Positions 1-64,000 of a DNA stretch of 64,000 nt are shown here, one piece after another. Below the pieces are notes generated by a model. The model saw only the letters and a list, made by a program, of their open reading frames with translations. It did not search any database and had not been told where the DNA came from. A program made the translations under genes and the position numbers. The number at the start of each line of letters is the position of its first letter. The first letter of the stretch is position 1. This DNA is from Planctomycetota bacterium. GTDB taxonomy: Bacteria > Planctomycetota > Phycisphaerae > Phycisphaerales > SM1A02. The DNA lies in contig JACZRS010000013.1 of NCBI GenBank assembly GCA_022574595.1, positions 1-64,000 of the forward strand. Reading direction: 5' to 3'.

Positions 1-950
<950 letters not shown>

Positions 951-1366
951 GTTGTGTTATAAGCACAGCTCACCGAAATGAACTGCAAAGATTACACTTG
1001 TTTGGCCTGGCCTTTGGTTCCGCGCTGACACGAAACCAAACGGTCACGTTGGTCCCAAAGACCAACGCTAGCGGGCGGCGAACCCGCTATTAGAATCTAC
1101 GAACATCGCTGCCGTTGCCATCAACGACGGCGTGTGACTGGTCGTTTTGGGTATTGACCAGTCGGCATCACAAGGATGTTCGAAAGTGACCGGTGCTGTG
1201 AAGCTCGGCCACTTTGGGATCCCGGTTCAAGGGTCTGTTGTGAACAAACCAAAGTCCCGGGCACATCCTCGCGGCTTACCCAACTGTTTACTTGCCAACG
1301 AACGATAGCATTGGCGCAGGATATACCCACACCATAACCGCAATCGCAAACGCGACACGGAGAGCA
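951..1366 (-). promoter_or_regulatory. 16S rRNA leader with several hairpins
   Basis: This stretch between the rrn promoter and the 16S 5' end has no credible gene. It holds inverted repeats: GTTGGTC at 1048-1054 with GACCAAC at 1060-1066, and GACTGGTC at 1136-1143 with GACCAGTC at 1156-1163. A third pair, TTTGGTT with AACCAAA, lies around 1012-1040. Such stems fit a transcribed rRNA leader (antitermination or processing structures), but no boxA was recognised with confidence. The RNase III pairing partner downstream of 16S would lie outside the window. Confidence 0.6.
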
Positions 1367-1367
1367 G

Positions 1368-1395
1368 ATACTAGCATTCCGTTGTTGCCTGTCAA
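1368..1395 (-). promoter_or_regulatory. Sigma70-type promoter of the rRNA operon
   Basis: On the minus strand a perfect -35 box TTGACA (complement of 1390-1395) is followed by a 16-nt spacer and TAGTAT (complement of 1368-1373). Immediately upstream (about 1396-1430) is an A/T-rich stretch with the inverted repeat TTTCTT/AAAGAAA, which fits an UP element. The predicted start at about 1361 gives a leader of roughly 410 nt before 16S. It is the strongest promoter match seen in this part of the window. Confidence 0.75.
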
Positions 1396-1471
1396 ATTAG
1401 GGCATATTATTTCTTTAATAAGAAATTACAGGTGGATATCGGTCCCGCAAAAAAGATGCTTTATTCTGGGC

Positions 1472-2260
1472 CTAAAGCAGAGCTAATGGGCTTTCTGGTA
1501 GTGTTTTTGATCTTTCACGACGAGCTAACTCATCGGAAACTGCAATCACACTTGCTATGACATTCGTTGATCCAGCTTTCTTTAATATCTTCGAAGCTCC
1601 TCGAATAGAGGCTCCGGTAGTCCGAACATCATCAACTAGAATCACTTGAACGCCACTCAATTTCCAACCTCCAAGCCGGCGGGTCAACTTGAAGCCTTTG
1701 CCTCCTGATCGAATACGCTCAGTTGATGATTTGGCTACCTGAGGAATTCCGTTGTCCTTGGCTAAGACTCGAAATAGCGGCATTTTTAGTTGCGAAGCTA
1801 CAGCCCCGGCTATTACAAGAGCATGATCTATTCCCCTGCACATACGTCTTTGCCACGGCATAGGCATTGGTACAACAATGCCGTTCGTGAAATCCACATA
1901 ACCTGAATCTCTTAACGAGCTTCCTAACATTGTTCCCAATTCCTCTCCCATCTCAGGCCAGCGCTGATACTTGATGCATCGAACCCACTCACTAAGTTCA
2001 TTGCTATATGGCCCCAGTCTAACTGTCGCATTAGTATTGATCTTCTTACCACGGCAAGAACCGCAACCAAGACTTGTCGCTTCACCATCACCTACAGTAG
2101 TACCACATCGGCTGCAATAAACAATTGCAGAATCAGGTTTCCAGCCAGCATCCTTAATAGCTCGGTTAGCTGGGGGAAGCGACCAGCCAATCCATGTTTC
2201 CTGCACATCATCGAGCCATGGGCCTAGTCTTGCTAAATGTTTGCGAAGGGATATCCGCAT
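1472..2260 (-). CDS. ComF family phosphoribosyltransferase-like protein
   Basis: 262 aa with the ComF layout. An N-terminal zinc-binding segment has Cys pairs at residues 49/52 and 66/69, followed by a type I phosphoribosyltransferase fold. The PRPP-binding motif VILVDDVRTTGAS is at about 206-218. ComF proteins are linked to DNA uptake in competent bacteria, but many homologs in non-competent species have unknown roles, so the function is open. The ATG start follows from the ORF. It stands alone, upstream of and parallel to the rRNA operon. Confidence 0.85.
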   Translation of the reverse strand: MRISLRKHLARLGPWLDDVQETWIGWSLPPANRAIKDAGWKPDSAIVYCSRCGTTVGDGEATSLGCGSCRGKKINTNATVRLGPYSNELSEWVRCIKYQRWPEMGEELGTMLGSSLRDSGYVDFTNGIVVPMPMPWQRRMCRGIDHALVIAGAVASQLKMPLFRVLAKDNGIPQVAKSSTERIRSGGKGFKLTRRLGGWKLSGVQVILVDDVRTTGASIRGASKILKKAGSTNVIASVIAVSDELARRERSKTLPESPLALL

Positions 2261-2402
2261 GTATGTAAGATACCAGAAATGGAAATATCTTCGAGATATG
2301 AGGGATGGAGACTAAGATGTTGTGGACAATTCGGTTGTTTCGTAATTAACATCCACAGCTACATAGGGTCAAGCCCTACGGCTAAACGGGGGGACGGTTA
2401 AA

Positions 2403-4880
2403 CTACCATTTGGTTATTTCTTTAAGTGCTTGGCGTTGAGTTTCACCAAGAACTAGTTGTAATTGCATTATGGCGCGATCACATGCTTCATCTCGATCGA
2501 ACTCCAGCTTTTCTCTACTTAGTTCGCGCATTACCATATCGCGGCTGGGAATACCCATAGAAAAGTTGCTGCGATCAGAATCTAATTCACGCTGAAGATC
2601 AATACCTATCTCAGCAAGCTTCATATACTTGTTATGAAAGTTATCCGCAATCACATCAATTTGACTTTGCTGCATACCTGAGATGTTTGGCATTGATAGT
2701 GCTGCTTTGATTGTACGATCCACACTCTTTGATTTTCTGTACATATTAGGATATACCGTTTCATAATAGGAATACTGCAGCTGTTGTGCCACACTAATGG
2801 GAAGTTGAGATTTGATTTCGTTGAGATGTTCTTCGCTAATTTGTGTTTGCTGCAAATGGTTCTTTGCAAGGGTTTGTTGAAGTTCTTGCCACTTCTCCAT
2901 CATCGCTTGACTTACTGCGGGCGACGCATTGGCCTTATTCGCTCGCCTAAGTGAATCCATTCTTTTATTGGATTTCTTCGTAAGCTCAAGGTTGTCTATT
3001 AGCAGAGGAAGCATTTGGTTTTCATAAGAATCAAGAGTGGCATTGAATTCACTAAAATTCAGTCCATCTATCTGCATTATCATTAATAGATGCACTAAAT
3101 CAGCTGTATTTTGATGATCTAGCCAACTCGGGCTATATGTTCTTAATAATTTTCTGTAAATAGTGCGAGTTCTAAGTAGATGCAATCTTTGTAGCGTGTT
3201 TTTCTGATGCTCTGAGTTGATTGTCATCGCAACATCATCAAATATGCGATTATCAATCTCTTGCAGTTCATCAATTCGTTGTTGACGAATCTCATCTTCA
3301 CTTACAGCACTGTTTGTCTCCTGGGCTTGTTGAGTTTCATCTTCTTTAGCTTCATCACGCAAAGGCTCATAGAGTAATTTGTCATAATTCTCTCGATACT
3401 TCTGATATAGAATATCTACAATGTATTGATCTTCAGTTTCAAGCTCAAGCATGCTTGTATAGTGGTTATAGTCAGAAGGGCTTATTGGGTCAGACAAATA
3501 TCGATCTTTCTGTGCGCGGTCCGCATGAGAAGAAATGTCCATTGCCAATTCTCTTTGCACCACAACACGGCCATTATCTTTCGTAACAACTGATGCCAAT
3601 TGTTTTTGCCCTTTGTTAGCATTGTCATTTTCGTTTGTTAACTCAGCATATAGGCTTGGTCCTAATTGTGATTCTAATTCTTGGATCGACCTTAATTCCA
3701 GAGAACAGTTTAGTCTTTGCAGTTCTTCGATTTCTTGTTCATGAGAATTATTCATGCTGTCATTCATGACATCAAACGTGCGATACTCTCTTGATTTCTC
3801 AACAACATCAACAATCTTCTCAATAATCACATCCTGTTGCTTTATTGTATCGTTACGGGTTTGTGTTATTGGTTCAACAAGTTCGGGCGGCAAAGCTTTA
3901 AGCTTAAGTGCATCATCAAATCGTCTTCGCCAAGCAGTTGTTCCGCTATACGCACTCCTATAAACACGTTGATAATATTTATCGCGTAGATCTTGCTTAT
4001 TCTGTGGCTCTAAGTATTGGAATAGTTTTCTAAGAGTCTTTAGGTTAAGTTTACTTAGTTCAAAGACAGCTTTCTGGAATTCGATGCTAGATTCATCAAA
4101 AATTGTTTTAACGGATAATTGAAATTCCTCATCATTTCCCAGTTGCATAAACTCTTGCGGCTCCAGGTCACGAAGCCCCAACTCATCGATGGCATCAAGG
4201 AAAGTAACTGTTGCGTCTTTAATTGCGCTATTTAGTTTACGAGCCTTTGCTAGGAGCGTACTTTCATAGCTAATTAGAATTGGATTAACCAGAGCTTTTT
4301 CTTCGTCTGTAAGATCAAGATTCTCTACATAGTAAGTCAGGTCAATTTGTGCGCCGGAATTGAATTCGCCGCCAATCTCTAAAATAATTGTGCGAAGCGC
4401 ATCTATTCGACGTTGTTTTCTTACGCGTTCAAGACGGAAGTGTTGCTGCTCATCGAGAAGAGATGCGATTTCATTAAATAGAGATTTATCTATTGCAGCT
4501 ATTTTTTTTTCGACTTTTAGAAAGTCTCTGACAATCTGCTCCAAAGTGCTTCGCTGGGGAATAGAAAATCCATTGCTGACAAAACCTGACATTGTGTCAT
4601 AAAGGATGTCGATAAATTCTTGCATATCCTCATCACGTAATGCACGAAATATCTGTAAATATGAATCGTGCATGGGCTCTAAGGCCAAACGTTGATCAAC
4701 TGTTAGTTCAAGGCGATCCGCATATTTCATCAATTGCTTTGAGCCAATGGGGTTGGTGAACATCGGCATGCCTTGCGCAAAGACTGGCTTTGCAGCAATG
4801 CAATTTATGATAAGGATCAGCAATAGAAAATAGATGCATCGAGCCTCAGGCCATTTATTGCAACGGTTGAATAACTTCAT
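2403..4880 (-). CDS. Large secreted or periplasmic helical protein, no family recognised
   Basis: 825 aa. The first 36 residues look like a signal peptide: basic start, a hydrophobic stretch at about 17-30, then a cleavage-like AKPVFAQG. The mature part is highly charged, rich in Glu, Gln, Leu, Lys and Arg, and almost free of Gly/Pro clusters and Cys, so it is probably mostly alpha-helical with coiled-coil segments. No enzyme motif was found. Short recurring patterns such as L.LT.DQ../L.LTDEEK suggest diverged repeats of a helical unit that monitors or scaffolds something outside the cytoplasm. It is flanked by unrelated genes, so context does not help. The assignment as a real gene is firm; the role is unknown. 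Confidence 0.85.
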   Translation of the reverse strand: MKLFNRCNKWPEARCIYFLLLILIINCIAAKPVFAQGMPMFTNPIGSKQLMKYADRLELTVDQRLALEPMHDSYLQIFRALRDEDMQEFIDILYDTMSGFVSNGFSIPQRSTLEQIVRDFLKVEKKIAAIDKSLFNEIASLLDEQQHFRLERVRKQRRIDALRTIILEIGGEFNSGAQIDLTYYVENLDLTDEEKALVNPILISYESTLLAKARKLNSAIKDATVTFLDAIDELGLRDLEPQEFMQLGNDEEFQLSVKTIFDESSIEFQKAVFELSKLNLKTLRKLFQYLEPQNKQDLRDKYYQRVYRSAYSGTTAWRRRFDDALKLKALPPELVEPITQTRNDTIKQQDVIIEKIVDVVEKSREYRTFDVMNDSMNNSHEQEIEELQRLNCSLELRSIQELESQLGPSLYAELTNENDNANKGQKQLASVVTKDNGRVVVQRELAMDISSHADRAQKDRYLSDPISPSDYNHYTSMLELETEDQYIVDILYQKYRENYDKLLYEPLRDEAKEDETQQAQETNSAVSEDEIRQQRIDELQEIDNRIFDDVAMTINSEHQKNTLQRLHLLRTRTIYRKLLRTYSPSWLDHQNTADLVHLLMIMQIDGLNFSEFNATLDSYENQMLPLLIDNLELTKKSNKRMDSLRRANKANASPAVSQAMMEKWQELQQTLAKNHLQQTQISEEHLNEIKSQLPISVAQQLQYSYYETVYPNMYRKSKSVDRTIKAALSMPNISGMQQSQIDVIADNFHNKYMKLAEIGIDLQRELDSDRSNFSMGIPSRDMVMRELSREKLEFDRDEACDRAIMQLQLVLGETQRQALKEITKW

Positions 4881-5062
4881 AGTCAGGATTACTCGTAAAA
4901 GAGTTGCTGGTGTATTTAATGTAGCTATAACTATTATTGTACGGAATAAAGTCGCAGTAGTTACATTAAAATCTACGAAATACCTGCAGAAGGGTTTCTC
5001 TGAATATCAGAGGCTATCAGCCTAAAAACCAGGTGTGTAGCAGTCAGGATCGCAAAATCGAG

Positions 5063-6127
5063 CTAGGGGGCTTTGTATATTTCAGTGTTTGGTTCATAGG
5101 CAGCCCATGCAAACCAGAAAGTGTGTGCAATGAGCGCATTTTCCGGTGCTTGAACGATTCGCACAGTATTTGTTTGATCGCTCGACTCTAAAATGAATAT
5201 CTCTCCTTCTATGGTATCGTTGACAACGCCGTTAACTGATCGCTGAATTTCAGTAAGCGGGTATGCCCTGGCGGTATTACCAAATTTTATTGCAATGATT
5301 CTCTCTTTAAGATTTAGGCGCTTGTCACTTACGTCAACTGGAAACATGAGGTGGTCTGTTTGGGCATAATCGCCATAGGGGCTTATGTTGTAATTTCCGC
5401 GTTCTAGTCCGGTATCGAAGCTGACCACGGTTGAGTCTGGATTCCGCTCAGCCCAATCTTCAAAAGTTGTCAACTCCCAGTTATCCAGATGAGTTAGCGA
5501 TTTACCTGCATTAGGGCCACTGATCGCTTGGAACCCAAGCTGTGACCATAATGAATCGTCCGCTCGATCAAACAACAATACATTTGAATTGCGCAGCATT
5601 CCAGAAATACCAAATTCGTGCACTTCATTATTCAACAGACGACTAGTAACACTGACAGAATCACAGAGTGGACAATATATAATGAGTATTGGGGTATCGC
5701 CAAGCACATCATTAATCGCTTCGTGCCGACTTAGGATTCCAATTGGGTAAGCACGCGCTTGATCATTTACAACAACACCCACTACACGATGGTTGCCGTT
5801 AATAAACTCGGCTTCAAGTACAGGCACGTTGACCGGTTCGTTTAAAGCACGAATGCCATCCTTTGGCGGACCGCCGTGTAGAATCTCGTTTCGAGGAACT
5901 TGTAAATTATCTAAATTGAACCCTATACCCGTAGCCATTCTTACAGAAGACTGTGTAGTTGCTACAACAGATCTTGATGTAAAAAACTGTACGTCTTCTA
6001 TAAATATTTTACGTGCGAAAACTGTAAGACTTCCAGTTGCAATGGCTATGAAAACTCCTGCTAAAAGTATTCGACCAGCTGTCCATTCATAGCGTTCATC
6101 ATTGCCGCACTGCGAATCGTTAGACAT
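5063..6127 (-). CDS. DUF3179 domain membrane-anchored protein
   Basis: About 354 aa from the ATG at 6127, which is preceded by AAAGG eight bases upstream; an ATG at 6160 would add 11 residues but lacks a ribosome site. One membrane segment lies at about 18-38, followed by the DUF3179 domain. Its typical features are VVNDQARAYPIGIL, HEAIND and the YCPLCDS motif near residue 155, with a conserved Cys pair. The biochemical role of DUF3179 is not established; a periplasmic metal or redox function has been suggested by the Cys motif only. Single gene, not obviously in an operon. Confidence 0.85.
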   Translation of the reverse strand: MSNDSQCGNDERYEWTAGRILLAGVFIAIATGSLTVFARKIFIEDVQFFTSRSVVATTQSSVRMATGIGFNLDNLQVPRNEILHGGPPKDGIRALNEPVNVPVLEAEFINGNHRVVGVVVNDQARAYPIGILSRHEAINDVLGDTPILIIYCPLCDSVSVTSRLLNNEVHEFGISGMLRNSNVLLFDRADDSLWSQLGFQAISGPNAGKSLTHLDNWELTTFEDWAERNPDSTVVSFDTGLERGNYNISPYGDYAQTDHLMFPVDVSDKRLNLKERIIAIKFGNTARAYPLTEIQRSVNGVVNDTIEGEIFILESSDQTNTVRIVQAPENALIAHTFWFAWAAYEPNTEIYKAP

Positions 6128-6280
6128 AGGAGCAACCTTTGCTGAGATATCGGTATACATTAGCTACGACAAAAAGCATCTGTATCTGTACAATTAACGC
6201 AGCAGCAAATCCCTATATTCCCAGATTTTGAGATATTGCCAATACTATTTTTGGTGAGGCACACCAACCAAGGTTAATCA

Positions 6281-7030
6281 TTACTTCGGTAAAACCGCAC
6301 GAAACACGATCAGCCGCTCGTAGTGAACTCCATCACGAATCTCAAATCCGTTTTGAACGTTGGCACTTTCTTGCATAAATGTATCATCTTCATAGTAATA
6401 ATCACGGAATGGACCCTCGGTTTCACCTACGATGTGCACGGCCATTTTACAATCCTCCATGAGTTGCACACTGCGCGGAATGTCAGCCATACTTGATTGA
6501 ACGAAGATCAGTTCTCCACCGGGCTTTACGAGTTTGTGGGCATCGAGGATTAACGAGTCGATGAAATAACGGCGATAATGTTTGCCTGATTTTGCGAAGG
6601 GTGGGTTTGTTACGATGCAATCCCACTTAGCTTTGCCTTCGTGCGATGCGCCAGGAACAGCCGTCCAATCAGCAACGATGAATTCTGCTTCGATATCTAT
6701 AGTGTTCTTTGCGAAATTATGTTTGGAGTTTTCGATAGCAACAGCGTCAATCTCTGTCATCGTCATTTGCGCAGCACCCCGGTGTGCAATGAGGATTGCA
6801 TGTATGCCGCAACCGGTACCCAGTTCAAGCACGTTCTTCCCGGTGAAGTCAATGCCAAGGAGCATATTTCCTAGGTGGATTCCATGCGGTGTTGGATTCC
6901 ACACACCTTCAGGCACATCCAAATCTATTTGCAAGTCGCCGAAGCGCTGTTTGAGCGTTACAGGATAAAGGTTGCTTCCATGCCCTTGCTGGAGATTCTC
7001 AGACGAAGTGAGGCGAGAGTGCGAATTCAT
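6281..7030 (-). CDS. Class I SAM-dependent methyltransferase, NPPF type
   Basis: About 249 aa from the ATG at 7030, chosen because GGTGA precedes it; the open frame extends to 7096. The SAM-binding motif I VLELGTGCGIHA is followed by an acidic motif II (TEIDAVA) and motif IV TNPPF, as in PrmC, TrmN6 and RsmC-like enzymes that methylate N or exocyclic amino groups of protein or nucleic acid. The substrate cannot be told from sequence. It is separated from its neighbours by more than 150 bases and is probably transcribed alone. Confidence 0.85.
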   Translation of the reverse strand: MNSHSRLTSSENLQQGHGSNLYPVTLKQRFGDLQIDLDVPEGVWNPTPHGIHLGNMLLGIDFTGKNVLELGTGCGIHAILIAHRGAAQMTMTEIDAVAIENSKHNFAKNTIDIEAEFIVADWTAVPGASHEGKAKWDCIVTNPPFAKSGKHYRRYFIDSLILDAHKLVKPGGELIFVQSSMADIPRSVQLMEDCKMAVHIVGETEGPFRDYYYEDDTFMQESANVQNGFEIRDGVHYERLIVFRAVLPK

Positions 7031-7197
7031 TTCTATCACCGTAAATGACACTAAGTCTATTTGACAATAATAAAACTGCGATAATACGCCCAGCATACAT
7101 ATCTGATGTGAATCGTCCAGTTATTATTTGTTTAGCATCGTCTGAACCGCTTGAAAGTCCATTAAATCAGTAATCGTTAGGGGCCGAGAGCATAGAT

Positions 7198-7713
7198 TCA
7201 TGCCGTCCAAGCGCCTGCGTATTCGGTAGTGTAATCACCTGCATGGCGCTGTGATAATTGGAATCTGCGCTTAGCGATTTGGCGTAGATGCAGCCAATCG
7301 TGTGCGCTCCAAGCTGCTAGTAAATCTCCTGCTTTAATATCACCTTTTGGATGTTTGAAAGTGTTGGACCATTGTGGATCGGTTAGTGAATTAAGCCATG
7401 CAATGGAATCTTTGCGTAATGACATGAACCTTTGAATTTGCTCATTCAGATTGCCATCATTATAATTACGCTGCTTAGCCCAACCTTCCGGATCGATTGG
7501 ATTCCATTGTTTTATGGGATCGGCAAGTGTTGTTCGAAGCCTTGCAGGAAAGTCCTCAACTTCTTCATCCGCTAAATGTGTTACTATTTCGAGTATTGAC
7601 CATGCACCATCTGCTGGTTTAAAACGTGCATCATCATGGGACAAACCAGCCACGGATTTAGATAGAACATCTGGAAAACACTCTAGCGATGCTATTAATG
7701 GCTGCGTGTTCAT
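7198..7713 (-). CDS. DinB-fold (DinB_2) protein
   Basis: 171 aa four-helix bundle of the DinB/YfiT type. Putative metal-binding histidines are His46 (in THLADEE), His138 and His142 (in AHDWLHLRQI), matching the three-His pattern of the family. DinB-fold proteins include thiol transferases and many uncharacterised metalloproteins. The gene lies 15 bases downstream of acnA on the same strand, so the two may be cotranscribed, though no functional link is evident. Confidence 0.85.
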   Translation of the reverse strand: MNTQPLIASLECFPDVLSKSVAGLSHDDARFKPADGAWSILEIVTHLADEEVEDFPARLRTTLADPIKQWNPIDPEGWAKQRNYNDGNLNEQIQRFMSLRKDSIAWLNSLTDPQWSNTFKHPKGDIKAGDLLAAWSAHDWLHLRQIAKRRFQLSQRHAGDYTTEYAGAWTA

Positions 7714-7728
7714 TATTGCTTGGTTTAT

Positions 7729-10479
7729 TTATTTCGCCATTTTTCGCAGGACTGTGTGCAGAATTCCGCCGTTGCGGTAATAGTCAACCTCCACCGGCGT
7801 GTCGATGCGGCAGGTGGTTGTGAACTTCGTTACTTTGCCATCGCTATTGGTTGCTTTGACAATTATATCCTGACGAGGCTTGGGATCGGCTGGCACATCT
7901 ATGTCGAAAGTTTCTGAACCAGTTAGACCCAAACTTTCAGCACTTTGACCATCTTTGAATGTTAGTGGAAGCACACCCATGCCGACTAGATTCGATCTGT
8001 GGATGCGTTCGAAGCTCGTTGCAATTACTGCTTTGACACCTAACAGTAGTGTTCCCTTTGCCGCCCAGTCGCGCGATGATCCCATACCGTAGTCAGAGCC
8101 TGCAAGAACGATGAGCGATATTCCACTCTTTTTATAGTTGAGTGATGCTTGGTAGATAGAGGTAACGTTTCCGGTAGTAAAATCTGTTGTGAATCCGCCT
8201 TCGGTTCCGGGCGCAAGTTGATTGCGCAATCGAACGTTTGCGAATGTGCCGCGCGTCATTACTCGATCATTACCTCGACGTGAGCCGTAACTATTGAACA
8301 TACTTACCGCCACGCCGTTTTCTTTGAGGTATTCACCGGCAGGGCTATCAGAGCCGATCGAACCTGCGGGGCTGATGTGATCTGTGGTTATAGAATCTGC
8401 AACTTTAACTAAGCATCGTGCATTAGTTATCGAAGCAATTTCACCGGGTTCATCAGGCATATCGACGAAGAATGGCGGTTCCTGGATGTATGTGCTTTCA
8501 GGAGGCCAATCGAACTGCTCGCCGCCTGATACTTCAATCGCTTCCCATTCCTCCGAACCCTCGGTGGCATGAGCATATTGTTCGATAAATTGATCCCTAG
8601 TTACCGAACTTGCGATGGCTTGTTGTATTTCATCCTGGCTGGGCCAAATATCACTGAGAAATACATCATTGCCTTGTTTGTCGCTTCCTATTGGCTGCGA
8701 CGCTAGGTCGATATCTACGGTACCAGCAATTGCGTAGGCGACGACTAGTGGCGGAGAAGCGAGATAGTTTGCTTTTACGTTTGCGTGAATACGACCTTCG
8801 AAATTGCGATTGCCGGATAGGACCGCAGCTACGACAAGATCGTTTTCAGTAATCGCATTGTCGATAGGTCCAGCTAGTGGGCCGGAGTTTCCTATGCAGG
8901 TTGTGCAACCATATCCGACCAGATAAAAGCCAAGTGCTTCGAGATCTTGCATTAACCCAGCACGATTCAGGTAGTCGGTTACTACCTTTGATCCGGGTGC
9001 TAATGATGTTTTAACCCAAGGCTTGCGATTCAGGCCAAGCTTGTTAGCTTTTTGTGCTATCAAGCCTGCTCCGATCATCACACTGGGGTTTGAGGTGTTT
9101 GTACAGCTGGTGATTGCTGCAATAACTACATCGCCGTGTTTTAGATTGAATTGTTTTCCATCAAGCTCTACAGATACACTATTTTCTTGTGGGGCTAGCG
9201 TCGCTACAGATGCAGTTTCACGTGCAAGTTCGGCATCATTATCTGACGAGCTTGGGGCCATGGCAACTCGCGGCGGAGTCTTGTCAAAGGTATCCGTTAA
9301 CGCGCGACGCCAACTAGTCTGCATATCATTGAGCGCAATACGATCCTGCGGCCGTTTGGGTCCAGCAAGTGAAGGTTCGATAGTGCTTAGATCAAGATCT
9401 AGTGTTGCGGAATATGTGATGTCGTATGATTCATCACGCCAGAGGCCTTGAGCTTTACAATACTGCTCGACGGTTTGTATTAACTCGCTCGATCGTCCGC
9501 TTAGTTTCATGTAAACAAGTGTTTGCTCATCAACCGGAAAGAAGCCGACCGTCGCGCCATATTCAGGCGCCATATTTGCAATTGTCGCACGGTTTGCCAG
9601 AGGCATATCGCCCAGGCCCGGCCCAAAGAACTCAACGAATTTTCCTACTACACCATATTCACGCAGCAACTGTGTTATGCGAAGCACCATATCGGTTGCG
9701 GTACATCCTTCGGGTAATTTGCCGCTTAGGCGAAGGCCGACAACTTCAGGAATGAGCATATATATAGGTTGGCCGAGCATTACTGCTTCGGCTTCGATAC
9801 CGCCAACCCCCCAGCCGAGAACACCCAGGCCGTTGATCATTGTGGTGTGCGAATCGGTGCCGACTAATGAATCGGGATATAGCACATGGTTATGATCCCA
9901 AACTACCTTGGCGAGATATTCGAGATTAACCTGGTGAACAATACCAACGCCTGGCGGAATGACCCTGAAATTATCAAATGCACTTTGCCCCCATTTAAGA
10001 AATTCGTAACGCTCACGATTGCGCGAAAATTCCATTTCGCCGTTAATTGTTAAGGCTTGGACGGAGTTGAATGCATCTACTTGCACTGAGTGATCAATAA
10101 TTAGATCGCAGGGAACGAGCGGATTAACCTTTTTCGGATCGCCTCCCATACGCAACATAGCACTACGCATAGCCGCAAGGTCAACCATAGCCGGCACACC
10201 CGTAAAATCCTGCAAGACCACACGACCGGGCGTAAATGGTATTTCCTGCTGAGCTGCACTATTGGGGTCATAGCAAGCCAAAGCTTTGATGTGATCTTCA
10301 GTAACCACATGCCCATCAAGGTTTCGCAAGCAAGATTCGAGCAAAATCTTGATGGTATAAGGCAAACGATTGATATCACCAAGGCTGTTTAGTGCATCAA
10401 GGCGATAAATAGCTCGTTCGCCAAGTGGTGTGGATAAAGATTGTCGGGCATTGAACGAATCTAAATTGGGAATTGTCAT
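7729..10479 (-). CDS. acnA: Aconitate hydratase A (TCA cycle)
   Basis: 916 aa, the usual length for the AcnA/IRP1 branch. It interconverts citrate and isocitrate with a [4Fe-4S] cluster. The cluster cysteines are in SCTNTSNP (about residue 460) and [10 protein letters not shown] (about 525). The HSVQVD and [11 protein letters not shown] substrate motifs are present, as is the C-terminal swivel domain with SYGSRRGND and [17 protein letters not shown] box (complement of 10489-10494) sits only nine bases upstream of the ATG, so the transcript may have almost no leader. Confidence 0.97.
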
Positions 10480-10488
10480 GTTGTTAGC

Positions 10489-10494
10489 ATTATA
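10489..10494 (-). promoter_or_regulatory. -10 element of acnA
   Basis: TATAAT on the minus strand, ending nine bases before the acnA ATG. No good -35 box was found at the expected distance. Transcription would begin about 3 nt from the start codon. Confidence 0.45.
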
Positions 10495-10640
10495 GGCTAT
10501 TTTGCAGAGTAAATCTGCACTATTAATGCAATCGCCACTAGTATTGCACTAACGCACAATTCTTTAACAAGTACATCTACCATTGATCGAAATGATAAAT
10601 TTCTTACACAATTATATTGTTTTAACCCCAAACAAAAAAG

Positions 10641-10727
10641 CGGACAGGGTGGGATTCGAACCCACGATACCCCGAAGGGTATACCAGTTTTCGAGACTGG
10701 CGCGTTCAACCGCTCCGCCACCTGTCC
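10641..10727 (-). tRNA. tRNA-Ser (CGA)
   Basis: The acceptor stem GGACAGG/CCTGTCC closes an 87-nt cloverleaf. The anticodon stem CCAGT/ACTGG encloses the loop CTCGAAA, giving anticodon CGA. A long variable arm (TATACCC/GGGGTAT) as in class II tRNAs and the T arm with GTTCGAAT are present. Discriminator is G. CCA is not encoded. Confidence 0.97.
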
Positions 10728-10835
10728 GGTTATTGCTACATTGTTCCAAACTAAAGCTAGTTGGTCAATGAGGAATTAGCTATCAGCCGACAGCTATCAT
10801 CCATGAGCCGGTGTATATAGAGTAGAGTATAGACG

Positions 10836-11390
10836 ATGTCACGACTTCTATCCCGAATCATGTTGGCCCTTTTGATGCTACCAATGGCCTCAGTTGTCTA
10901 TATGGTTGTGATTTTTACTATCCACGAATCGCGTATTTTTCGTAGGGGTGATGTGATGTCTTTCATCGTTACAGATATGATTGCAGCTGCATTTGTAGCT
11001 GGGTATTGGACGCTTATTTGGCGAAAGCCTGTTAGATGGACTCAAAAGCGAATTAAGTTGACACTCCTCGCTGCTGTTCTAGCGATAATCATTGCCGTGT
11101 GCATCGGATCTATGATGTCATTTGTGGATGATACATTTGGTGCATTTATCGGTGGAGCCACTGCGATTCTCTTATGGCTCATGTTTACTGTTTTTATCTG
11201 GCGAGAGTCAAAGGAAGAAAGAGCGGCACGAATCAGCATCAGTGAACTTCAAGTTGTTGTCTGTCCAGATTGTGGTTACAACCTCACCGGACTTCGCCAA
11301 ACCACATACCCGGAATGTGGCTCAAGTTATACGATCAATGAACTGCTGGCATCACAACCGGGACGCGAATCAATTGAGATTGAACACTGA
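10836..11390 (+). CDS. Membrane protein with C-terminal zinc ribbon
   Basis: 184 aa with four predicted hydrophobic segments (about 6-28, 43-62, 72-92 and 98-118) and a C-terminal ribbon CPDCGYNLTGLR...YPECG. In the second half of the ribbon the usual CPECG is YPECG, so one zinc ligand appears lost. Short multi-pass proteins with this CGYDLRG-type tail are a recurrent planctomycete type of unknown function. The gene converges with the FAD oxidoreductase that ends 14 bases away. Confidence 0.75.
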   Translation: MSRLLSRIMLALLMLPMASVVYMVVIFTIHESRIFRRGDVMSFIVTDMIAAAFVAGYWTLIWRKPVRWTQKRIKLTLLAAVLAIIIAVCIGSMMSFVDDTFGAFIGGATAILLWLMFTVFIWRESKEERAARISISELQVVVCPDCGYNLTGLRQTTYPECGSSYTINELLASQPGRESIEIEH

Positions 11391-11404
11391 TTCACAGCGA
11401 TTGA

Positions 11405-12598
11405 TCAGCCGAGAATGCCATAGGCATAGGCGCTGGTGACAGGCTGGCCTCGCTCGAATCTATCTATGGCAAAGAACGACTCATCAAATGGTCCGGGATC
11501 AGCGCCGGTTATCATTGCGGCAACACCTCTGCCGACGGCTGGGCCCATCTTGAATCCATGGCCGCTAAAACCTGAAACCAGATAGAAGCCGTTAATACCA
11601 GGTACTTCGCCGATGAGCGCATGAGCATCTGGCGTAACCGTGTAAAGAGCACCACATCCACCCCATGAAATAGCTTCACGATAATCAGGTATTCGCTGGC
11701 CCATTTGCTTTCGGCAGAATTCTATAAAGCCCCGACTTACCCCTTCATCGTAATTATCAGGGTCGATCACTTCCTCATCACCTTCGTATGACATCTTACC
11801 TACGCGCGTCCAACCGGCAGGTTCTGGTTTCCAGTACATGCCCGTAAGAAGATCACCCCAGATCAGTTTCTCCCGGCCAAAGGATTTTGAGGGAGCGAAG
11901 TATGCCTGTTGGGGTCGGATAACCTTAAGCGCCACATCAATACCAAGCCGTGCGCAGAGGATTCCCGCCCAGGGTCCGCCGCAGTTTATGACAGTCGAGG
12001 TTTCGATGGTCTCACCGGTTGTGGTTTTGACTCCTTCGATCTGTTGATTCTTGTTAACTAGAATATCCACAACACCTACGCCTTGGCGAACATCAACTCC
12101 GTCGCTTTGACACAAATGCGCTAAGGCTTCAAGTGTGAGTTGGGGATCGACAAAGGCAGCATCGGTTTCCAATGCGCCAATAACATCATCATCAAACACA
12201 GCACGTGGTTCCATATCTCGCAATTGCGGAGCATCAAGCAGCTCAACATTGACACCCAGATTCTTTTGAAGACTAACATTGGCCTCAAGACTTGCGCGAT
12301 CCTTTGCATGACAAATAAACGCCATACCTGTTTGTTGAAAGCCAATATCAATACCGTTATGTTGGGCGAAATTCTTAAAGAACTTCAGACTATCGCGTGA
12401 AAGCTTTACTGTGATTTCATGCGAATAATGCTGGCGAAGAATAGCACCGGATTTACCTGATGAGCCTGCACCAATGTGACTTTTTTCCAATAGTACGATG
12501 CGGCCTGCCCCTTGTTGGGCAAGGTGATAGGCGGTGAACAGACCCATTACTCCTCCGCCTATGACGACGACATCTGCTGAACCGTTAATAGCAATCAT
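11405..12598 (-). CDS. FAD-dependent amino-acid/sarcosine oxidase-like oxidoreductase
   Basis: 397 aa of the DAO (D-amino-acid oxidase/sarcosine oxidase beta/glycine oxidase) superfamily. The N-terminal dinucleotide motif VVVIGGGVMGLFTAYHLA is followed by GAGSSGKSGAILRQHY and the C-terminal FAD motif GFYLVSGFSGHGFKMGP. These flavoproteins oxidise secondary or primary amines; the substrate is not determined here. Its ATG overlaps the stop of the upstream ATP-grasp gene (ATGA), so the two proteins are translationally coupled and probably act on the same compound. Confidence 0.85.
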   Translation of the reverse strand: MIAINGSADVVVIGGGVMGLFTAYHLAQQGAGRIVLLEKSHIGAGSSGKSGAILRQHYSHEITVKLSRDSLKFFKNFAQHNGIDIGFQQTGMAFICHAKDRASLEANVSLQKNLGVNVELLDAPQLRDMEPRAVFDDDVIGALETDAAFVDPQLTLEALAHLCQSDGVDVRQGVGVVDILVNKNQQIEGVKTTTGETIETSTVINCGGPWAGILCARLGIDVALKVIRPQQAYFAPSKSFGREKLIWGDLLTGMYWKPEPAGWTRVGKMSYEGDEEVIDPDNYDEGVSRGFIEFCRKQMGQRIPDYREAISWGGCGALYTVTPDAHALIGEVPGINGFYLVSGFSGHGFKMGPAVGRGVAAMITGADPGPFDESFFAIDRFERGQPVTSAYAYGILG

Positions 12599-13716
12599 AA
12601 TGTTGCTCCATTTTGTTGTGCTTTAGAAGTTTTTGCCGAAGCTTTAGTTGCCTGCATGAATCGATCTTTGGCGAGTTCCTTGTGATATTCGCGTGAAATA
12701 AATTCGACGAGGCTTGCTATGGCGTTGGTGCCTAGGGCCTCGCAGATTTCTTGTCGATAAACCGATGACGCGTTGATATCAATAAATACACGAGTGCCAT
12801 CGACAGCCTCGATGTATTCAACACCGCCCACTTCGATATTTGCTGCTCTTGCGATTTCGCGTGCCTGGGCAACAGAGTCAGGTGGAATATCGGGATATGG
12901 TTCAAATCGAACTGCTGCTTTCTGTGATGACGCTGGATTGGCTGCGGTTCGCTCGCACGATTCAGCTGGACATAGATTAAATGTATTTGTCGGGAAGGCG
13001 CGCATGGCGCAGATAAGTTGTCCATCTACGAATTCGATGCGTACAACGCTTCCATCGCGCGAGGAAACATATTCCTGAAGTAAAAGCAGGTGATCGGGCC
13101 CAAAAAGATCATCTTCAGATTCAAGTAGATTAACTAAATGCTCGTAGCTCTTGACATGTCTAATGAAAGCACCACTGCCGCCGCAGTTGGGTTTGAGTAG
13201 TGCTGGGAAGGTGAAAGAGCGTGCCGCTTCAAGAACGCTACCGGTGCTGTTAAATAGCAGTGTGCGCGGAGTTGCTACACCAAGTTGTTGAAACAGCATA
13301 ACTTGAGCAGCTTTACTTGTCTCATACCGAAACGCCCGTCCATCATTTATAATTCTGCGTCCATTGGCTGCTATAAGATCAAGCATGGACTTGGCAAATC
13401 CTATTGCCGGGCCGTGACCCCTAATATACGAGCTGGGGCTGACGCGATTGAAAACTGTTGGGAACATAGGCGCTTCATCGAGTATTACAGCTGCATCATC
13501 TAAGCGTACAGGTTCAAAGGGTACTTGTTGATTATGAAGCTCCTTAAATAGATCTCCCAGCCAGGCATCGTTTTCATAGAGTATCGCGACGCAGGATGCC
13601 TGGCTTGATGTAGATGGTATTTTCGTACTCCGGGCTAGCTTATGAGCTCCGTTAAATGTAGCCGAATTGTTTATCACTTGCGGTCCTTTTATTGCAATGC
13701 GGCTGAACATGGCCAC
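12595..13716 (-). CDS. ATP-grasp domain ligase (RimK-like)
   Basis: 373 aa. The ATP-grasp core shows the lysine-bearing strand PALLKPNCGGSGAFIRH (about 175-190), LLLLQEYV and the Mg-binding end VFIDINASSVYR. ATP-grasp enzymes join a carboxylate, via acyl phosphate, to an amine or thiol. The family branch resembles RimK/glutathione synthetase-like ligases, but the substrate is unknown. It is coupled by a 4-base overlap to the downstream FAD oxidoreductase; amine ligation and amine oxidation in one unit suggests a small biosynthetic or catabolic module (inference). Confidence 0.8.
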   Translation of the reverse strand: MAMFSRIAIKGPQVINNSATFNGAHKLARSTKIPSTSSQASCVAILYENDAWLGDLFKELHNQQVPFEPVRLDDAAVILDEAPMFPTVFNRVSPSSYIRGHGPAIGFAKSMLDLIAANGRRIINDGRAFRYETSKAAQVMLFQQLGVATPRTLLFNSTGSVLEAARSFTFPALLKPNCGGSGAFIRHVKSYEHLVNLLESEDDLFGPDHLLLLQEYVSSRDGSVVRIEFVDGQLICAMRAFPTNTFNLCPAESCERTAANPASSQKAAVRFEPYPDIPPDSVAQAREIARAANIEVGGVEYIEAVDGTRVFIDINASSVYRQEICEALGTNAIASLVEFISREYHKELAKDRFMQATKASAKTSKAQQNGATL

Positions 13717-14073
13717 AGATGCGGGGTCAGATTAATAGGATTAGTTTGTTGCCGCGCGCAATTACCTGATAAGCAAAATTGCTTACATTAGGCCATCAGC
13801 GGACATGAATTTCAATGGAAGGTGGGGTGCCGTCGCAGCTGGATTAACAGCCTCAGCAACCCCGTGTACAGATGCAACAGGATTCCATAGCGACCGATAA
13901 TCGCGGCTGTTTGAAGCCGATGACGCGGTATAGAAATTGAATGATCTGTGTAATCATCTGTTAGTGCTAACTCTTTGGCGGACAATATGTTCCACCATTT
14001 ACTTGTACAGGGTTATACTGGCACAGTCAAGGGAAATATACTAGATATTTTTGAGCGGCAATCACTCTCTTAT
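13717..14073. other. Intergenic region without a recognised gene
   Basis: About 357 bases between the ATP-grasp gene and ogt. The longest reading frame starting at 13805 codes for about 31 residues with no supporting signal. I see no tRNA, clear terminator or repeat. It probably holds the promoter of the ATP-grasp/FAD pair. Confidence 0.5.
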
Positions 14074-14579
14074 CTAGTTGACCCCCACTACCGCTAAATG
14101 TGCTTTTTCAAACTCGATCAACCAGCGTTTTAATTTTAGGCCTCCTCCATAGCCTGTGAGCGAACCGTTTTGCCCTATTACCCGGTGGCATGGTACAACG
14201 AACGAGATCGGATTCTTGCCGTTGGCCATACCTACTGCTCGGCTGGCGCTCGACTTGCCGATTTGCATTGCCAGTTCGCTATAGGATATTGTTGTTCCGT
14301 ACGGGATTGCTTCAAGCTGTTTCCATACTTGTTTGAAAAAGTAGTCCCTTGCGGATTGAGAGTAAGTGAAAACTCATGTAAATCTCCTGCAAAGTAAGCA
14401 CGGAGTTGATCGGTTGCATCACGGAGTTTTTTATCATGTCGTTTTGCATTTTCAAGTGGTGTAATTATTGTTTCGCGCGTTGGTGAGTAAATACTTGTAA
14501 TACCTTGCTCATCTGCGGTAACGATGATTTCGCCAATGGGACTTTTAAGCGTGCTATAAAATACTTGTTGGTTTTTCAA
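14074..14579 (-). pseudogene. ogt: Methylated-DNA-protein cysteine methyltransferase, frameshifted
   Basis: Two frames together make one Ogt/MGMT protein of about 168 aa. The first (14579 down to about 14337) has the N-terminal domain up to PQGTTF. The second, from about 14335 down, gives FKQVWKQLEAIPYG, then SYSELA and VVPCHRVIG with the acceptor Cys. The shift falls in a five-A run (14336-14340, T5 on the coding strand); one more base restores the family sequence. The family repairs O6-alkylguanine by suicide transfer to the Cys. The start is TTG overlapping the alkA stop. It may be a pseudogene, a sequencing error in a homopolymer, or a slippage site. Confidence 0.85.
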
Positions 14580-15403
14580 TTACGAATTCCTTTACTAAGG
14601 TCAGACCATAAGTGCATGGCGGCGTAAGCTCTAAATGGCCGCCAGGGCTCTGCGATTTTTCTAATTTTACTTGGCGATGATTCTTTTAGCGCGTGCTTAA
14701 TTCCCAGATCACTCTCGAGAAACGCATCAGGCCAACGCAAGGCTCGCATTGCGATATATGAGGATGTCCACGGGCCTATTCCCTGCAGAGCAATAAGTCG
14801 ATCAGTTGCAAGTGATATAGATCGGCCTGGATCGAGAAGTGTTGGTTCGTCTGTTAGTAAATTTGCGAGATTGTGAAGTGTCGCAGCACGCTTGTACGGC
14901 AAACCTAGCTTTGCAATTTTATTTGGAGTCAATGCTGCGATTCGTGATGCAGTCGGTGTAAACAGATTAAGGTTGTTAATTGGAGTGCAGGCTGGTTCGC
15001 CAAATGTTTGAGCGAATCTCCCCGCTAAAGTTGTTGCACCAGTTACGGAAACTTGTTGGCCTAGTACGGCCCTCCATGCAAGTTCAAAGCTATCAAATGC
15101 GCCTAAGACTCTAAGCCCAGGCCGTTTACAAACTAATGGAGCCAATCGCTTACTTTCCGCTAAGTGTGAATCGATAACATCTGGCCTTGCGTACAGATCG
15201 AATAAATCTCGCAGTTTAGCCAAGACACTTTGCAGCACATTAGTTAATGAAGGTGAGATCTCAACGCTTAGTGCATTTTTATACTTGGACTGCTTAACTT
15301 TAAGCCATCCTTGATATTCACCAAGCGAAACTGTTCGCGCATATGTGCTGTCAGTTACATGCTCAACTCCACGAATAGCGCGAGGAGCAAGAAACAAAAG
15401 CAT
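14576..15403 (-). CDS. alkA: AlkA-type DNA-3-methyladenine glycosylase (3' part of an ada-alkA fusion)
   Basis: 275 aa with the HhH-GPD fold: LQGIGPWTSSYIAMRAL is the helix-hairpin-helix and SDLGI carries the expected catalytic Asp. It excises alkylated bases from DNA. The first ATG is at 15403, but 24 upstream codons (15404-15475) stay in frame and read VILRLSYRPPLDWQS, which is the conserved first strand of AlkA. They continue without shift from the Ada domain across a single TAA. So this is the 3' half of a fused Ada-AlkA gene split by a stop, or the protein is made from a non-standard start. Confidence 0.85.
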   Translation of the reverse strand: MLLFLAPRAIRGVEHVTDSTYARTVSLGEYQGWLKVKQSKYKNALSVEISPSLTNVLQSVLAKLRDLFDLYARPDVIDSHLAESKRLAPLVCKRPGLRVLGAFDSFELAWRAVLGQQVSVTGATTLAGRFAQTFGEPACTPINNLNLFTPTASRIAALTPNKIAKLGLPYKRAATLHNLANLLTDEPTLLDPGRSISLATDRLIALQGIGPWTSSYIAMRALRWPDAFLESDLGIKHALKESSPSKIRKIAEPWRPFRAYAAMHLWSDLSKGIRN

Positions 15404-15475
15404 GCTCTGCCAATCAAGTGGTGGCCTGTAGCTTAAGCGAAGAATTACACTGTCCTGCGATTTGACTTTTCCGTT

Positions 15476-16030
15476 TTATTTGCGAAGTTGACTTGGTGGC
15501 AAACGGTAGTGCGAGAGAAAAGACTGATTGAATCTGCGTAAACTAGAAAATCCACTTGCATGAGCTACTTTAATAATTGGAAGACGAGTTTCAGTTAATA
15601 GCTGCTTGGCTAAAAGAAGGCGGCAAGTTTGTGCATATTCAATGGGCGTAACCCCAGCTTCTTGGAGAAGTAAGCGTCTAATCTGTCTCGAGCTGAGATC
15701 AAACTCAGATGCAAGTGTTTCTACATTGCTGTTGTTAAGTGCTCCAGATTGGATTCGCGAAATGATGCCGCCCGCAATGGTTTTATTTGAATCAAAGGGA
15801 GCTAATGAAGGGGCAAGTTCGGGCCTACATCTAAGGCATGGGCGGTATCCCTCTCGCTCGGCTGATGCTGCATTTGGAAAAAATGTACATTTATTGCGGT
15901 GAGGTTTTCTTGCGGGACAAACTGATCTGCAATAAATTCCCGTTGTTGATACACCGACGTAAAAGAGACCATCAAATCGTGGGTCGCAAGCAATCAAAGC
16001 TTTGTAACAGTTATCTTCGTTAAGTTTCAC
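15476..16030 (-). CDS. ada: Ada-like methyl-phosphotriester sensor with AraC-type HTH
   Basis: 184 aa. The N-terminal Ada metal-binding domain has Cys34, Cys38, Cys65 and Cys68 (YCRSVCPA and PCLRCRPE). It is followed by an AraC-family helix-turn-helix from about 95 to 183 with the usual ending GFSSLRRFNQSF. In E. coli Ada, methyl transfer to the first of these cysteines turns the protein into an activator of repair genes. The HTH ends at a TAA at 15476-15478, after which the same frame continues into AlkA. The gene heads the alkylation-response operon ada-alkA-ogt. Confidence 0.88.
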   Translation of the reverse strand: MKLNEDNCYKALIACDPRFDGLFYVGVSTTGIYCRSVCPARKPHRNKCTFFPNAASAEREGYRPCLRCRPELAPSLAPFDSNKTIAGGIISRIQSGALNNSNVETLASEFDLSSRQIRRLLLQEAGVTPIEYAQTCRLLLAKQLLTETRLPIIKVAHASGFSSLRRFNQSFLSHYRLPPSQLRK

Positions 16031-16165
16031 GATCAGAATTTAGCATAGGCAGCCTGTAAAGTCTGGCAGTTTTCGGACATGGATATAGAATTATTACTTC
16101 CTTTTTGACATAATACCTACCTTAAGGATAATAATTGATAGCAGACTTCCAGAGTTGCATTGGGG

Positions 16166-16753
16166 TCAGAGCTTTTGCAAGTTATTCATTACCACTTCGA
16201 GAATAACATCCGGCTCAGCCAGTCGACCTTTACCTTCTGTTCTGCAAGCTTGCCAACCTTCACCCGGTTCGATTATCTGACAACCATCAGCTTTAAGCTG
16301 GGCAAGGTTGCGCTGTGTTGAAGGTTGATTGAGCATCACTTCATTCATTGATGGAGCTAGCAAAATTGTTTGACGCGACCAATCCACTGCTGATGCAATG
16401 AGACTAATAACATCATCGGTGCGACCATACGCTAACTTAGAAATCATGTCCATGGTACACGGTGCAATGAGCATCAAATCTGCAGATCGCGCAAGTGAAA
16501 TGTGCTGCGGATCTTGTGATTCAATGTGTTCCCATTGGCTTGTATACACAGGCCTGCCAGATAGGGATTGAAAAGTTAGTGGCGTTACAAAACGAGTTGC
16601 AGCTTCAGTCATCACTACTGTAACTTGCACATTCGCTTGCACCAATGTGCTGACAACATGCGCGATCTTATAGCACGCAATACCACCGCTAAGTCCGACA
16701 ATTACATGCCGACTCGTACTTGCATCAGATTGAGGTTTACCTTGATCAGCCAC
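16166..16753 (-). CDS. coaC: Phosphopantothenoylcysteine decarboxylase-type flavoprotein
   Basis: 195 aa single-domain HFCD flavoprotein. Visible motifs are GLSGGIACYK (FMN phosphate loop), the SADLMLIAPCTMDMISKLAYG region and the PSMN motif (APSMNEVML). It corresponds to the CoaC half of CoaBC, which decarboxylates phosphopantothenoylcysteine for coenzyme A synthesis; the CoaB synthetase half is not fused here. It follows rpoZ by about 43 bases, a widespread gene order (rpoZ-coaBC), which supports both calls. Confidence 0.88.
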   Translation of the reverse strand: MADQGKPQSDASTSRHVIVGLSGGIACYKIAHVVSTLVQANVQVTVVMTEAATRFVTPLTFQSLSGRPVYTSQWEHIESQDPQHISLARSADLMLIAPCTMDMISKLAYGRTDDVISLIASAVDWSRQTILLAPSMNEVMLNQPSTQRNLAQLKADGCQIIEPGEGWQACRTEGKGRLAEPDVILEVVMNNLQKL

Positions 16754-16796
16754 AGCTTTGGCTCAAATAGCAGCGGTCGGCGATTGACTTTTGCTA

Positions 16797-17024
16797 TTAC
16801 AGGGAATCTACAATATTGCCATTATTATCAAAGTATTCTGGCGTGATCTTATCTTGAAGGATCTCTTCTATTACGAGTTCCAGATCGGTACGGCCGTCGC
16901 GATCAACCAATGGCCTCTCACCATCGATGATAAGTTCCTTAAGTCGCTTCTGTATAAGGGCAGTTAGTTTGAATCGGCCGCCTAGTTTGAGGACGATTTC
17001 ATCGCTTTTGAGCGCTTCAATCAT
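16797..17024 (-). CDS. rpoZ: RNA polymerase omega subunit-like protein
   Basis: About 75 aa from the ATG at 17024. The stretch GGRFKLTALIQKRLKELI is like the conserved omega core that latches beta-prime of RNA polymerase. An open frame extends to an ATG at 17135 (112 aa), but the extra 37 residues do not look like omega. Position directly before coaC supports the call. The family is short and weakly conserved, so the symbol is likely but not certain. Confidence 0.72.
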   Translation of the reverse strand: MIEALKSDEIVLKLGGRFKLTALIQKRLKELIIDGERPLVDRDGRTDLELVIEEILQDKITPEYFDNNGNIVDSL

Positions 17025-17173
17025 TTGTTGTATATATCCGTAGTAGTGTGATGGTGAAAATGGCTTCGCATAGCACCGAATCGCAAAGTATACCCCAACA
17101 TAGCTACCAAGGCGAGATATCCCAAGTTTGGCCATTTGGATATGCTTCTGAGCATACCTAAAGGAGTTATTGC

Positions 17174-18079
17174 ATGGGCAAAAGGCCCAATCGATCCAAA
17201 CGCAGGGTTTTTAGGAGAGGTTTATGCCTGGTTATGGCTATTTCTGTGATCCTGTTATGGTTAACAGGCTACATGGAAACCTTGTTTTATCATCCAACAC
17301 CGGGCACCATGACCCCCCCGCCAAATTTCCGAAATGTAGAATCTATAACTTTTTTTTCAGAAGATGGAACGAAGCTGCATGGGTGGTTCATCCCTGCTCA
17401 GAATCAAGCATCCCCATCTGAAGCAGCAACAATCCTTCACGTACACGGAAATGCTGGCAATATCGAATCACATATTTGGTTTACTGAGTACCTCCCACAG
17501 GCTGACTTTAACCTCTTCATATTCGACTATCGAGGCTATGGTCAAAGTGAGGGATCAGCGAGAAGTCGCAAACCGCTCATTGACGACACTAACGCAGCAC
17601 TGGAAGCACTGTTAGCAAGGCAAGACATTGATCATTCTCGGATAGGAATGTATGGACAATCACTAGGAGGAGCAATCGGGCTGAATGTAATGGCTCAGAG
17701 GCCTGAGATTAAGGCGGCGGTACTAGAGTCGTCATTTGCCAGTTGGAGAGAGGTGGCTGCCAGTGCTGTCGGGGGTGATCCACCTAATATCCTGGGTAGA
17801 GGACTAGCGAGACTTCTCATCAAAGATAGCCACAAACCTGTTTATGCTATTAGCCGGATCGATATGCCTATCCTTATTTTCCACGGAAGTAATGACTCGC
17901 TTGTTCCAATCAGCCATGGTCGGAGGTTAGCTGATGCAGGCCCCATGGCGGAATTAGTGGAATTTGAGGGAGGTGAGCATAACTCACTTCGAGCTACTCA
18001 CGCGGAACTGGAATCTTTGACTATCGAATTTTTCTACAAGCATCTGCAAGGTAAAAGGCTTGAAAACGCCGAACCTTGA
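17174..18079 (+). CDS. Membrane-anchored alpha/beta hydrolase
   Basis: 301 aa. An N-terminal basic/hydrophobic segment (about 14-31) anchors or exports the protein. The hydrolase fold shows LHVHGNAGN (oxyanion region), DYRGYGQSEG and the nucleophile elbow GQSLGG. The acid is in FHGSNDSLVP and the His in GGEHNS, so the full Ser-Asp-His triad is present. It belongs with the BEM46/YfhR-like esterases of unknown substrate. A strong ribosome site AAAGGAG lies seven bases before the ATG. Confidence 0.87.
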   Translation: MGKRPNRSKRRVFRRGLCLVMAISVILLWLTGYMETLFYHPTPGTMTPPPNFRNVESITFFSEDGTKLHGWFIPAQNQASPSEAATILHVHGNAGNIESHIWFTEYLPQADFNLFIFDYRGYGQSEGSARSRKPLIDDTNAALEALLARQDIDHSRIGMYGQSLGGAIGLNVMAQRPEIKAAVLESSFASWREVAASAVGGDPPNILGRGLARLLIKDSHKPVYAISRIDMPILIFHGSNDSLVPISHGRRLADAGPMAELVEFEGGEHNSLRATHAELESLTIEFFYKHLQGKRLENAEP

Positions 18080-18144
18080 GCAAGGCTGGCGCATGTATAG
18101 ACTGTGCGGTCATTTAACTTTCCCTTTCCTTATAAGGACAGCTT

Positions 18145-19935
18145 GTGAACCTTGCAGGACGATTGCGACGACTCAGTGCAAAGCTTGGCTTTGAACGCGA
18201 TTGGTATCTCATATTTCTAGCTGCGGTAATCGGAACGCTAACCGCATTTGTTGCATTGGCTTTTATGGCGACCATCCATTATTTGGAAGATACCGCAGAT
18301 AATCTTTCACAAGAAGCAATGAAATGGATGATCCCGCTTGTACCTATGGGAGGAGCTTTACTTGCGGGAATTATTGTCTATTACCTGGCCAATGAAGCAC
18401 GTGGACACGGTGTACCTGAGGTAATGCACGCGATTCACCGCAACAAGTCTCGAATAAAGTTAAGAGTCGCAATTGCTAAATGGCTTTCAGCAATTTGCAC
18501 GATCGGATCAGGTGGATCAGCGGGAGCGGAAGGACCAATTGTCCAGATTGGATCATCAGTCGGCTCAAAGTTCGGCCAACTGCTGAAGATCAATCCTCAA
18601 AACACAGCGACACTTTTAGGCTGTGGTGCAGCTGCGGGAATTGCATCGGTGTTTAACGCTCCGATTGCGGGTATCTTCTTCGTATTGGAAATATTACTGC
18701 GTGACTTTTCATTGCGCACGTTTACGCCAATCGTAATCGCATCGGTCTTTTCTGCGGTTGTTACTCAATCAATGCTTGGTGAAAGCCCTGCTCTCTTTGC
18801 AGTAGCAGCGGATTTTAATGTTGGTGCATTTACTGCTATTGAGATTCCTAATTACTTGCTATTGGGCGTTGTGTGCGGGCTAATAGCCATGGCCTTTATT
18901 AAGTCTCTATATTGGACCGAAGATCTTTATGATAAATTTAAGCTGCATCCAATCCTTAAACCTGTTACTGGTGCTGCATTATTAGGGTTGATGGGTTTTA
19001 TATATGTATTGATGAAAAAGGGTGATCTAGAGATTCCTCCATTTTTTAGTAATGGATATCCAGTCATTCGTGAACTTCTTGGCCATGAATATTATGCGAG
19101 TGATCAAGCTAGTGCGGTATTTTTAGCAATCATTGCCCTATGTGGCTTGAAGATACTCGCAACATGTTTGACGATTGGTTCTGGAGGTTCGGGAGGTGTG
19201 TTTGCGCCTTCATTGCTACTAGGCGCTGGTGTCGGCGGCGCATTTGGTGTTTTGGTAGATGCGCTTGATTGGTTCACCCATGCGAACCCAGCACATTATG
19301 CACTTGTAGGAATGGCAGCTGTGGTTGCTGCTACTACCCATGCACCGCTAACTGCAATCTTAATAGTTTATGAAATTACAGGTAGCTACCAAATCATTCT
19401 TCCGGTCATGCTGGCTGCGGTATTCAGCACAATTGTTTCACAACTAATATCCCGCAAGAGTATTTACACGCTCAAACTCGCAAGACGTGGTGTACGCATA
19501 GGCGCTATGAGCGATCTTACAATTCTAAGGCGATTGTCTGTTGAAGATGTACCAAACGCCATGGTAAGTCCAGTTATAGTACACTCAAATGATTCTGCCC
19601 AACACCTACTTGACCTATCCAAACAGCAATCTGTCAGTGATTTTGTTGTTGTCGATGAGCAAGATCATTATGTTGGACTTGTTACGGCTGCGGACTTAAA
19701 GGAAGCGCTATTATACTCCGAGGCTATTCCATTGTTGCAAGTCAATGAACTTCAGCGCGTAGACCTACCTACGGTAACTGCGGATGAAACGCTTGATCGT
19801 GTTTTAGACAAATTCTCAAGGTATGATGTAAATAGCCTTGCAGTGCTTGAAGATAATGGAGAAGGTTTAGTGCGTGGCCTAATCACACGTGATCGATTAA
19901 TGCAAAAATACCAACAGGAACTGGACAAGGATTAA
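18145..19935 (+). CDS. ClC-family chloride channel/transporter with CBS pair
   Basis: 596 aa: about ten hydrophobic helices (residues 15-440) and a cytoplasmic CBS domain pair (about 470-590). Pore signatures are GHGVPEV (GSGIP position), GAEGP (GREGP position, with the gating Glu kept) and GGVFAP. The Ser of GSGIP that coordinates chloride is replaced by His, so ion preference may differ from classical ClC. The start is GTG at 18145 with AAGGACAG upstream. CBS pairs in this family usually bind adenine nucleotides. rnpA follows only three bases downstream. Confidence 0.92.
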   Translation: MNLAGRLRRLSAKLGFERDWYLIFLAAVIGTLTAFVALAFMATIHYLEDTADNLSQEAMKWMIPLVPMGGALLAGIIVYYLANEARGHGVPEVMHAIHRNKSRIKLRVAIAKWLSAICTIGSGGSAGAEGPIVQIGSSVGSKFGQLLKINPQNTATLLGCGAAAGIASVFNAPIAGIFFVLEILLRDFSLRTFTPIVIASVFSAVVTQSMLGESPALFAVAADFNVGAFTAIEIPNYLLLGVVCGLIAMAFIKSLYWTEDLYDKFKLHPILKPVTGAALLGLMGFIYVLMKKGDLEIPPFFSNGYPVIRELLGHEYYASDQASAVFLAIIALCGLKILATCLTIGSGGSGGVFAPSLLLGAGVGGAFGVLVDALDWFTHANPAHYALVGMAAVVAATTHAPLTAILIVYEITGSYQIILPVMLAAVFSTIVSQLISRKSIYTLKLARRGVRIGAMSDLTILRRLSVEDVPNAMVSPVIVHSNDSAQHLLDLSKQQSVSDFVVVDEQDHYVGLVTAADLKEALLYSEAIPLLQVNELQRVDLPTVTADETLDRVLDKFSRYDVNSLAVLEDNGEGLVRGLITRDRLMQKYQQELDKD

Positions 19936-19938
19936 AAG

Positions 19939-20340
19939 ATGTCGGACTCATCGTTTCCGACTAAACAGCCTAGCTATCGAGGTAGCCCACTTCGACTTCG
20001 AAGCTCTAAGCGCATAAATACTGTACTTGCAGAGGGAATCCGCAAGTCCGCAGGTCCGCTTGTTCTATTTGGACTACCTAATGAGCTGGAACACCAAAGG
20101 ATGGCCCTTGCAGTTTCCAAAAAGGTCGGAGGCGCAACCGTTAGAAATCGCATTAAACGTCTGTTGAGAGAATCTAGTCGCCTTCTTCAACACGATCTCC
20201 CGCGAAGCTATGATCTTGTTGTGAGAGTAGAACCTCATAAAACGCTTACACTAGCGGAATATCAGCGACTCTTGTTTAAGGCAATTGGATCCCTACATCG
20301 ACAATGGAAAATAAATTCAGAATTGACAGATCAAAAGTGA
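19939..20340 (+). CDS. rnpA: Ribonuclease P protein component
   Basis: 133 aa. The central signature [25 protein letters not shown] is the RNR motif region that binds the RNase P RNA; the N-terminal [11 protein letters not shown] is also typical. The protein assists tRNA 5' maturation. AAGGA precedes the ATG. The usual upstream rpmH is absent; a ClC gene is there instead. The downstream yidD overlaps by 37 bases. Confidence 0.93.
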
Positions 20341-20570
20341 GCATTCTTGCAAGGCCGTTGATATTCCTCGTGCAGTTTTATCAAGCGGTATTCGGGCAGT
20401 TCTTCGGAGGCCAATGTAGATTTCAACCAACATGTTCGCACTACGCAATAACAGCTTTGCAAGAATATGGGGCAATACGTGGAGTATGGCTAACGCTTAA
20501 AAGACTTTTACGTTGTCACCCACTTGGTGGTGCGGGTTACGATCCCGTTCCTCCAGCAGATTCAAAATAG
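20304..20570 (+). CDS. yidD: Membrane protein insertion efficiency factor
   Basis: 88 aa. The family core [16 protein letters not shown] with its two Cys and the tail [13 protein letters not shown] are complete. YidD helps insertion of membrane proteins together with YidC. It overlaps the end of rnpA, the conserved arrangement, but yidC is not next to it in this window. Confidence 0.93.
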
Positions 20571-20578
20571 CTTTTGGC

Positions 20579-22531
20579 CTATTTGCGTTCTTTTTGTGAA
20601 TCTTGTGTTTTAATTTGCCCTTTCTCTTTTTCTTCCTGAGCTTTCTGCTGCCGGTAAGCTTGGATACCCGGTGGGATAGGTAAAGCAACATCAATCGACA
20701 CTTGTGCTGTTACATCGCTATTTTGCAAGTCCCTTACAATCGAAGGGTAAATTGCATCATAAATTTGTATCTGATATTCAGCTGGCATGCGATTGTAGAT
20801 TACCATTCTATCAAAAAAGCCAATTGTTGGATCGGTCATAACTTGCTGACATACCGCGACCAATGTGCCTTCGAGCGTGCCTATTAAATCTGCAAGTCGA
20901 GCTGTTCCCATCTTTGTAACGAATTTATTGTAGTTTGTAGTTGTATAAAACTCTAAGACATCATCTGCAAAACGCTTAGCTTCCTTGAATATTTCAGGGC
21001 GATTACGCCCCCAACCATAAAGCACTGCGTATCTTAATGCAGCTGCAACTTCGCTAGGCGCAAGGAACGGCTGCATGTCATATTGCTCTTGCGTTTCTTG
21101 TGCAGCAAATTCTCTCATGGGCAAGCTGAATTTTGGATCTCCAAATTGACCTCGGCCATACAGACTTTTCAAGCGATCCATAAATTGCTGCGCCAGTACT
21201 GTTTCTCCGGAACGATATAATTCCCGAACAGCAGAGCTGAGAAAATTCTTATGAAAATCCATGAACAGATCCACGCCGGGACCTCTTGTTTCTTTGTGTT
21301 TGATTGATAGCGTTTCCCAATACTTGTCAATTACCCCAATCCAAGCTGGCTCGGGGTAACGACCAGGAATATCGTTTGAAAATGGATCAAAATTGATCCT
21401 GCCCCATCGAGCCAGATCCTGCATCGCTTGAATCTGTGCGCGATCATTGTTAACAACACTATACGCATCAGCTTCTGAGATAACGCGACTTCCCCCTTGC
21501 TCTGCACCTTTTAGCGCCCAATAAAGAGCGTGTGCAGAACCGTGTCGCCAATCTATAGGGCCATAATCGCGGGTATATTCGTACATAAGCTGCGGATCCA
21601 TGTTGTATTCATCAACTAATACCCGCTTTCTAATGTGAGCAAGTAGAGTTTTCCATGCGTCATGCGCATCTGGATCTTTGGCAATTTCGTCGAATATTTT
21701 AAAGAACAGATCATCGCGCAAACGCCTTTCCTTTGTACCCTTTATTAGCGCAACTGCTGATTGTTCATTAATACTAATCCACTCCCCATAAACGCGCAAC
21801 AATTTGCGATCTAACGAAAATGTAAACCGCTGATCGTATGGCGATAGCTGCGAACGAAGCCGTTCTACCAAGGCTTTTATGCCAGAGGTACGTGCTTCTG
21901 CTGCTTCCAAAGATTCCGCAGCATCTGCAATTTCCTTAATCCAGGCAATCCTATCTTCATGACCTGCGGGAGGTTGGCCTAATAGGTAGTGCCATTCTTT
22001 ACACAATTCCTTCTTGTAATAGAAATGTGCATCATCAGCTACGCCTTCAATTTTATGTGAAAACCAAAACGATAATTCGCGATGTAGTTGTAAGTCATTG
22101 GGGTTATACCGAAGCCCCTTGTTGCGCACCAGATTGATGCCCGCCATAACCCATTCCCATCGCTCCGCAGCCGTATTGTGAATAACTGAAATATTGTATG
22201 CCATATTGTGGCCATGAAAAGCCCACACCGCGGCAAATCGGGGTTGCAGCTTCGTTATCATATCAGCATCGGCCATGACATCGTAGAATAACCCCTTTTG
22301 TTTCATTAAATTTACTTTAATCCAAAGGTAGTCAACGATGATGCCGCGAACTGCCCCGATCATACTCCCTAGCACAACGAAGGGTGGTGCACTTTCAACC
22401 GCTATGTCTGTGTAGTGAAGCGTGTGCTCTTCGGATATGTCAACCAATTTGGGTAATAGACTTCCACAGACAGTGATACTGATGATGGCTATCACCAATG
22501 CAATGAATTGAATCATTCTGTCACCAAACAT
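20579..22531 (-). CDS. Membrane-anchored protein of unknown family, last gene of the SPFH/ABC operon
   Basis: 650 aa with an N-terminal membrane segment (about 6-27) and possibly a second hydrophobic stretch near 48-66. The long remainder is rich in aromatic and charged residues with helical, TPR-like character but no clear repeat consensus. The C-terminus is a charged Lys/Glu/Gln tail. No catalytic motif was found. It lies 35 bases after the ABC permease on the same strand, so it is probably a partner of that transporter. Likely a lineage-specific planctomycete protein. Confidence 0.8.
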   Translation of the reverse strand: MFGDRMIQFIALVIAIISITVCGSLLPKLVDISEEHTLHYTDIAVESAPPFVVLGSMIGAVRGIIVDYLWIKVNLMKQKGLFYDVMADADMITKLQPRFAAVWAFHGHNMAYNISVIHNTAAERWEWVMAGINLVRNKGLRYNPNDLQLHRELSFWFSHKIEGVADDAHFYYKKELCKEWHYLLGQPPAGHEDRIAWIKEIADAAESLEAAEARTSGIKALVERLRSQLSPYDQRFTFSLDRKLLRVYGEWISINEQSAVALIKGTKERRLRDDLFFKIFDEIAKDPDAHDAWKTLLAHIRKRVLVDEYNMDPQLMYEYTRDYGPIDWRHGSAHALYWALKGAEQGGSRVISEADAYSVVNNDRAQIQAMQDLARWGRINFDPFSNDIPGRYPEPAWIGVIDKYWETLSIKHKETRGPGVDLFMDFHKNFLSSAVRELYRSGETVLAQQFMDRLKSLYGRGQFGDPKFSLPMREFAAQETQEQYDMQPFLAPSEVAAALRYAVLYGWGRNRPEIFKEAKRFADDVLEFYTTTNYNKFVTKMGTARLADLIGTLEGTLVAVCQQVMTDPTIGFFDRMVIYNRMPAEYQIQIYDAIYPSIVRDLQNSDVTAQVSIDVALPIPPGIQAYRQQKAQEEKEKGQIKTQDSQKERK

Positions 22532-22566
22532 AATTTATCCTCCTTAAAAGAATAAATAACATCCAA

Positions 22567-24660
22567 TCATCCATGCCCACTGTAAATGGCTAGTTGGCGT
22601 GTTCGTAATACAAGGTAGCCAAATAGCATGGCAATTCCCGACCAGACTATTCCCAGCCAGAAGATGCCACTGGCAAGACTACTCCAAAGGATAGCGCGTC
22701 CCTCAACAAGTGATCCTGCGGGATCATGCGCGCTAAATTGCCTTAGCAAGAATTCAACGCTCTGTGCAATAGCTCGTATTACCGTCTTAAAGGCCCATAC
22801 TATCACCATCCCAATATCTGACCAATCCATTTGGCTAAGTTCGCGTGGATAATAATAATTGATCGATTCAGCAAGATATGAACCCATCGAGCCGGCAATA
22901 AATATTGTGAAGCACATCAGACAAGCTACAGGGAAATTAAGCAGCGATGCACAAGCAAGTCCTAGCATGCTTAAGAATGCCAATTTCACCCAGGTAAACA
23001 TTACAGATCGAACAAAGTTGCCCTCAAATGATCCAACTTTATAAAGCAGCTCAAAGTCTTCAGCATCGAAATTTAACGAGCCTCTACCTCTTTGTTCCTT
23101 TGAGGTTTCATACAGATTGACAACTGTTACGCGCAACGTTCCATTTGCGTCAATCAATGGCGTGCCATCAGCAAGTGTGACCGGAATAGTTAGAACATGC
23201 GGAACGGTGGGTATATATTCCTTAAAGATAGCGGCTTGTACATGATCATTAAAAACAAATGCAACAGGAAATTTTTCATGCTCATCATCGCGGAGAATAT
23301 GAAAGCGGTATCTCAAAGAAAATGCTGTTTGTAGATTCTTGGCTTCATTTAAGCCTGTAAATATATATGTTTGTTGATTTGGGCCTGGACTTCCTTCACC
23401 AGCAGGAGGCACGTTCCGCTGAAAAATAAGATAGTCTTCCTGAATTTGTTTAGCAAGTTTAACTCTGCGCGAATTGGGAATATCCTTCATTCTAGAGAGA
23501 TCTGGATCACGCTCGATTAATTGTTTTACACGATCTCTAAGTTCACCTCCGCTTAATGTTATATAGTCGGGTAATTTCCCTATGCGCGCAGTTAAAATTT
23601 CGTGATCGACTGCAATGCGATCATCAACCCCAGCTTGTCCCTGAACAACTGGAAGTTGCCTGAGATACTGAATATAACTGAATATCGACACACCTGAGAC
23701 GATGAGTAAGATGAGATTCACACTCATCACGCCGAGCCATTTCCCAATGAGGTAGTTCATTTTATTTAAGGGCTTGGTCATCAGATGCCAAATTTGACGA
23801 TCCCTTATTTCAAATGCCACGGTTGCGCAAGATAGAAAAAGCGTCATGCATGCGGCCAGTACATAAGTAAGTGTAAGGCTTCGACTAATAAATGTTTGCA
23901 ACCTGAACCGAAGAGGCGTATCAGGATCAAGCCACATCGGAAGCATAGGCAGTAATATGAGCAACAAAATAACAAACACAAGTGAGATTCTGCTGCGTGT
24001 TGCTTCTTTAATAATCGTGTGCGCAACTGCGAACACTTGATATGGGCCCGAGAAAATAATCAACATAACCCGCGAAAGCAGTACGAATGTAAAAGTTAAT
24101 AGGCCCATCCCCGCAAAAGCGAGCATTGCTGCCTCATTACCAAACATCCAGCAAATACTCACAGGTATTGCTGTCCCTAGTAACGTTAAGAGAAACGGTA
24201 TTAGAATCCCCATCCATACAATCAGCATCAGCCAGGCGATGGTAATTAACCCAAGCATCCATGTGGTGCTTGGGCTTTTAAGCAGAAATTCTGGCAGCCA
24301 TGTCGTTTGTTGATCCGAAACAAGGAAGTCCGCCAAGCTCATTGGATTCCTAATATTGCCGGCTTCATCAAAGACTCGGGCTTTGTTATCCAAAATAATT
24401 TGACCACCATACGTTCGGCCATTAACCGTGATCGTTCCTATTTCATTGAGCGAAAGCGCATAGAAATCTCCATTTATCAAATTCTGATCACGCAGGGCGC
24501 TTTCGATTGCAAGACGCTGCGAATTTATGCTGGAGCTTTTAACTAATAATGCGCCAAATAATCCACTACCTGTAAGAAGTATCACTATAGAGACAGCGAT
24601 GCGAAACGAGAATTTGCGTTGAAGAAGGTCAAGCCGACGATATAGCTCTAGAAATAACAT
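22567..24660 (-). CDS. ABC-2 type transporter permease, large
   Basis: 697 aa. One membrane segment at about 20-40 is followed by an extracytoplasmic loop, then a multi-helix block (about 130-330). A large soluble domain (about 330-560) comes next, and a final set of hydrophobic helices ends the protein. This is the shape of ABC-2 permeases with an inserted periplasmic domain. It starts 14 bases after the ATPase gene, which marks it as the membrane half of the same transporter. The substrate is unknown. Confidence 0.82.
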   Translation of the reverse strand: MLFLELYRRLDLLQRKFSFRIAVSIVILLTGSGLFGALLVKSSSINSQRLAIESALRDQNLINGDFYALSLNEIGTITVNGRTYGGQIILDNKARVFDEAGNIRNPMSLADFLVSDQQTTWLPEFLLKSPSTTWMLGLITIAWLMLIVWMGILIPFLLTLLGTAIPVSICWMFGNEAAMLAFAGMGLLTFTFVLLSRVMLIIFSGPYQVFAVAHTIIKEATRSRISLVFVILLLILLPMLPMWLDPDTPLRFRLQTFISRSLTLTYVLAACMTLFLSCATVAFEIRDRQIWHLMTKPLNKMNYLIGKWLGVMSVNLILLIVSGVSIFSYIQYLRQLPVVQGQAGVDDRIAVDHEILTARIGKLPDYITLSGGELRDRVKQLIERDPDLSRMKDIPNSRRVKLAKQIQEDYLIFQRNVPPAGEGSPGPNQQTYIFTGLNEAKNLQTAFSLRYRFHILRDDEHEKFPVAFVFNDHVQAAIFKEYIPTVPHVLTIPVTLADGTPLIDANGTLRVTVVNLYETSKEQRGRGSLNFDAEDFELLYKVGSFEGNFVRSVMFTWVKLAFLSMLGLACASLLNFPVACLMCFTIFIAGSMGSYLAESINYYYPRELSQMDWSDIGMVIVWAFKTVIRAIAQSVEFLLRQFSAHDPAGSLVEGRAILWSSLASGIFWLGIVWSGIAMLFGYLVLRTRQLAIYSGHG

Positions 24661-24674
24661 GAGTCTAATTGGTA

Positions 24675-25898
24675 TTACGTGTCGTCTTTGCTAACTTGTT
24701 CAGAAGAATCATCAGCATTTGCATCACCGAGCAGTGAATCAATTACCGAGGCATCAACGTCTTGCGGCGGCTTGGGTGCTTCGACACGAATAGGAGTTGC
24801 TGAAGATGGTTCGGGTACATTATCGCTAAGTAACTCTGCAAGCACCTCATCACGCTGCTCTTCCTGGATTTTCGCTTGCTTATCCTCGATCTGCTCGACT
24901 TGCTTAACCAGAGCAGCATCTTCCTGATCACTAACCAGCGATTCTATGAGATCACCACCTTCAGCCTCTTCTGCTCGTAGAAACTCTGCGGTGGATCCAC
25001 CATGAACTACACCTGAAGTTGCAACTTGCTCATGCCTGGCCTGTTCAACGAGTTCCATAAAGAACTCTTCAAGCCTTTGACGTGGCGCCTTTACACTGTC
25101 AATCGCTTTACCCTCAGCTTTTTCGATGACTTGTTCAATCAAGACAATCGTTTCTGGCGCTAAGCGAGGTGTTTGAATGACTGTGCTTTGGGTGTCGGAC
25201 AATAATTCATCAACGGTTCCTTGTGCGCGAATTTTCCCACCATATAACATAACCATACGATCACAGACATCTTCAACATCACCGAGCAGGTGTGAACTTA
25301 AAAGCACAGTCTTGCCGCGCTTTCCCATTTCGATAATGAGGTCTTTAACTTGACGCGTACCGATTGGATCCAATCCTGATGTTGGTTCATCGAGGATTAG
25401 GAAATCCGGGTCATTGATTAGCGCTTGGGCGATTCCAATACGTCGAGTCATACCCTTTGAGAATTCTCCAATGGGCCTGTGCGCTACATGAGTTAATCCC
25501 AACATATCAAGCAGTTCGCCAACTCTTCGCTTGCGAGTTTTATGATCCAGTCCAAATAGTTTGCCGTAGTAGTCAAGCGTTTCTTGAGGGTTTAGAAAAC
25601 GATACAGATACGATTCTTCGGGCAAGAACCCAATACGTCTTTTTATGCTTACATCTGAGGGGGGTTTTCCAAAGACACTGATATTGCCGCGGGACTTGTG
25701 GAGCAATCCCAGAATAATCTTGATGATTGTGCTCTTGCCAGATCCGTTAGGCCCCAACAATCCAAATATCTCGTGGCTTCGAATATCAAAGGTAACGTTA
25801 TCCACCGCGTTAGCTTTAGTACGCATCCAAAAGTCTTTAAAGACCTTTGATAAGCCTTCAGCTTCAACCACTTTGTAGGACTTTTCAAGAGAAACCAT
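24675..25898 (-). CDS. ABC transporter ATP-binding protein with acidic C-terminal extension
   Basis: 407 aa. The nucleotide-binding domain (about 1-240) has Walker A GLLGPNGSGKST, signature FSKGMTRR (SKGM instead of SGGQ) and Walker B LILDEPTSGLDP, as in ABC-2 exporters. After about 250 a long tail rich in Glu, Asp, Ala and Gln follows. It is absent from typical ATPases and may contact the neighbouring proteins. It is 15 bases downstream of the third SPFH gene and directly upstream of its permease. Confidence 0.9.
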   Translation of the reverse strand: MVSLEKSYKVVEAEGLSKVFKDFWMRTKANAVDNVTFDIRSHEIFGLLGPNGSGKSTIIKIILGLLHKSRGNISVFGKPPSDVSIKRRIGFLPEESYLYRFLNPQETLDYYGKLFGLDHKTRKRRVGELLDMLGLTHVAHRPIGEFSKGMTRRIGIAQALINDPDFLILDEPTSGLDPIGTRQVKDLIIEMGKRGKTVLLSSHLLGDVEDVCDRMVMLYGGKIRAQGTVDELLSDTQSTVIQTPRLAPETIVLIEQVIEKAEGKAIDSVKAPRQRLEEFFMELVEQARHEQVATSGVVHGGSTAEFLRAEEAEGGDLIESLVSDQEDAALVKQVEQIEDKQAKIQEEQRDEVLAELLSDNVPEPSSATPIRVEAPKPPQDVDASVIDSLLGDANADDSSEQVSKDDT

Positions 25899-25913
25899 TA
25901 CATAGATACTCGT

Positions 25914-27443
25914 TTACTCATCGTCCGCAGCACGCGGGACAACTTTGCCATCTTCGTTGATTTTAAGCAAAGGTTTGGAACTATTAAGCTCATAATCATC
26001 CGCTCTTTCATAAAACTTTCCGCGACTTCCCCGCGAATCCAAAATAGTCTGGCGTGTTTTTTTATCCAAAAGTAATTTTTGGCGGATTTGTGAAATCTCT
26101 TCCAGAGTTCTTATCTTAACAAGGATCTTCCCTTTCCCAATGGGCACATAAATCATTTCAGTATCTTGTCGTCCTAATACTGTTTGATATGCTTTGAGCC
26201 ATCTCCGATCAATTGCAAATTTAGGATTATCGCGATACTCCGGAAGAATACTTTTGAATTTTCTGAGATCCGCACCCAAAGTATTTTCAATATCCGTGTC
26301 ATGCGCTCTTGCACGATCAATAACTACTTTTAAGCCTCCGCCAATATCAGAACCATCTAAATAAATATTTATCTGAGCTAAGAGTTTTGCCGCTTCTTCA
26401 TTATCAGATTGTTTATCTGCGTTTTCGTATGACTCAATCAATTGAACCAATTCATTGTATGATTGGCCAGCTGTATCGATCAAAGCAGCTACTTTTTCTT
26501 CGAGCGCACTTTGTATTGCTGCCTTGGCATTTTCACGTACAGCTGGTAGTGCGCCGTATTCCTTTGCAATTGCAAATGCAGGGCTTGCTTCGATAATAGT
26601 TACATGATCAAGCGTAATGCCAAACTTATCAAGTGCGGATTGTGCGAGTGTCTGCACCCGCATTTTAATATCTTCAGGAAAATCGATAAGCTCATCCAAG
26701 CTGCTAGCAGCCATTACATGAACAACACCGCGCCGCAATTCAAGTGCAACTACTTGTTGCGCATCTTCTTGCGAAAGAGTTCGAACGAATTTTACTGGAT
26801 CGTCTATGTCATACTTTGCGGAAATTCTTAGGTGAGCAATATCACCATCGCGAGTTATTAAGTATCCACCACTGGCTGGATCAATTGGCGAAAGAGTGGC
26901 ATTTTCAATTGCTGTTTCTCTCGTTTCTTCTGGACGAACTAGTGGCCAAAATGGTTCGACCATCACTTCTTGTAATCGTTGACTGACAAGCTTTCTCATC
27001 TGAACATCACGATCCTCAATTTCGAAAATTACAAATTCGCCTGCTGGGTATGGCCAAATTGTCCAATGTGCTCCTGGTGTTAGAGCGATTGTATTTTTAG
27101 AAGTAACAATCTTACCCCAGCGAAGCATGACCCCGCTTTCCTTTATATCAACGGTTTGAAAACCTGAGAAAATGAATAGTAAGAGTAATGCAACGATGAC
27201 AATTTGAAGTACGCGGAATGATAATTTAAGCGCATCCGTCAATGATTGATTGGCTGGATCCATGGCTTCACGCAATGCTGCTTCAGATCCAACTTCCGCC
27301 TGTACTATAAACTGTGCAGACGCGGCGCGGCGAGGAATTATTTGCTCCTCTTCTTGCCCAACATCTTCTTCAATCGGTACAGCTTGATCCTCTATGGGAT
27401 CATTATCTGACGCTGAAGGTTCTAGGTTTGTTTCATCAGCCAT
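25914..27443 (-). CDS. SPFH/Band 7 protein, HflK-like (third of three)
   Basis: 509 aa. An acidic N-terminal cytoplasmic tail (about 1-40) precedes a membrane segment at about 76-98. The SPFH domain follows (GVMLRWGKIV...TPGAHWTIWPYP), with the helical region at about 260-350 and a charged C-terminus. SPFH proteins such as HflK, HflC and flotillins form ring-like membrane assemblies that regulate proteases or microdomains. It follows the HflC-like gene by two bases. Confidence 0.87.
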   Translation of the reverse strand: MADETNLEPSASDNDPIEDQAVPIEEDVGQEEEQIIPRRAASAQFIVQAEVGSEAALREAMDPANQSLTDALKLSFRVLQIVIVALLLLFIFSGFQTVDIKESGVMLRWGKIVTSKNTIALTPGAHWTIWPYPAGEFVIFEIEDRDVQMRKLVSQRLQEVMVEPFWPLVRPEETRETAIENATLSPIDPASGGYLITRDGDIAHLRISAKYDIDDPVKFVRTLSQEDAQQVVALELRRGVVHVMAASSLDELIDFPEDIKMRVQTLAQSALDKFGITLDHVTIIEASPAFAIAKEYGALPAVRENAKAAIQSALEEKVAALIDTAGQSYNELVQLIESYENADKQSDNEEAAKLLAQINIYLDGSDIGGGLKVVIDRARAHDTDIENTLGADLRKFKSILPEYRDNPKFAIDRRWLKAYQTVLGRQDTEMIYVPIGKGKILVKIRTLEEISQIRQKLLLDKKTRQTILDSRGSRGKFYERADDYELNSSKPLLKINEDGKVVPRAADDE

Positions 27444-27445
27444 AG

Positions 27446-28441
27446 TTAATTCCCAGCTCTCTTTACAACCTTAATTTCATCACTGTTTTCAGAAGTTTCA
27501 GGTTCATATTTAGAAACTGGTTCAATGTAAGACTTGCTCGGCTTAGGAATAATCTCAGCTTCGCCCATACGCTTGAGATTTAATAGATGCCAAGGCGCAA
27601 AATCATCTGTCGAAAAGATAGTTACGTAATTACGCAAACTTTGCTCCAGAGTTTCTATCCAAAGAAGAAATGTTGCAAGCTCGACATCTTCATTCATTTC
27701 TTTAAGGTAGCCCGCAGCTTTTTCTTCAGCAGCAGCATTAATCTCCTCTGCTCTCTGTTTGCCGAACGCTAAGAGCTTAGAAACCAAAGTATCTGCTTCA
27801 GATCTAATCCCAGCAGCTTCAGAGCTGCCTTTGTCGGTTTCAGTATTGGCAAGAGTCCTAGCGCTAGCCTGCATACGATCTAATACAGCTTTAGAAGTTT
27901 TAGCAGGCAATACAATTTGACTAATTCCTAAAGATACTGCATCAATCCCCATAGGAACAACCGAACGCTTTAAGTCATTTAGAATTGCCACTTCTGCATC
28001 TGGCAAACGGCTATCGATACCAATAAGATCGCCAAACGCATAACCTTTTATCTTCTGTTCTAGTGAAGTACTAAGATTCCCTTTAATTAGATCATTTGCT
28101 TCGCGTATTGATTTAAAACTTCGGTAAAATTCTTTAACATTATCAAGATCAACTTTCCACATTAAATAAGCCCGAACCATGACCTGCTGATCATCTGCGG
28201 TAGCAACTGTCTTCAGCGGGGACTCCAATAGTTGCATTCGTGTGTCATATTTAACCACATTTTCAGCAAACAGTGGCAAACGAAAATGCAGCCCTGGTTC
28301 TGTTTGTACGCTGTCTTCGCCAATTTTCCCAAATCTAGTCTTGATTGCCACCTCATGATAACGCACTGTATAAGTTGCGCTAAACAAGACAAGCATAACT
28401 AGAAGCATTACCCCAACGACTACTGCAATAGTTTTCTTCAT
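27446..28441 (-). CDS. SPFH/Band 7 protein, HflC-like (second of three)
   Basis: 331 aa. N-terminal membrane segment (about 4-25), then a typical HflC SPFH domain: RYHEVAIKTRFGKI, EPGLHFRLPLF and TADDQQVMVRAYLMWKV. The C-terminal helical part is rich in Ala and Glu. HflC partners HflK around the FtsH protease in E. coli. No FtsH is nearby here. The gene starts one base after the first SPFH gene ends and stops two bases before the third, so the three are translated as a set. Confidence 0.9.
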   Translation of the reverse strand: MKKTIAVVVGVMLLVMLVLFSATYTVRYHEVAIKTRFGKIGEDSVQTEPGLHFRLPLFAENVVKYDTRMQLLESPLKTVATADDQQVMVRAYLMWKVDLDNVKEFYRSFKSIREANDLIKGNLSTSLEQKIKGYAFGDLIGIDSRLPDAEVAILNDLKRSVVPMGIDAVSLGISQIVLPAKTSKAVLDRMQASARTLANTETDKGSSEAAGIRSEADTLVSKLLAFGKQRAEEINAAAEEKAAGYLKEMNEDVELATFLLWIETLEQSLRNYVTIFSTDDFAPWHLLNLKRMGEAEIIPKPSKSYIEPVSKYEPETSENSDEIKVVKRAGN

Positions 28442-28442
28442 A

Positions 28443-30593
28443 TTACTGACCTTCTTCAGCCGGAGTCTGAGGACTGATATTGAATCGTGCAGGCTCTTCT
28501 TGCACTTCTATTTCCAAATTAATTCGATCTGGATCAACGCCAACGAGGAAATACTTCCTCTTTTCACCAAGCGCCTCAATGAATACACGCATAATTTCTC
28601 GCTCCATAAACAAATTCGGTGATGCGCGGTATGAATCTATGTTTCCTTTGTGGCGAAAGACTTCCGCTCGGGCATTCATCAAGGTAACCCAACTTTGCGC
28701 TTCTGCGCGTGCGATTTTCTGCGCATTTTCCCCACCCGCTTCTTCTATTAACTGCTCAACAAGAAGACGCTGCGTTCGCAAATCATTGGCGCTTACATCA
28801 TGATCTCTTTGCATTTGATCCCATTTGTTAAACTCATCAAGTATTTCATCAATTCTATCTGTATGGCCAATGATCGCATCAAGCGCTCTGGTTACAACCC
28901 CCTGCTCATTTTCAATTTCTTGCCGGCGTTGATGCTTTGCAATTGCTAAATTTTCAAAGTATGTACCTGCCCCTCCGGATGGCCTAAGCATAGGAAGATT
29001 AACTGCAACGATGAACACCCCCGTATTTAATTGATCGCAAGCTTGCTGTATTTGTAATCTTAGATCCCGGACGAGTGATGTTTCTGCACGAACAATCACT
29101 TCCTCTAATGACAATCCTGAGAGATGCTGTGTAATTTCACGCAACGCTATCGACTTAAGTGTCTTGTCGAAATGGGTTAGAGTTTCCCGTGGCCCTTGAA
29201 GCTCTGAAGAGAATTTGAGGTAATCAAGAACTCCATCAGTCTTGATTCGATATTGAAGGGTGATCTCCGCATCAACCAGTGAAAAAAGATCGCCAAGAGT
29301 GTCCGCAGCATCTTCTACATTTTCTGCGCTTTCATTATTCAGTGATACCGGCTGGGCTGCGGACGGCTCATCATCCTTTTCAATAGAAGGGCCAACAATG
29401 AATGGTTCAAGATCCTTATTCATACGAGGCTCTTTAGCCCAGTCATCAATATCCGTCGGGAAAATCTGAAACGCCGTGAGACGCAATTCGCGTATTCGAT
29501 CTACCTCAATAATGTGAGCAGATTGGATAGGCCAAGGCCATTTCCACATTATTCCAGATTGATGGACTTCATTGGCAACTATGCGTCCACCGGCGAGTTT
29601 GATTGCTTGCTGGTGTGGTTCAACTATCACCATGGTATTTAGGGCTGCAAGCGAAAACACACCAAACAGCACAAGCCACGCTGTACTCCTAAGCAGAAGT
29701 TGATAACCCCAAGAACTGGTGATGTCGAAGCCGAACTGATAGTTAACTGCTTCATTAATGGATTTAACTATCGAATCAGGCGCAGAGAGAAGACTGAGAA
29801 CTCTGGAATCAAAAGCTGGTCTTGGAACTTCATCAGCAATCCGAGGGCGGTAGAGATTCAGGATGAAGTTAAAAATGATCTCTATTGCCATTATGAACAT
29901 ACAGATTGGTATGGCATAGGCAATGAAACCAATGACTTGATCATTCTTAAAAATTCGGAAGATTATCCCCACGGCCACGGCCATCAGAACCAGTGAGTTG
30001 CCAACCATAAAGCCAGCCCCACCTCGGAGATTCTGCCATGCCTCCTGCCGTGCCATTCCCGCTACAAAGCGTGAGAAGATGAATGAGATAGTGGCGAACC
30101 CAAGACATAGTGCTGCAGCCCATCCCTTAGCTTGAGTAAGAACAAAATCGCCAACCCCAACAGGATCTTCTAGAGCATCTATAAATTTGAGTATCCTCCA
30201 TGCAGCTAAGCTAAGGTAGGCAGCCACAAGCAGGCTCACGATTGGCATCAGCCACTTATGCATGAGCTTTAGCCGACGTGAAGCAAGTTTATCGTGTTCT
30301 CTGGAAGAATCGAAAACTGAGCCAGTGCCAGCCAGCTCGGCTGCAATTTCGTCCCCTTCGAGTGATTCAAGCCTCTCTTGCGTGTGCTGATAGAAAATAA
30401 CTATCAAGCTCAGCCAAACCAGTAGGCCTCCTATGGCAAAGACACTGGCAATGTATATCACTACATCACCCGTGCCACGCCCAAAGAGGCCTATGGAAAA
30501 CACAAAAAGAGCGATAGCTATGATGGCTTGAAGAATGAAACCGAAGCCAGAAACCCTAGTGGCTTTGCGGTAAGCATGATGGTCGACTCTCAT
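28443..30593 (-). CDS. SPFH/Band 7 protein with extra multi-pass N-terminal domain (first of three)
   Basis: About 716 aa from the ATG at 30593, preceded by GAGGC; an ATG at 30659 would add 22 residues. Unlike classical HflK, the first 260 residues hold several membrane segments. A further membrane helix near 305-325 precedes the SPFH domain (VEPHQQAIKLAGGRIV...). A negatively charged insertion of about 70 residues (about 390-450) splits the SPFH domain. The helical C-terminal region follows. It heads a tightly packed six-gene operon with two more SPFH genes and an ABC exporter. Confidence 0.85.
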   Translation of the reverse strand: MRVDHHAYRKATRVSGFGFILQAIIAIALFVFSIGLFGRGTGDVVIYIASVFAIGGLLVWLSLIVIFYQHTQERLESLEGDEIAAELAGTGSVFDSSREHDKLASRRLKLMHKWLMPIVSLLVAAYLSLAAWRILKFIDALEDPVGVGDFVLTQAKGWAAALCLGFATISFIFSRFVAGMARQEAWQNLRGGAGFMVGNSLVLMAVAVGIIFRIFKNDQVIGFIAYAIPICMFIMAIEIIFNFILNLYRPRIADEVPRPAFDSRVLSLLSAPDSIVKSINEAVNYQFGFDITSSWGYQLLLRSTAWLVLFGVFSLAALNTMVIVEPHQQAIKLAGGRIVANEVHQSGIMWKWPWPIQSAHIIEVDRIRELRLTAFQIFPTDIDDWAKEPRMNKDLEPFIVGPSIEKDDEPSAAQPVSLNNESAENVEDAADTLGDLFSLVDAEITLQYRIKTDGVLDYLKFSSELQGPRETLTHFDKTLKSIALREITQHLSGLSLEEVIVRAETSLVRDLRLQIQQACDQLNTGVFIVAVNLPMLRPSGGAGTYFENLAIAKHQRRQEIENEQGVVTRALDAIIGHTDRIDEILDEFNKWDQMQRDHDVSANDLRTQRLLVEQLIEEAGGENAQKIARAEAQSWVTLMNARAEVFRHKGNIDSYRASPNLFMEREIMRVFIEALGEKRKYFLVGVDPDRINLEIEVQEEPARFNISPQTPAEEGQ

Positions 30594-30899
30594 TTTTGCC
30601 TCGACCTTGTAGTAAAAAAGACAGAAAAGAAATGCCCGAGACGCCGATCTACTCCCCACTCTCCCCCGGGCACCCGAAAAGAATCGAGCAGCATAGCGAG
30701 AATTGACGGTTTTGCAGCATGGAAGGTCGCCTGCAATGAACCTCGATCGGATGAAGTACGTACGATCGGCCTGCTGTGGTTCGTTTCTTGGAAGGAAAAA
30801 TCTTCATTTCCTCGTTGTAGGTCCGATTCCCTATCGCTGGCCTATAAGCTCTAATGGCGCTAGGCTGCCGCTTCTAGTCTCTCAGCGAAGATATTAATC

Positions 30900-32036
30900 A
30901 TGTTTTCTCAGACCCTCGCAATTATCCGAAACACTTTTTTTGAGAGCATACGCCAGCCGATCATGCTGGTGGTTTTGGCCATAGCCACGATTGCCCTGGT
31001 TTTCTGTAACCTCTTGTCAGGCTTCACGATGGAGGACGATCAGCGAATGATGATCGACCTGGGGCTTTCCACGGTTTTTCTATGCGGAGCCCTTTTGGCC
31101 GCATTTATTGCTACGAATGTCTTAAACCGAGAAATTGAGAATTTCACAGCTTTGACTGTTATTTCCAAGCCAGTGCCTAGGGCAATATTCGTTCTGGGCA
31201 AGTATCTGGGGGCTGCTGCAGCCCTGGTTCTTGCAACAATTTACTTGTCATTTGTATTTCTGCTGGTGGAAATGCATGAGGTTCAGCAGACGGTAAGAGA
31301 CCCCATCCACGTGCCGGTTATCATTTTTGGTATCGGGGCAGTTTTCATCGGAATGGGAGCAGCACTTTGGTGTAACTACTTTTATGGCAAGGTTTTCTCT
31401 AGCTCAGCGCTTTGCTTCATTACACCGCTATTGGCATTGGCGTATTTCTTCGCGCTAATGTTTGATCCACAGTTTAATTCACAGTCCTTGGTTGAGGAAT
31501 TCGACCTACAACTTTGGCTAGCTCTAATTGCGATACTTATGGCAATTTTGGTTCTGACTGCGATTGCCATCGCCGCTTCTACTAGATTAGGGCAGGTAAT
31601 GACCCTGTGTGTGACGCTGGGCGCGTTCATGATTGGAATGCTATCCAATCACTTTATTGGCCAAAAGATGAAAGCTATGAACGACACCTGGCTGGAACGC
31701 GCGTCAATTCAAGGCCTGACCGAGACAATTACTAGAACTCGCGTAGTAGAATTAACTAGTGGTGAAGTCAATGAAATATCTGAGCAAATTGAGCAGGCGA
31801 CCGTGCCACTAATTTTTATGGCCGATGGCTTGTTCGAACGGCTCGAGTACGTAATGTACTGGATTGGCTACGCAATCTTGCCCAACTTTCAGATGTTCTG
31901 GCTCTCCGATGGAGTAACTCAAGGCCATGTCATCCCTCTTGAATATGTGGCCCTAACTTTCATCTATGGGCCTCTATACATACTTGCGACTCTTTGTATT
32001 GCTGTAATTCTCTTTCAGCGTAGAGAAGTTGGATAA
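30900..32036 (+). CDS. ABC-2 family transporter permease
   Basis: 378 aa with about six hydrophobic helices. The pattern of an N-terminal amphipathic helix (TLAIIRNTFFESIRQP), a first membrane helix, and REIENFTALTVISKPVPRAIFVLGKYLG is typical of ABC-2/NatB-like permeases. No ATPase is adjacent on this strand. It is transcribed divergently from the SPFH/ABC operon, about 300 bases away, so it may use that operon's ATPase (inference). Confidence 0.8.
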   Translation: MFSQTLAIIRNTFFESIRQPIMLVVLAIATIALVFCNLLSGFTMEDDQRMMIDLGLSTVFLCGALLAAFIATNVLNREIENFTALTVISKPVPRAIFVLGKYLGAAAALVLATIYLSFVFLLVEMHEVQQTVRDPIHVPVIIFGIGAVFIGMGAALWCNYFYGKVFSSSALCFITPLLALAYFFALMFDPQFNSQSLVEEFDLQLWLALIAILMAILVLTAIAIAASTRLGQVMTLCVTLGAFMIGMLSNHFIGQKMKAMNDTWLERASIQGLTETITRTRVVELTSGEVNEISEQIEQATVPLIFMADGLFERLEYVMYWIGYAILPNFQMFWLSDGVTQGHVIPLEYVALTFIYGPLYILATLCIAVILFQRREVG

Positions 32037-32143
32037 ACCTCACACTAAAACCCTTGAAACTGGGCTATCATCAATGCAGAGTAAATCGTGGCTATTTGCT
32101 CTTATTTTTGCTTATTGACGACTAATAATGACTAAAGCTAGTT

Positions 32144-35098
32144 ATGGAGTACCCATTGGCGGAGCAGAACTACATCCAGGTTCGAGGTGCGTGTGAGCAC
32201 AATCTCAAGTCACTAGATGTAGACATTCCGCGCGACAAGCTGGTGGTTATCACCGGTGTATCCGGTTCAGGAAAAAGCTCACTGGCATTTGATACAATCT
32301 TCGCAGAAGGGCAGCGAAAATATATGGAGTCGCTGAGTTCATATGCTCGGCAATTCCTCGATCAATTACAAAAACCAGATATCGAATCAATTGATGGGCT
32401 TCCGCCGACGATTGCAATTCAGCAAAGAGGTTCGAGCCATAACCCAAGATCAACAGTCGCAACAACGACAGAGATTTACGATTATCTGCGCTTGCTCTTT
32501 GCACGCTGCGGAACGCCAACTTGTTGGCACTTGCATGGGAATGCCAAGAGCGGCAATGCATCGAAGAATCAGAAAAGTAACCGCGTTTGTGGATTGCCCA
32601 TTACTGCAAGCAGCGCAACGCAGATTGTAGACTCACTACTTGATTTCGGCGACGATACTCGGATGATGATCTGCTCTCCGGTAATTCGTGGTAAAAAAGG
32701 ATATCACCGCGAAGTATTAGAAGGTTTACAAAAGCATGGTTTCGTAAGAGCAAGAGTCGACGGCAATATAGTGGATATGCGTGAAGCTCTAAAAGAAGGC
32801 GGCGACAATCCATTAGGATTAGGCAGATTTGAACTGCATAGCATTGAAGCAGTCGTGGATCGAATTGTTATTAAAAACGATATTCGACAACGATTAGCGG
32901 ATTCTGTAGAGGTCGCTCTTCGGCTTAGTGATGGCTTGCTAATAGCACTTATTGATGAAGATGGTTCGTGGGAGGAATATCGGTTTAGTGAAAAGCTTGC
33001 GTGCAGCGAACACCCCGAATGTAGTATCGAAGAACTTGCGCCCAGGTTGTTTTCGTTTAATTCTCCTTATGGTGCATGTTCAGATTGTGATGGATTAGGC
33101 GTAATCAGCGAATTTGATGACGAGTTAATCGTGCCAGATCCAACAACTGCTCTTGGAAATGGCGCAATTGTACCCTGGCGAAAAAACGGCAGGCGCATGA
33201 ACATGCAGTACGGCCGATTGATCCGCTGGTTCTGCGAACATATGGGTATTGAGAAGACAACCGCTTTCGAACAACTAAATCGAACTGCTAAGCGGATCCT
33301 GATGCACGGCTCGACCGAGGCTGATGAAGCAAAGTATGGCTTTAGTTTCGAAGGTGTGATTCCAAATCTTCATCGACGTTTTCAAAAGACGGATAGCGAT
33401 TACGTCAAAGAGCGATTGCGCGGATATATGAGTGGAGCATCCTGTCCATCTTGCATGGGATATAGGCTTAGACCTGAAGCTTTGCACGTTAAAGTAAATT
33501 CCAAACAAGGCCATGTGAATATCGCAGAAGTTACAGCCATGACAATCGAGTCTGCGATTGATTTCATGTCAACATTAAAGCTCAGTGTTGAAAGACAGCA
33601 AATTGCTGAGCCAATCACTCGAGAGATCAACGCTCGATTGGGTTTTCTTGCATCTGTTGGGCTTAATTATTTAACCTTGGATAGAACTGCAGGTACGCTA
33701 TCAGGCGGAGAGGCGCAGCGAATTCGCTTAGCTACACAAGTAGGGTCTGGACTCGTTGGTGTTTGTTACGTATTAGATGAACCGACCATCGGTTTGCATC
33801 AACGCGATAACGATCGGCTTATCACTACATTGCGGCACCTAAGTGATATTGGCAACACTGTTATTGTAGTAGAACACGATGAAGGAATGATTAGAGCTGC
33901 GGATCACATACTGGATATAGGCCCAGGCCCAGGCCGCCACGGCGGGAAAGTAGTAGCCCAAGGCAATCTTGCCACGATCATCGCAAAGAACCGCTGCCTG
34001 ACCGGTGAGTATTTATCCGGCAGAAAAAGTATTGCCATTCCCAATAAGCGACGAACGCTTAGCGAATCAGATGCAGTTGTTGTAAAGGGCGCTCGAGCAA
34101 ACAATCTGAAATCTATTGATGTGGCTTTTCCTGTCGGCGGCTTGGTTTGCGTGACAGGTGTATCGGGGTCAGGTAAATCTACGCTTGTCAATGACATTCT
34201 GTATAAAGCTGCTCGAAAAGCCATAAACGGCTCGCGCGTATCTGTAGGTCTTCATTCGCGCGTAACAGGATTGAGCAAATTCGATCGCATAATTCAAGTT
34301 GATCAATCACCGATCGGTCGAACTCCCCGGTCAAACCTTGCGACATATACAGGCATTTTCGACGATATTCGAAAACTCTTTACACAAACCAAAGAATCCA
34401 AAATACGTGGATATTTACCTGGTAGATTCAGCTTCAACGTCAAAGGTGGACGTTGTGAATCATGCCAAGGTCAGGGTGTTAAGAAAATTGAAATGCACTT
34501 TCTGCCTGATGTTTTCGTTACTTGTGAGGTATGTAAAGGCCAGCGATATAATCGAGAAACTTTGGAAATCGTTTATAGGCACAAAACTATTGCAGATGTG
34601 CTTCACATGTCGGTTGAAGAAGCAGTCGCGTTCTTTGAAGCACATCCCAAGACTTTAAGAATGCTTCAATGTTTGCATGATGTAGGGCTCGACTATTTGC
34701 AACTTGGACAACCCTCAACAACACTATCCGGCGGCGAAGCGCAGAGAATCAAATTAGCCAGTGAATTGGGATTGGCAACATTTGGTACAACCTTTTATGT
34801 ATTAGATGAACCTACAACAGGATTACATTTTTCGGATATTGAAAAACTGCTCAGTGTTCTTCAACGCCTGGCGGACCAAGGTAATACATTGGTGGTTATT
34901 GAACACAATATGGATGTGATTAAATGTGCGGATTGGGTTATTGATCTTGGGCCTGAAGGCGGTGATCGTGGAGGAACAGTAGTGGCAACTGGGCCACCAC
35001 AGCGAATTGCCAAATCCAAAAGAAGTCATACCGGCAAATATCTTAAGCAAGTTCTATTGCAGCAAAAGCAGCGCCAAACAGTAACCACTACCGTATGA
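32144..35098 (+). CDS. uvrA: Excinuclease ABC subunit A
   Basis: 984 aa, slightly longer than the usual 940. Two ABC modules: Walker [15 protein letters not shown] (about 38-52) and [15 protein letters not shown] (about 670). Two LSGGEAQRI signatures lie near 519 and 861. Zinc-binding segments are CSEHPEC...CSDCDGLG and CESCQGQG...CEVCKGQ. UvrA detects bulky DNA lesions and loads UvrB in nucleotide excision repair. The next gene overlaps its stop by ATGA. Confidence 0.98.
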
Positions 35099-35529
35099 AT
35101 TTAGCACTTATCATAACTGCAATTGTCATTGGTGATTTCATAATTTTCAGTAGTATAATTGCAATATGTATGAAAAAGATGTGGGAACCCATTGCAAAAT
35201 CGCATCCAGCACAAAGGCCTGCTGCTGATGCGGTAACTAAAAACTTCCAAAGCTATAGAATCGATTTGCTCAACCTTGGTTTCTGTATACATACAACGGT
35301 TGATGAGCAGTATCTTCATCTTGCGCCTGTTAAGTTTCTACAAAAACTGGGCGCAAGACCAACAAGCATTGCCTGGAATTACATTACTGAAGTTAAGCCA
35401 TCTCTCATTGGGAAAACTATGTCTGCACGCATTGGCAATCGCAAAATAATTGGCCCGGCTTGGTGTTTGGAATTAGCCCTGCAAGATGAGGAAGTGCTGC
35501 AAAGGCCACAGGATGACCCTAAAGGCTGA
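35095..35529 (+). CDS. Small membrane-anchored protein of unknown function
   Basis: 144 aa with one N-terminal membrane segment (about 4-25) and a soluble remainder. No family was recognised. Translationally coupled to uvrA by the overlap ATGA, but a role in repair is not implied by its sequence. Confidence 0.7.
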   Translation: MNLALIITAIVIGDFIIFSSIIAICMKKMWEPIAKSHPAQRPAADAVTKNFQSYRIDLLNLGFCIHTTVDEQYLHLAPVKFLQKLGARPTSIAWNYITEVKPSLIGKTMSARIGNRKIIGPAWCLELALQDEEVLQRPQDDPKG

Positions 35530-35614
35530 TTACCACTAATTATCCATTTCTAAGGGACGAACTACTGGCATTGTCGCTGGTTTTCTGGCAAAATGAAGCT
35601 GCAGGAGTAGACAA

Positions 35615-36997
35615 ATGCGGTTATTTAAAAACCGTAGTGATGCAGCGAACGAACTTGCACGCGACCTGGCGTTCCTTAAAGAAGAACAGCCGCTGGTATT
35701 AGGAATTCCAAATGGTGGCCTGCAGATTGCAGCGATCGTTGCAGAATCTCTTGATGCACCATTAGATATTTTGTTAATACACAAGCTGCATGCCCCTGAT
35801 GATTCAGAACAAATAGTTGGCGCTGTAGATGAGCATGGAAGAATATCCATGATCCAATCCGCTTCACGCTGGCATCATTTGACTACTAAAGAAATGATAC
35901 CGGCAGCTCGATCGGCTTTTAAGGTTCTTCAAACACGCCGAGCGCGTTTTCGTGCCATCTTGCCGGAAACAGATGTACGAAATAGAACTGTTTTAATCAT
36001 CGATCACGGCATTGAAACAGGAGCAACTATGCTTGCTGCAATAGCTTCTGTGCGCGATCGTGGCGCTCGCAAAGTTATAGTAGCTGCCCCGGCTGGGATG
36101 AGTAAAGCAACTTGGCAACTACACGATAATGCGGATGCAGTTGTTATCCCACACGTCCCATCAAACTTCAGAGGTATAAATTATTTCTACAAAGTGTTTG
36201 AAGATATACCTGATTCGGTAGTCGCATCAATTCTTCAAAGATGGGCGTTTTCCAAACCAGACCAACATGCCGGCGTTAAAACTTTTATTTTGCGTATAAA
36301 AAATGCTCGCCAACAGGAGCTTCACTGTGAACTGGATTTCCCTCCAGGGGTTACGCGCGGCAGCGGCCCCTACCCAGCTGTAATTTTTACACACGATCTT
36401 CAAAGTGATGCTAAAAGTCAGCGTTCCGTACCAATCAGTCGAAGACTTGCTAAACGTGGAGTGATTGGCGTGCGCATGGATTTTTCAGGTCATGGGCGAT
36501 CAGATGGCGATTGTGAAGATGTAACGCTGCCGCAAATGATAGAGGATTTACGAGCAATATATGACTTTGTGCAAACTCTTGATGAGGTAGATGAAAATAG
36601 CATCGGACTCAATGGTGCGGGCAACGGCGGACTGGTCGCGTTGTGCCATGCAGCCAATGATAGTCTGATCAAAGCCATGGTCTTGCGCGGACCTGTAATA
36701 GGCAATCGTCATAAAGAAGCAAGGCGCGTGACTGCCCCCACTCTTATCATTCATGCTGAGCGCGATACGGTCTTGACAGATTCAGTTGCGCAATTGGATC
36801 ATGAATTTATTGTAACGCACCAACTTCTTCAAATACCAGATTCAACTCGTCTGTTTCATGACCCTATTAGTCGAGAATTGATGGTTAGTGCGTCTGTGGA
36901 TTGGTTGGTAAAGCATCTTTCAGCTAAAAAGTCAAGCGTTAATTCACGATTTGAGCCGCCACAACAAGATGCCGCATCAATTCATAAGAGCGAATGA
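35615..36997 (+). CDS. Phosphoribosyltransferase-alpha/beta hydrolase fusion with degenerate active sites
   Basis: 460 aa. Residues 1-210 resemble type I phosphoribosyltransferases of the COG1926 kind. In the PRPP motif VLIIDHGIETGATM a His stands where Asp is usual (DDGIATGAT). Residues about 225-445 are an alpha/beta hydrolase domain (VIFTHDLQSD, DFSGHGRSDG, HAERDTVL). At its nucleophile elbow the sequence is NGAGNGG, so the catalytic Ser is Gly. The fusion type is known in bacteria, but both halves look catalytically altered here. AGGAG precedes the ATG by seven bases. Confidence 0.8.
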   Translation: MRLFKNRSDAANELARDLAFLKEEQPLVLGIPNGGLQIAAIVAESLDAPLDILLIHKLHAPDDSEQIVGAVDEHGRISMIQSASRWHHLTTKEMIPAARSAFKVLQTRRARFRAILPETDVRNRTVLIIDHGIETGATMLAAIASVRDRGARKVIVAAPAGMSKATWQLHDNADAVVIPHVPSNFRGINYFYKVFEDIPDSVVASILQRWAFSKPDQHAGVKTFILRIKNARQQELHCELDFPPGVTRGSGPYPAVIFTHDLQSDAKSQRSVPISRRLAKRGVIGVRMDFSGHGRSDGDCEDVTLPQMIEDLRAIYDFVQTLDEVDENSIGLNGAGNGGLVALCHAANDSLIKAMVLRGPVIGNRHKEARRVTAPTLIIHAERDTVLTDSVAQLDHEFIVTHQLLQIPDSTRLFHDPISRELMVSASVDWLVKHLSAKKSSVNSRFEPPQQDAASIHKSE

Positions 36998-37012
36998 CTA
37001 ATCGGAAAATTA

Positions 37013-37804
37013 TCAAAAGCGTTTATGTACTGGTCGCTGCGAAGGTGCCTTTAATCCCAACAATGCTCTTACAAGTTTTATGTCGCCTTTCCTTGTGACT
37101 TTGACATTGCTGATATCCCCTTCCACCACGAAGACATTCTCTCCCAAGCGCTCTACTAACATGGAGTCATCCGTGGCGTTTGATAGATCATCTTGTGCAT
37201 AGGCTTGGCGCAGAAGATCAGCTTTAAATAATTGAGGCGTTTGCACCTCAACTAGTCCAGTTCTATCCACTGTTTCCTTGATCTGTCGAGCAGGAATTGT
37301 GGGGCGACCTGCATCGCCAAGAATCGCATCGACCAGAACACTATCTTCATCGTCAGCTACATCTGTTTGTTTATCTGATACTCGTTTGACGGTAGCGGTA
37401 ATCTCTACAGCAGGCACGACAGCGTCAAGACTGCGCCCTGCTTCAAAGATCCGATCTAATAGTGATTTACTAGCCGCAGGCCTGGCTGCATCATGAATCG
37501 CTATGTGTGTGCAATCTTCCGGCACAAATGAAAGAGCGTTCTTAACAGTTTCCCAGCGTTCGACTTTAGCGCCAGAAACAATTTGTGCTCCATGAAAACC
37601 CAGAGCTGCGCCGTACTTATCGCGGAATTCTTCAATATTATCAGGTGGCGCTGCTACGATAATTGAGGAAACCTCTGGGCGTGTGGTGAATAATTCAACT
37701 GTGCGCATTAACAAAGGTCTTCCCCCAAGATCCTGCGCTAACTTATCCGTTGATCCAAAGCGTTGGCTTTTGCCTGCTGCGGGAATGATTACACAAACCT
37801 TCAT
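37013..37804 (-). CDS. ispD: 2-C-methyl-D-erythritol 4-phosphate cytidylyltransferase
   Basis: 263 aa. N-terminal nucleotide-binding motif IIPAAGKSQRFG, then HDAARP and the VEVQTPQLF and TDDSMLVE segments of IspD. It forms CDP-ME in the MEP pathway to isoprenoids. Compared with the 236-residue E. coli enzyme it has an insertion of about 30 residues after TATVKRV. Lone gene; ispF is not adjacent. Confidence 0.93.
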   Translation of the reverse strand: MKVCVIIPAAGKSQRFGSTDKLAQDLGGRPLLMRTVELFTTRPEVSSIIVAAPPDNIEEFRDKYGAALGFHGAQIVSGAKVERWETVKNALSFVPEDCTHIAIHDAARPAASKSLLDRIFEAGRSLDAVVPAVEITATVKRVSDKQTDVADDEDSVLVDAILGDAGRPTIPARQIKETVDRTGLVEVQTPQLFKADLLRQAYAQDDLSNATDDSMLVERLGENVFVVEGDISNVKVTRKGDIKLVRALLGLKAPSQRPVHKRF

Positions 37805-37863
37805 AACCCAGTCTCCTGTTTTGCTGCGAGACCGTGATGATAGCTACAAATCATTCCTTACGC

Positions 37864-39123
37864 TTACTCAGCACTTTCCTCAGTACTTTTCAAAGCTTTA
37901 CCTATTATAGTTACCGTAAACTTTTGGTTGCTGATCGTGAACCGAATCTTGCCGTTTAGCAATCCTTCATATCCAGGAGTTGGTGTGATTCGGACTCTCA
38001 TGGTGGATTCCTTAGGAATAATTCCATAAGGAATAAAGGAGACCATTTTTGCTTTAAAATTCCTTGATAATGACAGCACATCGTTTCTTGGACTTATTGT
38101 GTTGCGTCGATTTTGGATATCAACGTCAAATTCTGCTGATTCACCTGCTTCTATACCGCCAACTACAACATGATGAGCAAGCACACGCCAAGAACCTGGG
38201 GGTGGCGTTTTACGTCTATTTGACTCGTGGCGAATCCCTACATCAACCACCGGGCATTCAGGGTGATCGGTTTCAATTATCCACCAACCTGGAACATTGA
38301 CATTGTTATACTGTGAAATATCCCATGCAAGAGTATATTTGCTTTGCGCTTCGTCAAAATCTGGATCAAAGCCTTCATAAATCGGTTCTACGCCGTTGGA
38401 AGAAAGTATGTTAAACGGTTTACCGTCGAGTGATTCTACTACAACCAAACCACTTTCAACGCGTTGACCAATCTTCTGATTTATGGTACACACAAGATAC
38501 GGAGGAGCGGCGCGGATCGCCCTGGTTATTTCGCCATACATACTTAGTGTTGACTGACCAATATAATCTTCAAACAGGAATGAAATTGAACTGGTAAATG
38601 TACTTGAAACTGACCTGCTCCTTGTGCGCGCTTCAAGTTCAATAGTTTCGCCCGGCGGAATAACCCGGCCTGAATAGTTATCAAGCTTAGTGCAAGCACA
38701 GTTTGCCTTTATAAACTTAATAGTAATAGGCTTTTTGCTTAAGTTGCGAATATTGAATCTAGTGGTGATCAATTCGCGCGGTAACATTCTGCCAAGATTT
38801 AATATTCCAGGCTCAAATACTATCGGAGCTGTTTCTTGTAAATCAGCAAGTACATCTGGCAACACATCGGCGCTATCTTGAATTGCAGTATTTACGACAT
38901 CACTAGAAGTGAGCTGCACAGAATCGCCTGATACAGCATCAGATTTCGTTTGGCCGGTTTGTGCTTCACTTGATCCGCTGGAATCACTGCAGCCAGCAAG
39001 AAGTATGGCAAATACTACAAGTGCTAAAAGGCACAACGACTTAAGCCTATGTCCAAGCCTTAGCAGTCGAGATAAAGATACATTTGGGTTGTAGGATATA
39101 TTCATAGCTCTTTTCTTCCTCAA
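37864..39123 (-). CDS. DUF1573 lipoprotein
   Basis: 419 aa. Basic N-terminus, hydrophobic helix (about 30-43) and lipobox LLAGC with Cys45, so a lipoprotein. After a Ser/Asp/Gln-rich linker comes the DUF1573 immunoglobulin-like domain (about 108-210) with LGRMLPRELITTRFNIRNLSKKPITI and NCACTK. Two similar beta-rich domains probably follow. DUF1573 proteins are abundant in Planctomycetota and Bacteroidota and of unknown role. Start at 39123; an ATG at 39105 would also keep the signal. Confidence 0.85.
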   Translation of the reverse strand: MRKKRAMNISYNPNVSLSRLLRLGHRLKSLCLLALVVFAILLAGCSDSSGSSEAQTGQTKSDAVSGDSVQLTSSDVVNTAIQDSADVLPDVLADLQETAPIVFEPGILNLGRMLPRELITTRFNIRNLSKKPITIKFIKANCACTKLDNYSGRVIPPGETIELEARTRSRSVSSTFTSSISFLFEDYIGQSTLSMYGEITRAIRAAPPYLVCTINQKIGQRVESGLVVVESLDGKPFNILSSNGVEPIYEGFDPDFDEAQSKYTLAWDISQYNNVNVPGWWIIETDHPECPVVDVGIRHESNRRKTPPPGSWRVLAHHVVVGGIEAGESAEFDVDIQNRRNTISPRNDVLSLSRNFKAKMVSFIPYGIIPKESTMRVRITPTPGYEGLLNGKIRFTISNQKFTVTIIGKALKSTEESAE

Positions 39124-39449
39124 GTATTACTGACAATATACTCCCCATACCCGCTAATCGAACCTTCTTATCCGTACAAGATGCCTTTATCCAGACGTAA
39201 ATACCATCTGGGGCTTTTAGAACCCTTATTAGGGTATTAGATCAACGGCCGATTATCCTGGATATTGCGTACTTCTAGCTTGTTCAGGCGATGTTTTTGG
39301 CTAAAAGACAGGTAGTAGAATTACAAAGAAGGCAGATATCGGTCTTCAAACCCATAATTCAGCCAAATGATGGATTTCCCATGATCTCAGCAATTGACCC
39401 ACAAAGGGTTGTTGGCGAAGATCATTACCAAGCCTTAAATTGGGCCTTA
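39124..39449. other. Intergenic region before tRNA-Leu
   Basis: 326 bases between the DUF1573 gene and tRNA-Leu. No convincing gene or terminator was found. It should hold the divergent promoters of both. Confidence 0.5.
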
Positions 39450-39533
39450 GCCGGAGTGGCGGAATTGGCAGACGCGCTGGATTCAAAATCCAGTGCCCGC
39501 AAGGGCGTGTGGGTTCGAGTCCCACCTTCGGTA
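39450..39533 (+). tRNA. tRNA-Leu (CAA), probable island attachment site
   Basis: The acceptor stem GCCGGAG/CTTCGGT (with G-U pairs), D arm with TGGCGGAATTGGCAGA and anticodon stem CTGGA/TCCAG with loop TTCAAAA give anticodon CAA. A class II variable arm (TGCCCGCAAGGGCGT) and the T arm GGGTTCGAGTCCC are complete. CCA is not encoded. The integrase gene 315 bases downstream suggests its 3' end is the integration site. Confidence 0.97.
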
Positions 39534-39847
39534 TTGATAAAGGCGGTTTTGCTCTTTATGAAATGTCAGCAGATGACATAAAATGACCCCAATTTGTCAA
39601 GCCCTTGCTAAGTCATTTTGGAATCCCCTATCACTGGAATCGCTGTTGCGTACCAATTTGGTTTACCCTTCCAGCTAACTTCCAATCCCCCTTTTCCCTC
39701 ATTCAACGATATAACCCTATTGCGTTTTATCTCCTCTGTTTAGTTTGTGGATAGTCCATCAATTCTGTCATTTTGTATTAGGGCAATGTGTCACATAACC
39801 CCCCGTAGCAGTATTGCCACAGAGGGTTATGTGTTTCAGCCATCCGG
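39534..39847. other. Non-coding junction between tRNA-Leu and integrase
   Basis: 314 bases with no gene. It contains the inverted repeat CACATAACCC (39792-39801)/GGGTTATGTG (39824-39833), itself inside a GGCAAT...ATTGCC pairing. No U-tract follows the stem on the integrase strand, so it is not a classical terminator. It may be an integrase or excisionase binding region. Confidence 0.5.
39792..39833. repeat. 10-bp perfect inverted repeat downstream of the integrase
   Basis: CACATAACCC and GGGTTATGTG are separated by 22 bases. The 3' arm ends 14 bases before the integrase stop. It can form a stem in RNA, or serve as a paired recombinase site in DNA. Confidence 0.7.
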
Positions 39848-41074
39848 TTATGCTCCGGTCGAGAACTTCGGCAAGGCTTGTAGAGCTTCATCCTGTCCAC
39901 TCATTCCCAACTTTGTATAGGTATTCATGGTCAACTCAATTGAGCTATGTCGCATCCTTGCCTGTGATGTTGCAGGTGAAGCTCCGCCGAGAGCTAACAG
40001 AGTTGCACAGGTTACTCTTAGAGAGTGAAAATCAAGATAAGCACCTGTATCGGGATCAACATATTCAATTTTTGCTCTAACCAGATCATCCTTGAGCATA
40101 TCTGCTGATCGTTTAGGCAATGAAAAGGCTTTGGCATTGGGAAGCTTGTTTGCCAGGTGTTTGCGGAGATCAGTTGTTAGTTCACTAGACAATGAAAGAG
40201 TATCTCGCCTGCGTCGTTTAGAGTTACTGGCTTCTACTGTTACGGTTGGTGGTGATGTAATGAGGCTGAAGCTACCTGTATTGAGTGAACGAATCTCTGA
40301 ACTTCGGAGTCCGGTTTCACAGGCAAGACAATAGATCAATGCCCTTTCTCGTCCGCTGGTTTTACCACGCATCGGCCCGCTTTTAGTGGTCTTAATGAGC
40401 TTCTTTAGTTCAGTAATACTTAAAGCCCTTCGGGTTCTTCTGCGGTCGGTTTGAGCGTTTAGCATCTTGAGTCCCATTAGCGGTGATTCATTTGCTCTTT
40501 CTTCTTCTACCATCCATTTGCAGAATTGTTTGATCGCTCGCAGGTGACTATTGCGGGTTTCGATGCTTATGCCGTTACTGCGTTGTTGCAGTGCCAGGTA
40601 TTGCTTAACAGGCTCCGCCTTTATATCACGAAACTTGAAGAATTTGCAAGCATTGATGATCCGCAGACTATGTACTTTTGTTATGTTCGCATGATTCTCT
40701 GTCCGACCGTCAGCAAGTATTGATTCATTCCATTCGTCTATATGATCCGTCAATACTTTGGATGCCATCGAAACCGTGATGTCGAGCAAATCCCAGTCAA
40801 GTAATTTACTTCTCGCATCATCAGGCAGACTATCGACCCATGCCCCCAATTCGCCCCTCGGTGATTCGTTTACCGATCTCATGTCCGCCAGTTGTCTAAG
40901 TTTGCGACCAAAGGATATTGATGCACTGTGATCGGTGAACGCAGGTAGTCGCCGCCATACTTCCCGATGATCTTTGAATCGAACATGGTACTTGGAAGAT
41001 GTACACTTCTTCCCGCTTCGATTTGTGTATACAGGCTGGCTTAATGAGAAGCCTTGGTTTGTGTGCTTGGTCAT
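39848..41074 (-). CDS. Tyrosine recombinase/phage-type integrase
   Basis: 408 aa. A core-binding SAM-like domain (about 85-185) precedes the catalytic domain. The catalytic residues are visible: Arg in ETGLRSSEIRSL (about 255), a Lys-containing beta-hairpin EASNSKRRRR, His-x-x-Arg in FHSLRVTCATLL (about 345), His in RMRHSSIELT and the nucleophile Tyr in MNTYTKLG. It should integrate and excise the island at the adjacent tRNA-Leu. Confidence 0.93.
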   Translation of the reverse strand: MTKHTNQGFSLSQPVYTNRSGKKCTSSKYHVRFKDHREVWRRLPAFTDHSASISFGRKLRQLADMRSVNESPRGELGAWVDSLPDDARSKLLDWDLLDITVSMASKVLTDHIDEWNESILADGRTENHANITKVHSLRIINACKFFKFRDIKAEPVKQYLALQQRSNGISIETRNSHLRAIKQFCKWMVEEERANESPLMGLKMLNAQTDRRRTRRALSITELKKLIKTTKSGPMRGKTSGRERALIYCLACETGLRSSEIRSLNTGSFSLITSPPTVTVEASNSKRRRRDTLSLSSELTTDLRKHLANKLPNAKAFSLPKRSADMLKDDLVRAKIEYVDPDTGAYLDFHSLRVTCATLLALGGASPATSQARMRHSSIELTMNTYTKLGMSGQDEALQALPKFSTGA

Positions 41075-41243
41075 GCTTAGGTTCCATTAAAGGCCGCCCA
41101 TCAGAGGCGTTGGAACCTAAGCAAAGGTGTACGCACTCTGACAGACGACTTTTTCAATTTTCAAAGGGATTGCTTAGATTCCAAGAGCAATATACATGAG
41201 TTCATTGTAAGTGCAAGGATTGATAATCGAATAGTATTCATTA

Positions 41244-41510
41244 TTAAGATTGACCCTTCATGACGGCTTTCTTTACCTTCTCCCACTCAGACCTGGATTT
41301 GCAGCCATCATTCCACCAGCAGTTAATTTCCAAATTGTCCCAACGCTTCGCTGCACCGATCTTATTTCCTTTGGGAACTTTGCCCGCAGCGTCCCATCTC
41401 AGCCAAGACCGCAGCGACACATCGAACATTGCGCAAACTGTCTTTGCACTAATCCCCACCCTTTGATCGGGCTTTGTTGTATTCAAGATGGTGGAGTTAG
41501 TGGTTGTCAT
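41244..41510 (-). CDS. Small HTH DNA-binding protein, excisionase/AlpA-like
   Basis: 88 aa. KTVCAMFDVSLRSWLRWDAAGKVP is a MerR/AlpA-type winged helix-turn-helix, followed by KRWDNLEINCWWNDG as in the C-terminal wing. Such proteins act as excisionases or activators of the integrase in islands. Its ATG overlaps the TAA of the primase (TAATG), so it is the next gene in that operon. Confidence 0.72.
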   Translation of the reverse strand: MTTTNSTILNTTKPDQRVGISAKTVCAMFDVSLRSWLRWDAAGKVPKGNKIGAAKRWDNLEINCWWNDGCKSRSEWEKVKKAVMKGQS

Positions 41511-43771
41511 TAAAGCCTGCTGATCTCACCATTAAGAGCTGCGCAAGATTCAGCAACGAACAGCTCAATTGGTCGCCCACCCTTCGGGCCAGAATTAAGC
41601 CAGTCCCATGAGCCGTATCCGCGTTCGACTAATTCCCTAAGGGCATAATTAGCTAATTCACTTGTGGGATATTTTCTACGATTGCTACTCATTACCTGCC
41701 GTACAGTTACGCTCCCACCTTGAAGCTGCACCCATTCGAGTAACATTTTAGATTTTGCAGTTTCTTCATCATCATCGAACAATGTGTATACCCGTTCAGT
41801 CTCGAAGATAAACCAGTTGGTTATTTTGATAGCTGCTTCTATTTCAACAACGCCAACAAGGTCAGGATCTTCAATCCGAGGGTCTTCATCTGCTAATAAG
41901 ACGTAGTGGAATATCAAGGCCAAGCGTGCCGCAACTTCTTCAAGCTTGGCGAAGGCTGCCCCGATGCGTTCGTCTTCGTTTTCGTTTTGCAGTTGCCCGT
42001 GACGTTCCCAAAACTTAATAAATATCTTCTTAGCTTCAGGACTGAAACAGATATCTTTAGGTGTTTCGATGCCCTCTGAATCAACGTAGTGGTGCAGGCT
42101 TAGTAGGTACTCAAATACACTTTCGTAGCTGTATTCAGTCGTACTCGACATATCCGAATCAGACCAAACCTTAGGGTGTATTGGCGGATCAATCATTAAG
42201 ACGCGAGCAGCTAAACCGCTCTCAAAAAGTTCATCTGTCAAAGCACGCCGAGCTATCTTTGGTTGAATCGTTCCGCAAATCGAAACGGCGGAATGTTCGC
42301 AGACGATTAACTTCCTATCACCTGATCCCCCACCTTTGCGATCTGTGATTGTTCTCTCACAATGATACATCCCAATCCATGACGCACAATCTCCACCTCT
42401 GCCATTGCGATAGGCGTTGAAACTTGTAAGCCATCCTGACAGTTCATCGCGTGCGAGTAATAATCCTCGATGGTTATCTGATAACAACGCGGCAACTGCT
42501 TCGACTGTTGTATCACTTATCACAAGACGGGGCATTGTTGGCTTGCTTGGCTTAGTAGGTGGCTCAGCAGATGCACCTGCGCTCGATGCTGCCTCTCTTT
42601 CCCAACGCTTAAAGTCAGCTTTGTATCGGGTTTCCACAACTTCATGCTCAGCTAAGACTTTCTCGTATTCCTTTATGCTTTGTGAATCTTGCTTGTGCAT
42701 GGGCCGCGTTGCATCATTAAATGGTGCGGTCTTGTTCGAACCACTCTTAGCGATTACCACGCCCCAAAGGATTGCGGGTACGTTCCAATTACGCTTAATG
42801 CGGAGCCGTCTGGTGGAACCTATTGCAGATGCAACGCTACAAAGGACAGGCAGGGCATACATCGCTTCATCAACGCCGGTAGCCTTTGCACCTTCAGTTA
42901 CAAAGTCGCGCAAAGGCGTAGGCAGTTCATCAACTGGGAATGATTGCCATAGCCTGTTCTGACATACAATATCTGTTGCAATTTTATCTAGCGAAGGTTC
43001 CCAGAGTGGAGTATTGACAGCTAACGAATCTAAGTCTTCAACGTCGTTGCCTGCATTAAGCCAGTCGGAAACGTCGCCACCATCTTTGGGTAAGTCGGGT
43101 AGCGCAAGTATTCTTGCAGACTTTACAACATCAATTATTTTAACTGCTAAGTCCCCAACGCGCTTTCTTCCTGCCAGATCATTATCTTCCAACAAAATAA
43201 TGTGATGGTCATGCAAAGGTGTGCTATCCGTTTTTCCCCAGTTGCTAGCGCCACCCGAATTTGTCGTTGCAAACAAGCCCTCACCAATGAGCCTATCCAC
43301 GTCTTTTTCGCCTTCGCAAATATAAATGAAGGATTCGGATGATGCGTTTGCAAGTTGCGGCAATTGGTATAAGACTTTCCTCGCATCATAAAGTTTGTTC
43401 ATCCAGCCGCTATGGCCATCTGTTTTATGTTGCGAAAATGACTTGTCAGAATATCTACGGACTTGATATAACGGTTTACCGTTTTTGTCGGTGTAGTCGT
43501 AACTCTGCTGTACTCGTACCTGTTTGGCTAATTTGGCTTGCCCGTTGGTTAGGTACAAGTCTTTATATTCCAAATTAAGTGCTTGCAGAATTTCTGTCGT
43601 CTCGCAACCTCTATGGCAGAACAATAGTATTCGCCCATCTGCGCCCTCAGATATGCTTAGGCTAGGTTTATTGTCATCATGAGCAGGACAACATGCTTGG
43701 TATTTATCTTCGCTGAGTTGCTTTACGCCCTCTAGCGTATTAAGAATAGTTTGTAACTTTTCTGAGTTCAT
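41510..43771 (-). CDS. Primase-helicase with CHC2-like zinc finger, TOPRIM and DUF3987 domains
   Basis: About 753 aa from the ATG at 43771; a GTG at 43882 would add 37 residues and overlap the upstream gene. The N-terminal zinc-binding part has CCPAHDD...CHRGC, as in primases. The TOPRIM part (about 145-225) has ICEGEKD and LLEDNDLAGR. The DUF3987 region contains KSGSNKTAP, a phosphate-binding loop-like segment. Proteins with this order are replication initiators of phages, plasmids and integrated elements. It suggests that the island can replicate after excision. Confidence 0.85.
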   Translation of the reverse strand: MNSEKLQTILNTLEGVKQLSEDKYQACCPAHDDNKPSLSISEGADGRILLFCHRGCETTEILQALNLEYKDLYLTNGQAKLAKQVRVQQSYDYTDKNGKPLYQVRRYSDKSFSQHKTDGHSGWMNKLYDARKVLYQLPQLANASSESFIYICEGEKDVDRLIGEGLFATTNSGGASNWGKTDSTPLHDHHIILLEDNDLAGRKRVGDLAVKIIDVVKSARILALPDLPKDGGDVSDWLNAGNDVEDLDSLAVNTPLWEPSLDKIATDIVCQNRLWQSFPVDELPTPLRDFVTEGAKATGVDEAMYALPVLCSVASAIGSTRRLRIKRNWNVPAILWGVVIAKSGSNKTAPFNDATRPMHKQDSQSIKEYEKVLAEHEVVETRYKADFKRWEREAASSAGASAEPPTKPSKPTMPRLVISDTTVEAVAALLSDNHRGLLLARDELSGWLTSFNAYRNGRGGDCASWIGMYHCERTITDRKGGGSGDRKLIVCEHSAVSICGTIQPKIARRALTDELFESGLAARVLMIDPPIHPKVWSDSDMSSTTEYSYESVFEYLLSLHHYVDSEGIETPKDICFSPEAKKIFIKFWERHGQLQNENEDERIGAAFAKLEEVAARLALIFHYVLLADEDPRIEDPDLVGVVEIEAAIKITNWFIFETERVYTLFDDDEETAKSKMLLEWVQLQGGSVTVRQVMSSNRRKYPTSELANYALRELVERGYGSWDWLNSGPKGGRPIELFVAESCAALNGEISRL

Positions 43772-43841
43772 GGGAAAAAGGTTAGAACCAGCGACAACCT
43801 TAGCCAGCCGATTCGCTTGGGACTCATCTCTAGCTGTAGCC

Positions 43842-44078
43842 TTATTGTTGGCGGGATTGCGAGGCAATATTACTACTTTCACTTGATACCGCTTCGAGTT
43901 TGCGAGACAACAGCGCGGCTTCTACAGCTTTAACATTAAAGAGCATTCGGCGACCAGGCTTAATGCAAGGAATGCGTTTCGCTTTAGCTTCCTGTACAAG
44001 CCAAGTAGCCGGAATACCGAGCCTCAGTGAGCAAATTCGGGACGAAACAAATTTAATCTGGGGGTCTTGATTATTCAT
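43842..44078 (-). CDS. Small HTH DNA-binding protein (helix-turn-helix type 17)
   Basis: 78 aa. SRICSLRLGIPATWLVQEAKAKRIPCIKPGRRMLFN has the excisionase-family pattern: helix-turn-helix, then a GRRxLFN wing. It probably controls or primes the downstream primase gene, which starts 70 bases later (or overlaps it if the GTG start is used). Confidence 0.72.
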   Translation of the reverse strand: MNNQDPQIKFVSSRICSLRLGIPATWLVQEAKAKRIPCIKPGRRMLFNVKAVEAALLSRKLEAVSSESSNIASQSRQQ

Positions 44079-44179
44079 ACAGACAGTTTGTACTGCGCCG
44101 TCCGAACATCAAGTTAGTTGAGAGCGAATAATCCTCATACCCATATTTGAGTATCAAAACCCCATTTGATACCCATTTG

Positions 44180-45118
44180 CTAAATAGGGGTAGATTCGAG
44201 AAATTTTTTAAGCCTACTTAACGGTAGCATTGGCAAAGCTTTCTTTAGTTGGCAATGCGACCACCAAAGCGATCCTCCCCTTCTAACCTTTGGAAGGGCT
44301 TGCCCCGCATCACTTAAGGCTTTCTTAATTTGATCAGACATTGTTGCTAAATCTGTATAGCCACATCGCATTGCGAGGTCGTGGTTTTCAATGGGATCAG
44401 GGAATACTCCGCCATCGTCAGCGCCTACTTCTCCATGCTCAGATGGCGCATTATTTAGCGCCCTCCATCCCTTTAGGCAAGCAACAAGTCCCTTTATATA
44501 TCTTTCGTCAGGTTCATCACGCAATGAAGTACTTTTAGACGCAAACTGCTGTAGAGGAAAAAGTGGGTGATCGGGTGGAAGTACTACACTCTTATAGCCT
44601 GGTGGTAGATCAGGAATTCGTTCACTTCCAAGGCCGGATGCTGCAAACCAATCGAACCGGCTATAACTTGCAACGTTATCTGTTGTTTCGTATTTGTAAC
44701 TTATGCAAGTTGGAAATGACTCTTCGGTAACTTCTACTTTGCTACCACTTGTTTTCTCAATAAGTTTTGCAAACTCATCGAGACCATCAGTGTTGTACTC
44801 GACTATTATACGTTGAAACACAGGCAGACGATTATCAGGAATTCCAACCTCTTCCGCTAATCCTGTGGATTCGATAAGCTCAGCAGCTTCGTTTTCGTAC
44901 TTCTCTATACCGCCAAGTGCAGATTCTGGTGGCGCAGCATTTAAGTGTTCGATCATTGTGTCCAAAAGCCAGCCCAGCCGTACACGTTGCTGCTTGTTTT
45001 TAGTCGCCTGTGATGTCTTCATTACCACATCCTTACTTGGGCCGACCTCAACACCGCAGCGCAAGGATGCAAGACTGCGGTGAAGGGCCGTAAGAGTCGG
45101 AGCTACCGACTTACCCAT
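44180..45118 (-). CDS. Hypothetical protein of the island replication block
   Basis: 312 aa, soluble, slightly acidic, no family recognised. The C-terminal LWWSHCQLKKALP and PLSRLKKFLEST could be a DNA-binding helix but this is weak. First gene of the minus-strand block with the HTH and primase genes. Confidence 0.65.
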   Translation of the reverse strand: MGKSVAPTLTALHRSLASLRCGVEVGPSKDVVMKTSQATKNKQQRVRLGWLLDTMIEHLNAAPPESALGGIEKYENEAAELIESTGLAEEVGIPDNRLPVFQRIIVEYNTDGLDEFAKLIEKTSGSKVEVTEESFPTCISYKYETTDNVASYSRFDWFAASGLGSERIPDLPPGYKSVVLPPDHPLFPLQQFASKSTSLRDEPDERYIKGLVACLKGWRALNNAPSEHGEVGADDGGVFPDPIENHDLAMRCGYTDLATMSDQIKKALSDAGQALPKVRRGGSLWWSHCQLKKALPMLPLSRLKKFLESTPI

Positions 45119-45251
45119 AATTGTGATTATACAACTATCCGCACCAGCGTGAATCCATCGAGGTTCTTGTTAGCAAGTTGTTACTGAGGTTCAAAGGCTT
45201 CGCTTTTTATTAAAGCGTGCGGCGCGCTTCATTACTGCAAGGTAATGGAGA

Positions 45252-46298
45252 CTACTTACACGGCCCCCAGTTGGCGAAGAGGATGAGAAGGTCGGATGTA
45301 TCGACGGTGCCGTCGCCGTCAAAGTCTGCAGGACACGCGCCGCAAACCCCCCAGCTTGCTAGGAGCGCGAGGAGATCAGCGACGTCGACCGCGAGGTCGC
45401 GCGTCACATCGCCGGGACAGGTGTCATAACTGCACCGGAAGCTCGCGACGAGCGGAACGGTCTGCCAGAATGCCGTGAAATTGTCCGCCTCTTCATCCGG
45501 CCCGATCGCCACGCCGGTGGGCTGCCCGCCGTAGAGCACGTCGGGATTGGAATAGTGAGGAATGTTGTTTCCGCCCATCGCGGTGCCGATCTCCGTCCCT
45601 CCGTCTGGCGTGAAGCGATGGCCAGAGGAGTAAGAGAAGTACCCGTACCTGTCAGTGTAGTAGTGCTGCGAACCAAGGTTGTGACCGAGTTCGTGGCGAA
45701 ACGGATTCAGGTTTATGAGGCAGCCGGCGGTCACCGCCTGGAACCCGTAGGCGGCGTTGTTTGGTGCGACGTAGGCGACACCACAGAAGCCGGTCGCGGT
45801 GATGAGGGCGACGATGTCGGCCGCGGCGATTTCGCGGAGCGCGTGGACTTCATCCATGACCCCGTCGTTGGTGCCCTGGAGCAGCGCCAGATGATCGCCG
45901 GATTCGCCGTAATGGGTGGCGGCGAAGCCAACGATACGGACGCTGAACGGGAGACCGGTGTTGGCGAAGGTGTTATTCGCATCCGCGACCGCAAACGCGC
46001 ACGCGCCGAAGAGCTGGTCGGGATCGTCGTCGGCCACCGCCAGCGCGGCCGGGGTGTAGCACCAGAGGACATCGATGACGTCCGTGTCGCTGCACCCTGC
46101 GGTGGCCGGCTCACCACTCCGTGGGATCATCGGCGGCACGATCACACGGCAGCAATCGTGATCAATGATGCACAGGGCGACGCTGTCGTGGTCGATTGAT
46201 CCCGCACCGACCACCGTCGTGAACGTGAAGGCGACGAGGATGGCAAGGCGCAGCGATGCGGCGTGTCGACTGTTCATGACTACGGTTCGGTTCTTCAT
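45252..46298 (-). CDS. Secreted reprolysin-like zinc metalloprotease with dockerin-like tail
   Basis: 348 aa. A signal peptide (about 8-32) is followed by a metzincin domain with FRHELGHNLGSQH (about 201-213; three His ligands and the catalytic Glu) and a possible Met-turn GTAMGG. The C-terminal 55 residues, CPGDVTRDLAVDVADLL...DFDGDGTVDTSDLL, are a pair of calcium-binding dockerin-type repeats as found on planctomycete extracellular enzymes. AGGAG precedes the ATG by seven bases. The gene is visibly much richer in G and C than its neighbours, which suggests recent acquisition from a GC-rich planctomycete. Confidence 0.9.
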   Translation of the reverse strand: MKNRTVVMNSRHAASLRLAILVAFTFTTVVGAGSIDHDSVALCIIDHDCCRVIVPPMIPRSGEPATAGCSDTDVIDVLWCYTPAALAVADDDPDQLFGACAFAVADANNTFANTGLPFSVRIVGFAATHYGESGDHLALLQGTNDGVMDEVHALREIAAADIVALITATGFCGVAYVAPNNAAYGFQAVTAGCLINLNPFRHELGHNLGSQHYYTDRYGYFSYSSGHRFTPDGGTEIGTAMGGNNIPHYSNPDVLYGGQPTGVAIGPDEEADNFTAFWQTVPLVASFRCSYDTCPGDVTRDLAVDVADLLALLASWGVCGACPADFDGDGTVDTSDLLILFANWGPCK

Positions 46299-46657
46299 CG
46301 CAAGTCTCCTGAAGCGACATTCCCCATTTGACCTTCGCCCGGCTCCAGCGCCGAGCTTTCCGGTTACGAGTATAAAGACCCACCCAATTAATGCAAAATG
46401 GTTTCACTGCCAAGACGGGGATTTGAGGGTTTTAGTGATGTTCCTGCAACTAGGAGGGACGTTCTTTGCTGTAGCACGTGAGTTGGTACACTAACCCTGT
46501 TGAGGAAACTACGCAAGTGACGAATCCCATTGATCTTGGCGCTTTGACGTTACAATCTTGCTCGATGGCTAGATGAACCGCTTACCAACCCGATTCCGGC
46601 TCTACTACAGACACCTCTAATGGCTTCTTAGCAGATATCGCCCTTCGACAGGTCGAA

Positions 46658-49600
46658 TTGCCAGCAAACTCACCGTTCACTGTTATTGGGCTCGCTCTTG
46701 GGCAAGGGCCTTCAGCTCTAGAAGTGATGATTGTTCGTTGCCCGCGCGAACCTCAGCTACCTACCGTGCGGTCATTATGGAAACAACGAAATAATCGCCG
46801 CGCAGCACCTCTTCTCGTAATTGTCTTACACAATGAGCGAGCAACTATTTGCGGTGCAAGTGGTATCGATCCTCCGGTGTACCCTAATGCGGATCGTGGC
46901 CAAGTTGAGCGCGTTTGCCGCGAAGCATTAGATCTACCTGATCGTCATGCAGTTCTGCACTATCTTCGAGACGCTCTGGAAGCTGTTAAACCGGAAACGC
47001 CCTTGCCGGGCATCCGAAACGATGGGTTCCTGGCTACGCATGAATTGGCTCACGGTGCGCGGTTGTTGAATGAATGGAACTCCGCGCAAGAAAAAGCAAG
47101 ACCGTTGCTGGGTCGCTCTGGCAATACACTACTCAATAGCCTGGGCTTTAACGTTGAACCGTGTGATCAATTGACCTCAATACTGCGCGCTGGACCTGAT
47201 GGTCAGAGGCTTGCGCTAGCAGTACTTCTTCACACCACAGAATCCCCTGATATTAACACCGACCGATTCAGTGGGCTCTCGCCGGTGTCCTACGCCATGA
47301 CCGTGGCCGAACGAGAAAACCTCCCTTATGTTGTCGTCGTGCAAGATCGCAAGTTGCGCATTTACCCCGTTAAGACCGGTGTCGGAGTTGGTCGGCGTGG
47401 TCGCCATGAAACGTTTGTCCAAATAGATACAGGGCTCATTCGTGACGATGATGCTGCGTATCTTTGGCTGCTTTGTTCAGCAGAAGCCATCGCCCCTGAT
47501 GGCACACTTCAGCATCTACTCAACGAATCTCATCGCTTTGCAGGTGAACTTGCCAAAAACATCCGTGATCGTATATATGGTTCCGTCATACCAATCCTTG
47601 CAGAAGGAATTGCCAAAGCTAGAGGAGATAGCAAACCAACTGCGCAAGACTTAGAAGATATGTATGAAATGGCGCTGACCATCCTCTTTCGACTTCTATT
47701 CATTGCATATGCTGAAGATAAAGATCTATTGCCATACCGACACAACGGGCTTTATCAGCGCCGCTCACTCAAACAAAAAGCTATTGATCTACTCGAATTA
47801 CACAAATCCGGCCATGATGTCTTCGACAATAACAGCTTTGACGAAACAACTGCCAGGTGGGATGAAGTAAATCTAATCTTCCGTGCTGTTGAAAAAGGCA
47901 ATTCAGAATGGGGTGTGCCGGAGTATGATGGTGGCCTATTTACATCCAAATCAGAAGAATCTCGTATCGGTGGAATGCTGGCCGAGATTAACCTCCCTGA
48001 TCGTGTGATGGGTCCAGTCCTACGCGATCTGCTAATCATCCAGACTGATGAAGGATGGGGACCCGTTGATTTTCGTTCGCTTAGTGTTCGTGAATTCGGA
48101 ACGATCTACGAGGGGCTACTCGAATCAGAGCTTTCTGTTGCAGAAACAAATCTAACCTACGATGAGCGAGGTAGGAACCAATTCGTTTATCGACCATGCA
48201 TTGGTGATGAAGAATCCAAGGTTACGAAAACCCACATCTATATCCACAACCGATCCGGTGCGCGCAAAGCTTCAGGCTCCTACTTCACTAAGGATTTCGC
48301 AGTAGATTACTTGCTCGATCAAGCGCTTGAACCAGCGTTGGTAGATCACCTGGCGCGGCTTGATAAACTTGACGATGATGAAGCCGCAAAACGCTTCTTT
48401 GAGTTTCGTGTTGCAGATATCGCAATGGGATCGGGTCACTTTCTTGTTGCAGCAGTAGATCGTATTGAACGCGCCTTTACACAATATCTATCAAAGCGCA
48501 GACTTTCCGGCGTAACTCACGAACTTCAGACATTACGAGGAGCCGCAAAGGATGCGCTCGGATCACTTGCTGATGAAATAGACATCGAAGACAACCAACT
48601 TCTGCGCAGGCAGATCGCAAGGCGATGCATCTATGGTGTAGATATAAATCAAGTCGCAGTCGATCTGGCGCGACTTTCGATCTGGATACATACTTTCGTA
48701 CCCGGCTTGCCTCTGTCGCTTTTAGATCACAACTTGGTGCGCGGCAATTCTCTAGTCGGCATCGGGCGCATTAGTGAGATTGAAGCCAAAGCACGCGACG
48801 ATGAATTGCCGCTATTTACATTGGATGTTCAGCGTTTGGTAGGCGAAGCGATTGAACCACTCAGGCGGCTTGCCAATATCACTGATGCAACAGTTGCCGA
48901 TCTAAAGCGCGCTCGTCGCGCTATAGCTGAAGCCAGAGAAAAATGCGAACCGGCAAAGGCATTGTGTGATATCGTAACTGCTGCGCGTATGAATGATGAA
49001 CATATACCCATCGATCTGGGAAATTGGGACAAGATCAAGGACAAACTCCCAGGCTCTAAGCATCACAAAGCTGCGATCAAGAGTCTGGCGGATCTAGACA
49101 TTCTACATTTTCCGATTGCATTTCCTGAAGTCTTTGCCAATGAATACCCAGGATTTGATGTGATCCTTGGGAATCCACCATGGGAAGAAGCAACGCTGGA
49201 AGAACATGCGTTCTGGGCGAGACATTTCCCCGGTCTCCGCTCCATGAACCAGAATGAGCAGGAAGCGCGCAAAGCCGAACTACGAAAGCAGCGACCTGAT
49301 CTGGTAGAGGAATATGAAAAAGAATTACTTGAGACGGAAGTGATCCGTAATGCACTTACCTGTGGTGTTTACCCAGGGATGGGAACGGGTGATCCTGATC
49401 TTTACAAAGCATTCTGTTGGCGTTTTCGTGTACTTACCAGAGATCCCGGTGGGTGGCTAGGTGTTGTGTTACCACGATCAGCATGGAATGCTAAAGGCTC
49501 GACTGAGTTCCGTTTAGGTATGCTTCGAAATACCGATCCGCTTTCATTAGCAGCACTAGTTAATAATAGTCAATGGGTATTTCCTGATGTCCATCCACAG

Positions 49601-50671
49601 TACTCTATAGTTTTGACAACTGCACGCAATAAATCACCCCAGGGAAAGAATGTACATTTAAAGGGTCCATTCAGGAGTCTTACTTCGTTTATTGAAGGAT
49701 CAGTGCAAGCCTCTGCTGACTTCCCCGCAGAGCAAATCGAATCCTGGACTGATTCAGCCTCATTGCCTCTACTTCCTACTGAAGAATCTTTACCGGTTTT
49801 TGTTCAATTAAGGAAAGCTCCTCCAGTAGGCTTGAATAACCAAAAGTCATGGCGCGCACGCCCATATACTGAATTACATGCTACCAACGATAAGAAATAC
49901 ATGGATGTTGAATCTTCCGAATGCCCTGATGGATTCTGGCCAGTGTTTAAGGGAGCAACATTCGATATTTGGCAGCCGGATACCGGAATCTATTACGGTT
50001 GGGCAGATTCTGAAGTAGTATTGCCTGTACTTCAACAAAAGCGAAGTCGCGGTCACAGGAATCTACGTTCAGCGTTTAGTGAATTTGATCCAAAGTGGAT
50101 CAATAATCCCATAACTTTACCTTGCCATTCAGCGCGCATAGCTTTCAGGGATGTTACAAGAGCAACAGACAGTCGCACTGTTCGGCTTGCACTAGTCCCG
50201 CCAAATGTTGTTATTACGAATCAAGCTCCATACTTATTATGGCCAAGGGGAGATGAGAAAGATCAAGCGTACTTGTTAGGTGTACTTGCTTCTATCCCAC
50301 TAGATTGGTATGCACGTAGGTTCGTAGAGACTCACGTAAATTTTTTCGTCTTCAATCCTCTTCCCATACCCAGACCATCACGCGGCGATCTACTTTGGCA
50401 GCGTACAGTGGCACTTGCTGGACGACTTGCATGTCCTGATGATCGATTTGCAGAGTGGGCTGAAGCTGTAGGTGTCGAATGCGGTCCATTGCCCGATGAT
50501 CAAAAGCAAGACATGATCCACGAGTTGGATGCAGTAGTCGCACACTTATATGGCCTAAAGAAAAAACACTTAGTCCACATCTTCGAGACCTTCCATGTAG
50601 GTTGGGATTATCAAGATCGACTCCGTGAAACACTGAAGCATTTTGACGAGTGGAAAGAGAAGGTGAAGTGA
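46658..50671 (+). CDS. Large Eco57I-type DNA methyltransferase of a restriction system
   Basis: 1337 aa. Motif I is ADIAMGSGHFLVAA (about 584-597) and motif IV GNPPW (about 836-840), the signature of N6-adenine methyltransferases. A target-recognition region follows (about 1000-1250). The N-terminal 500 residues match the extended arm of Eco57I/PglX/DrmMI-like enzymes. The first possible start is TTG at 46658; the open frame continues upstream to a stop at 46574 with no ATG, so the true 5' end is doubtful. Stop and next start are one base apart, so it is coupled to the helicase. Confidence 0.88.
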   Translation: MPANSPFTVIGLALGQGPSALEVMIVRCPREPQLPTVRSLWKQRNNRRAAPLLVIVLHNERATICGASGIDPPVYPNADRGQVERVCREALDLPDRHAVLHYLRDALEAVKPETPLPGIRNDGFLATHELAHGARLLNEWNSAQEKARPLLGRSGNTLLNSLGFNVEPCDQLTSILRAGPDGQRLALAVLLHTTESPDINTDRFSGLSPVSYAMTVAERENLPYVVVVQDRKLRIYPVKTGVGVGRRGRHETFVQIDTGLIRDDDAAYLWLLCSAEAIAPDGTLQHLLNESHRFAGELAKNIRDRIYGSVIPILAEGIAKARGDSKPTAQDLEDMYEMALTILFRLLFIAYAEDKDLLPYRHNGLYQRRSLKQKAIDLLELHKSGHDVFDNNSFDETTARWDEVNLIFRAVEKGNSEWGVPEYDGGLFTSKSEESRIGGMLAEINLPDRVMGPVLRDLLIIQTDEGWGPVDFRSLSVREFGTIYEGLLESELSVAETNLTYDERGRNQFVYRPCIGDEESKVTKTHIYIHNRSGARKASGSYFTKDFAVDYLLDQALEPALVDHLARLDKLDDDEAAKRFFEFRVADIAMGSGHFLVAAVDRIERAFTQYLSKRRLSGVTHELQTLRGAAKDALGSLADEIDIEDNQLLRRQIARRCIYGVDINQVAVDLARLSIWIHTFVPGLPLSLLDHNLVRGNSLVGIGRISEIEAKARDDELPLFTLDVQRLVGEAIEPLRRLANITDATVADLKRARRAIAEAREKCEPAKALCDIVTAARMNDEHIPIDLGNWDKIKDKLPGSKHHKAAIKSLADLDILHFPIAFPEVFANEYPGFDVILGNPPWEEATLEEHAFWARHFPGLRSMNQNEQEARKAELRKQRPDLVEEYEKELLETEVIRNALTCGVYPGMGTGDPDLYKAFCWRFRVLTRDPGGWLGVVLPRSAWNAKGSTEFRLGMLRNTDPLSLAALVNNSQWVFPDVHPQYSIVLTTARNKSPQGKNVHLKGPFRSLTSFIEGSVQASADFPAEQIESWTDSASLPLLPTEESLPVFVQLRKAPPVGLNNQKSWRARPYTELHATNDKKYMDVESSECPDGFWPVFKGATFDIWQPDTGIYYGWADSEVVLPVLQQKRSRGHRNLRSAFSEFDPKWINNPITLPCHSARIAFRDVTRATDSRTVRLALVPPNVVITNQAPYLLWPRGDEKDQAYLLGVLASIPLDWYARRFVETHVNFFVFNPLPIPRPSRGDLLWQRTVALAGRLACPDDRFAEWAEAVGVECGPLPDDQKQDMIHELDAVVAHLYGLKKKHLVHIFETFHVGWDYQDRLRETLKHFDEWKEKVK

Positions 50672-50672
50672 T

Positions 50673-53600
50673 ATGAGTAAGAGCGGGAAGGATAAGCAAC
50701 TAGAGCAAGACTTAACACATCCAGCACTATCTGAAACACGGCCGCTGTTTGTAGATAACCGTGCGGGTAATACCATGGCCCGTGCGCTTCATGATCATCT
50801 GCAAGCGCTTAATACTGAAGGTGCGTTACCATTCGGTGTAGATATTGCCACTGCATTTTTCAATGTTCATGGTTTCAATCTTATCGCTGATGAATTAAAT
50901 AAAGTAGGTCAAGTGCGATTGATGCTAGGCGCAGAGCCAGTTCCCGAATCACAAAGGCCTAGCCGAGCGCCAGGTGATCCTCCAGAACCAGCATTTACGA
51001 AGAAATTGGTTGACGGTGCATTAAGTCAACTTGATAAAGGCTTAGAACATGATCGCGATTTGCTTCCATTCGATGAGGAAACTGATGCAGCAGTGCGCAG
51101 GCTATTGGAGATGCTGCATAGCAACAAGATTGAAGTGCGCCGTGTTGTGCGCCAATTCTTACACGCTAAAGCATACATCTTTCGTTTAGCAGGTGGAGGT
51201 AGTGTTGTCGGCTCAAGCAATCTGACCTTTTCAGGACTTAGGCGTAATCTAGAACTCAACTTGGGTCAATACTCCGACCCGGTTGTAGGTAAGATTGAGA
51301 ATTGGTTTGATGAGTTGTGGGAAGGAGCGGAGCCTTATGACCTGGCCGGGTTGTATGACCGTCTCATGGCAGAGTATTCGCCATATCTGATTTTCTTGCG
51401 CGTTCTTTACGAATTGTATGGTGAAGAGCTAGGTGAAGAAGAGGAAGAATCGGGCGACATTCCACTGCTTCAGTTTCAACAACACGGGGTTTGGCGAGCA
51501 CTTCGGATCCTGCGAAAGTGTGGAGGAGTTTTGATCGCCGATGGAGTTGGATTGGGCAAGACATTCACGGCTGGAGAGATTATTCGGCTTTATCGTGAAC
51601 GGCGACAGCGCGTGCTGCTAATTTGCCCAGCAGCCCTGCGTGATAGTACGTGGCGGCAATTCCTAAATCAGCATCAGCTTCTTGTTGATTCTGTGTCATT
51701 CGAGCAATTGGCCAATGATCCGAGTTTGGGTGGTAAAGGGAACCCCTTGCCTAATCCAATTGATGATTACGCACTGGTGGTTATCGACGAAGCACACAAC
51801 TATCGAAATCCAGATTCACCGGCACGAGCTGGGGTATTGCGTCAGTTGCTAATGGGTCAGCGACGGGATGTTGTGATGTTGTCTGCGACACCGGTCAACA
51901 ACTCGCTTTGGGATCTCTATCACCTATTAAGGTATTTCGTGAAACAAGATGCACTTCTTGCTGATCGAGGAGTACTTTCGATTCGTGAACGGTTTAGTAA
52001 AGCCATGCGCGAAGATCCATTCAGCTTGAGTCCGGATCTGTTGTATCCAATAATCGACGCTACAACAGTTAAGCGCACCCGAAAATTTATAAAGAAACAC
52101 TATGAAAATGATTTGATAATTATGCCCGACGGTCGGCACATGCCCATCCGATTCCCAAAGCCTATTGCTTCAACAATCTCATACGATCTTGAAGAAGTAT
52201 TGCCTGGATTTTTAGGTGAACTTGAGGATGCTCTGATGCCAGCGGACGGACATCCCAGACTTACGCTGGCTCGATACACCCCGGACAACTATTTGCTAAG
52301 TGGAGACAGCCAGCCCGATCCTACAATCTCAGGCTTGCTGCGTTCTGCTCTCTTAAAGCGTTTCGAGTCGTCAATACATGCATTTGCGCGTACCACTGGT
52401 CGGATGGTAGAGCAACACACACTGTTCTTGCAGGCATTAGACGATGGCAAAGTGATTCGCAAAGAATTCATGCGAGAGTTATCTGCTCTTGATGATGAAG
52501 CGATTGACGAGTTACTTGAAACGCCAGGAGTGACCGAGTCTTCGGATCAGTATGACGTGGTGGCTTTACGCCGGGATGTTGAGTCCGATCTACAACTACT
52601 AGACGAGCTGCACAGGGAAGCGGCGTCGGTGAAGCCGGAAGATGATCCGAAACTCGCAGCACTCTTAGAAGAGCTTGATTGTATCGTAGTTCAGGCTGAG
52701 CAACAGGCTGTTGATGCAGAAGACGCAGGCCAGAAAATGAAAGTGATGATTTTTTCCTTCTACAGCGACACAATACAATGGATCGAAACATATCTCGATC
52801 GAGCGCTGGAGAAGCATCCTCGTTTGCGGAGATATGCTGATAGAAGAGTGTCGGTTTCTGGTAACATTCCTCACGGTGGTATCAATCGGGAGGAAGCTGT
52901 ATTTGGTTTTGCGCCTAAGACATCAGGAGCGCCTGCTAACCGGCAAGATGATCGTTTTGATCTAATCATCACTACTGATGTACTTGCTGAAGGAATGAAC
53001 TTGCAGCAATGCCGAAACATTATCAACTTCGATTTGCCGTGGAATCCTATGCGGTTGGTGCAGCGGCACGGTCGAATTGATAGAATCGGTAGCGAGCATG
53101 AGGAAGTATTCCTACGAACATTCTTTCCAGATGCCCAGTTGGACCGGCTACTGAACTTAGAAGGGAGGGTTCGTCGGAAGTTGGCACAAGCAGCCGCATC
53201 CGTTGGCGTTGAAGCAACTCCAATAGAACGAGGCGCTGAAGGGGATCAGTCCTTTGCCGAGACACGAGAAGAAATAGAGAAACTCCACCAAGGAAATAAC
53301 AGCCTTTATGAAGACGGTGGTACGGACTCAGCTGCACAAACTGGTGAGGAGTATCGACAGGAACTTCGCAAAGCACTATTGCAGAGAGGTGATGAAATCC
53401 GTGAATTGCCTTGGAAAGCAGGTTCAGGAATGGCTAGGGGTCCCAAGCGGGGTCATTTCTTTTGTGCAAGAGTAGGGCAGCGCGTGTATCTGCGGTTTAT
53501 TCCGTATGGTGAGCAGGGGCATTCTGAACAGATCATTGAGGAAATTGGAACATGCCTTCGTATGATCGAATGTACGGCCGAGACGCCGAAAGTAATGCCC

Positions 53601-54014
53601 ACAGATCTAAAACAAACTGCGTTTGCTGCTTGGCAACTCGCACGTGAACACATATTTAATTCATGGACTTATGAAACGGACCCAGCGAATCTGCATCCGC
53701 GAGTCCCGAAGATCAATCAAAAGATTGCACAATATCTGCGTGAACATCCTCCGGTATCTTTAGATCAGGATGACCTTAAGAATGTGCTTGATGCAATTGA
53801 GGCTCCATGTTCCCGAAGGGAAGAGAAGATGCTGCGCGCTGTATTCGAATCTGATGATCACACAGGTATTGCTAAATCGAATGCGCTTGTAGAAGAAATT
53901 GCGCGTATTGGACTTGAGCCATATCAAGCAGTTGAACCATTACCGCCAATCGAACAAGAAGATATCCACTTGATTGCTTGGATGGTAATTGAATCTGAAC
54001 AAGTGATCGACTGA
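50673..54014 (+). CDS. PLD-nuclease/SNF2-like helicase of the restriction system
   Basis: 1113 aa. The N-terminal phospholipase D-like domain has HAKAYIF...GSSNLTFSGL (about 163-188). The superfamily 2 helicase has Walker A GVGLGKT (about 290), DEAH (about 371), SATP (about 404) and the second RecA domain with TTDVLAEGMNL and QRHGRIDRIG (about 770-810). Fused nuclease and ATP-dependent translocase fit the restriction partner of the methyltransferase directly upstream. DISARM DrmD/DrmMI are the nearest described pair I know, but drmA, drmB and drmC are missing. Confidence 0.88.
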   Translation: MSKSGKDKQLEQDLTHPALSETRPLFVDNRAGNTMARALHDHLQALNTEGALPFGVDIATAFFNVHGFNLIADELNKVGQVRLMLGAEPVPESQRPSRAPGDPPEPAFTKKLVDGALSQLDKGLEHDRDLLPFDEETDAAVRRLLEMLHSNKIEVRRVVRQFLHAKAYIFRLAGGGSVVGSSNLTFSGLRRNLELNLGQYSDPVVGKIENWFDELWEGAEPYDLAGLYDRLMAEYSPYLIFLRVLYELYGEELGEEEEESGDIPLLQFQQHGVWRALRILRKCGGVLIADGVGLGKTFTAGEIIRLYRERRQRVLLICPAALRDSTWRQFLNQHQLLVDSVSFEQLANDPSLGGKGNPLPNPIDDYALVVIDEAHNYRNPDSPARAGVLRQLLMGQRRDVVMLSATPVNNSLWDLYHLLRYFVKQDALLADRGVLSIRERFSKAMREDPFSLSPDLLYPIIDATTVKRTRKFIKKHYENDLIIMPDGRHMPIRFPKPIASTISYDLEEVLPGFLGELEDALMPADGHPRLTLARYTPDNYLLSGDSQPDPTISGLLRSALLKRFESSIHAFARTTGRMVEQHTLFLQALDDGKVIRKEFMRELSALDDEAIDELLETPGVTESSDQYDVVALRRDVESDLQLLDELHREAASVKPEDDPKLAALLEELDCIVVQAEQQAVDAEDAGQKMKVMIFSFYSDTIQWIETYLDRALEKHPRLRRYADRRVSVSGNIPHGGINREEAVFGFAPKTSGAPANRQDDRFDLIITTDVLAEGMNLQQCRNIINFDLPWNPMRLVQRHGRIDRIGSEHEEVFLRTFFPDAQLDRLLNLEGRVRRKLAQAAASVGVEATPIERGAEGDQSFAETREEIEKLHQGNNSLYEDGGTDSAAQTGEEYRQELRKALLQRGDEIRELPWKAGSGMARGPKRGHFFCARVGQRVYLRFIPYGEQGHSEQIIEEIGTCLRMIECTAETPKVMPTDLKQTAFAAWQLAREHIFNSWTYETDPANLHPRVPKINQKIAQYLREHPPVSLDQDDLKNVLDAIEAPCSRREEKMLRAVFESDDHTGIAKSNALVEEIARIGLEPYQAVEPLPPIEQEDIHLIAWMVIESEQVID

Positions 54015-54345
54015 GGATGGCCGGTTGTGTAAAGAATACGAACCAAGATTACCTGGATCAGATGACACCGATTGCTGAGATCATCGGCTGTACATGATGA
54101 TTTTCTGTAAGCTGCTGAGTGCTGGCTGGGGCTGTGTCTTCTTTTTAACGTCGCTGATGACGTCGAGAATTTGGTCGAGCGAATTGTGCAGACTGAGCTT
54201 TGGCCGACTAATGGTTAGGGAGTTTCTCAGAACTGTTTGCAAAGAGGTTATTTTAGTATGATCCGTTGTATTAAGCTAATAAAATAGAGAATTAGGTACT
54301 GGTTCACTCTCAGCTGGGGAGTATTTGTAGTGTATAATACGGGCG
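54015..54345. other. Intergenic region with promoter of the 66-aa gene
   Basis: 331 bases downstream of the helicase. No gene was recognised. A TATAAT box at 54333-54338 lies seven bases before the ATG at 54346; the -35 region is poor. The transcript would start at or next to the start codon (leaderless). Confidence 0.5.
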
Positions 54346-54546
54346 ATGGCTGATCAGCCAATCAATTCCGACCCCAACGTGGAATCCGCCAAAGTGGTCG
54401 GCAAGGCGATTCTGGCGGATTCATTGCCCGCTGATCTTGAGGCCGCATGGGCTGAGTGGTCCAAGAGCACTAAGAACGTCGATGAGCGGGGCATGACGCT
54501 ACAGCGGGCAGCGTTTGAGGCTGGGGCCGAGACGGCTAGGCGATGA
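54346..54546 (+). CDS. Small acidic protein, unknown
   Basis: 66 aa, Ala/Glu-rich, likely helical, no known family. ATG directly behind a TATAAT box. It converges with the third gene of the toxin-antitoxin operon, overlapping it by 11 bases. The GC-rich codon use resembles that operon. Considered real because of the promoter, but evidence is modest. Confidence 0.5.
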   Translation: MADQPINSDPNVESAKVVGKAILADSLPADLEAAWAEWSKSTKNVDERGMTLQRAAFEAGAETARR

Positions 54547-55042
54547 TGTTCTCGTATACAGAAGGCTGCTCGGACTCAATAAGGTCGTCGGTGAAGTCGA
54601 ACACCAATTGAATATCTAGCCCGGGATTCCCATTGTCGTTATAAGAATCAACGTCCGTCTTGAGGTGTTGGCAATCAGTGAAGATCATTGATCGACGTTG
54701 TTGAAACGCCTCCTCAATGTCATCTCGACGATGCGCGTCATCTTCCAAGTCGAGCCACAGCGTCATTTGCTTGTGTGTTCCGTCCGGAAGCTCCTCACTC
54801 ATTCTTAGGCAGTGCTTCTTACGAACCCGACGACCCTGCGGGTCAGTAAAGTACTCCTCCCGCATTGCCTCAGATAACTCGTGAGCGCACACGTCAATAG
54901 CGCGTCGGCGCGGCATTTCCCATTTCTTGTTTCGGATCGCCCACGATGCGATAGTCTTAGAACTAGTGGGCCACGGCTCTCCGGCTTCGCGATAGTCCGC
55001 GACTATTTCTTGCCTGTAGTGCGTTTTCGTTTTGTCGTACAT
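54536..55042 (-). CDS. Third gene of the HigB/HigA-ImmA operon, unknown function
   Basis: 168 aa from the ATG at 55042 (GGAG seven bases upstream); an upstream start would overlap the preceding gene. The N-terminal half is basic and contains SSKTIASWAIRNKKWEMPRR, which looks like a DNA-binding helix-turn-helix. It is followed by REEYFTDPQGRRVRKKH; the C-terminal half is acidic. It starts 13 bases after the antitoxin gene, so it is cotranscribed with it. I believe this type accompanies HTH-ImmA genes elsewhere but give no name. Confidence 0.72.
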   Translation of the reverse strand: MYDKTKTHYRQEIVADYREAGEPWPTSSKTIASWAIRNKKWEMPRRRAIDVCAHELSEAMREEYFTDPQGRRVRKKHCLRMSEELPDGTHKQMTLWLDLEDDAHRRDDIEEAFQQRRSMIFTDCQHLKTDVDSYNDNGNPGLDIQLVFDFTDDLIESEQPSVYENIIA

Positions 55043-55055
55043 GTCTGATCTCCGA

Positions 55056-56162
55056 TCAGGCCGCCGGAATCCATCCATCTGAAACGGCGGTTTCTATAAT
55101 AGTGTCTCTTATCTGAACCAGCATCTTGCTGCTGTGGCTGTATTTAATCGCTTTGCGGTATTGTAGCTGTCCTACCACAATGCCTGGGTGGATACCAACT
55201 TTGTTAGCAAACTGGATGATTGACTTAGCGGAGAAGTACGGTCTCTTACGCAGGATGAACGATTCAATTTCCCCTGGCGGGATAAGCATCGATGCAGCTT
55301 CGGCGTTGGCTCGTTCCTCAACTTCGTTCGCTGCCTCTCCCATGCGGGTATCCGCCAAGTCCACGTCGATTCTGAAAGAGTCTCGGTTTATGACGTGAGA
55401 CAACTCATGGCACAGAGTGTGCCAGAAGTTATCGATACGGCCAATGCGTAGAGATAGCACGATAACTGGGACAGTGCTGCGGGCTTTATTAAGCCAGAGT
55501 GTCGCACCATCTATTTTTGTCGAGCGAAGATGTTTCACCACGACGAACCGAATCCCGTACTTAGCGAGCACTGCGGGCACACTCCTGATTTCCTCTGAAT
55601 GTGCCGCGAGTGCTCGCAGCCTTCCACATAACTCTTGCGCCCGCGACGCGCGGTATGGCTGAACGCATTGAGCCGACGCCTTACGCATCGCCAGTATGCA
55701 CCATGCTACGTGTGCGGTTGTGATCTCGTCTGCTGACTGCTTGAACACGGCTTCTAACCGTGGCCGCTCCTTGAAAGACTTAACTCCGAAGAAGTCAAAG
55801 ACCGCTTTGCTAGCCTCAATGACGGTCCCTGTGGAAGGTATCCATCCACGAAGCTGCATCTCCCGTATGGGCGCATAGCTCATTTGAATAGCGCGATCGC
55901 TAACGCCTTTGGATGCACCAGAGAGCCAAAGCTGATACGAAGATTCCAGATTGAGCCAAAACTGAGCTTCTACGCCAAAAGATGATGCCAACTCACCTGC
56001 GGACTTCGTAGTAATCTTTCGCTTCCCGTTGATGATCTCGTTTATAGCAGCGAGCGGCCGTTGCATGAGATCGGCGAGATCCTGTTGCGTCCATCCGCGC
56101 GCATCCAACTCCTCGCGGATTGTGTCGCCGGGCGGTGGTACTAGTGCGGGTCGTCGTTTCAT
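55056..56162 (-). CDS. HigA-type antitoxin fused to ImmA/IrrE metallopeptidase
   Basis: 368 aa. The N-terminal XRE helix-turn-helix (about 12-70: GDTIREELDARGWTQQDLADLM) is of the HigA/VapI kind. The C-terminal half is an ImmA/IrrE zinc peptidase with CHELSHVIN (about 250). Such proteins repress their own promoter and may be controlled by cleavage. The ATG follows the stop of the toxin gene without a gap (TAAATG). Confidence 0.87.
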   Translation of the reverse strand: MKRRPALVPPPGDTIREELDARGWTQQDLADLMQRPLAAINEIINGKRKITTKSAGELASSFGVEAQFWLNLESSYQLWLSGASKGVSDRAIQMSYAPIREMQLRGWIPSTGTVIEASKAVFDFFGVKSFKERPRLEAVFKQSADEITTAHVAWCILAMRKASAQCVQPYRASRAQELCGRLRALAAHSEEIRSVPAVLAKYGIRFVVVKHLRSTKIDGATLWLNKARSTVPVIVLSLRIGRIDNFWHTLCHELSHVINRDSFRIDVDLADTRMGEAANEVEERANAEAASMLIPPGEIESFILRKRPYFSAKSIIQFANKVGIHPGIVVGQLQYRKAIKYSHSSKMLVQIRDTIIETAVSDGWIPAA

Positions 56163-56462
56163 TTAGTGATAGTCCTCGATGCCAACCACAATAATCTTCT
56201 TCTCATGCTGCCCTTCCTTGACCTCAATAATCAGTCGATACTTCTTATTGAGTCGCATTGATCGTTGATGTGACCGCTTGCCTTGTAGCTTCTCGTAATG
56301 AAGCCCACCCAATCCACGAAACACTCGTTCGTCTGGAGCCGAATCGATGGTGTCCATAACACGGAAGAACGCTTTAGCGACGCCTGCCGGGAAACCACCC
56401 AATCCTCCATCGTATTCGTAGTAGAGGCGTTCAAGCTTGTCGTTCCTGAATTCAAAATCCAT
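56163..56462 (-). CDS. HigB/RelE-type toxin
   Basis: 99 aa of the RelE/HigB fold: FEFRNDKLERLYYE, RGLGGLHYEKLQGKRSHQRSMRLNKKYRLIIEV and a final IVVGIEDYH. The family cleaves mRNA at the ribosome. Toxin-first order is the usual one for HigBA. AAGGA lies 11 bases before the ATG, and a strong promoter is upstream at 56498-56526. Confidence 0.88.
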   Translation of the reverse strand: MDFEFRNDKLERLYYEYDGGLGGFPAGVAKAFFRVMDTIDSAPDERVFRGLGGLHYEKLQGKRSHQRSMRLNKKYRLIIEVKEGQHEKKIIVVGIEDYH

Positions 56463-56497
56463 ACCGAATTGATTCCTTGTCGGTCCATCTTGGTCTA

Positions 56498-56526
56498 ACT
56501 ATATCATACCTTGAGAGCATCGTCAA
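56498..56526 (-). promoter_or_regulatory. Promoter of the HigB/HigA-ImmA operon
   Basis: TTGACG (complement of 56521-56526), spacer 17, TATAGT (complement of 56498-56503). Start of transcription about 56491, giving a short leader of about 29 nt. Confidence 0.75.
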
Positions 56527-56540
56527 TACATATTTTATCA

Positions 56541-56561
56541 TTTTATCGAAAATCGATAAAA
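56541..56561. promoter_or_regulatory. Operator-like inverted repeat TTTTATCG/CGATAAAA
   Basis: A perfect 8-bp inverted repeat with spacer AAAAT lies midway between the -35 boxes of the two divergent promoters. It is a good candidate for the binding site of the HigA-like repressor. Confidence 0.65.
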
Positions 56562-56567
56562 ATAAGA

Positions 56568-56596
56568 TTGACGATACGGATTGGAGTTGTCATAAT
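56568..56596 (+). promoter_or_regulatory. Divergent promoter of the 72-aa gene
   Basis: TTGACG at 56568-56573, spacer 17, CATAAT at 56591-56596. The ATG at 56603 sits where transcription is expected to start, so the mRNA is probably leaderless. The -35 sequence and its flank (ATTGACGAT) are identical to those of the opposite promoter. Confidence 0.75.
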
Positions 56597-56602
56597 AGAG
56601 AC

Positions 56603-56821
56603 ATGAGACGACTTAACAGCGAAAAAAGGGCTATAATCCTCAACGCTGTCTGCAATGTCCACTGTGCTACATACCGCGTTGAACATGCAAATGGTGAGGG
56701 CTATTGGAGCTTAGAAGCGATTGATAGTGAGCGGCAGGAGTACACGGTCAATCACGAAGATTTGCTTGGAGCAGTTTGTATACTGGCAGAGTTGTTAGAT
56801 GTGGATTTGAGTGACGTATAG
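56603..56821 (+). CDS. Small protein, unknown, divergent from the toxin-antitoxin operon
   Basis: 72 aa. The ATG at 56603 was chosen because the promoter ends there; a longer TTG frame from 56477 would run across both promoters. The sequence is hydrophilic with an acidic C-terminus (LLDVDLSDV); no family recognised. The next gene begins ten bases after its stop with AGGAG in between, so they form an operon. Confidence 0.65.
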   Translation: MRRLNSEKRAIILNAVCNVHCATYRVEHANGEGYWSLEAIDSERQEYTVNHEDLLGAVCILAELLDVDLSDV

Positions 56822-56830
56822 GAGTGACAT

Positions 56831-57451
56831 GTGGCTGACCGGCACGCAAAAGGAGAACTGGCTGTCTTTTACTCGTTCATGTCAGCCTGCACGTTGGAAA
56901 TCATCCCGAATTCAATTCGGAAACGTGAGCCTCCGGAACCAGATATTTTGTGTGAGATTCAAGGTGGAAGTCCACTGGCCTTCGAGATCTCCGAAATAGT
57001 TTATCCTGCCGTAGCAAGGAGACTCTACTCAAAACTTGAATTAGAGAAACAATTCCGTGAAACTTGTGAAAAGCTGCCACACGATGATCAAGAGATTCTC
57101 AAGCAACGGTCAGTTTTTGTTGCGTTTAATGAAAAAGCGTCACAAAGGGCCAAAGAGAATATAGTATCAACGATCGTTCAGTGGGTTATTGGGGCCGGAA
57201 GAGAGTATCTCGGTGAACTCACTATCCCGAATTCAGCGACGAATATCGTTCGACTAGTGAGAGTCCGACAGGATGAACTACTGGGACCAACATTCTTCGT
57301 CTCAGGGGCCGGTACCTATCTTGATACCACAATTGAAACAATCGCAAACAAACTCAGTCGGAACTATGAGGGCTCATCCCCCAAGGAGTTGTTAGTCTTC
57401 TACGGAATCCAAGGAGATCATCCTAATAAAGCTGTGGTTACCTCAGCTTGA
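56831..57451 (+). CDS. Possible PD-(D/E)XK-like nuclease family protein
   Basis: 206 aa with a GTG start; ATAGGAG lies seven bases upstream (an ATG two bases earlier is in another frame). The segment PDILCEIQGGSPLAFEISEI resembles the Asp...Glu-x-x core of a group of PD-(D/E)XK nuclease-like proteins found beside defence genes. A Lys of the usual motif is not visible. Function is therefore uncertain. Second gene of the unit divergent from the toxin-antitoxin operon. Confidence 0.6.
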   Translation: MADRHAKGELAVFYSFMSACTLEIIPNSIRKREPPEPDILCEIQGGSPLAFEISEIVYPAVARRLYSKLELEKQFRETCEKLPHDDQEILKQRSVFVAFNEKASQRAKENIVSTIVQWVIGAGREYLGELTIPNSATNIVRLVRVRQDELLGPTFFVSGAGTYLDTTIETIANKLSRNYEGSSPKELLVFYGIQGDHPNKAVVTSA

Positions 57452-57576
57452 GAGCTTACTTATGAACGAGTTGTCTGGCTCTCCATTTCGCCGTGTTTGG
57501 GTTTTCAACTTTGGTTCAGGTGAAATAGTGTATGAGTACCCCACGACTGCTGATTCAGACCAACGGGATTGCACCG

Positions 57577-58422
57577 TTAGTGCTTCCTAGAACTATTGCT
57601 AGTAAGACTACGCTCCGCATATGGTGTCATCCCCTTGGTATCAGTGCCGGGGAAGTTTCGTACTCCCAAGTAAATTGATTTAAGAAATGGCCTTATTTTC
57701 TCGCCAATATCGCGCACTAATGCTTTCGCAAATTCTGCAAATTTCTTCATACCAGATTTCACATATAGATGGCCAAGGCGAACGCCAACAGAGAATATCT
57801 TGGCAGCCTCTTCGGGGTCAAAGCCAAGCGTCGGGGTACGTCCTCTGGTTTCGCCAAGTAGTGTTTTAAGTTCTTCTTTGAGCCGTTGGGCTTCTGCCAA
57901 GTCTTTGTCGCTAAGGTTAGAAAGCCCTACCCCGCCAGTTCCATCATCCAATGCTCCAGGGACACTTCCTTGATCAACTGCACCGCCTGCGGGTTGTTCG
58001 ACACCTTCACCGGGAATCGCGTCGGTAGGAGTAATTCCAGCTTCATCTATACTTGGACGCCCTCCACTAGATACATCATCAGATGAGACAGGTTGTTTGA
58101 CACCGCCAGTACCGATATCGCCTCCGGCAAATGTTGTTGTATCAGGTTCTCCGCGTCCGCCTGGTTGTACCCCTCCTGCTCCGCCAGCCACTGTAGGCGG
58201 GACGCCAGTTGGAGGTTGTACTGGTCCAGGCTCGGCATCTCCTCCTGGCCTTGTGCTATCGGAATCGCTGTCAGCAGCGGATCCACCTCTGTCGCCCACG
58301 CCCGGACCTCTAGTAGATATGGCCAATCCTGGGTCATCGAGAAGTTCTCCTAATTCATCATAGCTTTCAATTACGCGCGGGGCCGTAACTTGGGGGTAAG
58401 CAGCGTCTGGGCATCCCTGCAA
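57577..58422 (-). CDS. Fragment of a phage/plasmid polyvalent protein
   Basis: 281 aa from a TTG; no better start exists and the frame is open back to a TAG about 58474. Residues 1-165 are a low-complexity Gly/Pro/Asp/Ser-rich linker. Residues about 170-265 (GFDPEEAAKIFSVGVRLGHLYV...FAEFAKALVRDIGEKIRPFLKSIY...GVRNFPG) match a small helical domain commonly found inside very large polyvalent proteins of mobile elements. The large enzymatic parts are missing, so this is probably a remnant or a stand-alone derivative. Confidence 0.6.
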   Translation of the reverse strand: MQGCPDAAYPQVTAPRVIESYDELGELLDDPGLAISTRGPGVGDRGGSAADSDSDSTRPGGDAEPGPVQPPTGVPPTVAGGAGGVQPGGRGEPDTTTFAGGDIGTGGVKQPVSSDDVSSGGRPSIDEAGITPTDAIPGEGVEQPAGGAVDQGSVPGALDDGTGGVGLSNLSDKDLAEAQRLKEELKTLLGETRGRTPTLGFDPEEAAKIFSVGVRLGHLYVKSGMKKFAEFAKALVRDIGEKIRPFLKSIYLGVRNFPGTDTKGMTPYAERSLTSNSSRKH

Positions 58423-58637
58423 TTGCCACCGTCCCTGGCAATTTAGATTTTGACAGAAAACGATAGAAACGCAAGGCTACGCCATTACATACCTTGTACA
58501 GCAGCGCTTCTAAGGTCTAAAAGTGGCCACACAACGGATTTAGACGCGCCGCAACCCTAAACGACTCCTAGCCCATATTCAAGCCTCGGCGCGCAGAAAC
58601 GTGCATATACGGACATAATTGAGAGTAAGAATTGATG

Positions 58638-59336
58638 CTATCGGTGGCGTCTAATTGCTGCCCCACACTCCGGACACTTCTCATGCTCGACGTGGCGCAG
58701 GTCGTAGCCGCATTTGATGCACAAACCGCGCTTGCGGCGGATCAATCGGCGCGTGGCGAACGGCACAAATACAACAAACCAAACAATTGCTGCATACATA
58801 ATCGTATCGATAACAAATCCAGGCCAGATAATACGAGTGGGTAGAAGTATGTTCGCATAAAGCAAGGCGCTAATTTGTGCGCTATCCTGTGATAAACGCA
58901 GGCCCCACAGAACCTCGGCTTCGCTAGACATATTCTCAAGCAATTCTGGAGCATCACTTTTCACGGCAGAAGACAACGACAGCATTGGCCATCCGCGGGC
59001 ATCCATGATCGCGATCGTCGTTGCTTCGGAATTAAGTCTATCTTTGGATAGGCACCATGCAGGTAGATGCAAGGAACCTGAATTTCCATTCGCTAAGATT
59101 TCTAGATCAGACTCGGCTACCCAAAGCGTCAAAATGCGCATGGCGCCTGAGCGTTTAATTTGTTGCACCCGCCATAGGGATGATCCCGGTCCACTGATTT
59201 CATCGCGAAACTCTACTTTGTCTGGGAATTGATTGACATCGATCGTGAGCCAGACTGCACACCCCCACGCCACTGTAACATTAACTAATGCGCCGAGGAT
59301 GAGAAACAATGCAAGTTTGAACAGGCGGTGTTTCAT
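58638..59336 (-). CDS. Zinc-ribbon membrane protein, paralog 4 of 4
   Basis: About 232 aa from the ATG at 59336. The N-terminal MKHRLFKLALFLILGALVNVTVAWGCAVW is a membrane anchor, a variable middle follows, then a second membrane segment and the ribbon KCGYDLRHVEHEKCPECG. Most similar to the genes at 60078, 60873 and 61472 at both ends but not in the middle. It starts 35 bases after the lipoprotein gene. Confidence 0.8.
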   Translation of the reverse strand: MKHRLFKLALFLILGALVNVTVAWGCAVWLTIDVNQFPDKVEFRDEISGPGSSLWRVQQIKRSGAMRILTLWVAESDLEILANGNSGSLHLPAWCLSKDRLNSEATTIAIMDARGWPMLSLSSAVKSDAPELLENMSSEAEVLWGLRLSQDSAQISALLYANILLPTRIIWPGFVIDTIMYAAIVWFVVFVPFATRRLIRRKRGLCIKCGYDLRHVEHEKCPECGAAIRRHR

Positions 59337-59371
59337 GCTGATCATTCCGAGGAGAATTACGACCGAGGAGT

Positions 59372-60010
59372 TCAATCCGGCGGCTGATCTGACGGCTCTG
59401 CTTCATCATCAATCACTTTATCTTCAGCGTTTGCAGTCGGCGGGATGTATCCGTCCGCGTCTACGAGGATGAACCGCCCAAACTGATTTGGTACTGTTAA
59501 ATCTTTACTCCAGCCCGCATCGATCGCCACTTGTATCATTTCATCAATCAGGGGTTGAGGTATCTCGTTTACAAACACCCAGTTCACTTGCTGTTGATTC
59601 AGGTCACAGAGTACAACTGGATCACCATAGTCTCCGGAAGCCCGGCCATCCGCATCGACCCGTCCGAGGAGTTGAAGTTGCATGGGTGGTGGATCGGTCT
59701 TTGGATTGGCGTTGTAAGCAATATGCAGGATCATGTCGGGATGCTCTACAATCGGGAGAAAAACGGTTGCTGCAGTCTTAGCATCAACCAACTGTGGACC
59801 ATTCATTCCTTGCGTTGTGTAGAGAATGGTGCCGTATGTGCGATCCTGTCCCTCACCAAAAGTTTCATAATAGGTGTCGTATACAGGTGCTTCAATCTCC
59901 TCAGCCGTAAAGTTTCTCGGTCTTGCTGGATTCTGATTCTGATTCGGGCATCCTGCGAGTATCACAAGCGCCAGTAGAAGCAACAGAACTGTTCTTGCCA
60001 ATCTTAGCAT
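59372..60010 (-). CDS. Lipoprotein of unknown function inside the paralog operon
   Basis: 212 aa. Signal with lipobox LAGC (Cys at about 20), then an Asn/Gln-rich stretch. No domain recognised. AAGGAGG eight bases before the ATG is a near-perfect ribosome site. Lies between two zinc-ribbon paralogs on the same strand. Confidence 0.75.
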   Translation of the reverse strand: MLRLARTVLLLLLALVILAGCPNQNQNPARPRNFTAEEIEAPVYDTYYETFGEGQDRTYGTILYTTQGMNGPQLVDAKTAATVFLPIVEHPDMILHIAYNANPKTDPPPMQLQLLGRVDADGRASGDYGDPVVLCDLNQQQVNWVFVNEIPQPLIDEMIQVAIDAGWSKDLTVPNQFGRFILVDADGYIPPTANAEDKVIDDEAEPSDQPPD

Positions 60011-60077
60011 GTCGTTAGCCTCCTTCTAAACAATCAGAATTCTCTCACAGTGCGCGGTTTATGCTTCATGCTTATGA

Positions 60078-60782
60078 TCATACTCTGCTTTCACGCCAAG
60101 TTCGTGCCCCACACTCCGGACACTTTTCATGCTCGACGTTACGCAGATCGTAACCGCACTTGATGCAGTGGCCATGCTTGCGGCGAATGGTGCAGCGAAG
60201 TTTGAATAGACCAAGGATTATTAGACAAAGAATCGCAGCGTAGAAGATTGTGTTTAGTATAAAGCCTAGCCAGATTGGGCGTGTGGCAAGTATGCGCGGC
60301 ACGAAGTTATCCCACGAACCAAATTGGTAAATATACCCTTCGCTTCCATATGTGTGTGGCAAATCAGTCGGATCAATATTATACCAGTAACTCCATAAGC
60401 TTCTGGCCGGCCAGCCATAACAGTAAATCCATCTTTTCTCTAAGATAATGTAATCAGGTTTGCGAGCAACTTTCTTCTTAAAGTCTTCGCTTAATTCTCC
60501 TAAATCAGACCATGAAGGAATCATCTCCTCTGGTGCAGCACCATGATCGCGTATGTCAAATGGTTCCTTACTCCAACTCCGTGTACTCGAATAAAGAGTC
60601 ATACCTGGTGCATTAGTTTGTATCAATTTCCATGTATATTGGCCTGAAGATCGAAATCCTATTTCCGGCCAAGGATCGAACTTTGCAGGATTGATCCAAA
60701 CCGCGCACGCCCATGCGATTGCAATATTAACTATCGCACCGAGGAAGAGGAACAACACGAGTTTGAACAGCCGACGTTTCAT
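60078..60782 (-). CDS. Zinc-ribbon membrane protein, paralog 3 of 4
   Basis: 234 aa. N-terminal anchor MKRRLFKLVLFLFLGAIVN, variable extracytoplasmic middle (about 30-165), membrane helix near 170-192 and cytoplasmic ribbon HCIKCGYDLRNVEHEKCPECG. Member of the tandem family. Confidence 0.82.
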   Translation of the reverse strand: MKRRLFKLVLFLFLGAIVNIAIAWACAVWINPAKFDPWPEIGFRSSGQYTWKLIQTNAPGMTLYSSTRSWSKEPFDIRDHGAAPEEMIPSWSDLGELSEDFKKKVARKPDYIILEKRWIYCYGWPARSLWSYWYNIDPTDLPHTYGSEGYIYQFGSWDNFVPRILATRPIWLGFILNTIFYAAILCLIILGLFKLRCTIRRKHGHCIKCGYDLRNVEHEKCPECGARTWRESRV

Positions 60783-60872
60783 AGCATCATTCTACGCCTC
60801 AGCTTCCCGTCCCCAGCCACATTCCGGGCATATATCGTGATTTGTACCCCGTAAATCATAACCGCAATTGAT

Positions 60873-61475
60873 TCAGAGGTTGCGTTTATGGCGGATGATT
60901 CGCCTAGCAGCAAAAGGGCTTAGCCACATCAGCCACACAATTGCAGCATAAAAAATTGTATTGATGGCAAAGCCGGGCCAGATAGGGCGGAGAGGGAGAA
61001 CCTTAGGAATAATTGCCATACTACCTGCGAACGGCGAGAGTGACAATTCAATTCCGCCTTCTATAGGCAGACGGTGGCTAGTACCGTCCAATGCCTCGTA
61101 CCAAGTTGCTGCCTTAGACCACAATACCAGCAGTGGCCATCCTCGCGCCTCAGCATCCCAAAATTCCATCCTGCGGTTCTCATTCAATTCCGGATCATAC
61201 CTGATCCATGTCGGGACGAGGTCCTCAGGCAGTGGTCCTACAGAGTAATAGACTTTAGGGGTTAATTTACGGGAGCGGAACCATTTTACTCGAAACGCAG
61301 AAATCCTGTGGAACGTTTCGATGTTCCAAGTACTAACAGGCGATCTTCGATGGGCGCGAATGTAATTGATTGTCTCCTCGAAGCCAATAAAAACGGACGA
61401 GCCCCACGCCACAGCAACATTAACTATCGCTCCGAGGAGAAAAAACAAGACGAGTTTGAACAGGCGACGTTTCAT
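60873..61475 (-). CDS. Zinc-ribbon membrane protein, paralog 2 of 4, cut by TGA at a ribbon cysteine
   Basis: About 200 aa from the ATG at 61475, which overlaps the upstream gene's stop (ATGA). Anchor, middle and second membrane helix are like the paralogs, but the frame stops at a TGA (60873-60875). Reading on gives INCGYDLRG...CPECG up to a TAG at 60792. In the paralogs the codon at this TGA is a Cys (HCIKC). Either a one-base nonsense mutation (TGC to TGA) removed the ribbon, or UGA is recoded. Confidence 0.8.
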   Translation of the reverse strand: MKRRLFKLVLFFLLGAIVNVAVAWGSSVFIGFEETINYIRAHRRSPVSTWNIETFHRISAFRVKWFRSRKLTPKVYYSVGPLPEDLVPTWIRYDPELNENRRMEFWDAEARGWPLLVLWSKAATWYEALDGTSHRLPIEGGIELSLSPFAGSMAIIPKVLPLRPIWPGFAINTIFYAAIVWLMWLSPFAARRIIRHKRNL

Positions 61476-62197
61476 AATTTCGCACTCGCGGTTAGTTCGT
61501 ATCCACACTCTGGACACTTTTCATGCTCAACGTTACGCAGGTCGTAGCCGCATTTGATACAGTGGCCTCGCTTTCGGCGGATCATTCGCCTTGCAGCAAA
61601 CGGGCTTGACCACAGTATCCAAAGAATCACAGCGTAGATAATTGTGTTGATTGCGAAGCCGGGCCACATTGGCGATAACGGTATCAAACGCCATGTTGCA
61701 AGCATTTCATGATCAACGTTCTTTGATGGCAAAATAAGAATGCCTGTTCGTTCACGTTCAATGATTGGCTCATACTTGCTTGATCCCGTTTTTTTGCGCC
61801 AAACAACTATGAAACGACCGCGTAAGGCTAAAGCCGGCCAACCAGACGCTTCCACCACGATTTCATTTCTTACCGTATCTTGTATTCTTTGTGTTTCGTC
61901 GTCCAATGACATCCATAAAGGGATCAGACTATCAGCGGGGATTACTGTATCCCCCGGAAGATAGAGGGACGCCCAGTTAGCTACAGTTGCACGAATACGA
62001 ATAACACCAATACGCTTGAAACGATAAAGCTGCAGGTCATGGCTGGTGCCAGTGTGGCGGCGTGATGTATATCCTCTGTCTATGTTACTCCAGATTGAGC
62101 TTGTAATTTGTCTGTACGAAAAACTCCATGATATTCCAATCGTAATCAATGCGCCTAGAAAAAGGAACAATACGAGTTTGAACAGGTTGCGTTTCAC
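61472..62197 (-). CDS. Zinc-ribbon membrane protein, paralog 1 of 4 (first of the operon)
   Basis: 241 aa with a GTG start at 62197. N-terminal anchor MKRNLFKLVLFLFLGALIT, variable middle, membrane helix (about 178-200) and ribbon HCIKCGYDLRNVEHEKCPECG with an added tail. Head of a minus-strand operon of four paralogs plus one lipoprotein. A possible TAGAAT box (62203-62208) just before the GTG suggests a leaderless message. Confidence 0.82.
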   Translation of the reverse strand: MKRNLFKLVLFLFLGALITIGISWSFSYRQITSSIWSNIDRGYTSRRHTGTSHDLQLYRFKRIGVIRIRATVANWASLYLPGDTVIPADSLIPLWMSLDDETQRIQDTVRNEIVVEASGWPALALRGRFIVVWRKKTGSSKYEPIIERERTGILILPSKNVDHEMLATWRLIPLSPMWPGFAINTIIYAVILWILWSSPFAARRMIRRKRGHCIKCGYDLRNVEHEKCPECGYELTASAKL

Positions 62198-62202
62198 ATG
62201 AG

Positions 62203-62232
62203 TATTCTAACACCATAAGTCATGCCGTTACA
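62203..62232 (-). promoter_or_regulatory. Candidate promoter of the zinc-ribbon paralog operon
   Basis: TTGTAA (complement of 62227-62232), spacer 18, TAGAAT (complement of 62203-62208), five bases before the GTG start codon. The -35 lies within the first copy of the long tandem repeat. Confidence 0.45.
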
Positions 62233-62377
62233 ACCCAATTTTTCCCCTCCATTTTTTTCGAAACGCTTGCTATATTAGACCCCCCCCTTCGATGGTTACC
62301 ACAATCAAGTCGTGGCGTAACAACCAATTTATTTCCCCCCATTTTTTGGCGGCGATTTGTATATATAGACCCCCCCA
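62226..62377. repeat. Two imperfect direct repeats of about 65 bp, period about 89-90
   Basis: Copy 1 (about 62226-62290) and copy 2 (about 62315-62378) share in order GT[TA]ACAACC, AAT-T-rich, CCCC..CCATTTTTT, a TATAT[TA]AGA element and a run of seven or eight C. They occupy the promoter region of the paralog operon. Possibly duplicated regulatory sites or iterons. Confidence 0.7.
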
Positions 62378-62379
62378 TC

Positions 62380-62757
62380 GGCCTATCTACAGTTAACCAA
62401 GGATAGGGTCAGTAGGGGTAAGGGATGTGGTAACGTTACTGATTGCAATGGCTACACGATTAGGTACTTAACTGAACCTGTATACCACAGACCGTGGGGG
62501 TCTGGTCAAGATATTGGAGCGATCCCGCATATAACAAGTCGATAAGTTGCGATAAAAAAACTTTAATAAACATAGGATAAACTAGCAGTAAAGCGCTTGC
62601 AAAGCCGAAAGAAGTGTTATAGTATGTCACTAACCGCTCGGTTGATTACAGCAGATCGGTTATATGGGCTTGCTTCAACGTGAGGTAGGTTCACAATTAA
62701 AATTGTCCCCGCGTAGTTAGAAGCTACCGGGGACACGGCCAAAGAAGGATTATTTCA
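62380..62757. other. Intergenic region upstream of ardC
   Basis: No gene. Holds a palindrome GTAACGTTAC (62430-62439), a GC-rich hairpin CAGACC...GGTCTG (62488-62504), and an A/T-rich stretch. An extended -10 box TGTTATAGT (62615-62623) is a likely ardC promoter. A -35 match TTGCAA lies at 15-base spacing, so it is weak. Confidence 0.5.
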
Positions 62758-63627
62758 ATGGCGAACACAGTATATCAAATCGTTACGGATAGGGTGATTG
62801 AGCTATTAGAACGTGGCGTAGTGCCATGGCTCAAACCTTGGGCTGGGGATGATTCATGCCCAAAGAATCTTACATCGGGTAAGCATTACCGGGGTGTCAA
62901 TCCCTTCTTGCTAGCGGTTACTTCGTGGTGCGAAGGTTACGAATCGTCATATTGGCTAACCTACAAGCAAGCCCAACAATATGGCGGGAATATCAAGAAG
63001 GGCGAAAAGTCAACGCGCGTTATCTTCTATAAGCAATATGCTGTAGCTAAGCGCGATCCACTAACTAAGCAAGTCGAACAAGTCAATATACCAGTCTTGC
63101 GCTTTTATAATGTTTTCAATGTCCAGCAAACAGAAGGCGTGGAATATCCAGAGTCGAACCTAGCACAAATCGACTTTGATCCTATTGAGCGCTGTGAGTC
63201 GGTTGTCGCAAGTATGCCCAATCCGCCACGGATTGAGATCAGCGGACACCGAGCAAGCTATCAGCCTAGTACAGATAAGATCACAATGCCTAAGCCAGAT
63301 AGGTTTCAATCGGCCGAACACTATTACGCTTCATTGTTCCACGAATTGACTCACTCAACCGGAAGCAAAGATCGGCTAGCACGTCCGGGAATCACTGAAA
63401 ATCCAGACTTCAAATCCGGTAGCTATGCCAAAGAAGAGTTAGTCGCTGAGATGGGATCTGCTTTTCTTTGCGGTCATTGCAATATCGAATCCGCAACGAT
63501 TGAGAATACTGCAAGTTATATCCAAGGCTGGCTAAAAAAGATTCGTAGCGATTCAAAGTTAGTTATCCAATCCGCATCAGCCGCACAGAAGAGCGCTGAC
63601 TTGATTCTCAGCGTTACAGCAAACTAA
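62758..63627 (+). CDS. ArdC-like antirestriction protein with zincin domain
   Basis: 289 aa. The N-terminal ArdC ssDNA-binding domain (about 5-130) shows VIELLERGVVPWLKPW, NLTSGKHYRGVN, SYWLTYKQAQQYGGNIKKGE and the NVFNVQQTEG strand. The zincin-like part has FHELTHSTG (about 193-201). ArdC proteins protect incoming plasmid DNA from restriction. AAGGA precedes the ATG. It is followed by the AAA ATPase gene on the same strand. Confidence 0.92.
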   Translation: MANTVYQIVTDRVIELLERGVVPWLKPWAGDDSCPKNLTSGKHYRGVNPFLLAVTSWCEGYESSYWLTYKQAQQYGGNIKKGEKSTRVIFYKQYAVAKRDPLTKQVEQVNIPVLRFYNVFNVQQTEGVEYPESNLAQIDFDPIERCESVVASMPNPPRIEISGHRASYQPSTDKITMPKPDRFQSAEHYYASLFHELTHSTGSKDRLARPGITENPDFKSGSYAKEELVAEMGSAFLCGHCNIESATIENTASYIQGWLKKIRSDSKLVIQSASAAQKSADLILSVTAN

Positions 63628-63695
63628 CAAACTTCGCCTTGCGATTGCTACCGCTTTCGCTTGGCTTTTCTATCACTTTAACTGGAGGTATTGCT

Positions 63696-64000
63696 ATGAG
63701 TTTATCCTTGTATGAAAAACACCGGCCAAGCAAACTGTCAGAAGTAATCGGCCAATCCAAAGTTATTAAGCAGATCGAATCAGTAGGCGATCCAGGCGGT
63801 AGAGCATTCTGGATATCTGGTGCTAGTGGTATTGGCAAGACTACGCTTGGCAGAATTATCGCAAGCCAAATTGCTGATAGCTGGTACATCACCGAGCTTG
63901 ACGCTACCTCACTAACTCCAGCCAAGCTAAGAGATATTGAGCAGTCGATGGCTATGTTTGGTGGAGGAAAAGGCGGACGAGCTTATCTAGTCAATGAATC
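63696..64000 (+). CDS. AAA ATPase, clamp-loader/RuvB-like (partial, runs off the right edge)
   Basis: About 101 residues present. MSLSLYEKHRPSKLSEVIGQ is the typical N-terminus of clamp-loader small subunits, followed by Walker A SGASGIGKTT. A perfect GGAGGT lies six bases before the ATG. It is probably used for replication or repair of the element. An ORF on the opposite strand here is a shadow. Confidence 0.85.
   Translation, partial: MSLSLYEKHRPSKLSEVIGQSKVIKQIESVGDPGGRAFWISGASGIGKTTLGRIIASQIADSWYITELDATSLTPAKLRDIEQSMAMFGGGKGGRAYLVNE

Follow-up and report, generated by a model that had tools for sequence, protein, structure and literature searches.

A predicted HigA operator between divergent promoters of a PD-lambda-2-like toxin-antitoxin module and a probable decayed IS1-like transposon in a Planctomycetota bacterium

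In the stretch of Planctomycetota DNA analysed here (64,000 nucleotides, hereafter the window), a toxin-antitoxin (TA) operon on the minus strand and two open reading frames (ORFs) of 72 and 206 aa on the plus strand point away from a common spacer at 56463-56602. An initial annotation of this DNA had described the spacer as a pair of mirror-image promoters around a palindromic operator, and had proposed that one repressor controls both sides, tying the two ORFs to the TA module. This raises the question of whose operator the palindrome is, and whether it governs one promoter or both.

Both promoters are sigma-70-like, face outward and have TG-extended -10 boxes. The minus-strand promoter, which serves the HigB-HigA-C operon (56498..56526), has a -35 box TTGACG at 56526-56521 and, 17 nt further, the -10 box TATAGT at 56503-56498. 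The plus-strand promoter (56568..56596), most likely once that of a transposase, has TTGACG at 56568-56573, again 17 nt, and CATAAT at 56591-56596. The mirror-image arrangement with 17-base spacers was confirmed by the sequence and by a promoter scan, in which these two were the only 10-of-12 promoter sites in the 4 kb scanned; the overall number of promoter-like sites in the 4-kb scan was unremarkable (6, against 4.0 in shuffles, sd 1.8). The shared -35 flank was also found as described, since ATCGTCAAT at 56519-56527 and ATTGACGAT at 56567-56575 are 9-mers that repeat each other exactly in inverted orientation. The letters at these two places in the relative L045, presented below, are TTTGACGAT and GTTGACAAT. 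As just TTGAC is retained there on each side, the 9-mer ATTGACGAT was dropped as a second operator, and because the flanking letters are not conserved in L045, the extra symmetry around the two -35 boxes is probably the -35 consensus plus chance. The ATG at 56603 sits at the expected RNA start of the plus-strand promoter, and the transcript would therefore be of the leaderless type. A comparable TTGAC/-10/ATG spacing precedes many transposases of the IS1-like family.

Between the two -35 boxes lies, as the initial annotation had it, a perfect inverted repeat, TTTTATCGA-AAA-TCGATAAAA (56541-56561, 21 bp, arms of 9 nt and a spacer of 3 nt), a predicted HigA site that is also present in the loci L045 and L047. 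It is off-centre, being 6 nt from the plus-strand -35 box and 14 nt from the minus-strand one. By itself the palindrome is modestly unusual (p 0.035 for the 140-nt spacer of the window), and it becomes convincing because the layout is conserved in L045. At up to three mismatches it had a single match in the window (0.03 expected), and genome-wide it matched 3 places, against 5 for a reversed control pattern. The exact palindrome has one site in the genome, and a genome-wide regulon was ruled out for want of a second. With one mismatch, the pattern was found in 2 of 294 genomes of the phylum, that is, in its own genome and at one other place, where inspection by eye recognised neither a HigA nor a transposase among the ORFs.

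The leftward operon consists of HigB, HigA-ImmA and a third gene in that order, nearly gapless. The HigB-like toxin (99 aa, 56163..56462, minus strand) matches PF05015 (E=5e-11), and homologues occupy the same place in L003, L004, L006, L007, L045, L046, L048, L049 and L139. The following gene (55056..56162, minus strand) encodes a 368-aa fusion of a HigA-like XRE domain with an ImmA/IrrE-type peptidase, which matches the PADLOC model PD-Lambda-2_B (E=8e-43) over residues 8-349, as well as HTH_3 (3.4e-8), the HigA model TIGR02607 (3e-12, 46.2 bits with a cut-off of 47.7) and Peptidase_M78 (0.0088, under its Pfam cut-off). Its translation contains the peptidase motif HExxH as HELSH, and it is the predicted regulator of both promoters. 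For the third cargo gene (180 aa, 54536..55078, minus strand), Pfam, NCBIfam and PADLOC gave no substantial match. By tblastn, homologues stand directly after HigA in L003, L004, L005, L007, L008, L045 (78%), L047 and L048, and the start in L045 suggests ATG 55042 for the gene of the window. This gene, and the probable decayed transposon around the module, had been overlooked by the initial annotation. As in a type II TA operon, an HTH_3 antitoxin is combined with a palindrome at the operon promoter, here and in relatives.

The known system closest in gene order is PD-lambda-2, in which a HigB-like toxin, an XRE-peptidase fusion and a third component follow one another (Vassallo et al. 2022, PMC9519451). 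In such a system, C is related to a P4 phage antitoxin, B is toxic alone and is neutralised by A, and the system protects against phage. The window shares the three-gene order (PMC9519451): a PF05015 protein in the place of A adjoins B, B itself carries the PD-Lambda-2_B match and HELSH, and a conserved third gene without weighty family match occupies the place of C. The first and third proteins of the window are without a PADLOC model (searched for HigB up to E=10), and because they fit none, the module is here named PD-lambda-2-like. It also differs in being probable cargo of an IS1-like transposon and in having a control region in common with the transposase, neither of which is mentioned in the part of PMC9519451 consulted.

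The relative that weighs most in the comparison is L045 (JADFSH010000066.1), from a Planctomycetota metagenome-assembled genome (MAG), whose HigB, HigA and C are 56%, 66% and 78% identical to those of the window and stand in the same order. Its spacer has the same length as that of the window (141 nt from start codon to start codon), its palindrome TTTTATCGAAAATTGATAAAA differs by one change, and both TTGAC boxes are kept together with the 14- and 6-nt spacings. Its promoters, read from the sequence, are TTGACG-17-GATAAT and, in the position of the minus-strand promoter described above, TTGACA-17-TATATT. The divergent ORF of L045 begins MRKLSKEKRAMILSDLVEGNSV, resembling the start of an IS1-like transposase. 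In L047, the palindrome TTTTATCGAAATTTGATAAAA sits in the 5' region of the transposase. Judged by this comparison of sequences, the layout of the control region is real and is conserved in L045. The operator sequences vary widely among loci, with one common to the window, L045 and L047 only, and the layout itself recurs: a palindrome between two outward TTGAC boxes was found in 6 of the 16 spacers between HigA and a transposase (the window, L045, L048, L121, L133 and L008), compared with a mean of 0.01 and a maximum of 1 in 100 shuffled sets. L047, with TTGCGT on the transposase side, is by eye a near miss and was left out of the six. A code linking the HigA recognition helix to the operator was considered and discarded; L004 and L006 agree in both, and L003 and L005 have helices near that of the window and different spacers.

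The plus-strand ORFs were viewed by the initial annotation as partners of the TA module. The 72-aa ORF (56603..56821, plus strand) looks instead like a fusion, its codons 1 to ~17 being transposase-like and the rest belonging to a small-protein family. Its first 51 nt agree with the transposase start of L099 at 36/51 positions and the next 51 nt at 13/51; over 81 transposases, the means for the same two stretches are 44% and 25%. Used as a query, the ORF matched L099 (9.5e-6), L098 (0.003) and L097 (0.06), with each E value given for a single locus and the first two matches at the transposase start, while the reverse search by tblastn with the L005 transposase finds the start codons of the window at E=0.45 only. 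Residues ~13-72 resemble instead three further small ORFs encoded elsewhere in this genome (E 6e-4, 1e-3 and 8e-3), two of which were recovered by tblastn (~2e-7, single loci); the weakest, L187, was not. These copies of the family, L185, L186 and L187, are located on contigs C3 and C30. A deletion thus appears to have fused the start and promoter of a transposase, of which about 17 codons are left, to a member of this family.

The 206-aa ORF (56831..57451, plus strand, GTG start) follows 10 nt after the 72-aa ORF, downstream of the captured promoter, and had no relative in any collection searched. Family searches (Pfam, NCBIfam, PADLOC) gave none; a peptide-pattern scan, which detects close relatives only, gave none in 84,980 species genomes or in viral contigs; and plasmids, phages and 100 related genomes gave none either. 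Among 392 genomes of the phylum, the best hit outside its own genome (E 0.008 over 69 aa) was judged noise, a search of solved structures returned nothing, and the single-sequence fold was unusable (pLDDT 34). No convincing match was obtained by tblastn against the comparison loci, and a weak one in L028 was dropped, as no ORF of at least 60 aa exists there in that frame. Viral scans with the 72-aa ORF and with HigA yielded nothing useful. The two ORFs are therefore not an established partner operon: the link of the 206-aa ORF to the TA module looks accidental, and its place behind the plus-strand promoter may matter in the strain of the window only, where it may now be under HigA control.

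Besides the window and L045, HigA-ImmA stands head-to-head with an IS1-like transposase at 14 loci, often with the C gene present. Eight are viral, out of 54 fetched (L118, L121, L133, L135, L139, L145, L153 and L154); two are on plasmids, out of four examined (L172 of Mesorhizobium and L173 of Methylocapsa); and four are chromosomal, namely L005 and L008 from the phylum of the window, L047 from a Phycisphaerales MAG and L048 from a Planctomycetota MAG, in which the contig stops within the transposase. The L005 transposase matches PF03400 (DDE_Tnp_IS1) at 2.3e-7, over the cut-off. Each of these 14 loci has at least one transposon end. Many records show AAACTGAnnCACTACC after the transposase stop and GGTAGTGnnTCAGTTT upstream, past the cargo, and in most two-ended elements the transposase stop is immediately followed by the right end, with the left end on the far side of the cargo. 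Both ends were found in 31 of 72 locus records, defined by a transposase frame of at least 600 nt and ends within one mismatch of a degenerate pattern, with the most alike pair taken where several were possible; among the 72, L005/L101 and L008/L115 are the same place twice, and L136-L138 look like one phage context. Exact 8-bp target duplications flank 21 of the 31 two-ended elements and are absent in 10, and the two variable letters of the ends match between ends in 30. HigA-ImmA is the cargo in 10 of the 31, seven of them with duplications. The one-ended HigA loci retain the left end (L121, L048) or the right (L139, and L008 with two mismatches), and in L045, which is decayed, a left end was recognised at two mismatches.

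Other cargo was also observed. L127 carries RmrA and RmrT (RosmerTA), L148 RmrA with a partner gene without match, L144 PD-Lambda-5_A, L149 an AAA/STAND ATPase, and L095 a Fic protein (SoFic 1e-96); at L095 the left end and a HigA match were not found, and the right end was found just with two mismatches. The modules of L127 and L148 are co-directional with the transposase, and those of L144, L095 and L149 opposite to it. Because the ten cargo proteins scanned with PADLOC were hand-picked, and three (the second L148 gene, L119 and L124) were without a model, a rate of defence cargo is not derivable from them. Near the left end, grouping by eye places a small plus-strand ORF in L123, L140, L141, L142, L121, L148 and L172, annotated in L172 as 'histone H1'. 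L123 is the shortest two-ended element (1323 bp), and such an ORF is the only one of at least 90 aa beside its transposase. Within 70 nt before the transposase start, 49 of 68 loci have a TGCTTG/CAAGCA motif, which is ~20 to 30 times denser upstream than in the gene body or downstream (L095-L171). It is possibly the operator of the transposase itself, often overlapping its -35 and -10 boxes, and it is absent from the spacer of the window.

In the window there is most likely a decayed copy of such an IS1-like transposon, not an active member. Its probable left end (54295..54310, plus strand, GGTACTGGTTCACTCT) agrees at 15/16 positions with the reversed right end of the L008 element and lies past the cargo operon, as the left ends of intact elements do. 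Of 16 end variants tried, eight had their best match in the window here; an unrelated place at 30314-30329 (minus strand) also reaches 15/16 with another variant, and the general end pattern fits at 54295 with 3 mismatches only. Because of that competing place, much of the argument is carried by the position and by gene D (66 aa, 54346..54546, plus strand), just inside the end, which has no PADLOC family and is 48% identical over 60 aligned positions to an ORF at the same place in L045. A left end at 54295 is therefore likely, not certain. On the right, the candidate ATAGTGTATGAGTACC (57525..57540, plus strand) agrees with the reversed left end at 12/16 positions. Shuffling the 200 nt that follow the 206-aa gene gave as good a match 6 times in 2000, and shuffling 2 kb did so 34 times in 500; no target duplication accompanies this candidate, which was rejected as too weak.

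The surroundings have features of their own. At 46658-54014, beside the probable transposon, a Type IIG restriction enzyme-methyltransferase (PADLOC 5e-298) is followed directly by a PLD-SNF2 helicase (nearest PADLOC model C3a139, next DrmD), and this region resembles a defence island. ORFs at 39848-43882 resemble, by eye, a tyrosine recombinase and a primase/helicase, and their neighbourhood may be an integrated island. On the other side, the minus strand at 58638-62197 has a row of similar membrane-protein-like ORFs, three of which end in a CIKCGYDLR...CPECG zinc-ribbon-like tail.

The ownership of the palindrome was approached by comparing 25 loci, the window and 24 others, with the distant HigA loci L009-L026 left out. 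Among nine HigB-led loci without a transposase match in the stretch covered, a palindrome precedes HigB at p<0.05 in seven (0.090 and 0.134 in the others); these palindromes mostly differ in sequence from that of the window, and in seven of the nine the palindrome stands 1-8 nt before a TTGAC/TTGAT box. As for cargo, a palindrome upstream of the transposase, within 110 nt, reaches p<0.05 in 6 of 16 HigA-carrying loci (Fisher 2e-4), the other ten falling short, and in 4 of 32 elements with other cargo and a left end found (1.6 expected; Fisher 0.17), which is not clearly an enrichment; the transposase motif was masked, and the head-on contrast is borderline (one-sided p 0.054). The palindrome was also retained in the window and L045 after loss of the transposase. 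These three lines (the HigB loci lacking a transposase, the cargo contrast and the survival) make a HigA operator the most likely identity of the palindrome. At L095, with Fic cargo and no HigA match, there is a TTTTATC-containing inverted repeat that is not explained by a pure HigA-operator reading. Among the distant loci, L016 (HigB-HigA) has no palindrome, and L012 (1092-1122, in HigB orientation) has a TTAAC...GTTAA inverted repeat before HigB, found also in one further HigA-ImmA locus and resembling the published Pseudomonas aeruginosa HigA site.

In that species, the higBA operon is repressed by dimers of HigA that bind palindromes at its promoter, and the published site is TTAAC-GTTAA (PMC6987408); here TTTTATCGA-AAA-TCGATAAAA lies between two divergent promoters. 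We consider it probable that the spacer belongs, as control region, to a decayed IS1-family transposon with PD-lambda-2-like TA cargo, and that its palindrome is a HigA operator governing both promoters. Where the relatives are intact, transcription of the cargo operon and of the transposase gene diverges from back-to-back promoters, and HigA-ImmA, alone or with HigB as a co-factor as in other type II systems, would bind between the -35 boxes. By analogy with P. aeruginosa HigA at its own promoter, the bound protein would limit both RNA polymerases, so that the state of the TA module would set the expression of the transposase as well as its own, tying transposase synthesis to the antitoxin level. 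In the window, all but ~17 codons of the transposase would have been lost, leaving the promoter and start codon joined to a small ORF of a host family, with the 206-aa ORF behind it. By estimate, the centre of the palindrome lies ~52 nt upstream of one expected RNA start and ~60 nt upstream of the other. Activators also bind upstream of -35 boxes. As the palindrome is upstream of both, the sign of regulation is uncertain and one-sided activation is possible. The promoters, the palindrome and its conservation, the ends and target duplications of relatives and the transposase-like start of the 72-aa ORF can be read from the sequences, whereas HigA binding, the sign of regulation, the effect on both promoters and the expression of the 206-aa ORF are inferred.

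A more restricted view is that HigA uses the palindrome for the HigB-HigA-C promoter alone, the plus-strand promoter being an independent, uncoupled relic of the transposase. Autoregulation alone would preserve the palindrome, because it precedes HigB also in the nine loci without a transposase match, and the TGCTTG/CAAGCA motif of the transposase promoters suggests separate control. Against this, the palindrome is nearer to the plus-strand -35 box than to the minus-strand one, both distances are kept in L045, and a dimer or pair of dimers bound at this position would be expected to overlap with contacts that each polymerase makes upstream; we regard such uncoupling as rather unlikely. More improbable still is that the palindrome belongs to the transposon, as a transposase binding site or internal repeat. 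Its position in the transposase 5' region of L047, the look-alike at L095 and the four palindromic elements among those with other cargo would fit this, but palindromes are not enriched overall in the 32 elements with other cargo, HigB loci lacking a transposase match have them as well, the palindrome outlived the transposase in the window and L045, and the motif actually linked to the transposase is a different one.

A chance combination of a short palindrome with two good -35 boxes in an ordinary AT-rich spacer would agree with the window taken alone, in which the palindrome is modestly unusual and promoter-like sites are not in excess. The comparison argues strongly against it, as the whole layout is conserved in L045 and partly in L047 and recurs far beyond shuffled expectation, so that we give chance hardly any weight. 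The proposal of one repressor for both operons is thus supported by comparison in so far as a predicted antitoxin operator separates divergent promoters in a recurring arrangement; the link it drew to the 72-aa and 206-aa genes found no such support, and what the operator would originally have tied to the TA module is the transposase that mobilised it.

Among mobile elements, the nearest parallels are TA passengers of the Tn3 family (Lima-Mendez et al. 2020, PMC7157771), which, as in the present case, adjoin genes for transposition and the promoters of these genes. The question of which promoters and regulators act on them is left open by the authors. Tn3 elements have a resolvase and a res site (PMC7157771), whereas the present elements have an IS1-type transposase encoded by one gene and a predicted antitoxin operator that separates two promoters, a contrast that covers transposase and operator. 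Also similar are the transporter-IS elements (tIS), with a transposase gene and passenger genes between inverted ends (PMC9330008), although the part of PMC9330008 consulted names no IS1-family example with TA or anti-phage cargo. An IS1-type transposase (L005), ends and duplications are present in relatives; the window itself has a likely left end, a weak right-end candidate and no duplication. In open-licence literature, at the level of titles and the starts of abstracts, we found no IS1-family element with PD-lambda-2 or other anti-phage cargo, an absence that is unproven.

Tentatively, and with somewhat more doubt than belief, these loci can be read as compact IS1-like transposons that ferry TA and anti-phage modules (PD-lambda-2-like, RosmerTA-like, PD-lambda-5-like and SoFic-like) on phages, plasmids and chromosomes; in the PD-lambda-2-like ones, the antitoxin operator would stand between the promoters of cargo and transposase, with XRE-ImmA coupling transposition to defence. 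Their annotation as 'IS1 family transposase' does not show this cargo, and they suggest a route by which the small PD-lambda-2-like TA/defence module spreads, as cargo of IS1-like elements. Shared control of a TA passenger and a transposase, left open for Tn3 in the part of PMC7157771 consulted, is here confined to a 140-bp region whose layout recurs in several elements; as one palindrome parts the two promoters in it, shared control is testable. If the coupling is true, titration or cleavage of the antitoxin, upon phage infection or entry into a new host, would release the toxin module and the transposase together, and the window would represent an element under domestication, its transposase promoter captured by other genes.
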